Source: Nitrosococcus halophilus Nc 4
GTDB taxonomy: Bacteria; Pseudomonadota; Gammaproteobacteria; Nitrosococcales; Nitrosococcaceae
DNA length: 64,000 nt
NCBI RefSeq assembly: GCF_000024725.1
Contig: NC_013960.1
Location: 1,696,261 to 1,760,260 of the forward strand
Direction: 5' to 3'
Shown here piece by piece: positions 1 to 64,000 of this stretch (within the stretch, counting starts at the first letter, position 1; every line of letters starts with the position of its first letter). The notes under the pieces are model-generated. The model ran no database searches. It was not told where the DNA came from and worked only from the letters and a program-made list of their open reading frames with translations. A program made the translations under genes and the position numbers.

Positions 1-8
1 GACTGAAG

Positions 9-470
9 ATGAAAAAAGTTTTGAAATATCTCGGGCTTTTTCTCTTTTTGATGGTGGTAGGAATGGTTGCAGTAAGAATGAATTGGCTAGGGACAAATCA
101 GGTGTTTCTTCCTACCGGTGAAAAAGTCAATCCGGAAGAATTACCCTCATCAGAAGTGCTAAGTGTGGTGGCAGAGCAGATGAATCAGGCGCTTCCCATA
201 AAGGTAGGTAGGGGAATGGAGCTTCGAAGCGTCGAAGGAGTGCAGGGGGAATTAATCTATCATTACATTAAAGCAATCCCCTCTTCAGAGTCGTTCGATA
301 GGAACCAATTTATTGAAGATTTGCGTCCCCTCGTGCTCAGGCGGGCTTGCAAGGATCAAGGAATGGCTATCTTTTTTACCCACGGAGTCCGTGCTCACTA
401 TGATTTTAGAGAGGAGGATGATCAACTCATCGGTGAAATCATCATCACTCCTAGGCAATGTGGTTACTAA
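9..470 (+). CDS. Hypothetical membrane-anchored exported protein
   Basis: A 153-residue protein that I do not recognise by name. Residues about 5-25 form one hydrophobic segment after MKKVLKYLG, consistent with an uncleaved signal anchor or signal peptide, so the rest is probably periplasmic. The C-terminal half carries a pattern seen in small gammaproteobacterial exported proteins: a Cys in RRACKD, an aromatic/Asp segment HYDFREEDD, and a final Cys two residues from the end (RQCGY), which could form a disulphide. The start at position 9 directly precedes the hydrophobic segment. Its 3' end overlaps the end of the convergent broken DUF2459 gene by a few bases. Function unknown. Confidence 0.6.
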   Translation: MKKVLKYLGLFLFLMVVGMVAVRMNWLGTNQVFLPTGEKVNPEELPSSEVLSVVAEQMNQALPIKVGRGMELRSVEGVQGELIYHYIKAIPSSESFDRNQFIEDLRPLVLRRACKDQGMAIFFTHGVRAHYDFREEDDQLIGEIIITPRQCGY

Positions 471-1327
471 CTGTCTAAATGAATAAAAACACTCTCTCCT
501 TCACAGGCCGGATGAGAGTTGTTCATCCCGGGTAGTTCCAACTGCCAGTAGGATAAAAGGGCCCATCCTCGAACCTCGCAGCCCAATTCTTCCAGCCAAT
601 CGGCCATAACCCGGTTGGAATTATGGACCAACGTATAGGGTTGGGGATGTTTGATACCAATTTCATGTAATTTTGCATTCTATAGATTTAGTCTAAACAA
701 TCACTTGAAGCCTCAATAAATTGCATTCTTTAACTAAATTGGTATGACAAATTTCATATCAAAATCTGGATTATAAACAAGGGAATTTAGGTTTTCCGAA
801 TAGAGGGTTTCCAATGCCGCTTGCAATTGTTCGACGGCTTTGGCCTCCACCGGGATTAGCAAGATCTGCTCGATACCTTCCTTGACTTGGCGCCAGATTG
901 CCTGTGTGGTAGGGGGACCGGGGAGCTCCCGCCGTCCAAGTGCGGCGGGGGTCGGTTTCAATAGGGCGGCGGCTCCCTGTAGGAAACCAGTCTTTCCCCG
1001 CGCGTAATAATCCCAGTCGCCATAGGCATAACGCACCAAGCGGCCGTCCGCATGGCTGAGAACCAGGCTCGAATGCCGCCCATGATCCAGCAAAAAGACT
1101 CGGCGTTCTTCTTCCAGCGATTTCGGCGGGATCACGTGGGCCGCACACCCCTCGAGCAGCACGCTGATCAAAGCCGCTATCAGCGATTTTCTTTCTCCTT
1201 TTGAAAAAAGGGCTAGGTAAAGCGGCTCGCTTGATGGGGCTTTAGAGCCCCTTTTAAACACCTTAGAAATACCTCTTCCCTGTTTAACAAGAATTATAGG
1301 AAGCCGCCAATTCTGCTGGAAGCCCAT
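467..1327 (-). pseudogene. DUF2459-type lipoprotein gene, interrupted
   Basis: The N-terminal part (1327 down to 746) encodes a lipoprotein-like protein with lipobox LLEGC and the DUF2459-like segments LLDHGRHSSLVL and YAYGDWDYYARG. It ends abruptly at FDMKFV, where reading enters the inverted-repeat element at 654-745 and stops at 734. Beyond the element, the minus strand from about 653 to 467 continues the family sequence (HPQPYTLVHNSN, then ADWLEELGCEV and a stop at 467-469). The gene was therefore split by insertion of the element. An AAGGAG motif lies just before the lipoprotein signal, but no ATG or GTG follows it at the right distance, so the original start may also be lost. The domain assignment is from memory of the family. 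Confidence 0.7.
654..745. repeat. 92 bp inverted-repeat element (MITE-like)
   Basis: The segment begins ATACCAATTT (654-663) and ends with its exact reverse complement AAATTGGTAT (736-745). The interior is AT-rich and has no coding potential. It sits exactly where the DUF2459 reading frame breaks, with recognisable protein homology on both sides, which supports mobility. Family not assigned. Confidence 0.6.
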
Positions 1328-1402
1328 TACCGTGTGCGTGAGTTCTCCGCCACCAGCAGCTATTAAGTGACGCCCCGCTTGCTCGTCGATGTTACGGGGT
1401 TT

Positions 1403-1431
1403 TTGTGCTGGTGCCGGCGTAGGAATATAAT
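1403..1431 (+). promoter_or_regulatory. Predicted sigma-70 promoter
   Basis: TTGTGC (1403-1408) and TATAAT (1426-1431) are separated by 17 bp, 34 bases before the ATG of the AbrB-like stub at 1465. The -10 is a perfect consensus match and the -35 a partial one. It probably drove the former antitoxin gene. Confidence 0.4.
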
Positions 1432-1464
1432 AGTATTACTTTATCGAGTAAGAAAAGACAAAGC

Positions 1465-1511
1465 ATGCGTATCACGAGCAAAGGTCAAGCTACTGATATA
1501 GTCAGCGCAGT
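1465..1511 (+). pseudogene. AbrB/MazE-type antitoxin N-terminal stub
   Basis: The ATG at 1465 starts MRITSKGQ followed by AT, the typical first residues of AbrB-family (SpoVT/AbrB fold) antitoxins, whose consensus is close to MRITSKGQVTIP. The similarity stops after about ten residues, and the frame runs into the REP sequence at 1515. No partner toxin is visible downstream. This is a short remnant; assignment rests on one motif and the promoter in front of it. Confidence 0.4.
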
Positions 1512-1514
1512 TTC

Positions 1515-1545
1515 CTGTAGGGCGGATAAGCATAGCGCATCCGCG
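1515..1545 (+). repeat. REP sequence, left of RAYT gene
   Basis: CTGTAGGGCGGATAAGCATA followed by GCGCATCCGCG is a hairpin-forming REP unit. The right flank of the transposase gene (2088-2118) carries the same unit in reverse complement, ending CCCTACAG. This gives the inverted arrangement typical of REP-RAYT units. Confidence 0.75.
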
Positions 1546-1578
1546 TGTGACTAGCTGGTTTTTTTTGTCGGAGATCCA

Positions 1579-2082
1579 ATGAGTCGTTATCGCCGTACTT
1601 ATATTGAAGGCGGCTGCTATTTCTTTACTGTTGTTACCTGCCGCCGCCGCCCGCTATTTGCTTACCCTGAAACCGTGGCGTTGCTACGTTCGGCCTTTCG
1701 TAAAGTGATGACGGAAAGACCTTTCACTGTGGATGGGATCGTGGTTCTACCCGATCATCTACACTGTCTTTGGCTTTTACCGAAAGGCGACAGCGATTTC
1801 TCTAGCCGCTGGCGCGAAATTAAAAAACATGTCTCCCGGCGCTTCCCTGATTCTCGCAATCTTCGTAATGAAAAAACTATTTGGCAACGACGTTTCTGGG
1901 AGCATGCCATTCGAGATGAGCAGGATTGGCGGCGGCATATGGATTACATCCACTTTAACCCGGTAAAACATGGTTTGGCCTCGTCACCGCCAGAGTGGCC
2001 TTGGTCATCATTTCTTAAATGTGTGGAAAAAGGATGGGGACGTGATGAGCCCCTGCAAATCGCCAATATGGATTTAGAGTGA
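1579..2082 (+). CDS. REP-associated tyrosine transposase (RAYT)
   Basis: A 167-residue member of the Y1_Tnp/IS200-like superfamily domesticated with REP sequences. The HUH motif is visible as DHLH at about residues 55-58 (VVLPDHLHCLWLLP), and the catalytic tyrosine is in the family segment YIHFNPVKHGL near residue 123. Length is normal for the family. The start is the ATG at 1579, after a GGAGA motif at 1569. RAYTs nick single-stranded REP DNA and are thought to spread REPs within a genome. This copy lies between two REPs in opposite orientation and appears intact. It is a single-copy type gene, not a full insertion sequence. Confidence 0.9.
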   Translation: MSRYRRTYIEGGCYFFTVVTCRRRPLFAYPETVALLRSAFRKVMTERPFTVDGIVVLPDHLHCLWLLPKGDSDFSSRWREIKKHVSRRFPDSRNLRNEKTIWQRRFWEHAIRDEQDWRRHMDYIHFNPVKHGLASSPPEWPWSSFLKCVEKGWGRDEPLQIANMDLE

Positions 2083-2087
2083 CCAAT

Positions 2088-2118
2088 GGTGGATGCGCTA
2101 CGCTTATCCACCCTACAG
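2088..2118 (-). repeat. REP sequence, right of RAYT gene
   Basis: GGTGGATGCGCTACGCTTAT then CCACCCTACAG is the reverse complement of the left REP with a few changes. It starts 6 bases after the RAYT stop codon. Confidence 0.75.
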
Positions 2119-2121
2119 GAA

Positions 2122-2302
2122 CTAATCTTCATTTGTACTCAGCCGAATCGTTGTTGGAGAAAACTTGACTTGGCCATCACAGACGAAGGCATATAAGGAT
2201 ATCTTTTTGATTACCATAACGGGACAATTCAAAAGTTAAAAAGCCATTGTCAAGGAGCCAGTGTCCAGCAGGCTCAAAGCCGATTTCAAGAAGACGATTC
2301 AT
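2122..2302 (-). pseudogene. GIY-YIG nuclease family remnant, frameshifted
   Basis: On the minus strand from an ATG at 2302, the reading MNRLLEIGFE, GHWLLDNG, FELSRYGNQK resembles the start of small GIY-YIG nuclease proteins. After a frameshift near 2200 the frame continues YAFVCDGQVKFSPTTIRLST, where family members carry YIGKTT at the GIY-YIG motif. The catalytic motif is thus degraded, and the remainder of the domain is missing because the frame ends at 2122. The flanking stretch 2303-2451 encodes nothing I can recognise. The assignment is from memory of the family. Confidence 0.4.
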
Positions 2303-2451
2303 GAAGGTTAATATCTAAAGGATTGAAAAAATGTTGCGATGTCCGCCAATCCAGGCAAAAGGCGGGGAAGAGAACTGCTGTGGCTGAAGGGTAACTATCC
2401 AGGAATTTCTCTAGAAGATCAATTGCCCAGACTTCAGTAAAAGCCCAGTTC

Positions 2452-3318
2452 TTAATCATTATTATTATTCCATTGACGGCGATTGATGGCATAGTCGGCT
2501 ATTCGGCCTATAAAGGGCAACCACAGCATTCCCGGCAACCAGGCGCAATGGCGGAGGTCGCGAAAAGTATGGATGCCGATGCCCATGGTTTCATGGCCCG
2601 CACGGGGCTGGTCGCGGTAGGTGCCGAGCAGACGATCCCACCAGGGCAGGTTGAAGCCGAAGTTAGAGTTGGTTTCATCGTCTTCCACGGAGTGATGCAC
2701 GCGGTGCATGTCGGGGGTCACCAGGAACCAGCGTAGTATTTGGTCCAGCCGGGCGGGGAGGCGCACATTGCTATGATTAAACATGGAAGTGGCATTAAGC
2801 AAAATTTCAAAGAGGATGACGGCCACCACAGGGGAACCGAGCACCCCGATAGCAGCGAACTTGATTAGCATGGAAAGTACCATTTCCAGGGGATGGAAAC
2901 GGACTCCAGTGGTGATGTCAAAGTCGAGATCGGCGTGATGTACGCGGTGGAGCCGCCATAAGGTGGGTACGGCATGGAACATGACGTGCTGGAGCCAAAT
3001 GATGAAGTCCAATATCAGCACCGAAGCAGCTACAGCCAGCCAGAAGGGGGGAGAATAGTAATTAAACAGTCCCCAACCCTGCTCAATGGCAAACACTGCC
3101 ATGCCTACCGCGGCGGCGGGGAATAGCCATCGCAAAAGGAGGGCGTTAAAGAACGTCAGTCCCAGGTTGTTCAACCACCGCACCGGTCTGGATACGGAGA
3201 GCTTGCGCCGGGGAGCCACCCGTTCCCACAGGGCCATGGTGCCGAAGACACCGAAGAAAAATCCCAGCCGAAGCAGTATTTCGTTTGAGAGGACAAACTC
3301 AGTTAAATCCATCTTCAT
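2452..3318 (-). CDS. Sterol desaturase / fatty acid hydroxylase superfamily membrane protein
   Basis: A di-iron membrane hydroxylase-type protein of about 288 residues with several membrane segments. The histidine clusters of the family are visible: QHVMFH, HRVHHAD and the later HRVHHSVED with NFGFNLPWWDRLLGTY. Substrate unknown. The start chosen is ATG at 3318 (MKMDLTEFV), preceded by ACAGGA. The upstream extension of the same frame to 3447 is translated palindromic repeat (element A) and is unlikely to be used. It overlaps the end of cusA by 20 bases, so it is probably the last gene of the efflux operon, although a role in metal resistance is not evident. Confidence 0.85.
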   Translation of the reverse strand: MKMDLTEFVLSNEILLRLGFFFGVFGTMALWERVAPRRKLSVSRPVRWLNNLGLTFFNALLLRWLFPAAAVGMAVFAIEQGWGLFNYYSPPFWLAVAASVLILDFIIWLQHVMFHAVPTLWRLHRVHHADLDFDITTGVRFHPLEMVLSMLIKFAAIGVLGSPVVAVILFEILLNATSMFNHSNVRLPARLDQILRWFLVTPDMHRVHHSVEDDETNSNFGFNLPWWDRLLGTYRDQPRAGHETMGIGIHTFRDLRHCAWLPGMLWLPFIGRIADYAINRRQWNNNND

Positions 3319-6300
3319 TATCCTGTTTTGAAAAGTCGGAAGGGGAAGCTCGCTGGTGGTGATGCGCGCCCTCCCTAGGGGCATTTTTGGAGTGTTCCGA
3401 TTCGCTCCCGGCGAATCGGTCAAGCCGCCTACCCTTCCAAATGGCATACACCGCTGGGAATACCACCAATACCATGGCTAGCGCCGAAATCACCCCCCCG
3501 ATCATGGGGGCGGCGAGACGCTTCATCACATCCGCACCGGCGCCGGTGCTGAATAGAATGGGAGCCAACCCCATAAATGTCGTTATACCTGTCATCAGCA
3601 CTGGGCGGATACGCCTTCCGGCACCTTCTTGGATGGCGGCGTTCAAGTCAGCCCGGGTTTTGAGTTGACCTTGGGCTTTCCCCTCACGATAGGTAAGGTC
3701 GAGATAGACCATCATCAGCAGACCCAGCTCCACCGCCAGCCCCGCCACAGCGATCAGGCCCACACCTACCGCCACGCTCAGTTTGTAATCGAGCCACCAC
3801 AGCAACCAGAGGGCCCCTACCAGGGAAAAAGGCACGCTGAACAGGATGATCAGCGTTTCGGTGAGGGAGCCCCGGTGCAGGAATAACATGAAAAAGATCA
3901 AAAATACCGTCGCTGGCACCAGTATGGCGAGCTTGGCCTTGGCTCGCTCGAAGTATTTGAACTGGCCCGCCCAGGCCAACCGGTAGCCGGCCGGGATATC
4001 GACCTGCTCTGCGACTACCTGTTTGGCCAACGCCACATAGTCGGCAATGCCCATGTCCCCTTTCACATCCACGAACACGAATCCTACCAGTTGTCCATCT
4101 TCGCTACGGATCGAGGGTGGCCCAGTGCGGAAGGCGATGTCGGCCACTTGCGTGATGGGTACCTGGGTCCCGGTAGATGTCGGCACCAGCACCCGTTCCA
4201 GGGCCGTGAGGTTGTCGCGGTAGTCGCGGGCATAGCGCACCAAAATATTGTAGCGTTCGCGGCCTTCCACCGTCTGGGAAACCACGATGCCGCCTGCGGC
4301 AACCATCAATACCCGTTCCACATCGCCCACGTTGAGGCCAAATCGGGCCGCCGCTTCCCGGTTGATGGTGAAGTCCAAGAAATAGCCCCCCGTGGTGCGC
4401 TCGGCAAAAGCGCTGCGGGTATAGGGTCGGGTGCGCGGGTCTTGTTGCAGGGCCTTTTCGATGGCAACCGCCGTTTTCTCGATAGTCTTTAGATCCGGCC
4501 CAAAAACTTTAATCCCCAGGGCGGAGCGGATTCCGGTCGCCAGCATCTCGGTGCGGGTCTGGATAGGCATCCAGAAGATATTGGGCATCCCGGGAAAGCG
4601 CAGTTGTGCGTCCATTTCCTGGATCAAACCCTCCCAAGTCAAGCCTTTGCGCCACTGGTCTTTAGGCTTCAGGGTGATGACTGTCTCCACCATGGACAAG
4701 GGGGCCGGATCGGTAGGGCTGGTGGAGCGGCCGATCTTGCCGAAAACATGGTCGACCTCCGGGAATGCCTTGATGATCCGGTCCATGGTTTGTAGGGTCT
4801 GGGTCGCCTCGGTAATGGACATCCCGGGCAGGGCCGTGGGCATATAAAGGATAGAACCTTCATTGAGGGGCGGCATAAATTCGTGACCCAGGGAGCGAAA
4901 TATCGGCACCGTCCCTACCAGTATCACCACCGCAATACCGACGACGGCCCAGCGCCACCGCACTGCAAGTCTGACTATCGGCCGGTAGGCGGCCACGAGC
5001 CACTGGTTGAGCTGGCTGCGGTCGGCCTGGATACGCCCGCGGATGAGCCACACGGCAAGGGCCGGCACTAGAGTCACCGACAGCAGCGCGGCGAAAGCCA
5101 TGGAATAGGTCTTCGTAAACGCCAGGGGCTTGAACAGCCGCCCTTCCGTACCCTCCAAGGCGAACACGGGCAGGAAGGACACGGTGATAATGAGTAGCGA
5201 AAAGAAGATGCTTGGCCCCACCTCCTGCATGGCTTCGATGATCACTTGTATCCGTGACTTGGCCCTTTCCTCCGGGGGGGCATCCTCTTCCTGCCAGCGG
5301 TGCAAGCGCTTGTGAGTATTTTCAATCATCACGATGGCCGCATCCACCATGGCGCCGATGGCCACGGCGATGCCCCCTAGGGACATGATGTTGGCGGTGA
5401 GCCCCTGATAGGACATGGGAATGAAGGCCAGCAGCACCGCCACCGGCAGGGTGACAACGGCCACTAAGGTGGAACGCACATGGCGCAGGAAAACGACAAT
5501 CACCAGGGAGACAATGAGCATCTCCTCGATCAAGGTCTTTTGCAGCGTGTCGATGGCCTGCTTGATGAGGGTGGCGCGGTCATACACCGGTACGATTTCC
5601 ACGCCCTCGGGCAGGCCAGGCTGGATCTCGGCCAGGCGTTGTTTCACCCGCTCAATCACCGCCAGGGCATTCTCGCCGTAGCGCATCACCACGATGCCTC
5701 CCACGGTGATCCCTGCCCCGTCCAATTCGGCTTGGCCCCGTTGCAAGGCCGGCCCTAAGGCCACCGTACCGACTTCTGCAATAGTGATCGGTACGCCGTC
5801 CTTGGTGGTTTTGAGCACCACCTTTTCCAGGTCCGCGGTCGATTGGACATAGCCGCGGCCGCGGATGAACTGCTCGTGGCCCGCCACCTCTAGGATGCGA
5901 CCGCCCACATCATTGTTAGAGTCGCGCACTGCCTCCACTACCCGCTTGAGGGGAATGCCCAAGGAGGCGAGCTTGTTGGGGTCCAGGCTGATTTGGTATT
6001 CCCGCTGGTAGCCGCCCACCGCCGCGACTTCCGCTACCCCCTCGACCGCTTCCAGGGCGTAACGCAGGTTGAAGTCTTGTAGGGAGCGCAATTTATCCAG
6101 GCTGTGTCGGCTGCCTGTATCCCGCAGGGCGTACTGATAGACCCAGCCGACCCCGGTGGCGTCCGGGCCTAAAGTCGGCGCGACCCCTTCAGGAAGATCC
6201 GCCGTCGCCGTGTTTAAGTATTCCAGCACTCGGGAGCGGGCCCAGTACATATCCACGCCCTCATCAAAGATGACATAGACGAAGGACAGCCCGAAGAAGC

Positions 6301-6613
6301 TTTGCCCGCGCACGTAGTTCACGCCCGGCGCGGCTAGCAGGGTGGTGGTGAGCGGATAGGTGATCTGGTCCTCCACCAGGTCCGGGCTGCGCCCGGGCCA
6401 TTCGGTGAACACGATCACTTGCACGTCGGACAGATCGGGAATGGCGTCTAACGGCGCCTGAGTAAGCGCTCGGTAGCCTCCAAAAGCCAATGCGGTTATG
6501 GTGACCAGGATCAACAGCGGCCTACGAGCGCAATAACCGATCAAGCGTTGCAGCCCGCTAAGACCTGCGCCTTCTGGGGAGGGAGGCCCCGCCCCCTGGT
6601 GTTCATTTACCAT
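3299..6613 (-). CDS. cusA: Heavy-metal RND efflux pump, CusA type
   Basis: Inner-membrane proton-driven pump of the HME-RND family, 1104 residues, exporting most likely Cu(I)/Ag(I). Family features: APLDAIPDLSDVQVIVFTEW after TM1, the proton-relay segment GAMVDAAIVMIENTHKR (Asp near residue 423) and the Met-containing periplasmic segment EMLATGIRSALGIKVFGP that matches the CusA metal-binding region rather than CzcA. It is third in the operon after cusC and cusB, and overlaps cusB by 7 bases. The C-terminal tail after KGRRLD (about 45 residues, including RFAGSES) is largely translated palindromic element A and is longer than usual for the family. Confidence 0.92.
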   Translation of the reverse strand: MVNEHQGAGPPSPEGAGLSGLQRLIGYCARRPLLILVTITALAFGGYRALTQAPLDAIPDLSDVQVIVFTEWPGRSPDLVEDQITYPLTTTLLAAPGVNYVRGQSFFGLSFVYVIFDEGVDMYWARSRVLEYLNTATADLPEGVAPTLGPDATGVGWVYQYALRDTGSRHSLDKLRSLQDFNLRYALEAVEGVAEVAAVGGYQREYQISLDPNKLASLGIPLKRVVEAVRDSNNDVGGRILEVAGHEQFIRGRGYVQSTADLEKVVLKTTKDGVPITIAEVGTVALGPALQRGQAELDGAGITVGGIVVMRYGENALAVIERVKQRLAEIQPGLPEGVEIVPVYDRATLIKQAIDTLQKTLIEEMLIVSLVIVVFLRHVRSTLVAVVTLPVAVLLAFIPMSYQGLTANIMSLGGIAVAIGAMVDAAIVMIENTHKRLHRWQEEDAPPEERAKSRIQVIIEAMQEVGPSIFFSLLIITVSFLPVFALEGTEGRLFKPLAFTKTYSMAFAALLSVTLVPALAVWLIRGRIQADRSQLNQWLVAAYRPIVRLAVRWRWAVVGIAVVILVGTVPIFRSLGHEFMPPLNEGSILYMPTALPGMSITEATQTLQTMDRIIKAFPEVDHVFGKIGRSTSPTDPAPLSMVETVITLKPKDQWRKGLTWEGLIQEMDAQLRFPGMPNIFWMPIQTRTEMLATGIRSALGIKVFGPDLKTIEKTAVAIEKALQQDPRTRPYTRSAFAERTTGGYFLDFTINREAAARFGLNVGDVERVLMVAAGGIVVSQTVEGRERYNILVRYARDYRDNLTALERVLVPTSTGTQVPITQVADIAFRTGPPSIRSEDGQLVGFVFVDVKGDMGIADYVALAKQVVAEQVDIPAGYRLAWAGQFKYFERAKAKLAILVPATVFLIFFMLFLHRGSLTETLIILFSVPFSLVGALWLLWWLDYKLSVAVGVGLIAVAGLAVELGLLMMVYLDLTYREGKAQGQLKTRADLNAAIQEGAGRRIRPVLMTGITTFMGLAPILFSTGAGADVMKRLAAPMIGGVISALAMVLVVFPAVYAIWKGRRLDRFAGSESEHSKNAPREGAHHHQRASPSDFSKQDNEDGFN
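3361..3422 (-). repeat. Palindromic element A, copy 1 (diverged middle)
   Basis: The hairpin GATTCGCTCCCGGCGAATC and the terminal GCGCGCC block are present; the middle GGAGG hairpin is eroded. Read on the minus strand in the cusA frame it gives RFAGSES and then NAPREGA, the same frame used in the CopB-LysM protein. Confidence 0.7.
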
Positions 6614-8133
6614 TGTTGGATCCCCGCTTTCAGCCGGCTTTCGGCAGCGATGAGGAAGTTACCGGAAGTCACCACCCGGTCGCCGGACTCGAGGCCGCTA
6701 AGTATCTCCATGAGCCCATTCGCCTGTTGGCCGGTTTGCACCAGGCGCGGGGCCAGCCGTCCTCCGCCCAGATCCTCGAACACCACCCGAGTCTCACCGG
6801 CAATGATGACCGCTTCTTCCGGCACGGTAAGCCGTTGGCCGAGCTCGGCCTTGAGCTTGACTTCGGCATACATGTCGGGTTTGAGCACGCCATTGGGGTT
6901 GGCCAGGGTGATCCGGATGCGCCCGGTCCGGCTCTGGCCCTCCAGGTAGGGGTAGACATAGTCCACCACTCCTTGGAACCGCTGATCCGGCAGGTAGGGA
7001 AGATGGATCTCGGCCTTCATGCCTTCCCCCACTAAAGGCAACTCCGCCTCGTAAACTTCGGCCTCCACCCAGACCCGGGACAGATCCGCGATGCGCAGCA
7101 GGGTGGCGCCTGCTTGTTGCGCCGTCCCTTCCACTACGTTCTTTGCCACTACCGTACCGCTGCGTGGCGCATGAATAGGCACATAGTCATAGGGAACGTC
7201 GCGTCGTTCCAAGGCCGCAATCTCGCCGGGAGTCATGTCCCACAGGGAGAGGCGCTTGCGTGCCGCCTCCAGCAGCGCTTGGGTGACGTCGCTGCGCCCG
7301 GCGCGGCGCTTGATCTCTAGGTATTCCTGCTGGGCGGCGAGCAGTTCGGGCCCATAGACCGTGAACAAGGGTTGACCTTTTTGGACCTTGGCGCCCAAGT
7401 AGTTCACGTACAGCTTGCCAATCCAGGCGTCGAACTTGAGACTGACATCAGTGAGCCGTGTTTCATCATAAATCACCCGCCCCACGGCGCGGATAGTGCG
7501 CACCATCTCCACGAGCTTAGCTTCCGCGGTTTCCACCCCGATGAGTTGGCGGCGTCGAGCATCTAGGGTTACGGTGCCGGGTGGCGCCTCTTCCAGCGTC
7601 GCCTCGCCACTACCATCGATTCGCGTCGCGCCGGAGGTGAGCTGGAGGCCAGCACGCCCGGTCGCCATATCAAAGCTGATCTGACGATCCGCCATACCTG
7701 AAGCGCTAATGGCCAGCGTAAGCGGCCAGCTCCCCTCCATGGGCAGGTCGAAAGTGCCCTGGTACAAGCCCGGCTCGATTTCCTGCATCTCCGCCGGGGC
7801 CTGCATGGCGGGCATGGCGCCCATGGCGGGCATTTCGGCTACGGCGCGGATTTGGGCGCCGCTGACAGGGTTGCCTTTCCTATCTTCAAGCACCACTTTA
7901 AGCCGGTTTTCTCCCACCTGGGGCGCCGCTGGTTCTACTGCCACGCCAACTCGGAACGGGCCTGAGCGGTAGGTGGGCTGACCGATTCCCCGGGAGCGAA
8001 TCGGGACATCCGAGCCCGTCCGTTCTGGTGGGGTCGCGTCGGGCGGTGGGGAAGGCGGGAGTTGCCATCCGATGACTATGCCTAGGGCTAGCAATGCCGC
8101 TCCAGCGATGAATAGAAGGATAAAGCGGGTCAT
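6607..8133 (-). CDS. cusB: Membrane fusion protein of RND efflux pump, CusB type
   Basis: Periplasmic adaptor that links the CusA pump to the outer-membrane channel. The start is ATG at 8133 (MTRFILLFIAGAALL), sharing an ATGA overlap with the cusC stop. After the signal anchor come a short linker containing palindromic element sequence (VPIRSRGIG), then a YtkA/FixH-like beta domain with Met-rich loop (AEMPAMGAMPAMQ, about residues 60-160), then the usual lipoyl, alpha-hairpin, beta-barrel and membrane-proximal regions (GWIGKLYVNYLGA-like KLYVNYLGAKVQKGQPLF; VWVEAEVYEAELPLV). The Met-rich loop suggests Cu(I)/Ag(I) handling. A separate CusF is not seen; the fused N-terminal domain might serve in its place (inference). 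Confidence 0.88.
   Translation of the reverse strand: MTRFILLFIAGAALLALGIVIGWQLPPSPPPDATPPERTGSDVPIRSRGIGQPTYRSGPFRVGVAVEPAAPQVGENRLKVVLEDRKGNPVSGAQIRAVAEMPAMGAMPAMQAPAEMQEIEPGLYQGTFDLPMEGSWPLTLAISASGMADRQISFDMATGRAGLQLTSGATRIDGSGEATLEEAPPGTVTLDARRRQLIGVETAEAKLVEMVRTIRAVGRVIYDETRLTDVSLKFDAWIGKLYVNYLGAKVQKGQPLFTVYGPELLAAQQEYLEIKRRAGRSDVTQALLEAARKRLSLWDMTPGEIAALERRDVPYDYVPIHAPRSGTVVAKNVVEGTAQQAGATLLRIADLSRVWVEAEVYEAELPLVGEGMKAEIHLPYLPDQRFQGVVDYVYPYLEGQSRTGRIRITLANPNGVLKPDMYAEVKLKAELGQRLTVPEEAVIIAGETRVVFEDLGGGRLAPRLVQTGQQANGLMEILSGLESGDRVVTSGNFLIAAESRLKAGIQQW
7980..8013 (-). repeat. Palindromic element A, copy 2 (first hairpin only)
   Basis: ACCGATTCCCCGGGAGCGAA and TCGGGACATCCG preserve the first hairpin of element A. 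It lies in the cusB reading frame between the signal anchor and the first folded domain, read as SDVPIRSRGIGQ, that is in the opposite orientation to the copies in merR, merA and copB. Confidence 0.7.
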
Positions 8134-9464
8134 GGGGTGAGCTCCTTGCTGGGCTGAGAGTGTACAGCGGGAGCTGAAAGGGGGTCGCTCAGCTGGTCGA
8201 AGGGAGCGCCGATCCAACGCTCCAGCTCGGCAAGCTGGCGTAAGTAATCGGCCCGTGCCCGGGCCAACCCCTCCTCTGTGCGTAGCTGCTGGCGCTCGGC
8301 ATCAATGACATTAATAAATGGACCGGCGCCGGCCCGGTAGTCGGCACGGGCGGCGTCCAGGTTATCCTGGGCGAGGGGCGCCAGGCGGCGGAGATAGACT
8401 TTGATCACCGCTTCGGTCTCCTCAACCGCGGCGCGGCTGGCCTCCAGCTCACTGAGGAGCTGCGCCTCCCGGTCGGTGAGCCGCCAACGGGCCTGGCGAA
8501 GATTGGCGCGAGCGGCATCCAGGGCCGCTGACCGCTTGTGGCCGTAATCAAAGGGAAGATTGATTGAGAAGCCGAGGGTCCAACGCTTGTCCGGCTCATC
8601 CCAGAAGCTGTTGTAACCGGCCATGAGGCGAAAATCCGGGTAGAAGTCCTTCTCGGCCAGTCCGGCCTGGGCCTTCGCTCCAGCGATGCGGGCGCGAATA
8701 CGGGCCAGTTCAGGGTGCGCGCGCAGCGCGGTTATTTGGAGTTGTTCTAGCCGGGGGAGCGGGCTCAGTTCGGGAAACCCGGCGGGCAGCGGCACGGGGG
8801 TTTGGGGTGGACGGTTGAGCAGGGCGTTGATACGGGCCTGGACTTCGCGTCGACGGCGCTCGAGGGTCACCGCCTCGGTCTCAAGCCGGGCCCGGGCCAC
8901 TTCAGCCTGCAAGGCATCCTGTTGTCCCGCGCGCCCGGCCGCATACTGGATCTCGGCAATGCGCCGAAGTTCCTCTAGCAGCGTCTGGTGGTCCCGATTG
9001 ATGGCCAACGCCCGGTGGACGTAGAACCATTCGGCGAAGAGGGTCTTGGCGGCTGCCGCGACTTGAAGGCGTAAGTTTTTTTCATCCTCGGAAACGGCTC
9101 GGGCTGTCTCCTGGGCTGCTTGCTTGCGCAGCGCCAGCTTGCCCGGCCAAGGTAGGGGTTGGCTGAGTTCCAGCCGCTGGTTGAGCCCCCGGGGACCGTC
9201 GAGTGTATCGGGTGCGGTGGAGTAGCTCAGTGCGGGATCGTCCAGGGCGCCGGCAGGGGCGATGCGGTACTCAGCGGCTTCAAGGGCGGCCTGCCGTGCT
9301 TTGAGGCCCGGATGGCGGGCGAGTACCGACTCCACCAATTGTGCCACTGTGATTTGTGGCCGTTCTGCGAAAGGATCAGGTTCGGCCGCAAACGCCTGAG
9401 TTCCCGCCATGGTCACTGCCGTCATCAAACCGAGCCCATAGGACACCAGGGCATTCTGAAACAT
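8130..9464 (-). CDS. cusC: Outer-membrane efflux protein, CusC/TolC family
   Basis: A 444-residue TolC-family channel, first structural gene of the tripartite pump. A signal peptide covers about residues 1-26 (GLMTAVTMAGTQAFA). The two OEP repeats are recognisable by LRQSRLEL-like LNQRLELSQPLPWPGK near residue 80 and by the later DFYPDFRLMAGYNSFWDEPD and LGFSINLPFDYG. No lipobox Cys is seen, unlike E. coli CusC. The start ATG at 9464 gives a complete signal sequence. The gene ends in an ATGA overlap with cusB, indicating translational coupling. Confidence 0.9.
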   Translation of the reverse strand: MFQNALVSYGLGLMTAVTMAGTQAFAAEPDPFAERPQITVAQLVESVLARHPGLKARQAALEAAEYRIAPAGALDDPALSYSTAPDTLDGPRGLNQRLELSQPLPWPGKLALRKQAAQETARAVSEDEKNLRLQVAAAAKTLFAEWFYVHRALAINRDHQTLLEELRRIAEIQYAAGRAGQQDALQAEVARARLETEAVTLERRRREVQARINALLNRPPQTPVPLPAGFPELSPLPRLEQLQITALRAHPELARIRARIAGAKAQAGLAEKDFYPDFRLMAGYNSFWDEPDKRWTLGFSINLPFDYGHKRSAALDAARANLRQARWRLTDREAQLLSELEASRAAVEETEAVIKVYLRRLAPLAQDNLDAARADYRAGAGPFINVIDAERQQLRTEEGLARARADYLRQLAELERWIGAPFDQLSDPLSAPAVHSQPSKELTP

Positions 9465-9553
9465 GGAATATCTCCGGTATTCAAAGAAATGAAGACAGGC
9501 GCAGCCTGCATCGGCACGATTCTGCGCCTAGCTAAATAAGGGACCGGAGTTTT

Positions 9554-9994
9554 TTAATTACGCAAACGGCGGGTGAAAAGGTAAGTGCGAGTCCCAGGGA
9601 ACCCGGAAGAGAAAGGGGGGATAGGGGGCGCAGTGAGAAGCAGCCTAGGTAAAGCCACCACAATTGCGGCGGGGGGAAGAATGCCAGGGGGAGGTTGAGG
9701 GCCGTCCAACAGCATTACGAGTAGCTGGGAGGAGGCGGGCGAGGGGGCGTGGAGGCCTGCTAATTGGGCCACGCTGACCTGGCAACAATCCGTCCCGGTG
9801 TGGCTCTCGGAGGCGCCGCATCCGCCTTTCATTTCGCAGCCATCCGCCACTGGCTGACCGCAGCAACAGACAAAGCGGGGCTTGTCGTCCATGAACGGGC
9901 AGGCAAAGATTTCCTGGGATTGGGTGATTAAGCCCATGAGCAGGAAGATCGCTGCCACCAGCCGGCGCAATAGAAGGCTGCGAAATGAACTCAT
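9554..9994 (-). CDS. Small Cys-rich exported protein upstream of cusCBA
   Basis: A 146-residue protein with a signal peptide (about residues 10-30, LVAAIFLLMGLITQSQ) and a compact Cys-rich block: CPFMDDK, CCCGQPV, CEMKGGCG, then DCC. The C-terminal half is proline-rich and ends TYLFTRRLRN. It lies 90 bases upstream of cusC on the same strand, so it is likely the first gene of the operon. The cysteine and methionine content suggests periplasmic metal binding, but I know of no characterised function. Comparable small exported proteins precede the czc operon (13950-14399) and the second cus operon (20353-20736). Confidence 0.65.
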   Translation of the reverse strand: MSSFRSLLLRRLVAAIFLLMGLITQSQEIFACPFMDDKPRFVCCCGQPVADGCEMKGGCGASESHTGTDCCQVSVAQLAGLHAPSPASSQLLVMLLDGPQPPPGILPPAAIVVALPRLLLTAPPIPPFSSGFPGTRTYLFTRRLRN

Positions 9995-10207
9995 GCGCTA
10001 AGTCTATGGGTAATCATGATCCCGAGCAAGCGCCGATGATTCCCAGTACTGAGATCTGACCCAATCGGGGATCGATGCTGGACTGCATGAGCCGCGAGGG
10101 GCCATGTGGAGATCCAAGATCACTAAGACCAGGGTCTGGCGGTCACTACTGCGGTAAAAGGTAATCCACGGCAATCTGCCTAAACTGAGTGCTTCCCTGT
10201 TGCTGGA

Positions 10208-10292
10208 TTAATCCTTTTGCTCAATTTCCACTGCCAACTCGTGATGTAACTTCGCAAGTGCCCGGTTACTTTCTGCCGCAAATCTATCTGAG
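10208..10292 (-). pseudogene. 3' fragment of a paralogue of the 35476-35862 gene
   Basis: The minus strand reads RFAAESNRALAKLHHELAVE and IEQKD then stop, almost the same as the C-terminus of the exported helical protein at 35476-35862 (EDNRALAKLHHELAAE, VEQED). The similarity is also clear in the DNA (CATCACGAGTTGGCAG is shared). No upstream part of the gene remains. The rest of the gap 9995-10346 holds no gene I can support. Confidence 0.6.
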
Positions 10293-10346
10293 TTTTCTCC
10301 TCAGCGCAAGGATGTGCGGCGGCAGCCATCGAATACCTCCTTTGCC

Positions 10347-12080
<1,734 letters not shown>

Positions 12081-12088
<8 letters not shown>

Positions 12089-12380
12089 GGGCTTTCTCCC
12101 GGGAAAGACGAGACGGATAGCCTGCATGGGTGGTTGCCGCCGTCAGGGCGGAAAGAGTCGTCTTTTCGTCCTCGAATGTCACCCTCGCGGTTTTATTAGC
12201 AAGGGAGATTTCCACCTTCTGCACCCCGTCTAGGGCTTCTAGGGCCTTGCGAACCGTGACCGGGCAGAGGGCGCAGGTCATGTTCTCTACCTCAAGGGTG
12301 ACGGTCTTTTCACCCGCCCAGGCCCCGGCAGTACTCAGCAAACCGACCATAAAAACCAGCACAATAACCCCGTGTTTCAT
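12081..12380 (-). CDS. merP: Periplasmic mercury-binding protein MerP
   Basis: A 99-residue HMA-fold protein that captures Hg(II) in the periplasm and passes it to MerT or MerF. A signal peptide ends at AWAGEK (about residue 23). The metal motif is MTCALC, corresponding to GMTCxxC with Gly replaced by Asn (ENMTCALCPVTVRKAL). The rest is the regular beta-alpha-beta fold. Second gene of the operon, with merT 12 bases upstream. Confidence 0.92.
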
Positions 12381-12392
12381 TGTTTTCCCTCC

Positions 12393-12797
12393 TTACAGGA
12401 ATAAGGGCCCAAGAAAATTGATGCCCAGCGTTGTCAGCACCAGCGCCGTAGCTATCCATAGCGCGGTTTTCAGCACCCGGTCAGAAGTGGGGCTAGCGCA
12501 GTAAGACCCTTCCTCACAGCGAACTTTAGGCTTCCAGTACACCTTCCAGAATCCGGCTCCCAAAAAGCCAAAGGTGGCCACCAGAAAGAAGGGCTGATAG
12601 GGTGCAAGCACCGTGAGATGACTGATCCAGGCACCGCTGACCCCCAGGGTCAGGAGCAGCAGGGGCAGAATGCAGCAGGAGGAGGCCAGCACTGCGCCGA
12701 CCAAGCTACCGGTGACCAGTAATCTGTTTTGCCTCTTAGTTTGCTCCGGAGCCGGAGTCTCATTCCCCAGAATTTTCGGCAGGGATTTCGTACTCAT
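12393..12797 (-). CDS. merT: Mercuric transport protein MerT
   Basis: A 134-residue inner-membrane Hg(II) transporter with three predicted helices. The first helix has the Cys pair SSCCILPLLLLTLG, and the cytoplasmic loop has a second pair of cysteines (VRCEEGSYCASP), as in MerT. It is the first gene of the mer operon, divergent from merR, with GAGGTG eight bases before the ATG. A hydrophilic N-terminal tail of about 23 residues precedes the first helix, longer than in Tn501 MerT. Confidence 0.92.
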   Translation of the reverse strand: MSTKSLPKILGNETPAPEQTKRQNRLLVTGSLVGAVLASSCCILPLLLLTLGVSGAWISHLTVLAPYQPFFLVATFGFLGAGFWKVYWKPKVRCEEGSYCASPTSDRVLKTALWIATALVLTTLGINFLGPLFL

Positions 12798-12837
12798 TTT
12801 TTCACCTCTTTGAGTTTTAGCCTATAATCATGCTAAT

Positions 12838-12856
12838 ACCTGTAGCGACTACAGGT
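12838..12856. promoter_or_regulatory. mer operator/promoter (MerR binding dyad)
   Basis: ACCTGTAGCGACTACAGGT is a dyad between merT and merR. On the minus strand it starts within a TTGAAC -35 box and is followed, 19 bp after that box, by TAGCAT as possible -10. The 19 bp spacing with the dyad inside is the arrangement MerR uses to repress and, with Hg(II), twist and activate the promoter. Confidence 0.75.
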
Positions 12857-12874
12857 TCAAGGGATTTTTTCAAA

Positions 12875-13363
12875 ATGGGCGGAAAGCAGGAAGAGTTGAC
12901 CATTGGGAGCTTGTCCCGGCAGACCGGCGTCAATATCGAGACCATCCGCTATTACGAGCGCAGCGGTCTCATGCCGGAACCGCCCCGCAGCGAAGGCGGA
13001 CATCGGCTTTACCGTCAGGAGCATCGGAAACGGCTGTTCTTCATCCGGCGCAGCCGGGAATTGGGTTTTTCCTTGGAGGAAATCCGGGCGCTGTTGGGGC
13101 TGGTTGAGGGTGGAGGTCCCGATTCGCCGGGAGCGAATCGGGACCTCCAAAGGAGGCCCGAAGGGGGCGCGCCAGGGGGGGCGCGCATCTACACCTGCGG
13201 TGAGGTTAAGGCGTTGACCGAGGGGCATTTGGCCGAGGTGCGAAAGAAAATCGCCGATCTGGGGAAGCTGGAAAGAACGTTAAAGGAAATCTCCTCCCGG
13301 TGCGAGGGAGGAACAGTGCCGAATTGTCCCATTATCGAAGCGCTGTCCAATGAGGATTCGTGA
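12875..13363 (+). CDS. merR: MerR-family mercury regulator with a palindromic-element insertion
   Basis: A 162-residue MerR protein controlling the divergent merTPFA operon. The start is ATG 12875 (MGGKQEELTIG); the longer frame from 12830 overlaps the operator. The HTH region is typical (TGVNIETIRYYERSGL). All three Hg(II)-binding cysteines are present: C108 in YTCGEV, C143 in SRCEGG and C151 in PNCPII, equivalent to Tn501 C82, C117 and C126. Residues about 80-105 (including DSPGANRDLQRRP) are a translated copy of element A, inserted immediately before the first Cys at the start of the dimerisation helix. The protein is therefore about 25 residues longer than usual but otherwise intact. Confidence 0.9.
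   Translation: MGGKQEELTIGSLSRQTGVNIETIRYYERSGLMPEPPRSEGGHRLYRQEHRKRLFFIRRSRELGFSLEEIRALLGLVEGGGPDSPGANRDLQRRPEGGAPGGARIYTCGEVKALTEGHLAEVRKKIADLGKLERTLKEISSRCEGGTVPNCPIIEALSNEDS
13112..13189 (+). repeat. Palindromic element A, copy 4, coding in merR
   Basis: The most regular copy. GGAGGTCCCGATTCGC and GCGAATCGGGACCTCC form a perfect 16 bp stem around CGGGA, followed by the GGAGGCC and GGCGCGCC/GGCGCGC segments. Its length keeps the merR reading frame. Confidence 0.9.
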
Positions 13364-13369
13364 GATTTA

Positions 13370-13512
13370 TTAGTTCCCCGGCGAAAGTTTTGAGGGGTTG
13401 ATTTTTCTGGCCTCTTCGTGCGCACAGCGCACGCTACTTGTCGGCTCAAAGGGGCGGTTGAGCCACGCGAAACCAACCGCGCTTTCCTCACAATTTTTGC
13501 CGAGATTCTTTA
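13370..13512. repeat. MITE-like element C, copy 1
   Basis: Terminal inverted repeats are visible: TAGTTCCCCGGCGAAAGTTT at the left and CAATTTTTGCCGAGATTCTT at the right. The interior includes GTGCGCACAGCGCAC. The reverse complement aligns along its length with 60589-60745. It fills the gap between merR and ynfA. Confidence 0.7.
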
Positions 13513-13513
13513 A

Positions 13514-13837
13514 TTAGCCGCGCGGCCCCCAGAGGATAAGGGCGGCGCCGATGAGGCAGATCATGGCCCCTAGGAGATCCCACTGATCCGGCTGTTGCTT
13601 CTCGATGACCCAGAGCCATGCCAGCGAGGCGGCAATATAGACACCCCCATACGCTGCGTAGGCACGGCCAGCAAAATCGCTGTCAATGCGGGTCAACAGG
13701 AAGGCAAATAGGGCCAGGCTACCCATGCCGGGAACCAGCCATCCCACCGATTTTCCGAGTCGGAGCCAGGCCCAGAAAGCAAAGCAACCGCCGATTTCAG
13801 CAAGGGCTGCTGCTACATAGTAGGCGATAGAGGTCAT
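13514..13837 (-). CDS. ynfA: YnfA family (UPF0060) inner-membrane protein
   Basis: A 107-residue protein with four membrane helices, matching the UPF0060 pattern: [14 protein letters not shown] at the start, [20 protein letters not shown] in the third helix and [20 protein letters not shown] at the end. It belongs to the drug/metabolite transporter-like small proteins. The substrate is not established; association with metal genes may be incidental. Length is exactly usual for the family. Confidence 0.9.
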
Positions 13838-13949
13838 GCCGTTAAATTTTATCAGGTAGATGCCCGTTGACGGTTGTTTTCGGACTTTACTACACTGGCG
13901 TGGCTAATCTCTATCGGCAATTCGAGATAATATTCCTTAAGCAAAATCA

Positions 13950-14399
13950 ATGTATCGTTTCCGCCGCTTAAAAGGATGGCTTAGCCTGTGGCTTATCGTC
14001 GCGGTGCTGGGACATTTCGGTTTAAGCCACCATGAGGCCTCTGCTTTTGTGCTTTGTTTTGGGGCAGACGGCCATGTGGCGGTGGAGCCTGCTGATCATG
14101 AACATGCCTTGCCCCATCCCAATGAGGTATCCCCCACGAAAGGGGGTGCTCATACTCATGGGCTAAAATTAGAGGAACGTCCTTGCCTCGATCTGCCCGT
14201 GGTTAACGGGGATCATGGCGCCCACAAGCCATTGAGCGGGCCGCAAAAGCCTTTGCTCGATGAAGGGCTTGCGGTGGCGATACTAGTCATCGCTATTATT
14301 CTCTTCCCTAAAGCGATAGCCACCCCGGTTTTTCCCCCTGCTCCCCCGATTGTTGATTCTAGACTGATTGCCCTTCGTAGCGTCGTCCTTCTGAATTAA
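13950..14399 (+). CDS. Small His-rich exported protein upstream of czcBA
   Basis: A 149-residue protein with an N-terminal signal (GWLSLWLIVAVLGHFGLSHH) and a His-rich central region (ADHEHALPHPN, GAHTHGLK, NGDHGAHK), then a second hydrophobic helix (EGLAVAILVIAIILFP) and a Pro-rich end. It is 125 bases upstream of czcB on the same strand. The His clusters suggest binding of Zn/Co/Ni-type ions in the periplasm (inference). It parallels the small exported proteins in front of both cus operons. No characterised homologue is known to me. Confidence 0.6.
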   Translation: MYRFRRLKGWLSLWLIVAVLGHFGLSHHEASAFVLCFGADGHVAVEPADHEHALPHPNEVSPTKGGAHTHGLKLEERPCLDLPVVNGDHGAHKPLSGPQKPLLDEGLAVAILVIAIILFPKAIATPVFPPAPPIVDSRLIALRSVVLLN

Positions 14400-14524
14400 A
14401 TCCTTATCGCTGTTTTCTTGCGCCGCACTCGCCTAAAGGGGGTGCGTTGAGGCGCTGTCTTGTGTCCGCTATCTGTGGACGTTTCATAAGCGATGAAGAT
14501 TTTTCAACATTTAAGCTTTGGACG

Positions 14525-15754
14525 ATGAAAAGTAAAAGTATATTTACTGCACTTAGTGTGGTTTTGGTCGGGCTTGTTCTGGCCTGGCTTATCCTCCATG
14601 AGAAAGAAGAATTACCTAATGGGCATGCTGAACAGGAAGTCCATGGAGATCATAAAGCTGAGCATGAAAAACATGGGGGTCATGAGAGAGAGGGAAAGGA
14701 AGAGAGAATCGAGCTGAAGCCGGGAGCCATTGAAGAGGCGGGGATCGGTATCAAAGTGGCCGGTCCCGCTTTTATTAAAACGACCCTGTCCTTTCCTGGC
14801 GAAATTCAGTACAACCCTCGGCGGGTAGCCCATGTAGTGCCTCGAGTTAAAGGAGTAGTCATTGAGGTACGTAGGTTTCTGGGCGACAAGGTGAAGGATG
14901 GCGATATCCTGGCGGTGCTGGAAAGCCGGGAGTTGGCAGATTTGAAAAGCCAGTACTTGATTGCCCTTAAGGGGCTGGAGCTGGCTCAGGAGATCTTTGT
15001 GCGGGAGGAACGCCTGTGGAAAGAAAAGGTCTCCGCCGAGCAGGACTACCTCGTGGCTAAGAAAAATCTGGCCGAGGCCCAGGTTCTGGTGGATGCCGCC
15101 GCTCAAAAGCTCCATGCTCTGAGCTTCTCCAAGGCGGATTTACAGGCCATGGGTTCGGAGTCTGCAGCCCTTTTCAGCCGTTATGAATTGGAGGCTCCCT
15201 TCGCCGGGGAGGTGGTGGAAAAACACCTGGCGCTGGGGGAGGCCGTTACCGCCGAGGCGAAAGTCTATACCATCGCCGATCTGGCGACTGTCTGGGGTGA
15301 GATTACCGTCTATAGCAAAGACTTAAACCAGATTCAGCCAGGCCAGGAAGTAACGTTGAAAGCGACCGATATGGCGCTTTCCACAGAGGGCAAGGTGTTT
15401 TATATGGGACCGTTAGTGGGGCAGCAGACCCGTTCGGCCAAAGCCTATGTGGAGATTCCCAACCCCCAAGGGCGCTGGCGTCCGGGGATGTTCATCACCG
15501 TGGAGGTGGTGTTGGAGGAAAACAAGGTTCCGGTGGCGGTGATTGCCGAGGCGGTCCAAACCTATCAGGATCGCCCGGTAGTCTTCGTCCAGCACGGAAA
15601 TTTTTTCGAACCCCGGTCGGTGGTACTAGGCAGAGGAAAGGGCCAATGGGTGGAGGTGCGCCAGGGACTCTCGGCGGGCGAGCGCTACGTCGCCAGCAAC
15701 AGCTTCGTGCTCAAATCCGAGCTCGGTAAATCCGCCGCCACCCATCAGCATTAA
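14525..15754 (+). CDS. czcB: Membrane fusion protein of CzcCBA-type efflux pump
   Basis: Periplasmic adaptor for the CzcA pump, about 409 residues from ATG 14525 (MKSKSIFTALSVV); the longer frame from 14447 lacks a signal sequence at its start. After the anchor helix is a His-rich linker (EHEKHGGHERE) that may bind Zn/Co/Cd. The lipoyl halves (RVAHVVPRVKGVVIEV; APFAGEVVEKHLALGEAV), the alpha-hairpin (about residues 140-215) and the beta-barrel (VWGEITVYSKDLNQIQPGQ) follow. A czcC outer-membrane gene is not adjacent, so an outer-membrane channel must come from elsewhere, perhaps one of the two CusC proteins. Confidence 0.88.
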   Translation: MKSKSIFTALSVVLVGLVLAWLILHEKEELPNGHAEQEVHGDHKAEHEKHGGHEREGKEERIELKPGAIEEAGIGIKVAGPAFIKTTLSFPGEIQYNPRRVAHVVPRVKGVVIEVRRFLGDKVKDGDILAVLESRELADLKSQYLIALKGLELAQEIFVREERLWKEKVSAEQDYLVAKKNLAEAQVLVDAAAQKLHALSFSKADLQAMGSESAALFSRYELEAPFAGEVVEKHLALGEAVTAEAKVYTIADLATVWGEITVYSKDLNQIQPGQEVTLKATDMALSTEGKVFYMGPLVGQQTRSAKAYVEIPNPQGRWRPGMFITVEVVLEENKVPVAVIAEAVQTYQDRPVVFVQHGNFFEPRSVVLGRGKGQWVEVRQGLSAGERYVASNSFVLKSELGKSAATHQH

Positions 15755-15770
15755 TTCAGGAAGGGAAGCC

Positions 15771-18700
15771 GTGTTTGAACGTTTATTAAGATTTTCTATT
15801 GAACATCGCCGATTGGTGATGCTGGCTACTTTGGGTTTGATCCTGCTGGGGGTTTACAACTTCCAACGCCTTCCCATCGATGCGGTCCCCGATATCACCA
15901 ATATCCAGGTCCAGATCAATACCGCCGCGCCCGGCTACTCGCCCCTGGAGACGGAGCAGCTGATCACCTTTCCGGTAGAGTTGGCCATGTTGGGGGCTCC
16001 CCAGCTCAAGGAGACCCGTTCGATTTCCAAATACGGGCTCTCCCAGGTGACCGTGATCTTCGAGGAAGGCACGGATATCTATTTTGCTCGCCAGCAGATC
16101 AGCGAGCGTATCCAGCAGGTCAAGGGTGAGCTTCCCTCAGGAATTGAACCCCAGATGGGGCCTGTGGCCACAGGGCTGGGGGAAATTGTGCTCTGGACCA
16201 TGGAAGCTGAACCCGAGGCGCGCCAGCCGGACGGCACCCCCGTGACCAGTACTTATTTGCGCACTTTGTTGGATTGGGTCATTCGTCCCCAACTTCTCAC
16301 GCTCCCTGGGGTGACGGAAGTCAACAGCATTGGCGGTTACAAGAAGCAATACCATGTCACCCCGAGTCCCGAAAAGCTGATGGCCTATGGGTTGAGCTTT
16401 CAAGATCTCATTACGGCCCTGGTGGAAAATAACCAAATGAAGGGCGCTGGCTACATCGAGCGCCACGGGGAGCAGTTGCTGGTCCGGGTCCCGGGTCGGG
16501 TCTATACGCTGGAAGAAATCCGCAACATTCGCGTGGGGACCCATCAGGGAGTCCCCATTATCGTCAATGACGTAGCGAAGGTTTTATTGGGCAAAGAGCT
16601 GCGCACGGGCGGGGCCACCAAAGATGGCCAGGAAACCGTGCTGGGTACTGCTTTTATGCTCATGGGAGAAAACAGTCGCAGCGTGGCCCAGGCAGTAGGG
16701 GAGAAGCTACATGAGGCCAACCGTTCCCTGCCGGAAGGGGTGGAAGCCAAGCCCTTCTACGACCGAACCAACTTGGTGGACAAGGCTATCGTCACGGTAC
16801 GAAACAATCTAGTGGAAGGGGCCGCCCTGGTCATCGCCGTGCTGTTTTTCCTACTAGGCAATATCCGAGCGGCCCTCATCACCGCCATGGTGATTCCCCT
16901 GTCTATGCTGTTTGCCATTACCGGGATGGTAGAGACGGGCGTGAGCGCCAACCTGCTGAGCTTAGGAGCCATCGATTTTGGCATCATCGTGGATGGCGCA
17001 GTAGTCATTGTGGAGAATAGCGTGCGCCATCTGGCGGAGGCTCAAAGGCGATTGCAGCGCCCCTTGACTCTGGCTGAGCGCCTCAAGGTGGTCTATGAAT
17101 CTTCCGAAGAAGCCCGCCGGGCCATTCTGTTCGGGCAGATGATCATTATGGTGGTCTACGTTCCCATTTTCGCCCTCTCCGGGGTAGAGGGCAAAATGTT
17201 CCACCCCATGGCTCAAACGGTCATTATGGCGCTGCTCGGCGCCATGATTCTTTCCATTACTTTCGTCCCAGCCGCTGTAGCTTTGTTTATCGGCAGGCGG
17301 GTTTCGGAAAAGGAAAATCTCTTTATGAGATGGGCTAGAAAAGCCTATCTCCCCATCCTTAACTTTGCTTTGCATCACCGCACCTTGATGGTGACCTCTG
17401 CCGTGGTCATCGTAGCCTTGAGCGGATTGCTGGCGACCCGCTTGGGCACGGAGTTTGTGCCCAGCCTGGATGAAGGGGATATCGCTCTCCAGGTTTTGCG
17501 CACTCCAGGCACTGGCCTCAATCAGTCCATTGCCATGCAAAAGGAGGTGGAACAGGCCCTCAACACTTTTCCAGAAGTAGAAACGGTCGCGGCCCGGATT
17601 GGGACGGCGGAGGTGGCCACGGATGTCATGGGCCCCAATATCAGCGATACCTATATTATGCTTAAGCCCCAGGAGGAATGGCCCGACCCGGACCGGCCCA
17701 AGGAAGATCTCATCGAGGCCATGTCCCAGCGGATCGCCCGGCTTCCCGGCGCCAATTATGAGTTTACTCAGCCCATTGAGCTCCGTTTTAATGAGTTGCT
17801 TTCCGGGGTCAAAGCCGATGTGGCGGTCAAGGTCTTTGGCGATGATAGGTCGGTTTTGCTGGAGACGGCGGAACAGATCGCGACTGTCCTCAGAACCGTG
17901 CCGGGAGCCACCGATGTGCGGGTAGAGCAGGTCACGGGCCTGCCAGTGCTCACCGTGAACATAAAACGACCGGAGTTGGCTCGCTATGGGCTCAATGTGG
18001 CCGATATTCAGAGAATTGTGGAGGCGGCCATGGGGGGGGTGGCCACCGGCAAAGTCTACCAAGGGGATCGCCGCTTCGATTTGGTGGTGCGCCTGCCGGA
18101 GCAATATCGGGTGGATGTGGAGGCCTTAAGGCGTTTGCCTATCCTGCTTCCCCCAGACCATGAGGGTAGGGTTGTCGCCGCCCAGGCTGCGGCGCCCTCT
18201 TATATTCCCCTGAGTACGGTCGCTGAGGTGCAAGTTCGTCCGGGTCCTAACCAAATTAGCCGGGAGGATAGCAAGCGCCGGGTGACGACTACCTTCAATG
18301 TCCGTGGTCGGGACCTGGGTTCTGTGGTGGCGGAAGCCCAGGCTAAAATCCAGGTCCAGGTCAAAATCCCTCCGGGCTATTGGTTGGATTGGGGAGGGCA
18401 ATTCGAACTGATGAGGGAGGCGGCGGAGCGCCTTTCCCTGGTGGTCCCCATCGCCCTGTTGCTCATCTTTATTTTTCTCTATAGCACCTTCGGTAACCTC
18501 AAAGATGGCTTGCTGGTCTTTACCGGCGTGCCCTTTGCCCTCACTGGTGGAGTGTTGGGCCTGTGGTTGCGGGAAATCCCTCTGTCCATCTCTGCTGGGG
18601 TAGGGTTTATTGCCCTCTCCGGGATAGCGGTGCTCAATGGCTTGGTGATGATCACATTCATCCGTTTGTTGCGCGGTCAGGGCTTGGCCCTGGAAGAGGC

Positions 18701-18914
18701 CATTCGCCAAGGGGCCCTCACCCGCCTACGCCCCGTGTTCATGACCGCTGTGACGGATGCCCTGGGCTTTGTGCCCATGGCCCTGGCCACCAGCACGGGC
18801 GCGGAAGTGCAACGGCCCTTGGCTACGGTGGTAATCGGGGGGATTATTTCCTCTACTCTGTTGACTCTCCTGGTGCTGCCGGTGCTTTACCGGCTATTCC
18901 ATAAGAAGGATTAA
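15771..18914 (+). CDS. czcA: Heavy-metal RND efflux pump, CzcA type
   Basis: A 1047-residue HME-RND pump, probably for Zn/Co/Cd. It begins with GTG at 15771 after GGAAGGGA. The family marks are RLPIDAVPDITNIQVQINT after TM1, ETRSISKYGLSQVTVIF, and the proton-relay motif DFGIIVDGAVVIVENS with D408 and the following Glu. The periplasmic segment FNELLSGVKADVAVKVFGDD is of CzcA type and lacks the CusA methionine. Twelve helices are expected. It forms an operon with czcB (16-base gap). Confidence 0.93.
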   Translation: MFERLLRFSIEHRRLVMLATLGLILLGVYNFQRLPIDAVPDITNIQVQINTAAPGYSPLETEQLITFPVELAMLGAPQLKETRSISKYGLSQVTVIFEEGTDIYFARQQISERIQQVKGELPSGIEPQMGPVATGLGEIVLWTMEAEPEARQPDGTPVTSTYLRTLLDWVIRPQLLTLPGVTEVNSIGGYKKQYHVTPSPEKLMAYGLSFQDLITALVENNQMKGAGYIERHGEQLLVRVPGRVYTLEEIRNIRVGTHQGVPIIVNDVAKVLLGKELRTGGATKDGQETVLGTAFMLMGENSRSVAQAVGEKLHEANRSLPEGVEAKPFYDRTNLVDKAIVTVRNNLVEGAALVIAVLFFLLGNIRAALITAMVIPLSMLFAITGMVETGVSANLLSLGAIDFGIIVDGAVVIVENSVRHLAEAQRRLQRPLTLAERLKVVYESSEEARRAILFGQMIIMVVYVPIFALSGVEGKMFHPMAQTVIMALLGAMILSITFVPAAVALFIGRRVSEKENLFMRWARKAYLPILNFALHHRTLMVTSAVVIVALSGLLATRLGTEFVPSLDEGDIALQVLRTPGTGLNQSIAMQKEVEQALNTFPEVETVAARIGTAEVATDVMGPNISDTYIMLKPQEEWPDPDRPKEDLIEAMSQRIARLPGANYEFTQPIELRFNELLSGVKADVAVKVFGDDRSVLLETAEQIATVLRTVPGATDVRVEQVTGLPVLTVNIKRPELARYGLNVADIQRIVEAAMGGVATGKVYQGDRRFDLVVRLPEQYRVDVEALRRLPILLPPDHEGRVVAAQAAAPSYIPLSTVAEVQVRPGPNQISREDSKRRVTTTFNVRGRDLGSVVAEAQAKIQVQVKIPPGYWLDWGGQFELMREAAERLSLVVPIALLLIFIFLYSTFGNLKDGLLVFTGVPFALTGGVLGLWLREIPLSISAGVGFIALSGIAVLNGLVMITFIRLLRGQGLALEEAIRQGALTRLRPVFMTAVTDALGFVPMALATSTGAEVQRPLATVVIGGIISSTLLTLLVLPVLYRLFHKKD

Positions 18915-18946
18915 GTATCTATGAATAAAATATGGGGGATGTTTAG

Positions 18947-19077
18947 GAGCGAGGGGGTAGTGCTTTGCAAACCCGTTTTTCCTCCCTGAAAAAAGGGTTT
19001 GTAGGGACATCCCTGTCCCCTGGCTCCACACCATCCCCTCGCTCTAATACCTCAAAACTTTTGTCGAGAAACTTATG
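18947..19077. repeat. Intergenic hairpin repeat B, copy 1
   Basis: GAGCGAGGGG (18947-18956) pairs with CCCCTCGCTC (19035-19044), enclosing a second hairpin CAAACCC...GGGTTTG. This is followed by ACCTCAAAACTTTTGTCGAG, which matches the terminal sequence of element C. The second half recurs at 52070-52143. It fills most of the gap between czcA and the CDF gene and could also act as a terminator structure. Confidence 0.65.
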
Positions 19078-19144
19078 AGAGATAGGGTGTTCATGGCTGA
19101 CATATTAAGGCTGAAGGTATACCTGGACAACAGAGGAGTATTCC

Positions 19145-19894
19145 ATGGCAAATTGCTGTGAAGATAAAAGCTGTGAGATCACCGTTATGCGCGAACGTCA
19201 CGGACGTGTGCTGTGGGTCGTGCTCATTATTAATGCGGTCATGTTTCTTATCGAAGGTACGGCGGGTCTTATTGCTCACTCCACGTCATTGCTTGCCGAT
19301 GCCCTAGACATGCTGGGCGATGCGCTGGTGTACGGGTTCAGTCTGTTTGTCGTGGCTCGCTCGGCACGCTGGCAGGCGAGTGCGGCTTTGGTGAAGGGAA
19401 TCTTCATGCTTGCTTTTGGCCTTGGCGTGTTGGTCGAAGCCTTCTATAAGGTGTTTCATCCGATCATGCCGGGCGTGGAGACGATGGGCATCGTCGGTGC
19501 GATGGCGCTTGCGGCAAATCTTGTTTGTTTTTCCCTGCTCTACCGCCATCGGGATGATAATCTCAACATGAGTTCCACTTGGCTGTGCTCGCGAAATGAC
19601 TTGATTGCCAATATCGGAGTATTGGCGGCCGCTGGCGGCAGTTTCTTGCTTGCCTCACGCTGGCCGGATATTATCGTCGGCGGGATGATTGCCGTTCTGT
19701 TCCTCAGTTCCTCCCTCAGTGTTTTGCGGCAATCCATTCGAGTACTGCGCATGCCGCCTGATTTATCTGCTCAAGAGGTAATCCCGTGGTTGCACACGTC
19801 GCAGGCAAAGGCTGATCTTGATGAGGCAATAGCTTGGGCAGAGGAACATCCGCCAGCGGAGACGGGTTTCGATGAGTTAGAGCGCAAGATTTGA
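19145..19894 (+). CDS. Cation diffusion facilitator family transporter
   Basis: A 249-residue CDF-family membrane protein exporting divalent cations (probably Zn, possibly Co/Cd) by proton antiport. The start follows GAGGAG by seven bases. A Cys motif (NCCEDKSC) heads the protein. TM2 carries ADALDMLGDALVYG with the first Asp pair, and TM5 carries SRNDLIANIGVLAA, where the family often has HxxxD, here an Asp/Asn version known from a ZnT-like subgroup. The cytoplasmic C-terminal domain is short, ending EEHPPAETGFDELERKI. Downstream of czcBA, it complements the pump by moving cytosolic metal to the periplasm. Confidence 0.85.
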   Translation: MANCCEDKSCEITVMRERHGRVLWVVLIINAVMFLIEGTAGLIAHSTSLLADALDMLGDALVYGFSLFVVARSARWQASAALVKGIFMLAFGLGVLVEAFYKVFHPIMPGVETMGIVGAMALAANLVCFSLLYRHRDDNLNMSSTWLCSRNDLIANIGVLAAAGGSFLLASRWPDIIVGGMIAVLFLSSSLSVLRQSIRVLRMPPDLSAQEVIPWLHTSQAKADLDEAIAWAEEHPPAETGFDELERKI

Positions 19895-20154
19895 TGGTGA
19901 GGTCGGAAAAGAGGCCTGAAGCAATTCGGCTCGATCTTAATAATCCGGTAGCCCGTGTGGTTTGGGTAGGGCTTGTTCCCTAGAGGCCAACAAGAGGTAT
20001 GGCCATGTTGGTGTTTGCCTACATTTCCGTTTTATCAAGCCGTCCAAGCCCTAAAGCCTACAGGGGGCTAGTTAAAATATCTTTAATATTTGAATCAAGA
20101 AGTTAAAATCCTTAGCAGAAATCCTATCCAAAGCTGGTATGGTAAGTGCACAAG

Positions 20155-20248
20155 AGTCATTGAGCCTAAGAGGCTCAGTCAATTGAGAAAATGCCTGTTC
20201 CAACCACCGAACAGGACTACAACGGGGGCCTTCGGGCCCCCATTTTTG
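20155..20248 (+). ncRNA. Candidate structured RNA with three hairpins
   Basis: Three perfect 7 bp stems lie within 80 bases: TGAGCCT/AGGCTCA (20161-20177), CCTGTTC/GAACAGG (20194-20215) and GGGGGCC-TTCG-GGCCCCC (20224-20241), the last followed by ATTTTT. The gap 19895-20352 has no convincing gene, so this looks like a small RNA or a leader ending in a terminator. The 5' end is unknown, and I do not recognise an RNA family. Confidence 0.35.
20224..20247 (+). terminator. Rho-independent terminator
   Basis: A 7 bp all-GC stem (GGGGGCC/GGCCCCC) with a TTCG tetraloop and a T-run (ATTTTTG). A strong intrinsic terminator in the plus direction, separating the CDF gene from the second cus region. Confidence 0.85.
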
Positions 20249-20352
20249 ACGGTTCGGAAAGCCCTAATGAGCTATAATGGTGCAGGAACGCTTAATTTGA
20301 TGGCCGGGTTTATCCCTTCGATATTTTTAGCTGATTACTGAATAGAGAAGGC

Positions 20353-20736
20353 ATGCCATACCGCATCGCCCAATTTCCCTTCATTCTGCTGGCGATTTAT
20401 ATGGCCCTTGTGCCAGCAGGAGTTTCGTCTGCTATTTGTGCCAATGAGACTCCGCAAGGGGGAGCAAACAGCCCTTTTATTGATGGGATTCAGCAAGCTA
20501 CTTTAGTCAGCGAAAAATCCTTTTGTCCTAACAAAATGCCCTTAGGGAAGGGGTCCTGTAAGGAAAGTGTGAGGTGTCTTAGTCATCACTTCCAATGTAA
20601 CCATCCCCTATGGTCTCTTCCTCAAGGTTTTATGGTGTCCTCCAAGAGGGTGATCACCCCATGGGCGCTGCCTCCCGGAGTCCTCTTCTCCCAATTCCAG
20701 CCGTTTCCCCCCTTCAGACCCCCTATTTTTGCTTGA
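20353..20736 (+). CDS. Small Cys-containing exported protein upstream of second cusCBA
   Basis: A 127-residue protein with a signal peptide (FILLAIYMALVPAGVSSA) followed by a region with spaced cysteines (AICANE, KSFCPNK, GSCKES, VRCLSHHFQCNH) and a Pro/Phe-rich C-terminus (PFPPFRPPIF). No known family. It lies 250 bases upstream of cusC, with palindromic element A between them. Cys and His residues suggest metal binding outside the cytoplasm. Third member of the set of small exported proteins placed before RND operons in this window. Confidence 0.55.
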   Translation: MPYRIAQFPFILLAIYMALVPAGVSSAICANETPQGGANSPFIDGIQQATLVSEKSFCPNKMPLGKGSCKESVRCLSHHFQCNHPLWSLPQGFMVSSKRVITPWALPPGVLFSQFQPFPPFRPPIFA

Positions 20737-20864
20737 GAAATTGATTCCTACCGGGGCGTAAAGGGTGAGGCCTTACCCACCCCTGCGGTGAACCGTTAAA
20801 GTTTTGAGAATACGGGGTCCTAGGAGCTCTAGCCTGAATGTGTGCTGGCCCATCTGCTGCCACA

Positions 20865-20939
20865 TTGATGCGCGCCTTCCCTGGCACGCCCCCTGAGGGC
20901 CTCCTCCGGAGGTCCCGATTCGCTCCCGGCGAATCAGTC
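20865..20939 (-). repeat. Palindromic element A, copy 5 (intergenic)
   Basis: A full copy with all three hairpins, on the minus strand reading [13 protein letters not shown] in an unused frame. It ends just upstream of the cusC start region, so it may lie in the 5' leader of cusC. Confidence 0.85.
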
Positions 20940-20989
20940 GGGTGGGCCAATATCCGTATAGGATCAGTGCACTTCCAGGAAATAAGGAG

Positions 20990-22456
20990 ATGTTTAAGAT
21001 TAAAAAATTTTTAGCCTATTTAATGGCAAATACATTCAGTAAGTGGGTGTTTCTATATGCCGGGGCAGGTGGGTTGTGGGCCTTTTCAATAGTAGCTTTA
21101 GCAGAATCAAATTTACCCGCCTTCAAAGGGATGGAGGATACGCCTCCTCCTTGGCATGCCTCCGGCGGGCATTCTTCGGATATCCCGAGTCCCTCCCAGC
21201 GCATGAGTGAAGAACCCGCTGCAGTCCTTGGGAGGGAGGGAGCGGAGAGGGAGTTGGGTTTGCAAACCGCCATAGAGACGGCACTCCAGGACAATCCAGG
21301 CCTTGCAGAGATGCGGACCCGGGCTGAGGCCATGGCCGCCATTCCCTCCCAGGTGGGGACCCTGCCTGATCCGGTCATCAGTTTCAATGCCTTGAATCTC
21401 CCGGTTGATACCTTCGATCGCAGTCAGGAGGCCATGACCCAGTTGCAAGTTGGGATCAGCCAGGAGTTTCCCTTCCCCGGTAAGCTTGGGTTGCGGCAGA
21501 GTGCGGCGGAATATGAAGCTGCGGCTGCCCGCCATGATGTGCGTGAGATGCGGTTGCTGCTTACGCGTGATGTGAAGCAGACCTGGTGGAATTTGTTCTA
21601 TTTGGACCAAGCCTTGGAAACAGTGAAGCGTAACCAGGAATTAATGCGCCAGTTTGTGGAAATTGCTCAAACCAAGTATCGGGTGGGGCAGGGTCTGCAA
21701 CAGGATGTCCTGCTGGCCCAGGTGGAATTGTCCAAACTCTTGGATCTGGAAGTGCGGCTCACGGCCTTGCGCCGTACCGGGGAAGCGCGTCTGAATGCCC
21801 TCTTGAACTGGCCGACAGATAGTAAGCTGCGTCTTCCTCGGGGGGTGGAAACCGAATTACAACCCCTTGCGCCGGAGGAAACCTGGCAACGCCAGGCAGA
21901 GAAAAATCGGCCTTTGCTCGCGGCTGAGGAACAGCGGGTTGAAGCCGCCCGTGAACGTTTGGATTTAGCCCAAAAAGATTATTTCCCCGACTTTAAGCTG
22001 GGCGCGGCCTATGGCTTTCGCAGCGGAGATGACCCTTTGCGCCGAGAGCCCCGTGCCGATTTTGCCACCTTCATGCTCAGCATGAAGGTGCCTCTTTATT
22101 TCGGCCGCAAGCAAGCCAAGGCCGTGGACCAGCGTTCAAGTGAAGTGCTCCAACAAATCTTCGCCTTTCAAGATAGGCGGCAGCAAGTACGCCGGGAAAT
22201 CTCTACCGCCCTGGCCGACTACCGGCAAGCCCGGGAGCAGTTTCTCCTGTTCAAAACGGGGATTATCCCCCAGGCGCGGCAAACAGTGGCCTCCATGCTG
22301 GCCGGGTTCCAGGTGAACAAGGTGGATTTTTTGAATTTGGTCAGTGCCCAGATCACCCTCTACAACTTCGAAACCGAGTACTGGAAGGTGTTAGCTGAGG
22401 CTTACCAGGCCCTAGCGGCTTTAAGCGCCGCCATTGGTGAGGAACAGATTAGATGA
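20990..22456 (+). CDS. cusC: Outer-membrane efflux protein, CusC/TolC family (second copy)
   Basis: TolC-family outer-membrane channel of the second Cu/Ag-type pump. The start is uncertain: the frame opens at ATG 20942 at the edge of element A, while ATG 20990 (MFKIKKFLAYL) has AAGGAG directly adjacent, unusually close. ATG 21023 is another option. The N-terminus has a hydrophobic signal (WVFLYAGAGGLWAFSIVALA) and a long linker. OEP features: FPFPGKLGLRQSAAEYEA and the later DYFPDFKLGAAYGFRSGDD. It ends in an ATGA overlap with cusB, so translation is coupled. Confidence 0.88.
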   Translation: MFKIKKFLAYLMANTFSKWVFLYAGAGGLWAFSIVALAESNLPAFKGMEDTPPPWHASGGHSSDIPSPSQRMSEEPAAVLGREGAERELGLQTAIETALQDNPGLAEMRTRAEAMAAIPSQVGTLPDPVISFNALNLPVDTFDRSQEAMTQLQVGISQEFPFPGKLGLRQSAAEYEAAAARHDVREMRLLLTRDVKQTWWNLFYLDQALETVKRNQELMRQFVEIAQTKYRVGQGLQQDVLLAQVELSKLLDLEVRLTALRRTGEARLNALLNWPTDSKLRLPRGVETELQPLAPEETWQRQAEKNRPLLAAEEQRVEAARERLDLAQKDYFPDFKLGAAYGFRSGDDPLRREPRADFATFMLSMKVPLYFGRKQAKAVDQRSSEVLQQIFAFQDRRQQVRREISTALADYRQAREQFLLFKTGIIPQARQTVASMLAGFQVNKVDFLNLVSAQITLYNFETEYWKVLAEAYQALAALSAAIGEEQIR

Positions 22457-23838
22457 GTAAACAGACGGCGATGATTATCGCACTGGTCTCCTTAATCGCT
22501 CTGGCGGTGGGGGCGGGCGGCGGTTATTGGGTCGCTACCCAGTGGGCGCTGAAGAGGGCAGTGCCGGCCTCGGAGAAACCAGCTAAACAACCGCTCTTTT
22601 ACCGCCATCCGATGAATCCGGAAATTACCTCACCGGTTCCGGCCAAGGATACCATGGGAATGGATTACGTCCCCGTTTACCCAGACGAAGAAGAGCGCGG
22701 CAAAGGGCCTGCGGGCATGGTGAAGATCGACCCGGTCACCGTGCAGAATATTGGGGTGCGGACCGCCACTGCGGAGCGCCGCACCCTAACCCGTATCATA
22801 CGGGCGGTCGGGCGGGTCGATTACGATGAAGAACTCCTGGCACGGCCCCATCCTAAAACCGAGGGCTGGATCGAGAAACTGTTTGTTGACGAAACAGGCG
22901 CCAAGGTACAAAAAAATGAGCGGTTGCTCAGCCTCTATTCGCCGCAACTGGTGGCCACCCAGCAGGAATATCTCCTCGCCCTGCGTAATTTGGAGACCCT
23001 TAAGGCGAGTCCTTACCCGGATATTCGTCAAGGGGCGGAGGAATTGGTCCAGAGCGCCCGGGAACGGCTCCAATTATTGGATGTGCCGGAACATCAGATC
23101 CGCGAGCTGGAACAGGTTGAAAAGATCCAAAAAAATCTGCACATCCATTCCCCTTTCCATGGAGTGGTGCTCAACATTGGCGCCCGTGAAGGCCAATATG
23201 TGACGCCCCAAACGGAGCTCTATGTACTAGCCGATCTTTGCCAGGTGTGGGTTTATGTGGATGTTTATGAATATGAATTGCCTTGGGTCAAGGTGGGGGA
23301 TGAGGCCGAGATGCGTGTCGCTGCCGTTCCCGGTCGAATTTTTCACGGTACGGTCGCTTATATTTATCCCTACCTAGAGAAACAAACCCGCACTGTCCAA
23401 TTGCGTCTGGAATTTGATAATTCTGATCTACTGCTGAAGCCGGAGATGTTTGCCAATGTGACCATTCATGCCAGCAAGCAGGTGGATGCAGTGGTGGTGC
23501 CGGAGGCGGCCATTGTCCGCTCCGGCACCCGGGAGCAGGTGTTCGTCGTGCGTGGGCCCGGCAAATTTGAACCCCGGGAGGTGAAGATTGGGGTCTCCGC
23601 CGAGGGTTTCACCGAAATTTTGGAGGGACTCAAACCCGGTGAGGAGGTGGTGACCTCCAGTCAGTTTCTCATCGACTCCGAGTCCAAGCTGCGGGAGGCT
23701 ACCGCCAAAATGAAAGAACCCAAATTAGGGGCGATAACCGCCGAAAAGCAGGAACAGAGCGCCGACAAAAATGACCCCGGGATAAAGGAAGGACCTGCCA
23801 GGGATAAGCATACCCCCCAGACCCATTCAGCCCCCTAG
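22453..23838 (+). CDS. cusB: Membrane fusion protein, CusB type with heavy-metal-binding domain
   Basis: A 461-residue adaptor protein. After a signal anchor (MIIALVSLIALAVGAGGGYW) comes a heavy-metal-binding (HMBD) motif YRHPMNPEITSPVPAKDTMGMDYVPVY, split here as YRHPMNPEI and DTMGMDYVPVY with Met ligands, at about residues 50-78, typical of CusB proteins. The lipoyl, hairpin and barrel domains follow (KTEGWIEKLFVDETGAKV; VWVYVDVYEYELPWVKVGD). The C-terminal tail is charged and His-containing (DKHTPQTHSAP). It is coupled to cusC by ATGA and followed by cusA after 8 bases. Confidence 0.9.
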   Translation: MSKQTAMIIALVSLIALAVGAGGGYWVATQWALKRAVPASEKPAKQPLFYRHPMNPEITSPVPAKDTMGMDYVPVYPDEEERGKGPAGMVKIDPVTVQNIGVRTATAERRTLTRIIRAVGRVDYDEELLARPHPKTEGWIEKLFVDETGAKVQKNERLLSLYSPQLVATQQEYLLALRNLETLKASPYPDIRQGAEELVQSARERLQLLDVPEHQIRELEQVEKIQKNLHIHSPFHGVVLNIGAREGQYVTPQTELYVLADLCQVWVYVDVYEYELPWVKVGDEAEMRVAAVPGRIFHGTVAYIYPYLEKQTRTVQLRLEFDNSDLLLKPEMFANVTIHASKQVDAVVVPEAAIVRSGTREQVFVVRGPGKFEPREVKIGVSAEGFTEILEGLKPGEEVVTSSQFLIDSESKLREATAKMKEPKLGAITAEKQEQSADKNDPGIKEGPARDKHTPQTHSAP

Positions 23839-23846
23839 GAGGTAAG

Positions 23847-26800
23847 ATGATTAAGTTTATTATCGATGCCTCCTTCCGGAATAAGTTTCTGGTGCTGATT
23901 GCCGCGCTGCTGCTGGTGGCCGTGGGTCTCTGGACCCTAAAAAACACCCCCCTGGATGCGATCCCGGACCTTTCCGATGTCCAGGTGATTGTGTTTACCG
24001 AATATCCGGGGCAGGCGCCCCAGGTGGTGGAAGATCAGGTCACGTATCCCCTGACTACCGCCATGTTGGCGGTGCCCTATGCCAAGGTGGTGCGGGGGTA
24101 TTCCTTCTTCGGCCTTTCTTTTGTCTACATCATCTTCGAAGATGGCACCGACATGTACTGGGCCCGTTCCCGGGTGCTGGAGTACCTCAACTATGTCCGC
24201 GGCAGGCTCCCGGCGGGAATCAATCCTTCTTTAGGGCCCGATGCCACGGGGGTAGGCTGGGTCTACGAGTATGCTTTGGTGGATCGGAGTGGAAAACACG
24301 ATCTGGCCCAATTGCGCACCATCCAGGACTGGTATCTGCGCTATCCGCTACAGACGGTCCCAGGCGTGGCTGAAGTGGCCTCCATCGGGGGATTTGTCAA
24401 GCAGTATCAGGTGGAGGTGGACCCTAACGCCTTGCTGGCTTACCACATCCCCCTCTCCAAGGTGAAGCAGGCCATCCAACGCTCCAATAAGGATGTGGGC
24501 GGACGCCTAGTGGAAATGGCTGAGACCGAATATATGGTTCGCGGTCTAGGCTATATCCAGTCCATTGAAGATATCAACAACATCCCGGTGGGGGTGGATA
24601 GGCAAGGCACGCCTATCCGTATCGCAGATGTGGCCCATGTCCACTTAGGGCCTGAGTTGCGCCGCGGCCTGGCCGAACTCAATGGGGAAGGGGAAGTGGC
24701 CGGTGGGGTGGTGGTCATGCGTTATGGGGAAAATGCCCTGGCCACTATCCAGCGGGTGCGGGCCAAGCTGGAGCAATTAAAGCAGGCGTTGCCGGAAGGG
24801 GTGGAAATCGTACCCGTGTACGATCGGGGTGCGCTTATCGAGCGGGCGGTGGACAGTCTCCAGGAGACCCTCCTTCAGGAGGTGATCATCGTCAGCCTCG
24901 TCCTTGGGCTCTTTCTATTCCATCTCCGTTCTTCTTTGGTGGCCATTTTGGCTTTGCCTATGGCGGTCCTCATCGCCTTTATTATCATGAAAGGGCAGGG
25001 ACTCAACGCTAACATCATGTCTTTGGGGGGCATTGCCATTACCATCGGGGCCATGGTGGATGCCGCTGTCGTGATGATTGAAAATGCCCATAAGCATCTG
25101 GAGCGCGCCGCCCGGGACAAAGGTAGCCCCCTGACCCGCCATGAGCGCTGGGCGACAGTAGAGGTCGCCGCCAAAGAGGTGGGGCCGGCGCTATTTTTCT
25201 CCCTGGCCATCATGACCGTGTCTTATTTGGCCATCTTCACCCTCGAAGCTCAGGAAGGCAGGATGTTTAAGCCCCTGGCCTTCACCGCGACTTATACCAT
25301 GGCGGCCGGGGCAGTTCTTGCCATTACTTTGGTTCCCTTGCTGATGGGGTATTTCATTCGGGGCAAGATCCTGCCGGAGAAAAAAAACCCGGCTAATCGT
25401 CTCCTGCATTTCCTGTTTGCGCCGGCAGTCCGTCAGGCTTTGCGTTTTCACAAAACTACACTGGTTATTGCTTTTATTTTACTTGGAGCGACCCTTTATC
25501 CAGTAGCTAAAACCGGCAGTGAGTTCATGCCGCCCCTGGATGAAGGGGATATTCTTTACATGCCTAGCGCCTATCCGGGCATCTCCATCACCAAAGCCAA
25601 GGAGGTGTTGCAGCAGACTGATAAGATCTTGAGCACTTTTCCCGAGGTCCATCGTGTCTTCGGCAAAGCGGGGCGGGCGGAGACCGCCACCGATCCGGCG
25701 CCCCTTTCCATGTTTGAGACCACAGTGCAGCTCAAGCCCAAGGAAGAATGGCCGGATCCCAGCAAAACGACCAAAGAATTGATGGATGAAATGGATGCCG
25801 CTATCCAGTTTCCAGGGATTACCAACGCCTGGACCATGCCCATCAAAACCCGGATTGATATGCTGTCTACGGGGATCAAAACCCCTGTGGGGATCAAGGT
25901 GAACGGACCGGATCTGGCGGTGTTGGAACAGGTGGCCGGCGACATCGAGCGGACGCTGAAGGGGCTTCCGGAGACCTTATCCGCTTTCGGGGATAAAGCC
26001 GCCGGGGGCTACTACTTGGATTTCGAGATTTCTCGCGAGGAGGCGGCCCGCTATGGGCTGACTATGGGGGATGTACAAGATGTGATCCAGACCGCCATTG
26101 GTGGCATGAAGGTGACGGAAACCGTAGAGGGGCTGGAACGTTATCCGGTGAATCTGCGCTATCCCCGGGAGCTGCGCGACAATCTGACCCAACTGAAACG
26201 AACTTTGATCCCCACCCCCACCGGCACCCAAATCCCTTTGTCTCAAGTGGCTGATCTCCGGTTACATCGAGGTCCGCCTGTGATCAAGAGCGAGAACTCC
26301 CGGCCTAATGCCTGGGTGTATGTGGATATCAAATCCTCGGATGTGGGGGGCTATGTGGCTAAAGCCAAGGAGGTGGTGCAGCGGGAAGTTGATATCCCAC
26401 CCGGCTACACTTTGAGTTGGTCGGGTCAGTATGAGTACATGGCGCGGGCGGCCGAGCGGTTGCAGATTGTGGTGCCGTTGACCCTGTTGATAATTTTTTT
26501 GCTGCTGTACCTTAACTTCCGCAGTATTACTGAACCGCTGCTCGTGATGGGCTTTATTCCCTTCAACCTCATCGGTGGTTTCTGGTTGCTGTATTGGCTA
26601 GATTTCAATCTGTCTGTAGCGGTAGCGGTGGGATTCATTGCCTTGGCGGGTATGGGGGCTGAAACGGCGGTGCTAAAATTGACCTTTATCGACCAGGAAC
26701 TGGCCCAGCGCCGTCAAGCCAAGCTAAAAAAGCGCCAGGAGGGAGAAAATGCGCCTCCTTCCTCCAAGGTTCTGCGCTTGTCGTCCAAGGAGATCATGTC

Positions 26801-27158
26801 GGCGGCTTATGCGGGGACGATGGGCCGGGTACGTCCTGTCTTCATGGCTGATTTTTCCACCATCGCCGGTCTCTTGCCTATCATGTGGAGCTCGGGCACC
26901 GGAGCCGAGACCATGCAACGAATTGCCGCCCCCCATGGTGGGTGGCTTGGTCAGCGTCATGATCATGAACCTGTTGGTATTGCCGGTGTTTTATGGGGTG
27001 ATCTTGCAGGTTCAGGAAAGGTTTCGCGGAAGGTGAAAAGTGGATTTTGGAAAAAAACTAGTCTCCGAGCATTGTTTAGAAGTGCTTTAGTATTTTGCAC
27101 TCTGAGGTTTATTCCCTGCTTGTGTAATGGATTGAGTTTAAACCTCAGGGATCGCTAG
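23847..27158 (+). CDS. cusA: Heavy-metal RND pump, CusA type, frameshifted at C-terminus
   Basis: Proton-driven Cu(I)/Ag(I)-type exporter preceded by a strong AGGAGGTAAG. It has IPDLSDVQVIVFTEYPG, the proton-relay Asp D405 in GAMVDAAVVMIENAHK and the Met-containing segment DMLSTGIKTPVGIKVNG as in E. coli CusA. Homology holds to GAETMQRIAAP. There a run of six C (26929-26934) shifts the frame and yields an unrelated tail of about 75 residues ending at 27158. The expected ending, MVGGLVSVMIMNLLVLPVFY, is in the +1 frame and stops at 27036. With five C the protein would be about 1062 residues. The last helix is thus lost as sequenced; it may be a sequencing error or a slippage-prone run. Confidence 0.88.
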   Translation: MIKFIIDASFRNKFLVLIAALLLVAVGLWTLKNTPLDAIPDLSDVQVIVFTEYPGQAPQVVEDQVTYPLTTAMLAVPYAKVVRGYSFFGLSFVYIIFEDGTDMYWARSRVLEYLNYVRGRLPAGINPSLGPDATGVGWVYEYALVDRSGKHDLAQLRTIQDWYLRYPLQTVPGVAEVASIGGFVKQYQVEVDPNALLAYHIPLSKVKQAIQRSNKDVGGRLVEMAETEYMVRGLGYIQSIEDINNIPVGVDRQGTPIRIADVAHVHLGPELRRGLAELNGEGEVAGGVVVMRYGENALATIQRVRAKLEQLKQALPEGVEIVPVYDRGALIERAVDSLQETLLQEVIIVSLVLGLFLFHLRSSLVAILALPMAVLIAFIIMKGQGLNANIMSLGGIAITIGAMVDAAVVMIENAHKHLERAARDKGSPLTRHERWATVEVAAKEVGPALFFSLAIMTVSYLAIFTLEAQEGRMFKPLAFTATYTMAAGAVLAITLVPLLMGYFIRGKILPEKKNPANRLLHFLFAPAVRQALRFHKTTLVIAFILLGATLYPVAKTGSEFMPPLDEGDILYMPSAYPGISITKAKEVLQQTDKILSTFPEVHRVFGKAGRAETATDPAPLSMFETTVQLKPKEEWPDPSKTTKELMDEMDAAIQFPGITNAWTMPIKTRIDMLSTGIKTPVGIKVNGPDLAVLEQVAGDIERTLKGLPETLSAFGDKAAGGYYLDFEISREEAARYGLTMGDVQDVIQTAIGGMKVTETVEGLERYPVNLRYPRELRDNLTQLKRTLIPTPTGTQIPLSQVADLRLHRGPPVIKSENSRPNAWVYVDIKSSDVGGYVAKAKEVVQREVDIPPGYTLSWSGQYEYMARAAERLQIVVPLTLLIIFLLLYLNFRSITEPLLVMGFIPFNLIGGFWLLYWLDFNLSVAVAVGFIALAGMGAETAVLKLTFIDQELAQRRQAKLKKRQEGENAPPSSKVLRLSSKEIMSAAYAGTMGRVRPVFMADFSTIAGLLPIMWSSGTGAETMQRIAAPHGGWLGQRHDHEPVGIAGVLWGDLAGSGKVSRKVKSGFWKKTSLRALFRSALVFCTLRFIPCLCNGLSLNLRDR
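27102..27148. terminator. Possible bidirectional terminator hairpin
   Basis: CTGAGGTTTA (27102-27111) and TAAACCTCAG (27139-27148) form a perfect 10 bp stem with a 27-base loop between the convergent cusA and the minus-strand gene at 27145. No T-run follows, so the call is weak. Confidence 0.3.
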
Positions 27159-27657
27159 TTGTTGATGCTGCTTTTCTGCGCTCGATATGGTCGGCGATAA
27201 GAAAGGCATCCATGATTTCGAGTTTAACTTCCGTACCGATATCCAGGTCCTTGCTATATTTACGTTGAATAGCCTCCAGGTTAATGGGGTAAACTGTTCC
27301 GGTAACCGCCACTTCAGACTCAGTCTCTACCGTGAGACCGCTTTCAATTAAACTCGTCGGGATCACGACGACGATCTCATCATTGAAAAAGCCACCGCTT
27401 TCCAGCGTAAAGGTGCGTGGGGTCTGGGAAGCAAGGCTTTTTTTGATTTTACCTGCTACGGTGACGGTTTGACCGTGGTAGCGAGCGGCTTCATCCAGAA
27501 GTGATTCCACATTCTCTACAACCTGCGGTGCAGTATTCCCTTCTTGTCCAGTGGCTTGCGCCAAGCCTGGCACTGAAAAAGTTGTTAGTAAAATGGCAAC
27601 TGTGATCGCTTGGGTCCCACTCCATAAGCGAGTTATTGATTTTACTAATTTAGTCAT
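27145..27657 (-). CDS. Exported protein, OB-fold-like, unknown function
   Basis: A 170-residue protein with a signal peptide cleaved near GLAQATG. The mature part has a pattern seen in OB-fold proteins: YHGQTVTVAGKIKKSL, then FTLESGGFFNDEIVVVIP, and VAVTGTVYPINLEAIQRKY. This resembles small periplasmic proteins that test or bind ligands through an OB barrel, but no name can be given. It converges on the second cusA. The 500 bases upstream (27658-28153) are AT-rich, and I see no gene there, although the promoter should lie in this stretch. Confidence 0.6.
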   Translation of the reverse strand: MTKLVKSITRLWSGTQAITVAILLTTFSVPGLAQATGQEGNTAPQVVENVESLLDEAARYHGQTVTVAGKIKKSLASQTPRTFTLESGGFFNDEIVVVIPTSLIESGLTVETESEVAVTGTVYPINLEAIQRKYSKDLDIGTEVKLEIMDAFLIADHIERRKAASTTSDP

Positions 27658-28207
27658 GCTTTTAAATATCTCGACAAAATTTTTATATTTATTGAAATAT
27701 AATTGTTATTAAAACTTGTATAGAAGAGATTAAAAAGAAGTTCAAGAAAATATTACTCTAGAAGTTCAGGCGAAAGTTAATTGCTTTGGTTTGAAACTAT
27801 ATTAAAGATAAGATCGATTTTCTTTAGTGCCAAAAAAGATTAGCTCTAACGCATTAAAGTAAACAAAATTATCTAATTATCTATTGAAGTCGAGTGATAT
27901 GCCTAATTAAAAGAATTTGGGATATTCAAGCCTTCAAATCTCCATAGCCTCACTTCGTTATCATTGAATACATAAACCTATATTCGCTATATGTTAAATC
28001 CATGAAACAAAGTCAAAATATTTTTTGTTTCTCTATATAAAAACCTCGACACCGCGAAGAAAATTTACTATTTAAGTTTTGGTGGAATCACTATGCTTTT
28101 ATCTGGGTTTAAACTAACCAAAAGTATAAAAATTTTTTAAAAATGAAAAAATTTTGGATAAAACAAATAAGCAGGAGTGTGCCCAGGCAAGGGAGGAAAA
28201 AAAAGAG

Positions 28208-28498
28208 ATGAAAGAACGCTTCCTGAGGGGGATATTGTGGATAGGCATGTTTAGTTTTACTAGTACTGTTTCCAGCGCTGGTGTTAACAACGAAAACCCC
28301 GTGGGTTGGGACCAACGGCTCAGGGTGGAAGCGGCCACGGATGTAAATCCGGATCCGAACATTGTTGAGGTCTATCTCACAGCGCAAGAGACGGAGGTAG
28401 AAGTTCTGCCTGGCGTAATGACCACCGTCTGGGCTTATAACGGCCAAGTGCCTGGACCACGGATCGAGGCCAATGTGGGCGACACACTCAATTTGTGA
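28208..28498 (+). pseudogene. Multicopper oxidase, N-terminal fragment
   Basis: From ATG 28208, preceded by GGGAGG, the frame encodes a signal peptide (GILWIGMFSFTSTVSSA) and the beginning of a type-3 cupredoxin domain of a multicopper oxidase: VEVYLTAQETEVEVLPGVMT, WAYNGQVPGPRIEANVGDTL. The copper ligands, which lie further on (HxH), are missing. The frame stops at 28498, next to an IS200/IS605-like remnant, and no continuation is found behind it. A multicopper oxidase would fit the copper-resistance context, but this copy cannot work. Confidence 0.75.
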
Positions 28499-28523
28499 AT
28501 TTATGGGGTCGTAAGACAAAACA

Positions 28524-28661
28524 CCACGGGCTTACCCGTGGATGAATGCAATTAAATGTTACATAAAACAGCAGAGATGCTGGGATTTAGGTCAATTCCG
28601 TGAGGAGTTGTAATCGCTGCGAGGTAGCGGCGAACTCATATGACCACGGGTTTATCCGTGG
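28524..28661. mobile_element. IS200/IS605-type non-autonomous remnant
   Basis: Two subterminal palindromes, CCACGGGCTTACCCGTGG (28524-28541) and CCACGGGTTTATCCGTGG (28644-28661), flank a 100-base non-coding stretch, as at the ends of IS605-family elements. The inner part before the right palindrome (GTCAATTCCGTGAGG, then GAGGTAGCGGCGAACTC) looks like the 3' end of a TnpB-associated omega RNA. There is no transposase or tnpB gene. The multicopper oxidase reading frame ends about 25 bases before the left palindrome, so insertion or deletion by this element probably truncated it. Confidence 0.5.
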
Positions 28662-28710
28662 ATATCTATTTAAATTACGATAATCGACAATAACTAATTA
28701 AGGAGGGCTT

Positions 28711-29214
28711 ATGGATAACAAAACGCATTTAGGAATTTTTACGGCAGCTTTATTTCTTCTTTTTGGAATATTTAACACACCTGTATTAGCCCATGAAAAA
28801 GAAAAAATTTTAATTTCTGAAACCACGATATTGAAGGGTCTGAGAGGAGGAGCACTTTTTCCTTATATTGATACTACGCCTAATAAAATAGTCCGTGCGC
28901 ATATTGCATTAACTGATTCAACTGCTGTATGTGGGCAGGGTGGAACTCAACCAGACAATATCTCCTTGCTAGTAGGCGTCGCTGGCGGAGAGCTAGTTGC
29001 ACCAACCTTAGAAAATACAGGAATTGGTGATATAAAACAGTGTGTGTTTCATCTTAGCATCGAGGCAGGCAAAGATAGCATTCCATCAGAAATCACGGAC
29101 ATTGTGGTAATCAATAACAGCCCTGCGCCTCTGAGTGGTTTTAATACCATCACGGTTTCGGCTACCGTAGAAGAAAATGACGAAGACCAACACCACCATG
29201 ATGACACTCAATAA
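28711..29214 (+). CDS. Exported protein with His/Asp tail, unknown function
   Basis: A 167-residue protein; AAGGAGG eight bases before the ATG. A signal peptide is clear (HLGIFTAALFLLFGIFNTPVLA, cleaved before HEKEK). The mature part is predicted mainly beta, with two cysteines (TAVCGQGG and IKQCVFHL) that could pair. It ends in an acidic His-rich tail (NDEDQHHHDDTQ) that may bind metal. It lies between the multicopper oxidase remnant and a beta-propeller protein. Not recognised as a named family. Confidence 0.65.
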   Translation: MDNKTHLGIFTAALFLLFGIFNTPVLAHEKEKILISETTILKGLRGGALFPYIDTTPNKIVRAHIALTDSTAVCGQGGTQPDNISLLVGVAGGELVAPTLENTGIGDIKQCVFHLSIEAGKDSIPSEITDIVVINNSPAPLSGFNTITVSATVEENDEDQHHHDDTQ

Positions 29215-29321
29215 GATAAAGCCGAGATAAACCTCTAGCGGTAAAAATATTATTGGCTCGTTGTAGGCCTACCATAGGCATATTCAAAAATTGATTGAGA
29301 TCCCAAGAGGAGAGGCAACAT

Positions 29322-30710
29322 ATGCCATTAATAACATTGAATAAGCATCGAGGATACGACCAGAAAGAGAACGCCAACCAAGAGAGATTATTAAGTAAAA
29401 GTAAATGGCTTTCACTATTCATACTGATCGCTGGTATGACGGTGGCATCAAGTACGATGGCGGCCGAAAAGCTTGCCAATCTTTTTACGTTTTGCAATAT
29501 TGGAGATGTAAAATTAGGTTTGATTCACACCAAGATGGATAGGCTTGTCCTGGTTCCCTTGGAAAATCTTGAAGGTTATCCTGGCGGCCATTGTGAGCAT
29601 ACTTGGGTTTCTCCCGATGGCAAGACTGTCTATCTCAGTATTGATGCTGACCCATCCGCTAACCCACCTGTACCCGCCTCCGTGGTTGTTCTTGAAGTGA
29701 AAGATATTGATTGGGACATGCTTTGGGCTGATGTGGAGATTATTAATACGTTGACTTTGGCGCCGCCGCGCCGCCCGGCAGTTTTTCCCCCTGTGAGAGA
29801 GGTGGACCCCAGTCAGCCGATTGCCGGCTGGGTACTAGCAGACTTTACGCAGGCCCATGGTCCCACGTTCCTGCCCCATTCTAATTATACTTATATTACT
29901 CAATGGACCGACCAGCGGATATGGGTGATGAATACTCAAACCCATGAGTTTGCCGCGACCGATTTCCAAAACTTCGGACAAGTTAGTCGCCAGACTCATG
30001 GGGTGAATTTCAATCCTTCGGGAACTATAGGTCTTGGCACAGGCTATTTTTATGATAACGATAAAATCGATGTTTATGAAGCCAACAAGGAGACGGGCAA
30101 TCTTCGCCATCGGGGGTCCATTCAATTAGGCGATAAGTTTGCCCATGCCGCCTTTACCCATTATACGGTTTGGTTAGACAATCGCTATGCGCTTACGGCG
30201 AGTATGCAGTTGTGGCCCACTTCCCTGACCCCACCGGGCGCTGAGATCATTGGACCGAGTGTATGGCTTTTGGATGTGTGGGAAGGCACTGCCAAGCAAA
30301 TTATTGACACGGCGTTTTCCGCTGATGAAGCGGGCGTCTTTCTTTCCCCATCGGATTTAGGGGTTGCCGGCGGCAAGCTTTATTTAGCCGAAGAAGATTC
30401 CTTGGATGGCTCTTTCGGCAGCCTTGATGGTGGTTCTGTCTCCGTGTTCGATATCAGCGATATCCATGAACCAAAATTTATAAAACGCTTTAAGCCGGGA
30501 TTGGATCCGGTGGAAGGCTTACCTGATGACTTTACAGTTGCCCATGGAATTGGGGTGACCCCGGGAGAAGATTCTGTGTATGTGACGAGCTATGTTTCCC
30601 ACTACATCATCAAGATCGATACTATGACCGACGAAGTGGTGAAAGTTTTCGGCCCGGGAGATGGACTGGATGTTCCCCATGGTGGTTTTATCGCCGGTAG
30701 TACGCGCTAG
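29322..30710 (+). CDS. Periplasmic beta-propeller protein (YVTN/SBP56-like)
   Basis: A 462-residue exported protein. The start is ATG 29322, six bases after GGAGAGG; the ATG-like upstream extension from 29295 covers the ribosome site. An internal-type signal helix (WLSLFILIAGMTVASSTMAA) precedes the mature chain. Repeated blades are suggested by CEHTWVSPDGKTVYLSID, RIWVMNTQTHEF, QTHGVNFNPSGTIGLGTGYF, VWLLDVWEGTAKQII, GSVSVFDISD and SHYIIKIDTMTDEVVKVF. Several His residues lie at blade openings (CEH, AHG, VPHGG), reminiscent of selenium-binding/methanethiol-oxidase-like or YncE-type propellers. Substrate unknown; metal binding possible. Confidence 0.7.
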   Translation: MPLITLNKHRGYDQKENANQERLLSKSKWLSLFILIAGMTVASSTMAAEKLANLFTFCNIGDVKLGLIHTKMDRLVLVPLENLEGYPGGHCEHTWVSPDGKTVYLSIDADPSANPPVPASVVVLEVKDIDWDMLWADVEIINTLTLAPPRRPAVFPPVREVDPSQPIAGWVLADFTQAHGPTFLPHSNYTYITQWTDQRIWVMNTQTHEFAATDFQNFGQVSRQTHGVNFNPSGTIGLGTGYFYDNDKIDVYEANKETGNLRHRGSIQLGDKFAHAAFTHYTVWLDNRYALTASMQLWPTSLTPPGAEIIGPSVWLLDVWEGTAKQIIDTAFSADEAGVFLSPSDLGVAGGKLYLAEEDSLDGSFGSLDGGSVSVFDISDIHEPKFIKRFKPGLDPVEGLPDDFTVAHGIGVTPGEDSVYVTSYVSHYIIKIDTMTDEVVKVFGPGDGLDVPHGGFIAGSTR

Positions 30711-30918
30711 TCTTCTCTAGACAGAAAAGGAAGAGAGCTCAAGGCCAGGGAGGGCCATTACAATCCTAAGCAAAAATACAGGTCAGTTTCTCCTTGTTTG
30801 CGCTGAGGACCATCTGAGGTTGTTTCCAGAGCAGGCGTGATTTTTTTCCCAATACGTTTTAAAAAAACTCTCCAGCAATCCGTCTTTTGCAAGCAAATAC
30901 CTTCCGGTAGACACTTCA

Positions 30919-31269
30919 TTGCTATATTCCCTCATAAAACTGATGATTACCAGCCTTCTTGTGGTAGCGATTGCAGAGATCGGCAAGCGCAGTTCTCTTT
31001 TTGGGGCAGTGCTGGCATCGATTCCTCTCGTATCAGTCCTGGGGATGATTTGGCTATACATTGATACTCATAATGCTAAGAAGGTGGCAGAGTTGGCCAG
31101 CAGCATCTTTTGGTTGACGCTCCCCTCACTGATCCTGTTTGTAAGCCTTCCCTTTCTTTTGCAGCACGGCGTCAACTTTTTCTTGAGCCTTGCTGTGTCC
31201 ATAGGGCTTACGGTCGGCGGCTACTTTCTCACAGTATTTGTTCTGAGCAAATTTGGAATTGGACTGTAG
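30919..31269 (+). CDS. DUF3147 family small membrane protein
   Basis: A 116-residue protein with about four membrane helices. The start is TTG at 30919, chosen because family members begin with a comparable MLYxLIK segment (here LYSLIKLMITSLLVVAI). A shorter ATG start at 30943 is possible. The conserved features are AEIGKRSSLFGAVLASIPLVS and MIWLYIDTHNAKKVAELASS. Function unknown in the literature as I know it. It stands alone between the propeller protein and the copB-like gene. The 200 bases before it hold nothing I can identify. Confidence 0.8.
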   Translation: MLYSLIKLMITSLLVVAIAEIGKRSSLFGAVLASIPLVSVLGMIWLYIDTHNAKKVAELASSIFWLTLPSLILFVSLPFLLQHGVNFFLSLAVSIGLTVGGYFLTVFVLSKFGIGL

Positions 31270-31362
31270 AAGCTATATCCATGCACTATATTTTTAGTCA
31301 TCCCCTCAATCGTTAAGGGAGGGAGATCGCGAAGGTTAAAGAAGGTAAGGAAGAGGACGGCC

Positions 31363-34149
31363 ATGCCGCACACCGCACACCGCTCATCCCAGGAAGCACA
31401 GCGTCCCAAAAAGCAGACCCCGGAGGAGCATAAAGCCCATCACGACCGATTCGCCGGGAGCGAATCGGGACCTCCGCAGGAGGCCCGAAGGGGTCGCGCC
31501 AGGGAGGGCGCGCCTCAAGGCCACGACCACGCGACCATGGTCGCGGATTTTCGCCGCCGGTTTTGGATTTCCTTAATCCTGACATTCCCTATTCTGGCCC
31601 TCTCGCCCATGATCCAAGAGGCGCTGAACCTAAAGCAGATGCTCGCCTTTCCCGGATCCTTATACCTCTTATTTGGGTTGGCCAGTGGGGTCTTCTTTTA
31701 TGGGGGTTGGCCTTTTATCAAAGGACTGTTTAATGAGCTGAAGCAGCGCCAGCCCGGGATGATGACCTTAATCTCCCTGGCGATCATGGTGGCCTATTTC
31801 TATTCGAGCGCGGTGGTCTTTGGGCTGTCGGGCAAGATCTTTTTCTGGGAACTGGCCACCCTGATTGATGTCATGTTGCTCGGTCACTGGATCGAGATGA
31901 AATCGGTGATGGGGGCCTCGGGTGCGCTGGAAGCGTTAGTGCGGTTAATGCCTACGGAAGCCCACCGCTTAAAGGGCGATAACACCACCGAGGAGGTCCC
32001 GGTCACGGAGCTTAAACCGGGCGATCGGGTGGTGGTCAAGCCGGGAGAGAAAGTCCCCACAGATGGTCTTATCGTTGAGGGCACCTCCAGCTTGAACGAA
32101 GCGATGTTGACTGGGGAATCCAAGCCGGTCACCCGCAGTGAAGGGGAAGAGGCCATCGGCGGCGCGCTTAATGGGGAAGGGGCGCTGGTGCTGGAGATCC
32201 AAAAGACGGGAGCTGAAACCTACCTCTCCCAAGTTATCGAAATGGTCCGCCAGGCCCAAGGTTCTCGTTCCCGCACCCAGGATTTAGCCAACCGCGCCGC
32301 CCAATGGCTGACCTATATTGCCCTCTCGGTGGGTGGGCTGACGCTCCTGGCCTGGTTTCTCCTGGGGGAATCCTTTGAATTTGCCTTAGAGCGGATGGTG
32401 ACGGTGATGGTCATCACCTGCCCCCATGCGTTGGGATTGGCGGTGCCCTTGGTGGTGGCGGTGAGCACTTCCCTGGCTGCGCTCAATGGCCTATTAATCC
32501 GCAACCGGGCCTCCTTTGAACGAGCCCGGAATCTGCAGGCCATTGTCTTTGATAAGACCGGGACCCTCACCGAGGGTCGCTTTGGGGTTTCCGATGTCAT
32601 CCCTCTGGCGGATTTAGATGAAAAAGCCCTATTACACTTGGCCGCCTCCCTAGAGCAACAGTCGGAGCACCCCATTGCCCAAGGAATTGTAGAGGCGGCT
32701 CAAGAAAAAGGCATCTCACTTAGCAAAATCAAGGCGTTTCAGAATTTGCCGGGGCGTGGCGCCCAGGCCGTGATTGAGAAACAGCAAATCAAGGTGGTCA
32801 GTCCCGGTTATCTCAAAGAGCAGGAACTGGAAGTCCAGGATGAGCGCCTGAGCGAAGTGGCGGCCCAAGGCAAGACCGTGGTTTATGTCCTCGGCGAGGG
32901 GAAAATCCTGGGGGCTATTGCGCTGGCGGATATTATCCGCGAGGAATCCTTTGAGGCCATTGCCCATCTCAAGGAAATGGGCATTCAGTGCATGATGCTG
33001 ACGGGAGATAGCCGCGCCGTGGCTACCCATGTGGCCAAGGAGCTGGGATTAGATGATTATTTTGCCGAAGTGCTGCCCCATGAAAAGGCGGCCAAAATTC
33101 GCGAGGTAAAGTCCCGAGGATTGGTGGTGGCCATGGTGGGGGATGGGGTGAATGATGCCCCGGCCTTGGTAGAGGCTGATTTAGGAATTGCCATTGGCGC
33201 GGGGACTGACGTGGCCATCGAGTCCGCGGACATTGTCCTGGTCCGTAACGACCCCCGGGATGTGTCCGCCACATTGGGTTTATCTCGCGCCACTTACGGC
33301 AAGATGATTCAGAACTTGCTCTGGGCCACCGGCTACAACACAGTGGCTATTCCGCTGGCTGCTGGCGTTGCCTATCCTATTGGGTTGGTGCTCTCGCCGG
33401 CGGTAGGGGCAGCGCTCATGTCGGTGAGCACGGTCATTGTGGCCATCAATGCCAAGCTCCTGGAACGTTACCGAGCCAAGATGGGGGAGGAAAAAGAGGA
33501 GGAAGCCCCGCCCACCGCAGTCAAACCGGCGCCGGCGCCCGCAAGGGAGTCCAAATATCAATGGGTAGTGCCCGCGACAGTCATTTTTTTGATGGCTGCC
33601 GTGTTGGTCGGGGGTATTTTATGGGTGCAACTGGGCGGGAAAATAAAAGAGGAAACCCCCACCGTGGCAGAGGCGGAGAAAGAGACACCAGCAGCTCCCC
33701 AGCCTACCGAACCGCTACCCAGTGGTGAAACGAGCATCGCCAGGGCGCCCCCTAGTGAGGAGGTGGCGCCCCCACCGAAAAAGCCTGCAGAAGTGGCTCA
33801 GCCTCCCACACTACCAGAGAAGGCGCCTGAGAAACCTGAAGCCCCAGTAGAGAAAACCCCGGTGACTCCGCCCTCGGAACGTCCCCGTAAAAAGGTCGAA
33901 GAAGTCGCACCAGCACCTCCTTCCACACCGGCAGCCAAAGAAAAACCAGAGAAGGTCGAAGTGGCCCCGGCGACGCCGAAGACCGTAACCGTCCAATCGG
34001 GAGATACCCTCTCTCGGATTGCAGAGCGCATCTACGGCGATCCCATGCAGTGGCGTCTTATCTATGACGCCAATCGGGACCAGCTCGAGAACCCTGATCA
34101 GATAAGAGTGGGGATGAAACTTACCCTGCCTCCCTCCAGTAATGAATAA
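31363..34149 (+). CDS. copB: CopB-type P1B ATPase fused to a LysM domain
   Basis: A 928-residue protein joining a heavy-metal P-type ATPase to a peptidoglycan-binding module. The ATPase has the CPH metal motif of CopB/P1B-3 pumps (ITCPHALGLAVP, C353), the phosphorylated Asp D397 in DKTGTLTEG, the TGES and GDGVND motifs. The His-rich N-terminus (HKAHH...GHDH) is interrupted at residues 28-51 by translated element A (RFAGSES). After the usual last helices (to about residue 705) come an extra helix (731-755), about 115 Pro/Glu/Lys-rich residues, and a LysM domain (875-924, VQSGDTLSRIAERIYG). With a cytosolic C-terminus of the ATPase, the extra helix would put LysM in the periplasm. I know of no described pump of this design. 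Confidence 0.88.
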   Translation: MPHTAHRSSQEAQRPKKQTPEEHKAHHDRFAGSESGPPQEARRGRAREGAPQGHDHATMVADFRRRFWISLILTFPILALSPMIQEALNLKQMLAFPGSLYLLFGLASGVFFYGGWPFIKGLFNELKQRQPGMMTLISLAIMVAYFYSSAVVFGLSGKIFFWELATLIDVMLLGHWIEMKSVMGASGALEALVRLMPTEAHRLKGDNTTEEVPVTELKPGDRVVVKPGEKVPTDGLIVEGTSSLNEAMLTGESKPVTRSEGEEAIGGALNGEGALVLEIQKTGAETYLSQVIEMVRQAQGSRSRTQDLANRAAQWLTYIALSVGGLTLLAWFLLGESFEFALERMVTVMVITCPHALGLAVPLVVAVSTSLAALNGLLIRNRASFERARNLQAIVFDKTGTLTEGRFGVSDVIPLADLDEKALLHLAASLEQQSEHPIAQGIVEAAQEKGISLSKIKAFQNLPGRGAQAVIEKQQIKVVSPGYLKEQELEVQDERLSEVAAQGKTVVYVLGEGKILGAIALADIIREESFEAIAHLKEMGIQCMMLTGDSRAVATHVAKELGLDDYFAEVLPHEKAAKIREVKSRGLVVAMVGDGVNDAPALVEADLGIAIGAGTDVAIESADIVLVRNDPRDVSATLGLSRATYGKMIQNLLWATGYNTVAIPLAAGVAYPIGLVLSPAVGAALMSVSTVIVAINAKLLERYRAKMGEEKEEEAPPTAVKPAPAPARESKYQWVVPATVIFLMAAVLVGGILWVQLGGKIKEETPTVAEAEKETPAAPQPTEPLPSGETSIARAPPSEEVAPPPKKPAEVAQPPTLPEKAPEKPEAPVEKTPVTPPSERPRKKVEEVAPAPPSTPAAKEKPEKVEVAPATPKTVTVQSGDTLSRIAERIYGDPMQWRLIYDANRDQLENPDQIRVGMKLTLPPSSNE
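31442..31514 (+). repeat. Palindromic element A, copy 6, coding in copB
   Basis: CGATTCGCCGGGAGCGAATC, then GGACCTCCGCAGGAGGCCC and the GGCGCGCC-like blocks. Read as [20 protein letters not shown], a different frame from that used in merR and merA. Confidence 0.9.
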
Positions 34150-34184
34150 AAGAAGTTCTTTAGGGGCTTAAATAGGCGGACATT

Positions 34185-35402
34185 ATGGCAGATTTCCAGG
34201 TGACCCAAATTGAAGATTATGCACCTTATATTGGTTCTGAAGCGGTAGAACGAATTGTCAGGAAGGCAGAGCGATTGCGGGACCTCCATGTGGTGAATGT
34301 CAACTCCACCTATTACGGCGGTGGGGTAGCGCAAATTCTCTCCTCTCAGACTCTACTGCTGAACCAACTGGGGATCAAAACTGGCTGGCGAGTGATTCAA
34401 GGACGGCCGGATTTTTTTAGTATCACTAAAAAAATGCACAATGCCCTGCAAGGGGGTGAAATCAACCTTACTGAACAGAAGAAGAAAATCTACCAGGAAG
34501 TGATTTACGAAAATGCCCTGCGCATGCATTTGGATCATGACATGGTTATTGTGCACGACCCCCAGCCTTTACCCCTGATTCAACATTTCCGCAAGAAGTG
34601 TCCTTGGATTTGGCGCTGCCATGTGGATCTCTCCCATCCGGACCCGGAACTTTGGCGCTACCTGGCTTCGTTTATTGAACGCTATGATGCTGCGGTTTTG
34701 AGTCTTGAAGACTATGCTCAGGCATTGTCTGTGCCACAGCGGTTTTTCATGCCGGCCATTGATCCCTTTTCCTCCACCAATCGGGAATTGATGGAGGAAG
34801 AGGCCCAGGAACGGTTAGATCATTACGATATCCCGACCGACCTGCCTTTGGTGGTCCAAGTGTCCCGCTTTGACCGCTGGAAGGACCCCCAAGGGGTGAT
34901 TGATGCTTTTCGTCTCGCGCGTAAGGAAGTCGCCTGCACGCTGGTGCTGATTGGTAATGTGGCCACCGATGATCCGGAAGGTAAAGAGATCTTCGAATCC
35001 CTGTGCCGATGCGGCGATGACCGCATTTTTATTCTCTCTTGTCAGGACTCAGCACTGGTGAATGCGCTGCAAAGACGGGCCGCGGTGGTGTTGCAAAAAT
35101 CTATCCGCGAAGGCTTTGGGTTGACTGTGACCGAAGCCATGTGGAAGGGGGCAGCGGTCATTGGGGGTAAGGTGGGGGGGATCCGTTATCAGATCCAGGA
35201 TGGGGTCAACGGTTTTCTGGTCTCCTCTGTGGAAGAGGCAGCTCAGCGCATGGTGCAACTGGTCAAAGATGAAGCGTTGCAGCAGCGTCTAGGCGAAAAA
35301 GCACGGGAGACGGTGCGTGAGCAATTCCTGCTTACCCGTCTGGTGGAACAGTATCTGGATCTATTAGGCGCCTTTAAAGCCAGCTTTTTATTGAAAGATT
35401 AA
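34185..35402 (+). CDS. Glycosyltransferase family 4, trehalose synthase (TreT-like)
   Basis: A 405-residue GT-B glycosyltransferase. The N-terminal ADFQVTQIEDYAPYIG, VNSTYYGGGVAQIL and the segment PWIWRCHVDLSHPDPELW match TreT-type trehalose glycosyltransferring synthases, which join a nucleotide-linked glucose and glucose into trehalose. The donor-binding region has VVQVSRFDRWKDPQGVIDAF and the retaining GT4 motif EGFGLTVTEAMWKGAAVIGG with the E-x7-E pattern. Trehalose would be a compatible solute. It stands 35 bases after copB. The alpha-glucan phosphorylase at 47467 could supply glucose phosphate for the donor, an inference only. Confidence 0.8.
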   Translation: MADFQVTQIEDYAPYIGSEAVERIVRKAERLRDLHVVNVNSTYYGGGVAQILSSQTLLLNQLGIKTGWRVIQGRPDFFSITKKMHNALQGGEINLTEQKKKIYQEVIYENALRMHLDHDMVIVHDPQPLPLIQHFRKKCPWIWRCHVDLSHPDPELWRYLASFIERYDAAVLSLEDYAQALSVPQRFFMPAIDPFSSTNRELMEEEAQERLDHYDIPTDLPLVVQVSRFDRWKDPQGVIDAFRLARKEVACTLVLIGNVATDDPEGKEIFESLCRCGDDRIFILSCQDSALVNALQRRAAVVLQKSIREGFGLTVTEAMWKGAAVIGGKVGGIRYQIQDGVNGFLVSSVEEAAQRMVQLVKDEALQQRLGEKARETVREQFLLTRLVEQYLDLLGAFKASFLLKD

Positions 35403-35475
35403 GGTGGAAACCGATGAATAGGGCATGGTTTTCAGGCAACAGCTCAAATAGGAGCTTATTAAAGGAGATAATGTG

Positions 35476-35862
35476 ATGAAAAGAAAGAGACCAACCTACA
35501 CGGGGCTGGTACTGGGAATGGTGCTGGTAATGGCCTTTATCTTTGTACCTATGCTCACGCACAGCCAGGGACCTGGGATTGAGGACATCGAACAGGCAGT
35601 TGCCAACGCTCGAACCAAAGCTGACCATGAACGGTTAGCGGCCCATTACGAAGGGGAAGCCAAGCATTTAGGAAAGAAGTCGGAAGAACATCAAAAATTG
35701 GCCAAGGCCTATGAAAAAGTCACCGGTGTTTACCCTAAACGGAGCTATATGGCTCAGCATTGCAAAGCCTTAGCTCGCCGCTATAAGGAAGCGGCAGAAG
35801 ACAACCGGGCACTGGCGAAGCTGCATCACGAGTTGGCAGCAGAAGTAGAACAAGAGGATTAG
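35476..35862 (+). CDS. Small exported helical protein
   Basis: A 128-residue protein with AAGGAGATA before the start; the GTG at 35473 and the ATG at 35476 are both usable. A signal peptide ends near THSQG. The mature part is predicted almost wholly helical, with repeats of the type ERLAAHYEGEAKHLGKKSEEH and HCKALARRYKEAAEDNRALAK. It recalls small periplasmic helical-hairpin proteins of unknown function. A 3' fragment of a paralogue is found at 10208-10292, so the gene was once present more than once. Function unknown. Confidence 0.7.
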   Translation: MKRKRPTYTGLVLGMVLVMAFIFVPMLTHSQGPGIEDIEQAVANARTKADHERLAAHYEGEAKHLGKKSEEHQKLAKAYEKVTGVYPKRSYMAQHCKALARRYKEAAEDNRALAKLHHELAAEVEQED

Positions 35863-35928
35863 TCCGATACCCTATCCCAGCGTTTATGAGGAATGGTCTA
35901 TGGCATTTATCTTTAGAAGTGGCAGCTT

Positions 35929-36672
35929 ATGGTCCGTGATCCCGTTTGTTTGATGGCTTTAGATCCCCGAAATGCTCATTCAGCTACGGAATACCGAGGT
36001 CGGACTTATTATTTTTGCTCCTCAAATTGTCGGGATAAATTTCTAGCCGATCCGGCATTATTTGTAAATAAAGCCCCTGGGATGCGCATGACGGTGGGAG
36101 TAATGGGTTCGGCCACCTCTGAAGTGCCCCTTCCCCTGGAAGAAAAAGCCTATGCCCTGGGACAGGCTGTTGCCGCCCAGGGTTTTATCCTAATGACGGG
36201 TGCTTGTCCGGGGCTTCCCTATGCCTGTGCGCGGGGCGTCCATGACTATGGTGGGCTTTCGGTAGGCATTTCGCCAGCCCTCAGCCTGGATGAACATGTG
36301 CACAAATATTATTCCCCTTCTGATGCCTTTGATGTGCTGATCTACACGGGCAGTGGTCTTATGGGCCGCGAGGTGACCAATATCCGCTCTAGTGACGTGG
36401 TGATTATCCTGGGCGGCCGCTCCGGTACCCTGGGGGAGTTTGCTATTGCCTATGATGAGGGCAAATTAATCGGCGTGCTTGAAGGCAGTGGCGGCATTAC
36501 CGAGCAACTTCCCTACATCGTGGCCAGTATGGGCGACAAAGACACAGGGGCTCGGTTAATTTATGACTCTAATCCGAAAACCCTAGTGCAACAGCTTTCA
36601 GAAGTCTATACCACCCACCATTTCAAACGGCCCTCCTGTTTTTGTGGGGAATTTGTGCCGGCTGGGGGATAG
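35929..36672 (+). CDS. YHS domain fused to LOG-like (SLOG) Rossmann protein
   Basis: A 247-residue fusion. Residues 1-48 form a YHS domain (RDPVCLMALDP, TYYFCSSNCRDKFLADP) of the kind that binds metal in copper proteins. The rest is a SLOG/LOG-like Rossmann domain of the TIGR00725 type (VGVMGSA, LMTGACPGLPYACARG, GGRSGTLGEFAIAYDEG), related to cytokinin-activating LOG proteins that hydrolyse nucleotide-ribose bonds. The canonical PGGxGTxxE motif appears as GGRSGTLGE. It ends with a Cys pair, CFCGEF. Known biological role: none that I can name. The YHS part suggests a link between metal and nucleotide-derived signals (inference). Confidence 0.8.
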   Translation: MVRDPVCLMALDPRNAHSATEYRGRTYYFCSSNCRDKFLADPALFVNKAPGMRMTVGVMGSATSEVPLPLEEKAYALGQAVAAQGFILMTGACPGLPYACARGVHDYGGLSVGISPALSLDEHVHKYYSPSDAFDVLIYTGSGLMGREVTNIRSSDVVIILGGRSGTLGEFAIAYDEGKLIGVLEGSGGITEQLPYIVASMGDKDTGARLIYDSNPKTLVQQLSEVYTTHHFKRPSCFCGEFVPAGG

Positions 36673-36744
36673 CAGGGGCTGTTCACTGGTTAGGCGAATT
36701 TAGGCTTGAATTGAGTTAGAAAAACGCCCTGGAGGAGAATGAAG

Positions 36745-36951
36745 ATGGATATGAATGCAATACTTAGCATTGCTCGCCTGCTCAGTATACCTAATCCCGG
36801 ACTCAATAAGGTCGAACTTGTCCGGTGCATTCAGCGTGCGGAGGGCAATATCGATTGTTTTGCCAGGGCGCGGGAAGGTGACTGCCATCAGTATGGTTGC
36901 CTGTGGCGGGAAGAGTGTTTGCCCCTGTCCAGGTCAGGTGGAGGTGCCTAG
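36745..36951 (+). CDS. Small SAP-like domain protein with Cys motif
   Basis: A small protein of 68 residues from ATG 36745, seven bases after GGAGGAG. It has a SAP-like helix-turn-helix pattern (ILSIARLLSIPNPGLNKVEL) followed by RAEGNIDCFARA and a Cys pattern CHQYGCLWREECL. SAP modules often bind nucleic acids, and here the cysteines could bind zinc. The last residues run into the start of a TolC-like pseudogene, so the natural C-terminus may have been altered. Function unknown. Confidence 0.6.
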   Translation: MDMNAILSIARLLSIPNPGLNKVELVRCIQRAEGNIDCFARAREGDCHQYGCLWREECLPLSRSGGGA

Positions 36952-37226
36952 ATCAAATCCGAGCACGCCAAGGCGCTGCAGGCAGGGCTGTATCCCAATC
37001 CCATTATCGGCTACCTCGGTGAGCTAATCGGTGTGAAAGGCACGGTAGGCGAGTTTCAAGGGGGCTTTATCCGCCAGGAAAGCTGCGCCTCAGCCGTGAA
37101 AAGTTTCAAGCCCGCGCCTCTGCAGCGGAGTTTCTCGCGTTGGCCCAGATGTGCCGAGTGATTAACGTTGCCCGGATTCAGTTCTACCGGACGTTAGGCG
37201 TGACTAGGATTGCTAATAAGTTTTGA
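36952..37226 (+). pseudogene. TolC-family outer-membrane protein fragment, frameshifted
   Basis: The plus strand from 36952 reads HAKALQAGLYPNPIIGYLGE, then VGEFQGGFIRQE, a typical first-repeat segment of TolC-family efflux proteins (AxxAGLYPNPxxGYxGE). After a frameshift near 37080 it continues KLRLSREKFQARASAAEFLA, then RVINVARIQFYRTLG, and stops at 37226. Only about 90 residues remain, without start or C-terminal half. It differs from both cusC genes, so another efflux operon (perhaps the missing czcC) was once here. Family call is from remembered motifs. Confidence 0.65.
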
Positions 37227-37268
37227 GTTCTCTGGTTACTTTTTCAGGGGTCGTAGGGGAGACACCTA

Positions 37269-37508
37269 ATGATGGGAGATATGGACCATTTCGGTTGGGG
37301 GATGGGTTTCGGTTGGTTGTTCATGCTGTTGTTCTGGATTTTGGTCATTCTAGGGGTAATCGCTTTGGTAAAGTGGCTGGTGAGCACTTCTTCAAACCGG
37401 GACCGGCGTGTTGGAAAGACTGCCTTGGAGATCTTGAAAGAGCGCTATGCGCGAGGTGAGATTGACCGGGAGGAATTCGAGCAGAAAAAGCGTGATCTCC
37501 AAGGTTAA
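37269..37508 (+). CDS. Small membrane protein with SHOCT domain
   Basis: A 79-residue protein: a Met/Gly/aromatic N-terminus (MMGDMDHFGWGMGFGW), one membrane helix (LFMLLFWILVILGVIALVKWL), and a C-terminal SHOCT domain (ALEILKERYARGEIDREEFEQ ending KKRDLQG, split after ERYARG). AGGGGAGA is placed before the start. Proteins of this layout are common near copper and other metal-resistance genes in proteobacteria; their role is undefined. Length is normal. Confidence 0.8.
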   Translation: MMGDMDHFGWGMGFGWLFMLLFWILVILGVIALVKWLVSTSSNRDRRVGKTALEILKERYARGEIDREEFEQKKRDLQG

Positions 37509-37637
37509 ATGCTGGCAGATGGGTACTAGCTGGAGGATCCTCGATTAATTTAAGAAGCAGTTGGAAAACCTTGGCGGATAGCAGTGGGTTCCACTGCGTT
37601 TCCCCCTACGGCTCCACGTTAGAACCTACCGACAGGG

Positions 37638-37707
37638 GCAAAGGAAAATAGATACGGGGAACAACCTAGATTCTGCTTTTAGCCGCGAATGCACGCAAAT
37701 AAACGCT
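37638..37707. repeat. Dispersed repeat D, copy 1
   Basis: GCAAAGGAAAATAGATAC, AACAACCTAGATT and AGCCGCGAATGCACGCAAAT match 61829-61897 with few changes. The core AGCCGCxAATGCACGCxAAT is of the dispersed kind found in several gammaproteobacterial genomes. The rest of 37509-37822 has no gene I can support. Confidence 0.6.
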
Positions 37708-37822
37708 ACTCAGTGGATTCTGGGAGCGTGCTGCCGCGGGCAGCACCATAAGATTCCGGCTGGGGAAACTTTCCGTCGTGAGTGATGGCCTAAAAGGAAT
37801 GCTTAAGTTGAGGAAGTTTGCC

Positions 37823-38806
37823 ATGGTTGCCATTCAAAGAACGCCTCCCGCCACAGATCCAAAGTTTCTTATCGAGGATTTTGAGCCTGCCTATATGGGG
37901 CTTTATCGACGGGGTGAACTTCAATCCCGGGTAGAGGCTGCCCTAAAGGAACTTGAAGACTGCTGTGTTTGCCCCCGTAATTGTCATGTGAATCGGCTTG
38001 AAAACCAGGCTCGAGTTTGCCATACCAGGCGGTACGCGGTGGTTTCAACCGTATTTCCCCACTTTGGCGAAGAGGATTGCCTGCGGGGTTGGAAGGGCTC
38101 TGGGACCCTCTTTTTTGGGTTGTGCAATTTGCGTTGCGTGTTCTGTCAAAACTGGGATATTTCCCAGCAAAGAGAGGGGCGGGAGTGTACGCCGGAGAAA
38201 ATCGCAGACCACATGTTGACGCTTCAGGCACGGGGGTGCCACAACATCAATTTTGTGACCCCCGAACATGTGGCTCCCCAGGTGGTGGAAGCCATTGCCC
38301 TAGCGGTTCCCCGAGGGTTGCGCTTGCCGATTGTCTACAACACCAGTGCTTATGATGGCTTGGCCTCGTTACGGTTGCTTGAAGGTCTGGTGGATATTTA
38401 TATGCCTGACTTTAAGTTCTGGAGCCGAGAAAGTGCGCGGCGGTTAGCTAAAGCCAAGGATTATCCGGAACGGGCCCGTGAGGCGATTCTGGAAATGCAG
38501 CGGCAAGTAGGTCCTCTCCGTTTTGGTCCTGATGGCCTAGCCCGCCGCGGCCTGCTGATGCGGCATTTGGTCATGCCTGGTCAGGAAGAGGAGGCCGAAG
38601 CGATCTTTGAGTGGTTAGCCCATGAGGTTTCCCCAGATACTTATGTAAACATCATGGATCAGTATTATCCCGCCTATCAGATTGGGGTTAAAAGTGCGAA
38701 GGGGAACTACTCTGATATTGAACGCAGGCCATTTTCCCGTGAAATTAAAGCAGCCTATGCTTCGGCACGTAATGGGGGTTTGTACCGGTTTGATGAACGG
38801 TGGTGA
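37823..38806 (+). CDS. Radical SAM enzyme, PflA/AmmeMemoRadiSam-like
   Basis: A 328-residue radical SAM protein. The 4Fe-4S motif is CNLRCVFC (CxxxCxxC), followed by QNWDISQQREG. An additional Cys cluster lies in the N-terminal part (ELEDCCVCPRNCHVNR and ARVCHT). The HINFVTPEHV and VYNTSAYDGLASLRLL segments match the PflA-related group annotated as AmmeMemoRadiSam-like or YgiQ-adjacent proteins. The start ATG 37823 is chosen for GAGGAAG eight to nine bases upstream; the GTG at 37778 and ATG at 37800 are alternatives. Substrate unknown; reaction type is generation of a 5'-deoxyadenosyl radical. Confidence 0.8.
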   Translation: MVAIQRTPPATDPKFLIEDFEPAYMGLYRRGELQSRVEAALKELEDCCVCPRNCHVNRLENQARVCHTRRYAVVSTVFPHFGEEDCLRGWKGSGTLFFGLCNLRCVFCQNWDISQQREGRECTPEKIADHMLTLQARGCHNINFVTPEHVAPQVVEAIALAVPRGLRLPIVYNTSAYDGLASLRLLEGLVDIYMPDFKFWSRESARRLAKAKDYPERAREAILEMQRQVGPLRFGPDGLARRGLLMRHLVMPGQEEEAEAIFEWLAHEVSPDTYVNIMDQYYPAYQIGVKSAKGNYSDIERRPFSREIKAAYASARNGGLYRFDERW

Positions 38807-38842
38807 TATTTCCAGCGAAGACTGGACGGGGGGTTTAGTTGG

Positions 38843-40003
38843 CTAGGTGAAGGGCTGTCGGGGCAAGGTAAAGTGGAACGTACCGCCTTTCCCAGGATTG
38901 GAAATTATCCATAATTGGCCTCCGTGGGCTTCGATGATGGACTTGCTGATTGACAGTCCTAGACCCATACCGTAGGGCTTGGTAGTGACGAAGGGTTGAA
39001 ATAGCTGCTCCAGGATTTCCCTAGTAAGCCCCGGGCCACTGTCACGCACGGCCACTTCGATGGCACCGCTTGCGGTATGAGCGGTTCCAATGAATAACCT
39101 CCGTTGATGGGCTTCAATGTCGCTCATGGCTTCAAGGCTATTTTGGATCAAGTTGACCAAGACTTGTTGGAGTTGTAGGGGGTTGGCTTCAACGGGTGGT
39201 AGCCAATCCGCTAAATCAAGTCGTAGCTTAACTTTACGCTCCCGTATCTTGGCCTCTATAAGGTTTATTGTTTCGCCAATAAGCACATTGAGGTTCACGG
39301 GTATCCGTTGCCGCGTCGTTTTGCCCGTAAGATCCTTTAAACGGTGGGTGATTTTCCCGGCCCGCTGCCCTTGTTCTACTATTCGCTCCATGATTTTGAT
39401 GAGTTTGGGGGTCCCTGCTTTTCCCGAGTGCAGCAGATTAAGGCAGGCTTCGCTATAAGAGACAATGGCAGCCAAGGGTTGATTGAGTTCATGGGCCAAT
39501 CCCGCGGCCATCCCTCCCGCAAGACTGAGCCGCTCCATGTGCGCTAGTTTCGCTTGCATCTGGCGCTGCTTTTCTTCGGCTTGCTTCCGAGCAGTGATGT
39601 CCACGAGAACGTTCACCGCCCCGAGGAGTGTCCCTACCTCGTCGTAAATCGGGTTGGCGTGGGCTTCGACGGTGAGGCGGTGACCGTTTGGGCGCTCGAT
39701 GATAATCTCGCGTCCGTTATATTCCCTCTCCGTGTAGAGTGCCAATGCCATCCAGCACTGGTTGTGATGAATCGGTGAGCCGTCAGGGGAAAATAGCTTA
39801 AAGGAGCCGCAGAACCGGTCTTCGGCATCGTTTAGTTTCGGCGCCCGACCCCAAAGTTCAACTGCACGCTGGTTGAAGTAAGTGATCAGACCATTAGGGT
39901 CGCACATGTAGGCACCTGCTGGTAGCTTCTCCAGCAAGTGCTGGAACTCTGCTGTTCCAGGTTGTTGAAGTTGCTCCCCTATACCGGATGGTGAGTGCAA
40001 CAT
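38843..40003 (-). CDS. PAS-domain sensor histidine kinase
   Basis: A 386-residue soluble sensor kinase. It has one PAS domain (about 20-140: LLEKLPAGAYMCDPNGLITY, CWMALALYTERE), a HisKA domain with the phosphorylated His in GLAHELNQPLAAIVSYSEAC (near residue 175) and a HATPase domain with N box (QVLVNLIQNSLEAM), G1 (VRDSGPGL) and G2 (GMGLGLSISKSI). No membrane segment is predicted, so it probably senses a cytoplasmic signal through PAS. No response regulator gene is adjacent. Between its start and the iscB stop lie 380 bases without a gene, probably containing the right end of the IscB element. Confidence 0.88.
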   Translation of the reverse strand: MLHSPSGIGEQLQQPGTAEFQHLLEKLPAGAYMCDPNGLITYFNQRAVELWGRAPKLNDAEDRFCGSFKLFSPDGSPIHHNQCWMALALYTEREYNGREIIIERPNGHRLTVEAHANPIYDEVGTLLGAVNVLVDITARKQAEEKQRQMQAKLAHMERLSLAGGMAAGLAHELNQPLAAIVSYSEACLNLLHSGKAGTPKLIKIMERIVEQGQRAGKITHRLKDLTGKTTRQRIPVNLNVLIGETINLIEAKIRERKVKLRLDLADWLPPVEANPLQLQQVLVNLIQNSLEAMSDIEAHQRRLFIGTAHTASGAIEVAVRDSGPGLTREILEQLFQPFVTTKPYGMGLGLSISKSIIEAHGGQLWIISNPGKGGTFHFTLPRQPFT

Positions 40004-40386
40004 CCTTGGTGTTCTCTACTGCGAACCATTGAAGGTTGATATCCTTGCTAGGCGTTTCCGATTTGTGGAATTGCGCTTTGACTGGTCTCGATAACGCCGG
40101 CATCGATGCCGTGGTGTATGGGTGACGGGTTTACCTACTATACCATGGCTTGCATGAGCGAAAGTCAGTTTCAGATGAGGATCTGGCCTTTTTCCTTGAG
40201 ACACCCTTATCCTGCCTTCCAGGTTAGCCTTGTATTGAGCCTAGGCTATTTTACCGTAAGATCAAGGTAGCTCACCTATCCCCGAAGGAGTACAAGGAAG
40301 TGCGACGCCCCCCTAGCGAGAGTGCGCAGCGCAGCGGAGCATCGAGCGCGAGGGCCGCATTACTTGCTGTCGTCGCCGTATTTGGT

Positions 40387-41670
40387 TCAGACAGCCGAAA
40401 GACTGTAGTCATAACCATCTCCCCTCTGTATTAGTTTGAAATTTTTCCAGTTGGCCGAGATCTTCCCGGCCTTGGCTTTCACATCAAAGGTGCCGCTAGC
40501 CCGAATGCTGGCCAGTATCCCAACATGATCGCCAGCGTACTTGCCTTGGGGTTGCGAGGGCCTGACGAGATCACCCGTTTGAAATCCCTTTACTCGCCTA
40601 CACCGCCCCGCCTTGCCGCGAGGAAAGCCATATTTGTCGGTTCTGACGACTTGCCTTGTTCCGCGCCCCGTGGCTTTGATATGTAGCGCCCGATAACCTT
40701 CAGTTATTGTCACTTGCCCAGCGCTTTCGCCAACACATGCCGCGTCTATCCAATGGTCTTTGGTATAGCCTTGGCTGATCCTGTTTTTCTTGGTGCGCCC
40801 ACCAGACCAAAAAGAAGTCGGCAATCCCACTGACTGAATAGTGCACCCGATGGCGTAGCGGGTAGCATTGACCGCCGCTGCATCTTTTAGAGGCAGCTTG
40901 GATTTGGACTGGATCTGGGTATATCCAAACTCGGCCGCCGTTTTGCTGTTCTTTTTTTTGTTGCAGGGCGCGCGGGCCAGGGTTAAATTAGATACCCGAT
41001 TACTACCCCCCCTCGATCTCGGTATAATATGCTCAACCTCTAGCGGGATATCTTTCTTATTGCAATAAGCGCACTTCCTGTCCCACTTCTCTAGCAGATA
41101 TTCGCGCACCTCATACCCCATCAACTCGCCCTGCTGATACTCAACGCCGTTAATTTCAGGGTTCTGAATTTTTTGAGTATCAAAGCGCACAGTTTCGATA
41201 TGACATTCTGAAATGGGAACTCTATCTAGCAGACGATTAAACCAGCTCGAAACGTTTTCAACCCGCGAGTTTAGCGATGGCGGCAGCCAACCCTTCGGTT
41301 TTGTTCTGTTTAGAAATCGTGGCGCACGATAGCGGGTCTTTCTGCCTCTACGACCTCGGCGCAAACTACGACGACTAGCCAGCCGCTCACGGATGGCGTA
41401 CCCGCGATGGGTAAGATTGGCGGCCCATAACACCACGCGCCCCTGTTGAGGAAAATTCCCAACTAAAGCCAGCCCGGTTATTTTGCTGCCCGGATCAACC
41501 TTAAATTCAACCGGCTGCGGGTTGGGATCAACCCTATATTTCAGGATGATCGTAAATGGCTGCATCCGATAAACCGCGGCCTTCCCGTCTCGCAACAGCC
41601 GTCTTGCCCTTGCTGGGCTGCATGGCATCAACGGTTTTCTATCAGTGTCTAATACAAAAACTCTATTCAT
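40387..41670 (-). CDS. iscB: RNA-guided endonuclease IscB
   Basis: A 427-residue IscB, the transposon-encoded relative of Cas9. Domains in order: PLMP domain (KPLMPCSPARARRLL, residues 12-26), RuvC-I with D59 (KVDPGSKITGLAL), Arg-rich bridge helix (SRRSLRRGRRGRKTRYR, 99-115), RuvC-II with E159 (HIETVRFD), HNH domain (C200, C203, catalytic H214 in EVEHIIPRSRGG), RuvC-III with H306 and D309 (DHWIDAACVG), and the C-terminal region that binds the target-adjacent motif. The HNH zinc site usually reads ACxPCN; here it is ARAPCN, so one zinc ligand is Arg233. The start codon follows a structured non-coding stretch that fits the omega RNA. Confidence 0.92.
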   Translation of the reverse strand: MNRVFVLDTDRKPLMPCSPARARRLLRDGKAAVYRMQPFTIILKYRVDPNPQPVEFKVDPGSKITGLALVGNFPQQGRVVLWAANLTHRGYAIRERLASRRSLRRGRRGRKTRYRAPRFLNRTKPKGWLPPSLNSRVENVSSWFNRLLDRVPISECHIETVRFDTQKIQNPEINGVEYQQGELMGYEVREYLLEKWDRKCAYCNKKDIPLEVEHIIPRSRGGSNRVSNLTLARAPCNKKKNSKTAAEFGYTQIQSKSKLPLKDAAAVNATRYAIGCTIQSVGLPTSFWSGGRTKKNRISQGYTKDHWIDAACVGESAGQVTITEGYRALHIKATGRGTRQVVRTDKYGFPRGKAGRCRRVKGFQTGDLVRPSQPQGKYAGDHVGILASIRASGTFDVKAKAGKISANWKNFKLIQRGDGYDYSLSAV

Positions 41671-41926
41671 TAGCTTTCGCTACTCTAAAAGTTAGGGTTC
41701 TCTCGCCAATGTTTGAAGGGTCGTTCAGTCTCGGCATTCGCTCCTGTGTCGCTCCGTAGTTCATTGCCTTTGACCTCAGTGCCTGGGGCTGAGAAATGCA
41801 CCCCAGGGTGAGTCGCTTTCGCTTCAACTTCAAACGTAGCCCCGAAGGGCTGAGGCTGGTTGAGCCAACCAACTCATTCGGAAAGTTCAGGACGAACTTG
41901 GAGAATGAGTTAGGCGACGACTCAAC
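41671..41926 (-). ncRNA. Predicted omega RNA of IscB
   Basis: In known IscB loci the guide RNA is encoded directly upstream of iscB. Here the 256 bases before the iscB start have no gene but many stems: a 9 bp stem AACTCATTC/GAATGAGTT (41871-41879 with 41903-41911) enclosing AAGTTC/GAACTT, GGTTG/CAACC (41858-41870), AGCCC/GGGCT with a TTCG-type loop (41838-41851) and CCTGGGG/CCCCAGG (41782-41788 with 41801-41807). The guide would be the host sequence just outside the element, at about 41927-41942. The boundaries are estimates. Confidence 0.65.
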
Positions 41927-42055
41927 ATGGAGGTTCTCTTATTTTGGGAACCGATAGCGATATTTTCTAATAAGCTACAATCTATCCAAGAAACAGTTAC
42001 CGAGCTGACTAGCCGAAATACTGGACTAACCCGGACGGTAATATTTTTATTAGAT

Positions 42056-42562
42056 TTATTGAGCGCATTTGTCCAGTTCCCGTTGCCGTGCCGTTATTTG
42101 GGCGTTGGTGAGCTCTTGCGAGGCGGTGAGGCACCAGCTGTAATGGTGGCCGTAGTTGGAGCTCCAGGTGGGACCAGATAGCTCGCACCCAGTAGAAAGG
42201 TTGGCTTTGTTCTGCCCTATAGAGACGATGCTGTATATGTTGCAGCGTTTATCAGCCCCCGCGGGAAATTGAACTCCTGGGCATTTAGCCAGTTGGTTTA
42301 TGCGTGCGAGATTTTCCCTTTGTGCAGTTTGGCCTGATGCATTCAGGCACCATTCATTGTGATGCTCAGGGTCAGAACTCCATCGGGGCCCAGTATAGCC
42401 ACAGTTATTTTCGATGTTTTGCGCGTTCTGGGCAACGGCAGTTTTCGTATATGTAGAACAATACATCTTACTGGCGGCATAAGAGGAAGGAGATCCTACC
42501 GCTAGCATGAGCAGCAAGAGCATGAATGAATATCGAATTTTTATTTTAAGTGACAATTTCAT
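42056..42562 (-). CDS. Exported protein with two tandem Cys/Trp modules
   Basis: A 168-residue secreted protein: signal peptide (FMLLLLMLAVGSPSSYAA) followed by two similar modules of about 60 residues. Module 1 has CSTYTKTAVAQNAQN, CGYTGPRWSSDPEHHNEWCLNA; module 2 has CNIYSIVSIGQNKAN, CELSGPTWSSNYGHHYSWCLTA. Each has four Cys if the flanking ones are included, plus the shared signature SGPxWSSxxxHHxxWCL. Disulphide-bonded repeats are likely. The HH pair in each module could bind a metal. Function unknown. The iscB element appears inserted upstream of, or behind, this gene. Confidence 0.7.
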   Translation of the reverse strand: MKLSLKIKIRYSFMLLLLMLAVGSPSSYAASKMYCSTYTKTAVAQNAQNIENNCGYTGPRWSSDPEHHNEWCLNASGQTAQRENLARINQLAKCPGVQFPAGADKRCNIYSIVSIGQNKANLSTGCELSGPTWSSNYGHHYSWCLTASQELTNAQITARQRELDKCAQ

Positions 42563-42596
42563 TTTTGTTGGTCTCTCCTAAATCTAACCCATTATT

Positions 42597-45107
42597 TTAT
42601 AGTTGAACAGTGCGTAAGCGTAAGGCGTTGCTTATCACTGAAACTGAGCTAAAGCTCATGGCGGTGGCGGCAATAATAGGCGATAGCAACAATCCAAAGA
42701 AAGGATACAACACACCAGCGGCAATAGGGACCCCCAGAGAATTATAAACAAAGGCAAAGAATAGATTCTGCTTGATATTTCGCATGGTCCCTTCGCTTAA
42801 GCGCCGTGCTCGGATGATCCCGCCTAGATCCCCTTTTACCAGGGTTACTCCGGCGCTTTCCATAGCAACATCCGTGCCGGTTCCCATGGCGATGCCAATA
42901 TGGGCCTGGGCGAGGGCCGGGGCATCATTAATCCCGTCCCCAGCCATGGCGACGATCCGGCCTTCTTCTTGAAGCTCTTTAACCATTGCCACTTTTCGAT
43001 CCGGTAGAATTTCGGCTTCTACCCGATGGATTCCGAGCTTCCGAGCCACTGCCTCTGCGGTTGTTTGATTATCGCCAGTGACCATGACCACTTGGACGCC
43101 TTCATTGTGAAGAGCGCGGATTGCCTCTGACGTGGTTTCTTTGATGGGATCAGCCACCCCAATGAGGCCAGCGGGTTTCTGATCAATGGCGACAAACATC
43201 ACCGTTTGGCCTTCTGCCCGCAGGGCCTCAGCCCGTTCAGAGAGAGGCCCCGGATCCAGCTCCAATTCTTCCAGTAGCTTGAGATTGCCAATGGCCACTT
43301 GGCGGTCTTCCACTTCGCCGGTGACCCCCTTGCCAGTGGATGACTGGAAATGGTGGGTCGAGGCCAATGTGAGTCCTTTTTCTTCGGCGTGACTGACGAT
43401 AGCGGCCGCCAGTGGATGCTCGCTAGCCCGCTCTAGGCTGGCCCCTAGGCGCAGAATATCCGTTTCTTCAAATCCTTCTGCGGGAACGACTTGGCTGACT
43501 TTCGGCTTACCCTCGGTTAAGGTCCCTGTTTTATCTATGACCAGGGTATCGACCTTGCGCATGACCTCAATGGCCTCGGCATTTTTGAATAATACCCCGG
43601 AAGTGGCCCCTTTCCCCATGGCGACCATGATGGACATGGGGGTCGCCAATCCTAGGGCACAGGGACAAGCGATGATGAGCACGGCAACGCTATTGACCAA
43701 GGCATAGGCCATTTTGGGCTCTGGGCCGATAAAGCCCCAGATAATGAAGGTGAGGAGGGCGATTCCCACCACCGCTGGGACAAAATAGGCCGCGACCTGA
43801 TCGGCAAGTCTTTGGATAGGGGCCCGGCTGCGTTGGGCCTCGCTCACCATTTGCACAATTTGCGCCAGCATAGTTTCGCCCCCCACCCGTTGGGCTTCGA
43901 TCTCGAGCCCCCCGGTGCCGTTGACGGTCGCACCAATGACCTGATCACCGGGGGTTTTTTCGACGGGAATAGGCTCACCCGTAATCATAGATTCATCTAT
44001 GGAACTTGAGCCCTCCACAACGATCCCGTCAACCGGTATTTTTTCTCCAGGGCGAACCCGAAGGCGATCTCCAGGATGGATTTGATCCAGGGGAACATCT
44101 TCTTCACTGCCATCGTCTCGAATTCGCCGGGCAGTTTTAGGGGCTAATCCTAACAAAGACTTAATTGCATTTCTGGTCCGGCTCCGCGCCTTGAGCTCCA
44201 ATACCTGGCCTACCAACACCAGGGTCACAATGACTCCAGCCGCCTCAAAATAGACATTGACTTGGCCACTTTCGTCCTGAAAGGAGGGGGGGAATAAGCC
44301 TGGGAATAGGGTGGCCACAAGGCTATAGGAATAGGCAACAACCACCCCCAGGCTGATCAGGGTAAACATATTAAGGTTTAAGTCGAACGCGGCTTGCCAA
44401 CTGCGGACCAGGGGGGGCCAACTGCTCCAGAGTACAATAGCGGTGGCGAGAGCTAATTCGATCGGCATGAGGTAGGGGGAAGCGATCAGATTTTCGGGAA
44501 AAGGCCCGGGAACTACATCCCCGAGAGCCATAATGACCAGCGGCACAGCGAGCAGTATGCAAACCCATAGGCCAAGGCGGAGTAGTAAGGTGGACAGACT
44601 AAGGTTAGGGTTGAATACCGAGTGCCAACCTCGGGTCAGAAAGGGCCAGCCACCCCAGAGCACAATGGGGGTCGCCAGCAGTAATTCAATAAAGTTTAGC
44701 GTTCGTGGTGTGGCCAGATTTTCAGGAAACTCTCCAGGGATGACATCTCCCATGGCAATGATGACCAGCGGCACCGCCAGTGCTGCGCTGATCCAAAAAC
44801 GCCGGGACATGTCTTCCAGTTCCGGATTACGTTCCTCCTCTAGAGTGATGGTGCGTGGTTCCAGGGCCATCCCACAGGTGGGGCATTCCCCCGGCTCGTT
44901 CTGCACCACCTCCGGATGCATGGGGCAGGTATATTCGGTTCGCGGTTTGGTGCCTGTTGGGTTCTCCCGCTCCAGTCCCATGCCGCACTTAGGGCAGGCT
45001 CCTGGGGCTTCTTCCTGGACTTCTGGGTGCATGGGACAGGTAAAAGTATCGGGGTGGCTGGACATTGAGGGAGGGTCTGTTTGGGGTTGCGTGGTTGTTT
45101 CATCCAT
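42597..45107 (-). CDS. copA: Cu(I)-exporting P1B ATPase with duplicated membrane hairpin
   Basis: An 836-residue CopA-type ATPase. Two N-terminal heavy-metal-binding motifs ([20 protein letters not shown] and the second at 60-80) replace HMA domains. Core motifs: [12 protein letters not shown] in the metal-binding helix, [16 protein letters not shown] in [15 protein letters not shown]. The first membrane hairpin occurs twice: residues about 107-170 ([16 protein letters not shown]...[11 protein letters not shown]) and about 181-248 ([16 protein letters not shown]...[11 protein letters not shown]), which makes the protein about 75 residues longer than usual and predicts ten rather than eight helices. 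The second copy joins the rest of the enzyme normally ([11 protein letters not shown]). Confidence 0.92.
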
Positions 45108-45191
45108 ACCATTCTCCTGTGGGTTTTTGCTCTACCTGCCATTGTTGCCTCCCTGCCGTTCAGCGATGGGGAAGGTCGTTGGTTTACCTCC

Positions 45192-46259
45192 TCAGGGCTT
45201 CCGTCGAGCCCTTATCACCAGTACCAGCAAAGTGATGGCGGTAAGGGGTATCACAAAGCCAAGCATAGTAGAATTATAGGTTTCCAGGTCATGGTGTTGC
45301 AGAGGATACAGAAGCAGGTAGGCGGTATAGGCCAGATAGTAGCCTAGAAATAGTATCCCTTCCCATCGGGCAATAAGATGGCTGGTAAATAAAATAGGCA
45401 AGCAAGCAATAGAGGCCGCTAGCATCACCGGGATGTCGAAGTTCAGCGCCGCCGGTGAGATGGGGATTCCTGCCGGGGTGGCTAAACTGGTCAGTCCCAG
45501 TACGGCAAGGAGATTAAAAAGGTTACTGCCCACCACGTTGCCCACGGCTATATCGCGTTCGCCCCTTAGACTAGCCACAACGGAGGCTGCTGCCTCTGGC
45601 AGGGAGGTCCCGATGGCGATGAGAGTCAATCCTACAATTAATTCACTGACGCCAAAAAATCGAGCCATTTCGACCGCGCCGGCCACTAGCCAGCGGGCAC
45701 CCAGCGCTAACAGAAGCAGGCCCAATAGGATCAACCCTAAGCTTTTAAGAATTCCTTTTTTTTGGAGGCCATATTCCTCGGTATACTCATGGGGGACCTC
45801 CATATTCTCCCGGCGGCATTTAATGGTGGAGAATACGAGATAGATGATCATGCCAATGAACAACAATCCTCCGTCCAACCTGCTGAACTGACCGTCTAAG
45901 GCAAGTAGATAAACTAAACTGGAGGTGGCGAGCATCAGCGCCACATCTAAGCGGATCAAGGGCGCGGACACGGAAAGGGGGGTGATCAATGCGGAGATAC
46001 CCAAAATAAACAGCACATTCAGGATATTACTGCCGATCACGTTGCCAACGGCAATATCCGGGTGACCGCCCAGGGCCGACTGCAGATTCACCGCTAGTTC
46101 TGGAGCACTGGTTCCGAGGGCCACCACCGTTAAGCCGATGGCCAAGGGTGAAATGCCACTGTTAGCCCCTAGCCGGGCAGCGCCTCGTACCAGCCATTCT
46201 GCTCCTTCCATCAAAAGGATAAATCCCAGAACTAACAGCAGAACAGTAATGGAACTCAT
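45192..46259 (-). CDS. Na+/Ca2+ exchanger family protein (CaCA, YrbG-like)
   Basis: A 355-residue membrane antiporter with the two alpha-repeats of the CaCA superfamily: GLTVVALGTSAPELAVNL followed by GNVIGSNILN, and LTLIAIGTSLPEAAASV followed by GNVVGSNLFN. About ten helices in two inverted halves separated by a cytoplasmic loop (KCRRENMEVPHEYTEE). It exchanges Ca2+ (or another cation) for Na+ or H+. It lies 85 bases upstream of copA on the same strand, so the two may be co-transcribed, though they need not be functionally tied. Confidence 0.9.
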   Translation of the reverse strand: MSSITVLLLVLGFILLMEGAEWLVRGAARLGANSGISPLAIGLTVVALGTSAPELAVNLQSALGGHPDIAVGNVIGSNILNVLFILGISALITPLSVSAPLIRLDVALMLATSSLVYLLALDGQFSRLDGGLLFIGMIIYLVFSTIKCRRENMEVPHEYTEEYGLQKKGILKSLGLILLGLLLLALGARWLVAGAVEMARFFGVSELIVGLTLIAIGTSLPEAAASVVASLRGERDIAVGNVVGSNLFNLLAVLGLTSLATPAGIPISPAALNFDIPVMLAASIACLPILFTSHLIARWEGILFLGYYLAYTAYLLLYPLQHHDLETYNSTMLGFVIPLTAITLLVLVIRARRKP

Positions 46260-46739
46260 GAGGGGGGGTGGCGCTGATGAGGAAAAGGAGGAGTTAAAGC
46301 AAGAGGAAGCTCTAGTTTAGCGAGCCACCAGGAATAACTCCAAATATGCGCTATATTTTTCATGATCGGTTCCAGAACGGCCGTGGAGGACATAAGGTTA
46401 GAGAGAATAACTCTGGAGCACAATGCCCTAGGATAACTAACGCTCTGAATCCGGGCAGGGAAGGGCAAATATAGTAGTGGGAAGGAAATTAGATAGGATT
46501 TTGAATGAAAAGCAAAAATCCCTTGCAAGGGACATGGATTAGATTTTTCCGAATACCACTTTCATGACTTGGAACTTGATGCCTACTGCGCGCCTGTTGA
46601 AAGACGCGGGCGGTGTCCCGGCTCATGGTAATCAACACTCTCAATGGGAGGCCGGTTGCCGTTTCGACTACCAATCCGGATTATCGCTGAGGTAAACAAA
46701 GACGAGTGTTACCGCCCTTGAAAGCCCGGGGATGTGAGA

Positions 46740-47339
46740 TTACGCTCTGAAATTGAATTTGGGTTGATTGAAACACCAAAGTAGCATGCTGCCGTGGGTA
46801 GCTCCAACGATAGCCCAGCCGATGGTCCAACTGAGGGCATCCCCCATGGTCCCGGCAATCGTTCCGCCGATGGCCCAGCCCATGGCAATGCCCAGAGTCA
46901 TCAGGGCGAGCTGTTTTTTCTGGAGCTGGGGCTGCTTCAAGGTTAATGCATAGCCGGTCACCCATCCACCGATGGTGCCAGCTATAGCCCAGCCCAGGGT
47001 CCAGCTAAGCGCAATGTTTAGGGTCTCCCCAATGGCGCCAACAATGGCTTCGAAGAAGGCTAGGTTAATGGCCCAGCCTAGGGCCAGTACGGTCACTTGC
47101 TTGCTCTGAATAGGGGTTTTGAGCAGCGTTAAGGCATACCCTGTCATCAAACCACCGATGGCTCCGCCAATGACCCAGCCCATGGCGTCCCCGATGAGGC
47201 TATCGCCAAAGGCCCAACTGAGGACAATGCCAATCGCCCCCGCCATGACCCACCCAATCACCATCCACCCCATGAATTTTTCTCGGTTGGAGGTAAGCTC
47301 AGTGGTGTTGGTTTGCTGTTGCGATCCCATGGAATCCAC
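46740..47339 (-). CDS. Multi-helix membrane protein with internal repeats
   Basis: A 199-residue hydrophobic protein made of three similar units of about 60 residues: each has a Gly-rich pair of helices, e.g. GDAMGWVIGGAIGGLMTGYALTLL (split at GGAIGG), LGWAIAGTIGGWVTGYALTL and MGWAIGGTIAGTMGDALSWT, joined by short Lys/Gln-rich loops. The GxxxG patterns suggest tightly packed helices. Similar repeat proteins occur in cyanobacteria and some gammaproteobacteria without known function. The DNA is repetitive for the same reason. The 480 bases downstream (46260-46739) show no gene I can support. Confidence 0.7.
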   Translation of the reverse strand: MDSMGSQQQTNTTELTSNREKFMGWMVIGWVMAGAIGIVLSWAFGDSLIGDAMGWVIGGAIGGLMTGYALTLLKTPIQSKQVTVLALGWAINLAFFEAIVGAIGETLNIALSWTLGWAIAGTIGGWVTGYALTLKQPQLQKKQLALMTLGIAMGWAIGGTIAGTMGDALSWTIGWAIVGATHGSMLLWCFNQPKFNFRA

Positions 47340-47466
47340 CCTCCTTTAGATTGAGTATTGAGATCATGACCCCGTCTGATTCTACTATTGTTCAAGGCAG
47401 CGATAAATTCAGGGTTTAGCCCATGGGACTAGACATTAGACATTAAATGAAGAGAGGAAAGTCATT

Positions 47467-49161
47467 ATGCATATTTTGGATGAGTTTGTGGATGAAGAGC
47501 GCATTGCCTATTTTTCTATGGAAATTGCCCTGCGTAATGAGATCCCTATTTACAGCGGCGGCTTAGGGGTTTTAGCGGGGGACACGGTCCGTTCGGCAGC
47601 CGACCTAGAATTGCCTCTGGTGACCGTCAGCCTGGTCAGCCGGGCGGGTTATTGCCGGCAGGAGATTAACTCTAAGGGGCAGCAAGTAGAGTATCCCGAT
47701 CCTTGGAAACCAGAGGATTGGGCTACACCGCTCGATGCTAAGATTGCAGTGCCCCTAGAGGGCAAAATGGTATGGATCGGGGCCTGGCTGTATGTGCTGA
47801 AAGGGCATATGAATGGACGGCAGCCGGTAATCCTGCTCGACACGGACCTGGATGAAAATAGCGCTGAGGATCAGCGGCTTACCCACACACTTTATGGGGG
47901 GGATAGTGCCTACCGGCTCAAGCAAGAAATCATTTTAGGTATTGGTGGGGTCCGGATATTGCAAGCGTTGGGTTTCCAAATCCGAGAGTATCATTTGAAC
48001 GAGGGCCATGCGGCGTTGCTGGCACTGGAGTTGCTCCGGCGCTATGCCTATCCAAAGGAGGAGATCCGCCCCGGGGAGTCTCCCTATAACCTTCCCCGGG
48101 TGAGGGATCTGTGTAATTTCACTACCCATACGCCGGTGGAGGCGGGGCATGACAAATTTCCCTACAATCTGGTCCAACAGGTCCTGGGTGATTTTATTGA
48201 TTTGGCCACTTTAAAACTCTTAGCAGGGAAAGAAAACCTTAACATGACTCGCTTGGCGCTTAATCTGAGCGAATACGTCAACGGAGTGGCTAAGCGCCAT
48301 GCGGAATTGTCCCGAAAGATGTTTCCCGGCTATCAGGTCAAGTCCGTCACCAACGGAGTTCACCCTTTCACCTGGACCCATCCGAGTTTTGCCAAACTCT
48401 ATGACACCTATCTGCCAGGTTGGTGCCATGAACCGGAGCTTCTGGTTCGGGCGGAATGCTGCATCTCTGATGAGGCCATTTGGAATGCCCATAAAGAAGC
48501 TAAACAACAGCTTATTGAAACTGTTAAAGAGAATACCCAGCTAGCCTTCGATCCGGCGCTCCCTATTCTAGGTTTTGCCCGGCGAATGACTACCTACAAG
48601 CGTCCGGACTTGTTGTTTACCGACATAGAACGATTACGGGCCATAGCCCGGCAGCAACCCTTCCAAATCGTATTGGCTGGCAAAGCCCATCCTAAGGATG
48701 AAGGGGGTAAGCGTTTGATTGAACTCCTCCATGCCCATCAGCGGGAGTTGGCGGATAGCATTCCCATTGCTTTTCTTCCCAATTATGGTATGGATTTGGC
48801 ACTGACGATGGTGGCTGGGGTCGACGTCTGGCTTAATACCCCCTTGCCCCCCTTGGAGGCTTCGGGAACCAGCGGGATGAAAGCCGCCCTTAATGCCGTT
48901 CCCAGTTTGAGTGTGCTTGATGGCTGGTGGATTGAAGGGTGTATTGAGGGAATCACCGGTTGGGCCATTGGGGATGGCAGGGAAGGAGAAGAGGAATCGG
49001 CTTTGCTATATCAAAAGTTGGAGCAAGTCGTCTTGCCCCTTTATCGGAAGGATCGAAGCGGTTGGATTGCGGTGATGAAAGGGGCGATTTCTAAAAACGC
49101 CTCCTTTTTTAACAGCCACCGAATGATGCGGCGTTATGCGGCTGAGGCCTATCTTCGTTAA
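47467..49161 (+). CDS. Alpha-glucan phosphorylase (GlgP, short form)
   Basis: A 564-residue GT35 enzyme of the short TIGR02094 type, releasing glucose 1-phosphate from alpha-1,4-glucans with pyridoxal phosphate. Typical segments are AYFSMEIALRNEIPIYSGGLG VLAGD (split after GGLG), YHLNEGHAALLALELLRR, FTTHTPVEAGHDKFP, the GFARRMTTYKRPDLLF region and the PLP/phosphate site EASGTSGMKAALNAVPSLS. Length and start (ATG 47467 after GAGAGGAAAG) fit the family. It could feed the nearby trehalose-type synthase through glucose 1-phosphate and a nucleotide sugar. Confidence 0.88.
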   Translation: MHILDEFVDEERIAYFSMEIALRNEIPIYSGGLGVLAGDTVRSAADLELPLVTVSLVSRAGYCRQEINSKGQQVEYPDPWKPEDWATPLDAKIAVPLEGKMVWIGAWLYVLKGHMNGRQPVILLDTDLDENSAEDQRLTHTLYGGDSAYRLKQEIILGIGGVRILQALGFQIREYHLNEGHAALLALELLRRYAYPKEEIRPGESPYNLPRVRDLCNFTTHTPVEAGHDKFPYNLVQQVLGDFIDLATLKLLAGKENLNMTRLALNLSEYVNGVAKRHAELSRKMFPGYQVKSVTNGVHPFTWTHPSFAKLYDTYLPGWCHEPELLVRAECCISDEAIWNAHKEAKQQLIETVKENTQLAFDPALPILGFARRMTTYKRPDLLFTDIERLRAIARQQPFQIVLAGKAHPKDEGGKRLIELLHAHQRELADSIPIAFLPNYGMDLALTMVAGVDVWLNTPLPPLEASGTSGMKAALNAVPSLSVLDGWWIEGCIEGITGWAIGDGREGEEESALLYQKLEQVVLPLYRKDRSGWIAVMKGAISKNASFFNSHRMMRRYAAEAYLR

Positions 49162-49189
49162 AAAACATTCCACCCTATTTTAGGGGGGG

Positions 49190-49639
49190 CTACTCTGTGG
49201 ACACCTCCAGAACGCCGGTCATCCCTTTTTCCCGGTGACTTTCGAAGAAGAGAAATTGATTATCACAATAAAAGGTAAATCGGCCTGTCCTGAAGGGAGT
49301 AAAAGTCACTACTTTAGGCTCTGTATCTAAAGAGATATTGATGGAGATACCCGCTTCTGGCGCTTGGATAACAAAACTATGAGGGATAAGGCCAGGTTCT
49401 TTTGCCACGGAAAGCTTTACCGGTTTATTGACTTCCACAATGACATGCTTAGGCCGGAAGAAATAGCTGCCAGCAATAATGGAAATATGCTGTACACCCT
49501 GTTCATCTACTGTGGCTTTCATGGATTCTGGAAGTGATTGGGGTGGCTCAATAGCATCACCATTAGCTGAGAGAGCTAAGAGCACGATGAGGGCAAAGCG
49601 TATCATAGGGAACATCGCGGTCATCCTAGTAAATACCAT
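49190..49639 (-). CDS. Exported cupredoxin-like copper protein
   Basis: A 149-residue periplasmic cupredoxin-fold protein. A signal peptide is likely from MIRFALIVLLALSANGDA; the start may be at ATG 49639 or at an internal Met. The type-1 copper ligands are visible: His in GLIPHSFVI, then Cys in FTFYCDNQ, His in ESHREKGM and the Met three residues later, the order H...C...H...M. The fold resembles azurin- or cytochrome oxidase subunit II-like domains. Probable role: electron transfer or copper binding in the periplasm. Confidence 0.75.
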   Translation of the reverse strand: MVFTRMTAMFPMIRFALIVLLALSANGDAIEPPQSLPESMKATVDEQGVQHISIIAGSYFFRPKHVIVEVNKPVKLSVAKEPGLIPHSFVIQAPEAGISINISLDTEPKVVTFTPFRTGRFTFYCDNQFLFFESHREKGMTGVLEVSTE

Positions 49640-49727
49640 TTACTCCCCCTTGCCTTTCTTTGCTAAGGAAGAGGCAATGAAAAGGAGCATTACTTTCTAA
49701 AATTGAGTATAGCTAAGGAGTTCAGCC

Positions 49728-50300
49728 ATGCCTGTTATTTCAACCCCACCCGAATATCGGTTTCCCTGGTATATACGGCTGTTATTTTGGATTCAAAAAC
49801 GCCGTTATGGGGCTGTATTTGAAGGGGCGCGTCTGTGGGGGCGTATCCCTAAAGTGTTTGTGCCTTTTGTACTTCTGTATCGAGCCATCGACCGCCGCTC
49901 TTCCCCTATCGATCCTCAATTACGCTCCTTGGTGATGGTGCGTGTTTCCCAAATCAACCATTGTGCTTTTTGCGTTGATCTCAATTCTGCCATGGTGCTC
50001 CAGCGTGGCCTTGAACCGGACAAGCTGATGGCCCTTTCCGAATTTAAGGCAAGCTCCTTGTTTAACGATCGGGAAAAAACGGTATTGGCCTATGCAGAGG
50101 CGATGACTTACCAGGAGCGGCAGCCCACTGGGGATCATTTCGAGCAACTGCGCCGCCATTTTGATGAGGAGACTATTATTGAACTCACCGGCTTAATTGC
50201 TTTTCAGAACATGTCCAGTAAGTTTAATACCGCCTTGGGTGTTGAGTCCCAGGGATTCTGCGTTATTCCAGCCCAGGAGAAGCGGATTAAAGGCAATTAG
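49728..50300 (+). CDS. AhpD-like carboxymuconolactone decarboxylase family protein
   Basis: A 190-residue helical protein of the CMD/AhpD family. The redox motif CAFCVDLNSAMV (CxxC followed by the family's Asp/Asn-Ser) lies near residue 83-86, after the family's SQINHC. Many members are peroxidase-related or have unknown substrates. It has a longer N-terminus than AhpD (about 50 residues). The start follows AAGGAG by seven bases. Divergent from the cupredoxin gene. Confidence 0.85.
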   Translation: MPVISTPPEYRFPWYIRLLFWIQKRRYGAVFEGARLWGRIPKVFVPFVLLYRAIDRRSSPIDPQLRSLVMVRVSQINHCAFCVDLNSAMVLQRGLEPDKLMALSEFKASSLFNDREKTVLAYAEAMTYQERQPTGDHFEQLRRHFDEETIIELTGLIAFQNMSSKFNTALGVESQGFCVIPAQEKRIKGN

Positions 50301-50310
50301 CCATTCAGGT

Positions 50311-51911
50311 TTAAAACAGCACACTGATGATGAGAATGCGTCGGCCCGCCTCCCGTTCTAGCACTTTCTGGAGGATTTCTGCTTTGCGAGGATTTTCTGC
50401 AGCGACTCGAAACTGTTGCCGCCGGGGTGCTAAGGCATATTCCATCTCCTGTTCCGAGGACTGGGCTATTCGCAATTCATTGCATTCAGCTGATAAGTCG
50501 ACAGAGTCACGGGGCCAACCGCTTTTCTCTCCCCGCTGTATTCGGCGATGGCCTCGTTAGGTAAGTCTGTTTTGTCCAGCAGTTCTCGGCGCCATTGCTG
50601 CACTGAGGTCATGCTGGTGGTAAGCACCAGGGTATTTTCACCCACTGCGGCCATGGCCGCTAAACCCACGATGGTCTTACCGGCCCCACAAGGTAACACA
50701 ATCACCCCGCTACCTCCTTGGTCGCTACCTCCTTGGTAAAAGGCGGCAGCAGCTTGCTGTTGATATTCGCGTAAGACGAAGGGAGAGCCGTCTGGGCTTA
50801 TCTCCTGGAGTTGAATAGGCAAGGGTTCCCCGGCCACATAGCCGGCCAGGTCTTCGGCTGGATAACCCACCGCCACTAAGGTTTGTTTCAGCAAGCCCCG
50901 CCACTCAATCTCTACGCGGAAAGACAATTTTGTGAGCCGTTGACTTAACAGGGGCGCGACCCGGCTGTCCCGGGAAAGCTGCTCTATCATTTTTTGGGTA
51001 GGCTATAGCCGAGCTTGCGCAAAGCGGTACGAAAGCGGGTTTCAGCCTCTGCCGGCACGACCAGATGGTGGTGGCCGGCGAGCAGGCACAGCTTTCGGGT
51101 ACGGGTATCATTAGCAATCAGCGCAGCCAGGGCCGGGTCGGCACATTCAATGAGCCGGGCCATCCCTTGATCTCTGAGACGGTGGGTGCGCTCTTCTACA
51201 TCGGCAAGGAAGCGGTCCACTGTTTCCGGCAAGGACTTTATGCTGTGGTTCTCCAGGAATTGACGTAAGGCGCCGACGTTTCGGCCTTGCTCCGTCACTG
51301 CCAACAATTTTGCCTGATTTAATTTCCAGACAGCTTCGGAACGCCGATCTGCATAAGTGTCTAGAAAAAACGCCTCTGCCGGCGGGAGAGAATGTCCCAT
51401 TACGACCAGTTCTAGGTTAGGCAGCACTTCCAGTTGTAAAGCTGATTTTCGAGGGGCGGGCGTGTAGCGCTCTTGGAGTCCCAAGCAAAAAGCGCCCAAA
51501 GGAGTAATGCGGAAGAACAAAAGCCCATCATAGCGGCTAAAAAACGCCATGTCATCGGTTCCCCACATCTCCTCATAATCCCGCCGCACCCCGGCAGGGG
51601 GAATGTAGGCCACGTCCACCTTCATACCAACGGGGTTCTTTTCCGTACTTGGCCTGGAAAAACTTAGCCTTGAAGCGAGGTTCTGTGGAATACACGGCTT
51701 CTGCTACGGCAGCCTGCTGGAGTTCATCAAGCTGTTTCCACACAGTCCGCAATCCTTCGCCATGCAATTGGGTGGAAATGGCTTCTACCAGGTCAGCTTT
51801 ACGTATCGCCTTGGCCAGCTTTTTTAGAGTGTCAACAGTTTCACCCTGTAGGGCCTGAGAGAGAGTGGGAATAGGTTGCCAAGAAGTCTTGTTTGTCATC
51901 GTTTTTTTCAC
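50311..51911 (-). pseudogene. XPB/Ssl2-like DNA helicase, decayed
   Basis: Fragments of one helicase lie in order on the minus strand. 51911-51573 gives the N-terminal domain (VDTLKKLAKAIRKADLVEAI, YSTEPRFKAKFFQAKYGK). A frameshift near 51615 leads to 51625-50987 (helicase N-domain, RITPLGAFCLGLQERY, LRKLGYSLPKK). 50990-50466 holds the start of the ATPase domain with Walker A (VLPCGAGKTIVGLAAM). After LSTYQLNAM most of the ATPase, including the DEAH motif, is missing. A further frame down to 50311 holds the helicase C-terminal part (EYALAPRRQQFRVAAENPRK, RRILIISVLF). So at least two frameshifts and one internal deletion are present. Confidence 0.75.
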
Positions 51912-52048
51912 GCAGCTACCCCTTCTAAAGCGAAGCTTAGAGGGGAAGGAGGCGCGCCCTCCAATTTCGCTTTGTCTTTATTCAGGCCAAACCTGTCTTT
52001 CAATGCCACTTCCGTGATGTAATTACAGCCTTTATTGAACGTGCTCAT

Positions 52049-52143
52049 GTTCGCTTCTGGCGAATCGGTGTGGGGACTTTCCTGTCCTCTGGCTCCACAC
52101 CACCCCTCGCTCCAATACCTCAAAACTTTTGTCGAGGAACTTA
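52049..52143. repeat. Remnants of element A (copy 7) and repeat B (copy 2)
   Basis: 52049-52069 (GTTCGCTTCTGGCGAATCGG) is the first hairpin of element A. It is followed by a half-copy of repeat B: CCTCTGGCTCCACACCACCC, CTCGCTCC and ACCTCAAAACTTTTGTCGAG match 19015-19066. The plus-strand reading through it would extend the AI-2E gene upstream to 52035, which I reject. Confidence 0.65.
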
Positions 52144-52187
52144 TACCGAGGGTAAAGTATCTATGTCAACGTGAGAGGTTTTTACTA

Positions 52188-53321
52188 GTGAGTGCGAGGC
52201 GGCAACTTAGATTTTGGTTAACTGGCTTTCTGCTCTTTCTTCTCTTAGTTTATTTGCTTCGGGAAATTCTGTTGCCATTTGTGGCGGGGATAGCGGTTGC
52301 TTATCTGATTGATCCCCTATGTGATAGGCTCGAGGACAAGGGATGGTCGCGCACGGTCGCTACCAGCCTGGTAACCGTGGGATTTATCTTGGCTGTCATC
52401 GTCGTATTGTTACTGCTGGTTCCGCTACTGCGTAACCAGATCATGCATTTGATAGAAGTGCTGCCTTCCTTGATTGCGCGGGTGCAGGATTCAACTTGGC
52501 CCTGGTTGCAAACGCTTCAAGAACGCTGGTCAGTTGATATCTCCCAGCTGGAGACGACTGCCAGAGAACAGGCAGGTACAGTGGTTAGTTGGATAGTACA
52601 AGCACTAGGTAAGCTGCTAAGCAGTGGTCTTGCCTTGGCTAATCTTTTGTCGCTGATTTTCATTACGCCAGTGGTGGCATTCTATCTACTACGTGATTGG
52701 AATAATTTAGTTGCTCGAGTCGATGATTTATTGCCGCGAAAATATGCTCCTGTCATTCGTGAGCAGGTCAAGCTCATCGATAGGGTTTTATCGGGTTTTA
52801 TACGGGGTCAGGCCAGTGTGTGCCTGTTGCTGGGGACTTTTTATGCAGTGGGGTTAACACTGATCGGGTTGGATTTTGGGTTAATGGTAGGGATGAGTGC
52901 GGGATTGCTCTCGTTTATCCCTTATGTGGGCACCATCATAGGCTTTATTGCAGGGATCGGTTTGGCATTCGTGCAGTTTTCTGAATGGACCCCGATTGCT
53001 CTAGTGGCGGGAGTATTTGTGGTTGGGCAGATTCTCGAAGGCAATTTTCTCACGCCCCGCTTGGTGGGTACTCGAGTGGGATTGCATCCGGTGATGGTCA
53101 TTTTCGCCCTATTGGCGGGCGGGGCATTGTTTGGTTTTTTAGGCATATTATTGGCTGTTCCGGTGGCTGCGGTGGTAGGAGTGCTGACGCGGTTTGCAAT
53201 CAAGCAGTATGTGGCAAGCCATTATTATCTGGACTTCTCGCCAGCGGCGGATTCAGATGCTGAGTTAATGGGTAATGATTCCCCTGAAGCTAGAGCGCGA
53301 GCAGAGCATCGTGACCCATGA
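52188..53321 (+). CDS. AI-2E family (PerM-like) membrane transporter
   Basis: A permease of about 377 residues with seven to eight helices. The start is set at GTG 52188 (VSARRQLRFWLTG), ten bases after GAGAGG; the upstream extension is repeat sequence. Family features: LLPFVAGIAVAYLIDPLCDRLE near the N-terminus, AFYLLRDWNNLV, IDRVLSGFIRGQASVCLLLG, SFIPYVGTIIGFI and GQILEGNFLTPRLVGTRVGL. The AI-2E name is historical; members also act as Na+/H+ antiporters or have unknown substrates. The C-terminal tail is charged. The next gene begins 36 bases later. Confidence 0.88.
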   Translation: MSARRQLRFWLTGFLLFLLLVYLLREILLPFVAGIAVAYLIDPLCDRLEDKGWSRTVATSLVTVGFILAVIVVLLLLVPLLRNQIMHLIEVLPSLIARVQDSTWPWLQTLQERWSVDISQLETTAREQAGTVVSWIVQALGKLLSSGLALANLLSLIFITPVVAFYLLRDWNNLVARVDDLLPRKYAPVIREQVKLIDRVLSGFIRGQASVCLLLGTFYAVGLTLIGLDFGLMVGMSAGLLSFIPYVGTIIGFIAGIGLAFVQFSEWTPIALVAGVFVVGQILEGNFLTPRLVGTRVGLHPVMVIFALLAGGALFGFLGILLAVPVAAVVGVLTRFAIKQYVASHYYLDFSPAADSDAELMGNDSPEARARAEHRDP

Positions 53322-53357
53322 GGGGGCAGGGCATTAACACCAAAGTATTTGACACTG

Positions 53358-55325
53358 ATGGCAGAATATTCGTTAGTGATGAAAGTGCGCCGGAATTTTT
53401 TGCGTCATGTTTTTCATTTTTTTCATTCCAAGCTTTTTTTGTCCTTGGGTATTGCTATTGCTGTGTTTGCTGGAATTGCCGGCGCTCGCCACGTGGGTTT
53501 GTTCCAGGGACTGGAGTTAAGCATCTATGATCGGTTCCTTGGATTCAGTCCTGATCGAAGAGGACCGGCACCGCCCATTGTCTTGATCCGAATCCAGGAG
53601 GCCGATATCCAGCGTTTCGGTTATCCCCTCTCCGATGGTCTGCTTGCGCAAACTCTAGAAAAGCTTTTGCCTCACGCTCCTCGGGCCATCGGCGTTGATT
53701 TATTTCGCGATCTGGCCAGCAGAGGACATGAGCGCCTGGCTGAAATTGTTAACAAAGACCCCCGTATCGTGATGGTTGACAAGCGTCTTGGTCAGTCTGT
53801 ATCCGCCCCGGCATTTCTTGAAAACAGAGATCAAGTAGGCTTTGCCGACCTCAAACAAGATCAGGGCGGGATCATCCGTCGGGGACTTCTAATTCTCTGG
53901 AATCCCGAAAACCCAGCCCAAGCCTATTTGGCCTTCTCCCTACAACTGGCTCTCAGATATCTGCAAGAGGAGGGGATCACCCTCACTCCAGATCCTAGGA
54001 ATCCGGCTTTGGTGGGCCTTGGCGAGACTACCTTGCCCCGCTTTCGAGCCCATGATGGGGGCTATCATGGGGCAGATGATGGCGGTTATCAGTATCTGAT
54101 GGATTATGGGCGGGGTCCCTTGCCCTTTACCGCCGTCTCTTTATCAGCGGTGCTGGACGGAGAATGGGATCCTGAGGCTATCCGAGGACGGGTTGTAATC
54201 ATTGGCACTACCTCGCCTAGTGTGCCTGATCGGTATGAAACCCCCTTTAGCAGCTTGGGCTTCGATCCTTTGTATGGTGTTGAATTGCACGCCCATGCTG
54301 CGGATCAACTCATCAGAGTAGCTCTCTCCGGGGATACTCCCCTCAAGGTATTGAGCGAGCAACAGGAACTAATAGGAATTTTACTTGCAATTGTAATGGG
54401 TAGCGCGTTGGGGTTTGCCACTCGGTCCTCGGTGCGCCTCACTTTTGCTGCCCTTGGCGGCGTCATTTTACCCGTAGGGGGGGGCTATTTATTTTTTCTT
54501 CAAGGTTGGTGGCTTCCCGTGGCAGCTTTAACGCTTGCCGGGGGGAGTGCCTTTGCTGCGGCTATCTTTGCTTTGTTCCTGCGGGAGCACCGAGAGCGCA
54601 AACAGATCATGGATCTATTTGGTTACTATGTCTCCCGCGAGGTCGCAGCAACGCTTTGGAGGCAGCGAGAGGAATTCATGGAAGCGGGGAGATTACGCCC
54701 CCAGGAGCTGACTATCACCGTGCTGATGAGTGATCTGATGGGCTACACTTCCGCCCTAGAAAAAATGGATCCTGCATTTGTCATGGATTGGATCAACCGC
54801 TATATGGGCACCATGGCCCAGATCGTGGAGGCTCATGGCGGCATTGTCGAGGATTATGCAGGAGATGGGCTGAAGGCAAGTTTTGGAGTCCCGGTGCCAA
54901 GAACCCACTCCGAAGCGATTAGTCTTGAAGCTCGACAGGCTGTGAATTGCGCCCTGGCTATGGGGGAGGAATTGGTCCGGGTAAATGCTAGTTTAAGGGC
55001 CCAGGGATTGCCTATCGATCGTTGCCGTATCGGAATCTGTACAGGTCCTGCCATTGCAGGTAGCGTGGGGAGCTCCCAGCGGATGACTTACACTACCGTG
55101 GGCGATACGGTGAATATTGCCGCCCGTCTTGAGAGCTTTGATAAAAAGGGATTTCAAGGTGAACTGAACTCTGGGTTTCGGATCCTAGTGAGCGAATCGA
55201 CCTGGCAACGGCTCGGTCCAGGGTATGGCGCAAAGTGTATTGGTACCCATCCTCTCCGAGGCAGGGACCATCCTCTTACCATCTACCGGATTTATAGCCA
55301 TGGGGCAAAGGAAACAGCCCCCTAA
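53358..55325 (+). CDS. CHASE2-domain adenylate/guanylate cyclase
   Basis: A membrane receptor with an extracytoplasmic CHASE2 domain (about 50-330: LSIYDRFLGFSPDRRGPAPP, IGVDLFRDL, VVIIGTTSPSVPDRYETPFS, GVELHAHAADQLI), three helices and a class III cyclase domain (from about 450). Metal-binding Asp residues are in TVLMSDLMGYTSA and EDYAGDGLKASFG, and the transition-state motif in TTVGDTVNIAARLE. It would make a cyclic nucleotide in response to an unknown envelope signal. ATG 53358 or the TTG at 53349 may be used. The following DUF928 gene is a frequent partner of CHASE2 proteins. Confidence 0.9.
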   Translation: MAEYSLVMKVRRNFLRHVFHFFHSKLFLSLGIAIAVFAGIAGARHVGLFQGLELSIYDRFLGFSPDRRGPAPPIVLIRIQEADIQRFGYPLSDGLLAQTLEKLLPHAPRAIGVDLFRDLASRGHERLAEIVNKDPRIVMVDKRLGQSVSAPAFLENRDQVGFADLKQDQGGIIRRGLLILWNPENPAQAYLAFSLQLALRYLQEEGITLTPDPRNPALVGLGETTLPRFRAHDGGYHGADDGGYQYLMDYGRGPLPFTAVSLSAVLDGEWDPEAIRGRVVIIGTTSPSVPDRYETPFSSLGFDPLYGVELHAHAADQLIRVALSGDTPLKVLSEQQELIGILLAIVMGSALGFATRSSVRLTFAALGGVILPVGGGYLFFLQGWWLPVAALTLAGGSAFAAAIFALFLREHRERKQIMDLFGYYVSREVAATLWRQREEFMEAGRLRPQELTITVLMSDLMGYTSALEKMDPAFVMDWINRYMGTMAQIVEAHGGIVEDYAGDGLKASFGVPVPRTHSEAISLEARQAVNCALAMGEELVRVNASLRAQGLPIDRCRIGICTGPAIAGSVGSSQRMTYTTVGDTVNIAARLESFDKKGFQGELNSGFRILVSESTWQRLGPGYGAKCIGTHPLRGRDHPLTIYRIYSHGAKETAP

Positions 55326-55340
55326 GGAGGAAAACGAGAT

Positions 55341-56132
55341 ATGACAAAACAACCTTTCGGTTATCTGATGCTTCTTAGCTTGGGTATGCTAATCTCCTTG
55401 ATTGTCCTAGCAGGGGAAGACCGAAGCGATAAAGAGGCAGCGGCCACCGAAAAACGCTCGGAGAATTCTCCAGCGTTGTCTATTTCCCAGATCCCCTATA
55501 TTCCTCCTGCACCGGAGCGTCTCACACCGGTGGTTCGGGTGGCAAGCGGCGCTACCCGAGGGGTGCAAGCTGTGGTTCCCACCGTGACCCTTTTGGCTCC
55601 TGAACATGTGGCGCTGACAGTCAAGGCCCAGCCGACCCTCTATTGGCACCTTCCTGAAGCGATAGAGAAGTCCGTTGTGCATACCTTGATTCCCCAAAAT
55701 GCTGCGAAGCCACTTCTTAAGTTATCCATTCCGGGTCCAGTGCCAAGCGGCATTCATGCTCTTAAGCTTTCCGCACATGGCGCCCGCCTGGAGCTGGGAA
55801 AGGCCTATGAGTGGTCGGTGAGCCTGGAGAAAAATCCCCAAGCGTCTTTTTCCAACCATCGGATTGCCAGAAGATTCATCATGCGTACACCTCCGATCGC
55901 TGCTCTTCAGGCGACCACCACCGCTGACCCCTTAAGCCGCGCCCGTGCCTATGCCAAGGCTGGGGTCTGGTACGATGCCCTGGCCGTATTATCGGAAGAG
56001 CTTGCCAGTATTGCTAGGCAGCAAACGCTTCACCAGGGGCGTCTTCAGTTATTCGAAATGGCCACGCAACGGACGCTTCGGCAGGCGCGCACTCAACTGC
56101 TCGAACAAGTTGGTTTGTGGCCCATACTTTAA
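55341..56132 (+). CDS. DUF928 exported protein
   Basis: A 263-residue DUF928 protein, preceded by AAGGAGG. Signal peptide: YLMLLSLGMLISLIVLAG. The family pattern is seen in LTVKAQPTLYWHLPEAIEKS, LGKAYEWSVSLEKNPQAS and the helical C-terminus with GVWYDALAVLSEELA. Neighbourhood with CHASE2 cyclases suggests it belongs to the same envelope-sensing unit; in this window the pair stands at the head of the surface-protein locus. The stop is followed by a long non-coding gap with only a decayed gene. Confidence 0.8.
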   Translation: MTKQPFGYLMLLSLGMLISLIVLAGEDRSDKEAAATEKRSENSPALSISQIPYIPPAPERLTPVVRVASGATRGVQAVVPTVTLLAPEHVALTVKAQPTLYWHLPEAIEKSVVHTLIPQNAAKPLLKLSIPGPVPSGIHALKLSAHGARLELGKAYEWSVSLEKNPQASFSNHRIARRFIMRTPPIAALQATTTADPLSRARAYAKAGVWYDALAVLSEELASIARQQTLHQGRLQLFEMATQRTLRQARTQLLEQVGLWPIL

Positions 56133-56439
56133 ATTCTAGATAAATAGTTGGAGGCTGCTAGAGGAGCCGTTGCCGGCTTACGGCAGGGGTTGTCGAGGAG
56201 CTATTTCACGCCTTTTTTGTTGGTAAAGTCATGGAAGTGGATAGCCCACGTCAGCTATAAATTATTATTATAAATGGTTCTGTAAAACTTGAGCTTATGT
56301 TATAAAAGGGGCTAAAAGTAACCCCTAATCTCAGAGTTTGTTCTGGCTAAGGGAATAGCTCCATAAGTGAGCCATGGAGAAAAATCAAAACAGGACTTCG
56401 CTATTGAGGGGGCGGTAATTTACACCAAAAAAGAGTTAG

Positions 56440-56732
56440 CAGCCGTTTACCAATTTGATTGACGGTGGAGTGTTTCTTGGGGCAGATGTGACATTGGATA
56501 TCACAACTAAAGGTTCTATAGGGGACGCCAATATTGTATTCGAGGACCCGGTAATAGCTGAGGTTAAGGAGACGGAGAGATTATCTTTAGCCATGGAGTA
56601 AGTACTGCCGGTTCCCTGGGTCCGGTCACTATTGAAAGCGCCCGCAATGTGGCAATGAACGGGCGGTTTGTAGCTGGTACCCCCCAGTTAATTGATAGCG
56701 GTAATTTTACGACAGTTAAAGATTCATTGTGA
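56440..56732 (+). pseudogene. Decayed small surface-protein gene
   Basis: A frame without a start reads LIDGGVFLGADVTLDITTKG, then SIGDANIVFEDPVIAEVKE. After a frameshift near 56575 it continues IIFSHGVSTAGSLGPVTIES, then NVAMNGRFVAGTPQLIDSGN and stops at 56730-56732. The composition (Gly, Thr, Val, Asp, alternating) recalls filamentous haemagglutinin-like beta-helix proteins. Twenty bases later an AAGGAGG and ATG (56761) begin another short, immediately broken frame (MRVL then stop). The gap 56133-56963 otherwise shows no gene. Confidence 0.45.
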
Positions 56733-56963
56733 AGGCAGTTTCCAAGCAAAGGAGGAAAAAATGAGAGTTTTGTGATTTTTTTAACATTATTAGCGCGATA
56801 ATTTTAACAGGAGTGAGTTCAACTAACGGATTATAATTTTTTCAGTGCAAGGGGATAGCAGTTCTGACTTGCATTTTATGACCCCGGTCATGGGAGTTCA
56901 TTGATGGGGGTAAGAATTATACAACCTGTTGATTAATAATAAACTTAATTTATGAGGTGCAAA

Positions 56964-57278
56964 ATGATGAAAAAGATGATGGTATTAGTAGCATTGGTGG
57001 CGGGCATGAGCATGGCAACGGGGGTGCTAGCTGAAGGATCGAAGATTAAAGGCTCGACTATCACTAATAAGGCCAACATTAAAAATTCTTCCAACGTAGC
57101 GGTTGGTGGACTTTTGGGGAGTGCTGAAGCCAATCAAGGGACAGTGAAAATTAAGGGCTCTAAGGTTAAAGGTTCGACCATTTCCAATAAGGCTGACGTT
57201 AAAAATTCAGACAACATAGCGGTTGGTGGGCTTTTAGGTGGGGCAAAGGCCAATCAAGGTTCTGTTGTTGTCGAGTAA
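56964..57278 (+). CDS. Small exported tandem-repeat protein
   Basis: A 104-residue protein with a signal peptide (MMVLVALVAGMSMATGVLA) and two near-identical repeats of about 40 residues: KIKGSTITNKANIKNSSNVA, VGGLLGSAEANQG and KVKGSTISNKADVKNSDNIA, VGGLLGGAKANQG. The repeats are rich in Asn, Gly, Ser and Lys with alternating hydrophobic residues, as expected of stacked beta arcs. The start is ATG 56964 (GAGGTG eight bases before); an earlier ATG at 56952 would include the ribosome site. It could be a fibre subunit exported by the CsgG-like lipoprotein encoded downstream (inference). Confidence 0.7.
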   Translation: MMKKMMVLVALVAGMSMATGVLAEGSKIKGSTITNKANIKNSSNVAVGGLLGSAEANQGTVKIKGSKVKGSTISNKADVKNSDNIAVGGLLGGAKANQGSVVVE

Positions 57279-57347
57279 TCAAAAGTATGGATAAGGAAAG
57301 GCCAGGGATGGCTATTTCTTGATAACGCTAAAATAAGGAGTAATACC

Positions 57348-57686
57348 GTGTATCGAAAAGAAAGAAAATTGCAGGGGATATTTTTTTCACTAGTGTTAAT
57401 GTACCCCCTAGCGGGAATGAGTTCTGACCTTGATGATGGTATACCCTTGGATACTCCAGTGGATGACTCATTAAAGACAGGGGTTAACATTCCTTATGTG
57501 CTTATGAAAGCAAAGGGGCGGGAGTTAAGCGCTAAAAGAAACAAGAGTAACACGCTGATTACCGATAAGGATGCCAATGCTGTTGGTCAAGGAAATATTA
57601 TTTTAGGGCCTGGAGCAAAATTGGGCCCCGGAGCCGTTATCATTAATAACTCTGATAATAGAGGGGCAACGGCGGTAGCAAAATAA
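57348..57686 (+). CDS. Small exported protein with Gly/Asn-rich C-terminus
   Basis: A 112-residue protein starting with GTG at 57348, after AAGGAG. The N-terminus acts as signal (GIFFSLVLMYPLAGMSS). The C-terminal third (TLITDKDANAVGQGNIILGP, GAKLGPGAVIINNSDNRGAT) resembles beta-arc repeats of the neighbour. Possibly a minor subunit or nucleator for the same fibre, by analogy to CsgB, which is inference only. Between it and the lipoprotein gene (57687-57940) is a non-coding gap with a 10 bp hairpin AATCTATTTT/AAAATAGATT. Confidence 0.6.
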   Translation: MYRKERKLQGIFFSLVLMYPLAGMSSDLDDGIPLDTPVDDSLKTGVNIPYVLMKAKGRELSAKRNKSNTLITDKDANAVGQGNIILGPGAKLGPGAVIINNSDNRGATAVAK

Positions 57687-57940
57687 ACCAGCCATGTTCT
57701 TATTTGACTGCTAATGTGCCATTCCAAGACAGGCAGCAACAATGCCTTATAGTATATATAGGATAATCTTTTAAAATCTATTTTCAAAATAGATTACGGT
57801 ATATTGTCCGTGGAGGAGAATACCAGTATGGCGCCTTATAGCGCTATACTACGCCTCTTGTTATGACCTAATCAGATTGAATGAAAATCTGTGTGAGGTA
57901 AGTTTTATGTTTTGTCCTATATGGTGACAGAGGCAGTGAA

Positions 57941-59545
57941 ATGAAAACCACGTTTCAATTTATAATATACAAAATCCTCGTGGCGAGTGCTACTGCTGCA
58001 CTTCTTTCTGCTTGTAGCCTTAATCCTCAGAACGTAAATATTGATTTAAACAAAACGCTGCCTGAAGTTAAAACGACTATATTCAGTCGTGCGGTGAGGG
58101 GGTTAGGGCGAGCTAATAGGATTTATGGCCGCGGCCCGCTCAAAATCATGTCTAAGCCGATGACTGACAATACCGGCACATCCCTACCCACGAGTGGTGA
58201 GATTCCCCGCGATATTACGGAGATGGTAAAAAGCACCCTCAACTCCATTGGCGGGGGGATATTGTATGTTCCCTACGATCCGGAATTTATGTTGAACACC
58301 GCCCAGACCGGCTATTCGGAGTGGGGAGAGAAGCTCTTACCTAATGTGGTGCTAGTAGGGGGTATCACTGAGTTTGATCGGGGGCTGGTCACTAAGGAAA
58401 AGGCCCTGGATCTTGGTGGTACTCTAGAAGAGTTGGATTTGCCTATAGCGCTGGAGTTCGGGGATATCCGAAAAAACTCTTTGGCTAGCATCACTCTAGA
58501 TTTCAACATGGTGGATTTCAGAACTTTTACTGGTATTCCTTTTATGCAGGCAGTCAATAATATCAAAGTGCATAAAGGAGTCGGTGAGGATCAATTGGGC
58601 TTTACAGTTTACGGGCAAACCCTGGGGTTGCGTGGCAATATCAAAAAAATCCAGGGTCGGCATGCAGCGGTGCGACTTCTAGTCCAGCTTAGTGTGCTCC
58701 AAGTAGTAGGTAAGTACCAAAAGTTGCCTTACTGGCGTTTACTTCCTGATGCAGAACCGGATTCCATCGTGCTTGATGCGGTGCGTGAAGAATTTTACAG
58801 CCTTGAGGAAGCTGATCGAATTGCCAAGATTCAGGAATATCTCTACCTATATGGTAAGCCGGTGAAAGTAACCGGACGTTTGGATAAGAGCACTCTAGAT
58901 GCCCTTCAAGCCTTTAAGTCTAAGCACGCTCTGGGGAATGCTACTGCCGTTAGTGAAAAAGTTTATTTAGCATTGTTTGAAAATATTCCTATTGAGCCCC
59001 AAACTCAAGCACGTCGACGCCAGGCAAACGCAATGATCGAAAATTACCAGCAAAATCTCCGGGACTTAGCATTACAGGAAACGGTTGAGACTGTGGCAGA
59101 AGCCCCGCGTGAAGTCTCTGAGCCTCCTGAGGTTCAATCTGAATTGGGAACCCTCAAAGTGTGGCTCAATAAAAGCGAATTCCAGATTGGGGAGCATTTA
59201 GAAGTTTTTTTTGAGGTTACTAAACCCATGTTTGTGCGTATCGTGAGTATCAATGCTGCGGGTCAAATGGCCACGCTGTTTCCAAACCCTCACCAAAGCG
59301 ATAATTATACCTTACCTGGCGAGGTCTATCGTATTCCTCCAGTTGATGCGCCTTTCACTTTGTCGGTTGCTGCACCGGCCGGCTTGGACAAGATTCGTGC
59401 TATTGCTGCAACTCAATCGATACCCGCTTCCTCTTTGCCTTTAACTGAGGAGGGTGAGTTTGATCAGAATAAAAAGGAACATTTTGCTTTTGCAGGAGCA
59501 GAATTCGAAGTCGTAGATAATGCTCTCGAAAAAGCCATGAATTGA
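57941..59545 (+). CDS. CsgG-like lipoprotein with peptidoglycan-binding and DUF4384 domains
   Basis: A 534-residue outer-membrane-type lipoprotein; lipobox LLSACSL with C25. Residues about 70-260 resemble CsgG: EMVKSTLNSIGGGILYVPYD, LLPNVVLVGGITEFDRG, ITLDFNMVDFRTFTGIPFMQ and AVRLLVQLSVLQVVGKYQKLP, matching CsgG's channel-forming core in order. Residues about 280-350 form a PG_binding_1 domain (QEYLYLYGKPVKVTGRLDKS). Residues about 400-505 form DUF4384 (LKVWLNKSEFQIGEHLEVFF, LFPNPHQSDNYTLPGEVYRI). CsgG domains form secretion pores for curli; here one may export the small repeat proteins. The CsgG-like call is by motif order only. Confidence 0.7.
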   Translation: MKTTFQFIIYKILVASATAALLSACSLNPQNVNIDLNKTLPEVKTTIFSRAVRGLGRANRIYGRGPLKIMSKPMTDNTGTSLPTSGEIPRDITEMVKSTLNSIGGGILYVPYDPEFMLNTAQTGYSEWGEKLLPNVVLVGGITEFDRGLVTKEKALDLGGTLEELDLPIALEFGDIRKNSLASITLDFNMVDFRTFTGIPFMQAVNNIKVHKGVGEDQLGFTVYGQTLGLRGNIKKIQGRHAAVRLLVQLSVLQVVGKYQKLPYWRLLPDAEPDSIVLDAVREEFYSLEEADRIAKIQEYLYLYGKPVKVTGRLDKSTLDALQAFKSKHALGNATAVSEKVYLALFENIPIEPQTQARRRQANAMIENYQQNLRDLALQETVETVAEAPREVSEPPEVQSELGTLKVWLNKSEFQIGEHLEVFFEVTKPMFVRIVSINAAGQMATLFPNPHQSDNYTLPGEVYRIPPVDAPFTLSVAAPAGLDKIRAIAATQSIPASSLPLTEEGEFDQNKKEHFAFAGAEFEVVDNALEKAMN

Positions 59546-59558
59546 GGGATGTTAAGCG

Positions 59559-59858
59559 ATGAAATACTTGATGATCATTGTAGTGATCAGTTTGATAGTC
59601 GCTTGTGAAACTCCGACGGTGCGGCGGGAGGATTTTGCTGCTAAGCATCCTGATTGGGATCCTCAAATGGTAGAAGTGATTCGCGCTGGTATGATTGCGA
59701 AAGGAATGACCAAGGAACAAGTGCGCGCTGCGTGGGGGGAGCCTTGTAATACCTGTCAGGGGACCCGAAAATGGGAATGGGGCGAGTCGTGGGAGTATCG
59801 TACCCAAGTGGTTTTTTTTAACACTGAAGGCTTAGTAATACGGTGGGGTCCTAAATAA
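59559..59858 (+). CDS. Small BamE/SmpA-like lipoprotein
   Basis: A 99-residue lipoprotein with lipobox LIVAC (C16). The mature part follows the BamE/SmpA pattern: VIRAGMIAKGMTKEQVRAAWGEP, then a beta-strand (TQVVFFNTEGLVIRWG). A CxxC (CNTC) sits in the loop. It is 13 bases after the CsgG-like gene, so co-translated. It may stabilise the secretion pore or an outer-membrane partner. Confidence 0.7.
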   Translation: MKYLMIIVVISLIVACETPTVRREDFAAKHPDWDPQMVEVIRAGMIAKGMTKEQVRAAWGEPCNTCQGTRKWEWGESWEYRTQVVFFNTEGLVIRWGPK

Positions 59859-59964
59859 AAACTCTACTGTGTTTAATTTCTATTATCTTCAAAAGTATTT
59901 GCTATGGAGTATTTAGTGCAAATTTGAACTTAAAATATCAAATGGCTATACGAGGAGAAAAGTA

Positions 59965-60573
59965 ATGACTAAAAAAATGTTTTTTAAATTGGCATTCTGG
60001 GGCGTATTTCCCCTTATAGTCATGGCCGCTTTGAGTTTGAGAATGGCAGCCGCCGAAGAGGTCAAACTGTTTACTAAGCCCCCTTCAGCAGATGAAATGG
60101 GAGCACTCCTTTTCCCTGAAAAAGAGAAGGTATCTCCAAAGCCGCAATTTAAAACCCGTTCGCTTGTGATGACACCTGCACCGTCGGCAACCCCTCAGCC
60201 AGTAGAGGAAAAGAAAAAATCCGTGGGTATTGCATTGCCGATCCAATTTGCCTTGAATTCATTTGAAATTTTGGACGAGACCCGGCCATATTTAGATGAA
60301 GTGGGGCGTTTGTTAAATATGGAGCAGTTTAAAGAGGAGCGTATCATCATCGAAGGTCATACCGATGCCCAGGGTTCGGAGAATTATAATAACTGGCTTT
60401 CCCAAGAGCGAGCCAAATCCGTTAAAAATTATCTAGTGTCCAGTTTTAGGGTCGATCCTGAGCGTTTGATGGTTGTAGGACGAGGGGAACGAGAGCCTCT
60501 GCCTGATCTGAACCCTAACAACGGTCTCAACCGTCGGGTGGAACTCCATCGGTTAGAGGAGTCAGCAAATTAA
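59965..60573 (+). CDS. OmpA-family peptidoglycan-anchoring protein
   Basis: A 202-residue protein with signal sequence (FPLIVMAALSLRMAAA) and a C-terminal OmpA domain (about 80-200). The peptidoglycan-binding motif is ERIIIEGHTDAQGSENYNNW and LSQERAKSVKNYLV, with RRVEL at the end, where Asp and Arg bind diaminopimelate. A short linker of about 50 residues precedes it and no beta-barrel is present. It is the typical anchor of envelope machines and lies between the BamE-like and DUF2807 genes. Confidence 0.85.
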   Translation: MTKKMFFKLAFWGVFPLIVMAALSLRMAAAEEVKLFTKPPSADEMGALLFPEKEKVSPKPQFKTRSLVMTPAPSATPQPVEEKKKSVGIALPIQFALNSFEILDETRPYLDEVGRLLNMEQFKEERIIIEGHTDAQGSENYNNWLSQERAKSVKNYLVSSFRVDPERLMVVGRGEREPLPDLNPNNGLNRRVELHRLEESAN

Positions 60574-60584
60574 GGCCATCAACG

Positions 60585-61439
60585 ATGACCAAGTACCTCG
60601 GCAAAAATTTTGAGAAGAACACAATCGGCTGCTTCTACAAGTCGACAACTAGGGTGCGCTGTGCGCATAAAGAAAAGTGTGCCGGCTGGGATAGAGGCCA
60701 GGAAAACCAACCCCACAAAACTTTCGCTGGGGTACTTAAATACTATGGAGTCTTGGCAGGGATAGCGCTAGGTTTTTTTGGTGTGGAGCCAGTAAAGGCA
60801 GAAGCTGTCACCGGAAAAATTGTGATTGACGGTAATGTCTATGGAGGCGGAAGTGTGGTAAGGGGCAATCACCAGCGCTCGGTAGTTCACCGCCCCTTAC
60901 CATGCTTTGACCAAATTACAGTACAGGCAGGAGTGGATCTTGTTTACCAGCCCGGCGACAATTGTAGTGCAACCCTTGATGCTGATTCTAACCTTCATCC
61001 AATCATCGAGACCGATGTGGGCGGGGATATATTAAACGTTGCGTCGCGGCGTTCCTTCCAAACCGAGGGCCCGGTACAAGTGGAGGCGAGGAGCCCAGGT
61101 TTAAACCGCATCGATATTCTATCTGCGGCAGATGCGGTGTTGAGAGATCTCCATGTCCCTTCGTTGGTGATACGGGTGGCGGGTAGCGGTGATGTAAGCG
61201 CCCAGGGCCAGGTAGATCTGTTGGAGGTTATCGTAGAAGGCAGTGGAACGTTGGATTTGAGGGACCTGCATGCGACTCATGCCAAGGTTTTCGCAGAAGG
61301 GGCGGCCGATGTGATCGTTTATGCAGAAAAATCACTGAAGGTTAATGTTACCGGCGCGGGTGATGTTCTCTACTATGGTCGCCCTGCACGGGTGGAAAAA
61401 AATATCTCGGGTGCGGGTGATGTGGAAGCAGCCGAGTAA
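60585..61439 (+). CDS. DUF2807 (GIN domain) exported protein; N-terminus from MITE C
   Basis: A 284-residue predicted protein. Residues about 95-280 form the DUF2807 right-handed beta-helix domain with the usual repeats (LVIRVAGSGDVSAQGQVD, VEGSGTLDLRDL, VNVTGAGDVLYYG, ISGAGDV). A signal sequence is visible only at about 48-66 (YYGVLAGIALGFFGVEPVKA). The preceding 47 residues are the translation of MITE-like element C (60589-60745). The only ATG lies before the element, so either the signal peptide works internally or translation begins at a TTG near 60760. Located 11 bases after the OmpA gene. Confidence 0.75.
   Translation: MTKYLGKNFEKNTIGCFYKSTTRVRCAHKEKCAGWDRGQENQPHKTFAGVLKYYGVLAGIALGFFGVEPVKAEAVTGKIVIDGNVYGGGSVVRGNHQRSVVHRPLPCFDQITVQAGVDLVYQPGDNCSATLDADSNLHPIIETDVGGDILNVASRRSFQTEGPVQVEARSPGLNRIDILSAADAVLRDLHVPSLVIRVAGSGDVSAQGQVDLLEVIVEGSGTLDLRDLHATHAKVFAEGAADVIVYAEKSLKVNVTGAGDVLYYGRPARVEKNISGAGDVEAAE
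60589..60745. repeat. MITE-like element C, copy 2, coding
   Basis: AAGTACCTCGGCAAAAATTT (60589 on) and CAAAACTTTCGCTGGGGTAC TT at the far end form the terminal inverted repeats. Its interior, including GTGCGCTGTGCGCA, aligns with the reverse complement of 13370-13512. The whole element is open in the DUF2807 frame. Confidence 0.7.
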
Positions 61440-61842
61440 AGGGATATTATTAGCAGGGCTATTAGGGGGAGTAATGGGGCCGTCTTTTGCTTTTTCGCCG
61501 CTTGAATCTAGTCGACTTAAAGCGGGATTGATTCCTGCCACAGTATCAATGGAAGAATCAGCGCCTGCTAAAGAGTCAAAGAAACTTTCTCCTCAACCCT
61601 ATTCCATAGAGCAGGAAAAAAAAACACAAAGGGGATATTGGGTGGAGGTGGCGGGTTATGGGGATTCTCGCTATGTTTATGGTCAGCTCCAGATTCTCGG
61701 CAGAGGGGAGGTGGCCGGCTATCTGTATCAAAATGCTAGTCGGCAAATATACGTCGTGGGGGAAATTGTGGGATCGAAAAGATTTTTAGTACGCGATACC
61801 GCGGGTGTCATTTACCGTCTGAGAGAGACCAAAGGAAAATAG
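61420..61842 (+). CDS. Small exported protein of the envelope locus
   Basis: A 140-residue protein starting at ATG 61420 (MWKQPSKGILLAGLLGG), overlapping the DUF2807 stop by 20 bases. Signal peptide up to SFAFS. The mature part has a proline/charged linker and a predicted beta domain (RGYWVEVAGYGDSRYVYGQL, AGYLYQNASRQIYVVGEIVG), perhaps SH3-like. The final codons and stop are within dispersed repeat D, so the C-terminus could have been changed by it. Function unknown. Confidence 0.6.
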   Translation: MWKQPSKGILLAGLLGGVMGPSFAFSPLESSRLKAGLIPATVSMEESAPAKESKKLSPQPYSIEQEKKTQRGYWVEVAGYGDSRYVYGQLQILGRGEVAGYLYQNASRQIYVVGEIVGSKRFLVRDTAGVIYRLRETKGK

Positions 61843-61897
61843 AGACGTTGAATAACCTAGATTTGGTTTTTAGCCGCCAATGCACGCGAATAAACGC
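61829..61897. repeat. Dispersed repeat D, copy 2
   Basis: CCAAAGGAAAATAGAGAC, ATAACCTAGATTTGG and AGCCGCCAATGCACGCGAAT match the copy at 37638-37707. An inverted, more diverged half (GCGTTCATAGGCATTAATTT, then GCGGCTAA, 61969-61996) follows, so the gap between the convergent genes could fold into one long hairpin. Confidence 0.55.
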
Positions 61898-62094
61898 TTA
61901 TAAAAATTTGCCTTAAATGATTTTCTGGCAGGCCAACTTTTGCCTGTCTCTAAGCTATTGAAATATTTGCGTTCATAGGCATTAATTTGCGGCTAAATAT
62001 TTTATTTTAGGAGAATTAACAAGCAGCGATATGGGAACCGCTATATTCATAAAGCCTGTTACCTACGAACGCAATGACAATATCCCTGTAGGCG

Positions 62095-64000
62095 TCAGTT
62101 CGCCCAAACTTGGCTAAGCATCGAATCCCAAACGGCTGCTTGTGATTCAAAAGAGACAGGCACGAAGAAAAATTGTCCACCGGAGTGGCCCGCGTGTCGA
62201 ATGGGGGCAAATTCGGGAACTTGGTCGAAATCCTGAGCCTGAGCTGCATCGGTGACGAGTGCCGAGACCTGGCGGTAAAGCCGCTGTCCTTCTAGGATTT
62301 CAGAGTTACGTTGCAAGGTGTTAATCAGCGCCCTAGCAAAGATTGAGTGGCCACCGCCACCCCCATCAAGGACCGGTTGGAGTCCTCCTGAACTCAATGC
62401 TTCCCGAGAGCGTTTCTTCAGCAGTTGTTTTACCCATTCGGCTCGTTTTTCCGCGGTCATTCCTGCTTCTAAACGTGCCACGGAGCTGCGGGTCAAAGCA
62501 CCAGAGTAGCAAGAGTCCGAGATCACAAGAAGATGTCGGCTTGCCATAATCTTTAATAGGTCCGTTACGTTCTGTACGGAAATCCAGTTTGCGTTGCTGT
62601 CAGGTTCGGCGTCAACCGGTAGCCAATGGCCACGATCGTTTACTTTATCCAAAGTTCCATGGCCTGCATAGTAAATCAGCAAGTTGTCATCTTCCGATAG
62701 GTTCTTCCGATAGTCATTGAGTGCCTTCATGATTTCGTAACGGGTGGCGTTTAGCAGCACCTGGGTTTTGAACCCATATTTATTTTTCAGGATATCGCCG
62801 AGAACCTCAGCGTCGCGCATGGCTGTATCCAAGTGAGGAAGATGCTGGTACTTATTGTTGCCGATAACTAGGGCGTAATACTCCCCAAACAGGGATGGAG
62901 GTAACAAATGTTTAGGTGGAGTGTCGTCTTGAGGTAGTGGCAGCGCGACCAGGTCGCTGGCTGGCGAACGTTCTGGTACCAATGTGAATTCGATCGCCGA
63001 CCGCTTGCCATTACGGTCCACAGCAACGATGCTGACCAGGGTTTTCTCTCCCCGGAGGGGCACGTTAGCCTTGAACAAGCCCTGATCATCCACCCTTTGT
63101 TCCTGCTCGTTGACAGTGAGTGACAGCAGTCCCCCGGGTGCCACGATTTTACCCACTACTGGCCGAGCTTCAAGTCCAGAGCGGGTATGGGCGGCGGGAG
63201 TCCCCCGGCTAATAACGAGTGGCGGTTCAATGACTTCGATGGTGGGTGCAACCGCAGCCAGTTTTTTGCTGGCTCCTTGTCCTTGGGCAAGTGCCTTCTC
63301 TCTACTTTCGGTTGCTAACAGGGTTTCAAGTTCTTTGATCCGAGCTTTCTGTTGCTCCAGACTTTCCGACTGCTTTTGATTTATTCGCTCCAGCTCAAGT
63401 AGCTGCTGTTGCTTAAACTGGGCCAGTTTGGCGCTTGATTTTTTATCCTGCTGTTCTAGATCGGTTCTTGCTTTCTGCAACTGTTCCTGAGTTGCCGTCA
63501 GTTGTTGGCGCAGTGCGGTTATGTCCTCATTGCGGTGGCCTAGTTCCGCTTTGAGCGTCTTGATTTCCTCGGTAGTGTCTGTGGCAAAGCGGGCCGCTCC
63601 TTGTTTCAGGTGTTTCAAAGTCTGCCGCTGTTGTACTGCGGTCTCTTCCAACCGGACGATGAGTTGCTGCTTACGGTAGAGTTTCGCCTTCTGCTCCCGC
63701 AATTGGGCCTCGAGGCGCAAAATTTCGCTGGATCTACCGCTATCTGCCAGTGCCGCTTTCTTCTGAGCGAGTTGTTCCTGTAGGGTGTTCAGCTCCTGTT
63801 GGCTACGGTTGACTCCACTCTGGCGGCGCTGTAGTTCTGTTTGTGTTTGCTCAAGTTTGTGCCGTGCCTTTTGGAGTTTCAGTCTAAGAGAATCGGCTTC
63901 TCGTTTGTAATGGGTCGCGTCTTTTCTGAGCTGTTCCAGTTGCTGGCTGATCCCTTCCACGGAGGATGCAAAAGCGATCTGCTTTTCCTCTAGCCCTGAT
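62095..64000 (-). CDS. Caspase-family (C14) protein with coiled coil, partial at window end
   Basis: The frame is open from the stop at 62095 to the window edge (reading SGLEEKQIAFASSVEGIS before an internal GTG at 63960), so the true N-terminus lies outside. Residues from 63960: about 220 coiled-coil residues (Gln/Glu/Lys/Leu-rich), a beta region (GKIVAPGGLLSLTVNEQEQR), and a caspase domain (EYYALVIGNNKYQHLPHLDT). The catalytic His is in LIYYAGHGTLD and the Cys in LLVISDSCYSGAL, both present. It converges on the envelope locus. DUF4384, found in the CsgG-like lipoprotein, is often fused to such caspases in other bacteria, which supports a link. Confidence 0.85.
   Translation of the reverse strand, partial: SGLEEKQIAFASSVEGISQQLEQLRKDATHYKREADSLRLKLQKARHKLEQTQTELQRRQSGVNRSQQELNTLQEQLAQKKAALADSGRSSEILRLEAQLREQKAKLYRKQQLIVRLEETAVQQRQTLKHLKQGAARFATDTTEEIKTLKAELGHRNEDITALRQQLTATQEQLQKARTDLEQQDKKSSAKLAQFKQQQLLELERINQKQSESLEQQKARIKELETLLATESREKALAQGQGASKKLAAVAPTIEVIEPPLVISRGTPAAHTRSGLEARPVVGKIVAPGGLLSLTVNEQEQRVDDQGLFKANVPLRGEKTLVSIVAVDRNGKRSAIEFTLVPERSPASDLVALPLPQDDTPPKHLLPPSLFGEYYALVIGNNKYQHLPHLDTAMRDAEVLGDILKNKYGFKTQVLLNATRYEIMKALNDYRKNLSEDDNLLIYYAGHGTLDKVNDRGHWLPVDAEPDSNANWISVQNVTDLLKIMASRHLLVISDSCYSGALTRSSVARLEAGMTAEKRAEWVKQLLKKRSREALSSGGLQPVLDGGGGGHSIFARALINTLQRNSEILEGQRLYRQVSALVTDAAQAQDFDQVPEFAPIRHAGHSGGQFFFVPVSFESQAAVWDSMLSQVWAN

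Follow-up and report, generated by a model that had tools for sequence, protein, structure and literature searches.

The copA locus and its genomic surroundings

The window, i.e. the whole stretch of 64,000 nucleotides analysed here from Nitrosococcus halophilus Nc 4, carries on its minus strand a copA gene (42597..45107), identified from its open reading frame and family profiles as coding for an HMBD-type P1B-1 copper ATPase of 836 aa. The protein passes the family score with 603.5 bits against TIGR01511 (curated cut-off 397), reaches 647.1 bits against TIGR01525 (cut-off 346.25), and has Legionella CopA 3rfu as its top sequence match in the PDB (E 3.4e-267). Two stretches match Pfam PF19335: HMBD 1, at about residues 22-46 (44970..45044, minus strand, with borders read from the sequence), and HMBD 2, at residues 59-84 (44856..44933, minus strand).

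Concerning the catalytic core, a motif scan placed the CPC motif of M4 at residues 481-483 (43659..43667, minus strand) and the DKTGT phosphorylation motif at residues 525-529 (43521..43535, minus strand). The P-type catalytic motifs are all present (TGE 376, DKTGT 525, HP 564 and GDGIND 723), as are the P1B-1 membrane motifs, namely CPC 481 in M4, YN 788 in M5 and MSFSS 817 (MxxSS) in M6. Transport residues assigned by motif or alignment are Met247, Glu304, Asp436, Tyr788-Asn789, Met817 and Ser820-Ser821. The first three pair in the alignment with Met148, Glu205 and Asp337 of Legionella CopA, the entry residues of that pump, Met148 being the point of copper entry. In PMC9433437, the corresponding entry residues of AfCopA are M158, E205 and D336, and it is the entry methionine and the CPC cysteines that are favoured there, a direct role of the two acids being doubted. 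Judging from its sequence, the protein is best read as a Cu(I)-exporting P1B-1 ATPase of the HMBD type, export being predicted.

Elsewhere in the window, positions 3299-27158 form a metal-resistance cluster. It is bordered by two RND operons, each coding for an AcrB-family pump, an HlyD/CusB-type protein and outer-membrane proteins (3299-9464, minus strand; 20942-27158, plus strand), and it also contains a pyridine-nucleotide disulphide oxidoreductase (10347-11840), a third pair of HlyD-family and AcrB-family genes (14447-18914) and a cation efflux protein (19145-19894). The single-copy CopA of N. oceani sits between the counterparts of the two outer RND operons. A second metal ATPase of 928 aa (31363-34149, plus strand) has at its C-terminal end a LysM domain (Pfam PF01476, residues 876-923, E 4.7e-9), which may tether it to the cell wall. 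It appears CopB-like by the CPH motif read in its N. wardiae relative (L017 1258-4053), in which an additional hydrophobic segment and a proline-rich stretch were noted by eye, together with a C terminus that looks similar. At 35929-36672 (plus strand), a YHS domain is fused to a SLOG cluster 4 domain.

Closer to copA, a gene at 40387-41670 (minus strand) codes for an RRXRR and HNH endonuclease protein; it may be an insertion, since no match to it was found between the conserved neighbours at the corresponding place in N. wardiae (L121). The gene adjoining copA (42056-42562, minus strand) codes for a protein of 168 aa with no Pfam match and, by eye, two similar halves (CSTYTKT.../CNIYSIV...); it also adjoins copA in N. 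wardiae, where it is 86% identical.

Tandem duplication of the MA-MB hairpin: extent, distribution and age

CopA carries a real in-frame tandem duplication of its MA-MB hairpin. A local alignment of residues 91-175 with residues 176-262 scored 208, vs. 52 for the best of 500 shuffles, and a self-comparison of the protein gave 40 identities out of 85 at an offset of exactly 76 and at most nine at the other offsets from 70 to 83. The duplicated unit is 76 codons long (228 bp), ungapped, in frame, repeated once and devoid of stops, and it spans the start of MA, MB, MB' and the first residues of M1. Copy 1 comprises residues 101-176 (44580..44807, minus strand) and keeps most of the canonical MA-MB residues, whereas copy 2, the derived copy, comprises residues 177-252 together with the true start of M1 (44352..44579, minus strand); clear similarity between the two begins at Trp105/Trp181. 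The first-pass annotation had called residues 107-170 and 181-248 paralogous, with MA-MB occurring twice, which the alignment score and the 76-residue period bear out; its residue ranges and window coordinates (44340-44810) proved right to within a few residues.

At the DNA level the copies have diverged, as had also been claimed: across 72 paired codons they are 62.5% identical, and third positions taken separately only 46%. So low a third-position identity means that the duplication is old and rules out a recent one. No sign of gene conversion between the copies was seen.

Within the family, the duplicated CopA was found in three of six genomes: N. halophilus, N. wardiae (L010, 94% identical to the N. 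halophilus protein) and G062, which belongs to another genus (L039, 70% identical). In the latter two, the copies are likewise in frame and without stops. The distance from HMBD to M1 is 169-170 residues in the duplicated pumps vs. 90-94 in the single-copy relatives whose last HMBD was recognised by the script; for many Nitrospira rows and L091 the last HMBD went unrecognised, the spacing could not be measured and a fixed stretch of 110 residues was used, L116 reads 129 since its second HMBD was unrecognised, and L092 and L107 are cut short. The earlier statement that the duplication is no assembly artefact holds: the same in-frame arrangement in three separate genomes, the absence of stops and dN/dS values well below 1 rule out an assembly error, a frameshift artefact or a pseudogene, to which practically no probability can be given.

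Beyond the family, the duplication was called in genome searches where a match ran through both copies, under strict E-value limits. Of the 63 genomes of the order, 29 match at 1e-200 or better, the three named above being the only ones whose match runs through both copies. In even draws from the class and the phylum, 75 of 369 genomes match at 1e-250 and 65 of 398 at 1e-240, and in each case only N. halophilus itself spans both copies; with such limits and with draws from larger groups, duplicated pumps that are weaker matches, more diverged or unsampled could escape. A scan of genome contigs with the duplicated stretch gave 26 loci, all 24 readable ones being single-copy; the remaining two (L067 and L090), which lack a readable frame, have matches of about 290 bases, fitting one copy. 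As for plasmids, at least 5000 records match, and among the 30 matches listed the spans are 2,082-2,271 bases, with 26 of the 30 in two or three pieces, as expected for single-copy pumps. One scan of IMG/VR yielded no viral relatives.

The CopA of N. oceani (G001; L011) and N. watsonii (G003; L012) is of the HMBD type and comes from the same family and genus, with 64% identity over the core, but its 735-aa frame has one HMBD and one hairpin, whereas the N. halophilus pump has two of each. In a quick tree of the core, it forms a separate branch and is therefore not the direct single-copy ancestor of the duplicated pump, while the three duplicated pumps form one clade.

In a tree built from 57 rows and 74 columns of MA-MB units, all six copies fall into one clade (100/99), which rules out a fusion of two different CopA genes. 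Inside it, the copy 2 sequences form a clade of their own (99/94) and the copy 1 sequences a grade beside them; many other forks of this tree are unresolved, given the few columns, and L091 is a long branch. Between N. halophilus and G062, identity is 62% for the two first copies and 54% for the two second copies, while copy 1 and copy 2 of the same protein are 53% identical in N. halophilus and 28% in G062. For copy 2 the margin (54 vs. 53) is nil, so that here the argument rests on the tree. Most likely, a single duplication took place within the gene before the genera split.

Transfer between lineages after the duplication is also possible, because matches between the window and the 12.5 kb of G062 compared are limited to CopA and a frame antisense to it. 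The surroundings of copA in G062 (L120 1466-3057) include genes for a plastocyanin-like cupredoxin and a phage-type integrase and, on the opposite side of copA, a two-component system; these neighbours hint that the locus is mobile.

Between N. halophilus and N. wardiae, the dN/dS ratio is 0.088 for copy 1 and 0.039 for copy 2, on small counts of five and two nonsynonymous differences, respectively, and 0.033-0.13 for the other six regions. These ratios indicate purifying selection on each copy in this pair of Nitrosococcus species. By region, identity to G062 is 59% for copy 1, 53% for copy 2, 70-80% for the core and 56% for the N terminus.

Conserved residues and structure models

The residues of the two copies were compared with those of the 78 single-copy relatives, from 82 loci, that gave a usable row; one of the 78, L091, looks frame-shifted upstream of M1. 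Copy 1 keeps the proline of the LATP motif (78/78 relatives), the phenylalanine two residues past the tryptophan of the WP motif (75/78), the Asp-Met lead-in before MA and the MB kink motif, Gly152-Gly153 (44649..44654, minus strand). The second glycine of this motif is found in 77/78 relatives and in all three copy 1 sequences, the first being less conserved. Copy 1 departs from the relatives in having Phe in place of the Trp of 73/78 relatives and, in G062, also Arg in place of the WP tryptophan (68/78), and it is without the Asn-Met-Phe of the M1 start, each residue of which is found in 78/78 relatives. In all three species, copy 2 has Ser for the Gly, Ala or Ile for the Pro, and Pro or Tyr for the Phe; copy 2 has also lost the Asp-Met lead-in. 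Ser228-Ser229 (44421..44426, minus strand) thus replaces Gly-Gly, and both Ser-Ser and GDVxPG occur in all three copy 2 sequences. Copy 2 then runs into an intact LNLNMFTLI, the only place where the Asn-Met-Phe of M1 is found. Met247, at the M1 start (44367..44369, minus strand), aligned with Met148 of Legionella CopA and invariant among the relatives (78/78), accordingly follows copy 2 and not copy 1. Overall, 75 of the 78 relatives are closer to copy 1 than to copy 2. Ahead of M1, the copy 2 sequences of the three species share no invariant Cys, His or Met, hence no sign there of an extra metal site.

In PMC8880997 and PMC10973460, the MB' platform is the amphipathic segment that lies past the Gly-Gly kink of MB and directly before M1. 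The canonical order of Gly-Gly, MB' and M1 is absent here: the kink stands at 152-153 in copy 1, and the segment before M1 has Ser-Ser at 228-229. As far as these residues tell, the platform-entry arrangement is divided between the two copies, because Gly-Gly is found only in copy 1 and M1 is joined only to copy 2.

An unguided alignment matched the 19 single-copy relatives included to copy 1 and left copy 2 unpaired. The AlphaFold2 model made from this alignment has a mean pLDDT of 77.2 and a pTM of 0.70, with helices at 95-119, 134-152, 154-164 (MB'), 171-195, 217-241 and 247-267 (M1). The MA and MB helices of copy 1 are mostly at pLDDT 85-94 and the helices of copy 2 mostly at 33-53. The full helix list of the model can be read as ten membrane helices, with the copy 2 pair at low confidence. 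By Z, the best structural match of the model is AfCopA 7r0g (Z 27.9, rmsd 6.2 over 629 residues), and the comparison with LpCopA 4bbj gave Z 26.4 and rmsd 11.0. The canonical position of copy 1 is built into the input alignment; its placement in the canonical site is one that we infer from residue conservation and not from the model. A second AlphaFold model, with no relatives over either hairpin, has a mean pLDDT of 64.4 and places both hairpins at 27-42. Another alignment (A2), in which the N-terminal and core pieces of the relatives were separate rows, misplaced the N-terminal pieces in the rows checked and was not used.

A hydropathy scan with a cut-off of 1.6 counted eight segments, including both of copy 2, with MB of copy 1 below the cut-off. 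It thus speaks for the two MA helices and for the second MB; neither MB was picked up in G062. Ten membrane helices, the packing of the hairpins and an effect on copper loading are what we infer from these data as a whole.

Proposed function of the extra hairpin and comparison with known systems

The protein is probably a canonical Cu(I) pump in which an old duplicated hairpin separates the MB' platform from M1. Copy 1 would stay in the canonical MA-MB position with its Gly-Gly-kinked platform, and copy 2 would be an extra hairpin between MB' and M1, with both ends cytosolic, giving ten helices; this agrees with the earlier expectation that an additional hairpin would keep the topology even. 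Transport through M4-M6 would be canonical, the extra hairpin adding no transport site. In the published model, as given in PMC9433437, CopZ docks on MB' and copper then passes to the M1 methionine. Here, copy 2 would most likely line or gate the cytosolic entry of copper, and the extra hairpin would most likely alter how the platform hands on to Met247 the copper brought by the HMBDs or by a chaperone. Platform and Met247 are no longer on one stretch of the chain, but they may still be neighbours in space, because the hairpin begins and ends on the same side. A copper chaperone is plausible in N. halophilus, since its genome has short HMA-domain frames, including a 79-codon frame beside the other CopA and a 103-codon frame at about 12117-12299 of the window; none of these short matches adjoins the duplicated copA.

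A bolder form of this proposal is a ten-helix P1B-1 branch in which the second MA-MB hairpin, placed between platform and entry methionine, has been repurposed to gate or regulate the loading of copper in a new way. Docking platform and entry methionine are contiguous in all 78 single-copy pumps compared. We put this forward tentatively, as a possibility that may well not hold.

The roles of the copies might also be swapped, with copy 2 filling the canonical MA-MB site and copy 1 displaced to become an N-terminal hairpin bearing the HMBDs together with a Gly-Gly platform that is now detached. Copy 2 does run into LNLNMFTLI as the single hairpin of the relatives does, and within Nitrosococcus it is at least as constrained as copy 1 (dN/dS 0.039 vs. 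0.088). The exchange is nevertheless unlikely: the family-kept Pro, Gly, Phe and Asp-Met lead-in are gone from copy 2 and kept in copy 1, and copy 2 is the more diverged in G062 (53% vs. 59% identity). Slightly less credit still goes to a passive passenger, that is, a once-duplicated hairpin that the pump tolerates in the lipid along its edge and that only holds the chain in the membrane. It would suit the lack of invariant metal ligands in copy 2 and the lower conservation of both hairpins relative to the core between N. halophilus and G062, but the hairpin has been kept in two genera and is under apparent purifying selection between two species, and Ser-Ser and GDVxPG recur in every copy 2 sequence, even if membrane insertion alone could explain part of this constraint.

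The first-pass annotation had favoured a doubled platform, in which two equivalent docking platforms would load copper. Two MA-MB units are indeed present; however, Gly-Gly occurs only in copy 1, away from M1, while the segment next to the entry methionine belongs to copy 2 and has Ser-Ser in all three species. With a single Lys/Arg and a single Asp/Glu, residues 228-246 are not electropositive. This part of the annotation found no support, and two equivalent platforms are very improbable. Copy 2 as an extra hairpin after the platform of copy 1 is the reading that we retain.

That the arrangement is novel for a P1B ATPase, as first suggested, fits the partial genome and literature searches: only three duplicated pumps were found, and in the mainly open-access literature partially searched for extra, ten-helix or duplicated P1B architecture, no description of a duplicated MA-MB hairpin was found. 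The route of copper from chaperone or metal-binding domain to MB' and on to the first M1 methionine is still debated, according to PMC9433437 and PMC10973460. The duplicated pump is a natural variant in which an inserted hairpin comes between the kinked platform and the entry methionine, and it can thus serve as a test of whether the two need to be contiguous. It is also a case of a P1B ATPase seen to gain a hairpin by tandem duplication and to keep it, with an old duplication in at least three related species and a layout absent from the copper pumps compared.

As a whole, the duplicated pump departs from the eight-helix layout of LpCopA and AfCopA by its two MA-MB hairpins before M1, present in three genomes. 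Legionella pneumophila CopA (3rfu, 4bbj) aligns over its HMBD-like N terminus, a single MA-MB unit and the entire core, but it has only that one hairpin: its residue 141 pairs with 164 here and its residue 145 with 244, so that 77 to 79 extra residues, with the second hairpin, lie between these paired positions. The CopA of Archaeoglobus fulgidus (7r0g) has, according to PMC9433437, MA-MB and M1-M6 only, with no extra hairpin before M1. Across P-type ATPases, the number of helices goes from seven (P1A) to twelve (P5A), according to PMC10654040. In the portions of PMC10654040 and PMC4179477 available, ten helices are given for P2 ATPases, and P5A ATPases bear additional helices, Ma and Mb, at the N terminus. 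These indicate that P-type ATPases can bear extra support helices; they are, however, other subfamilies, and in the same portions their extra helices are not described as a tandem copy of the adjacent hairpin, which is what the CopA of N. halophilus carries.
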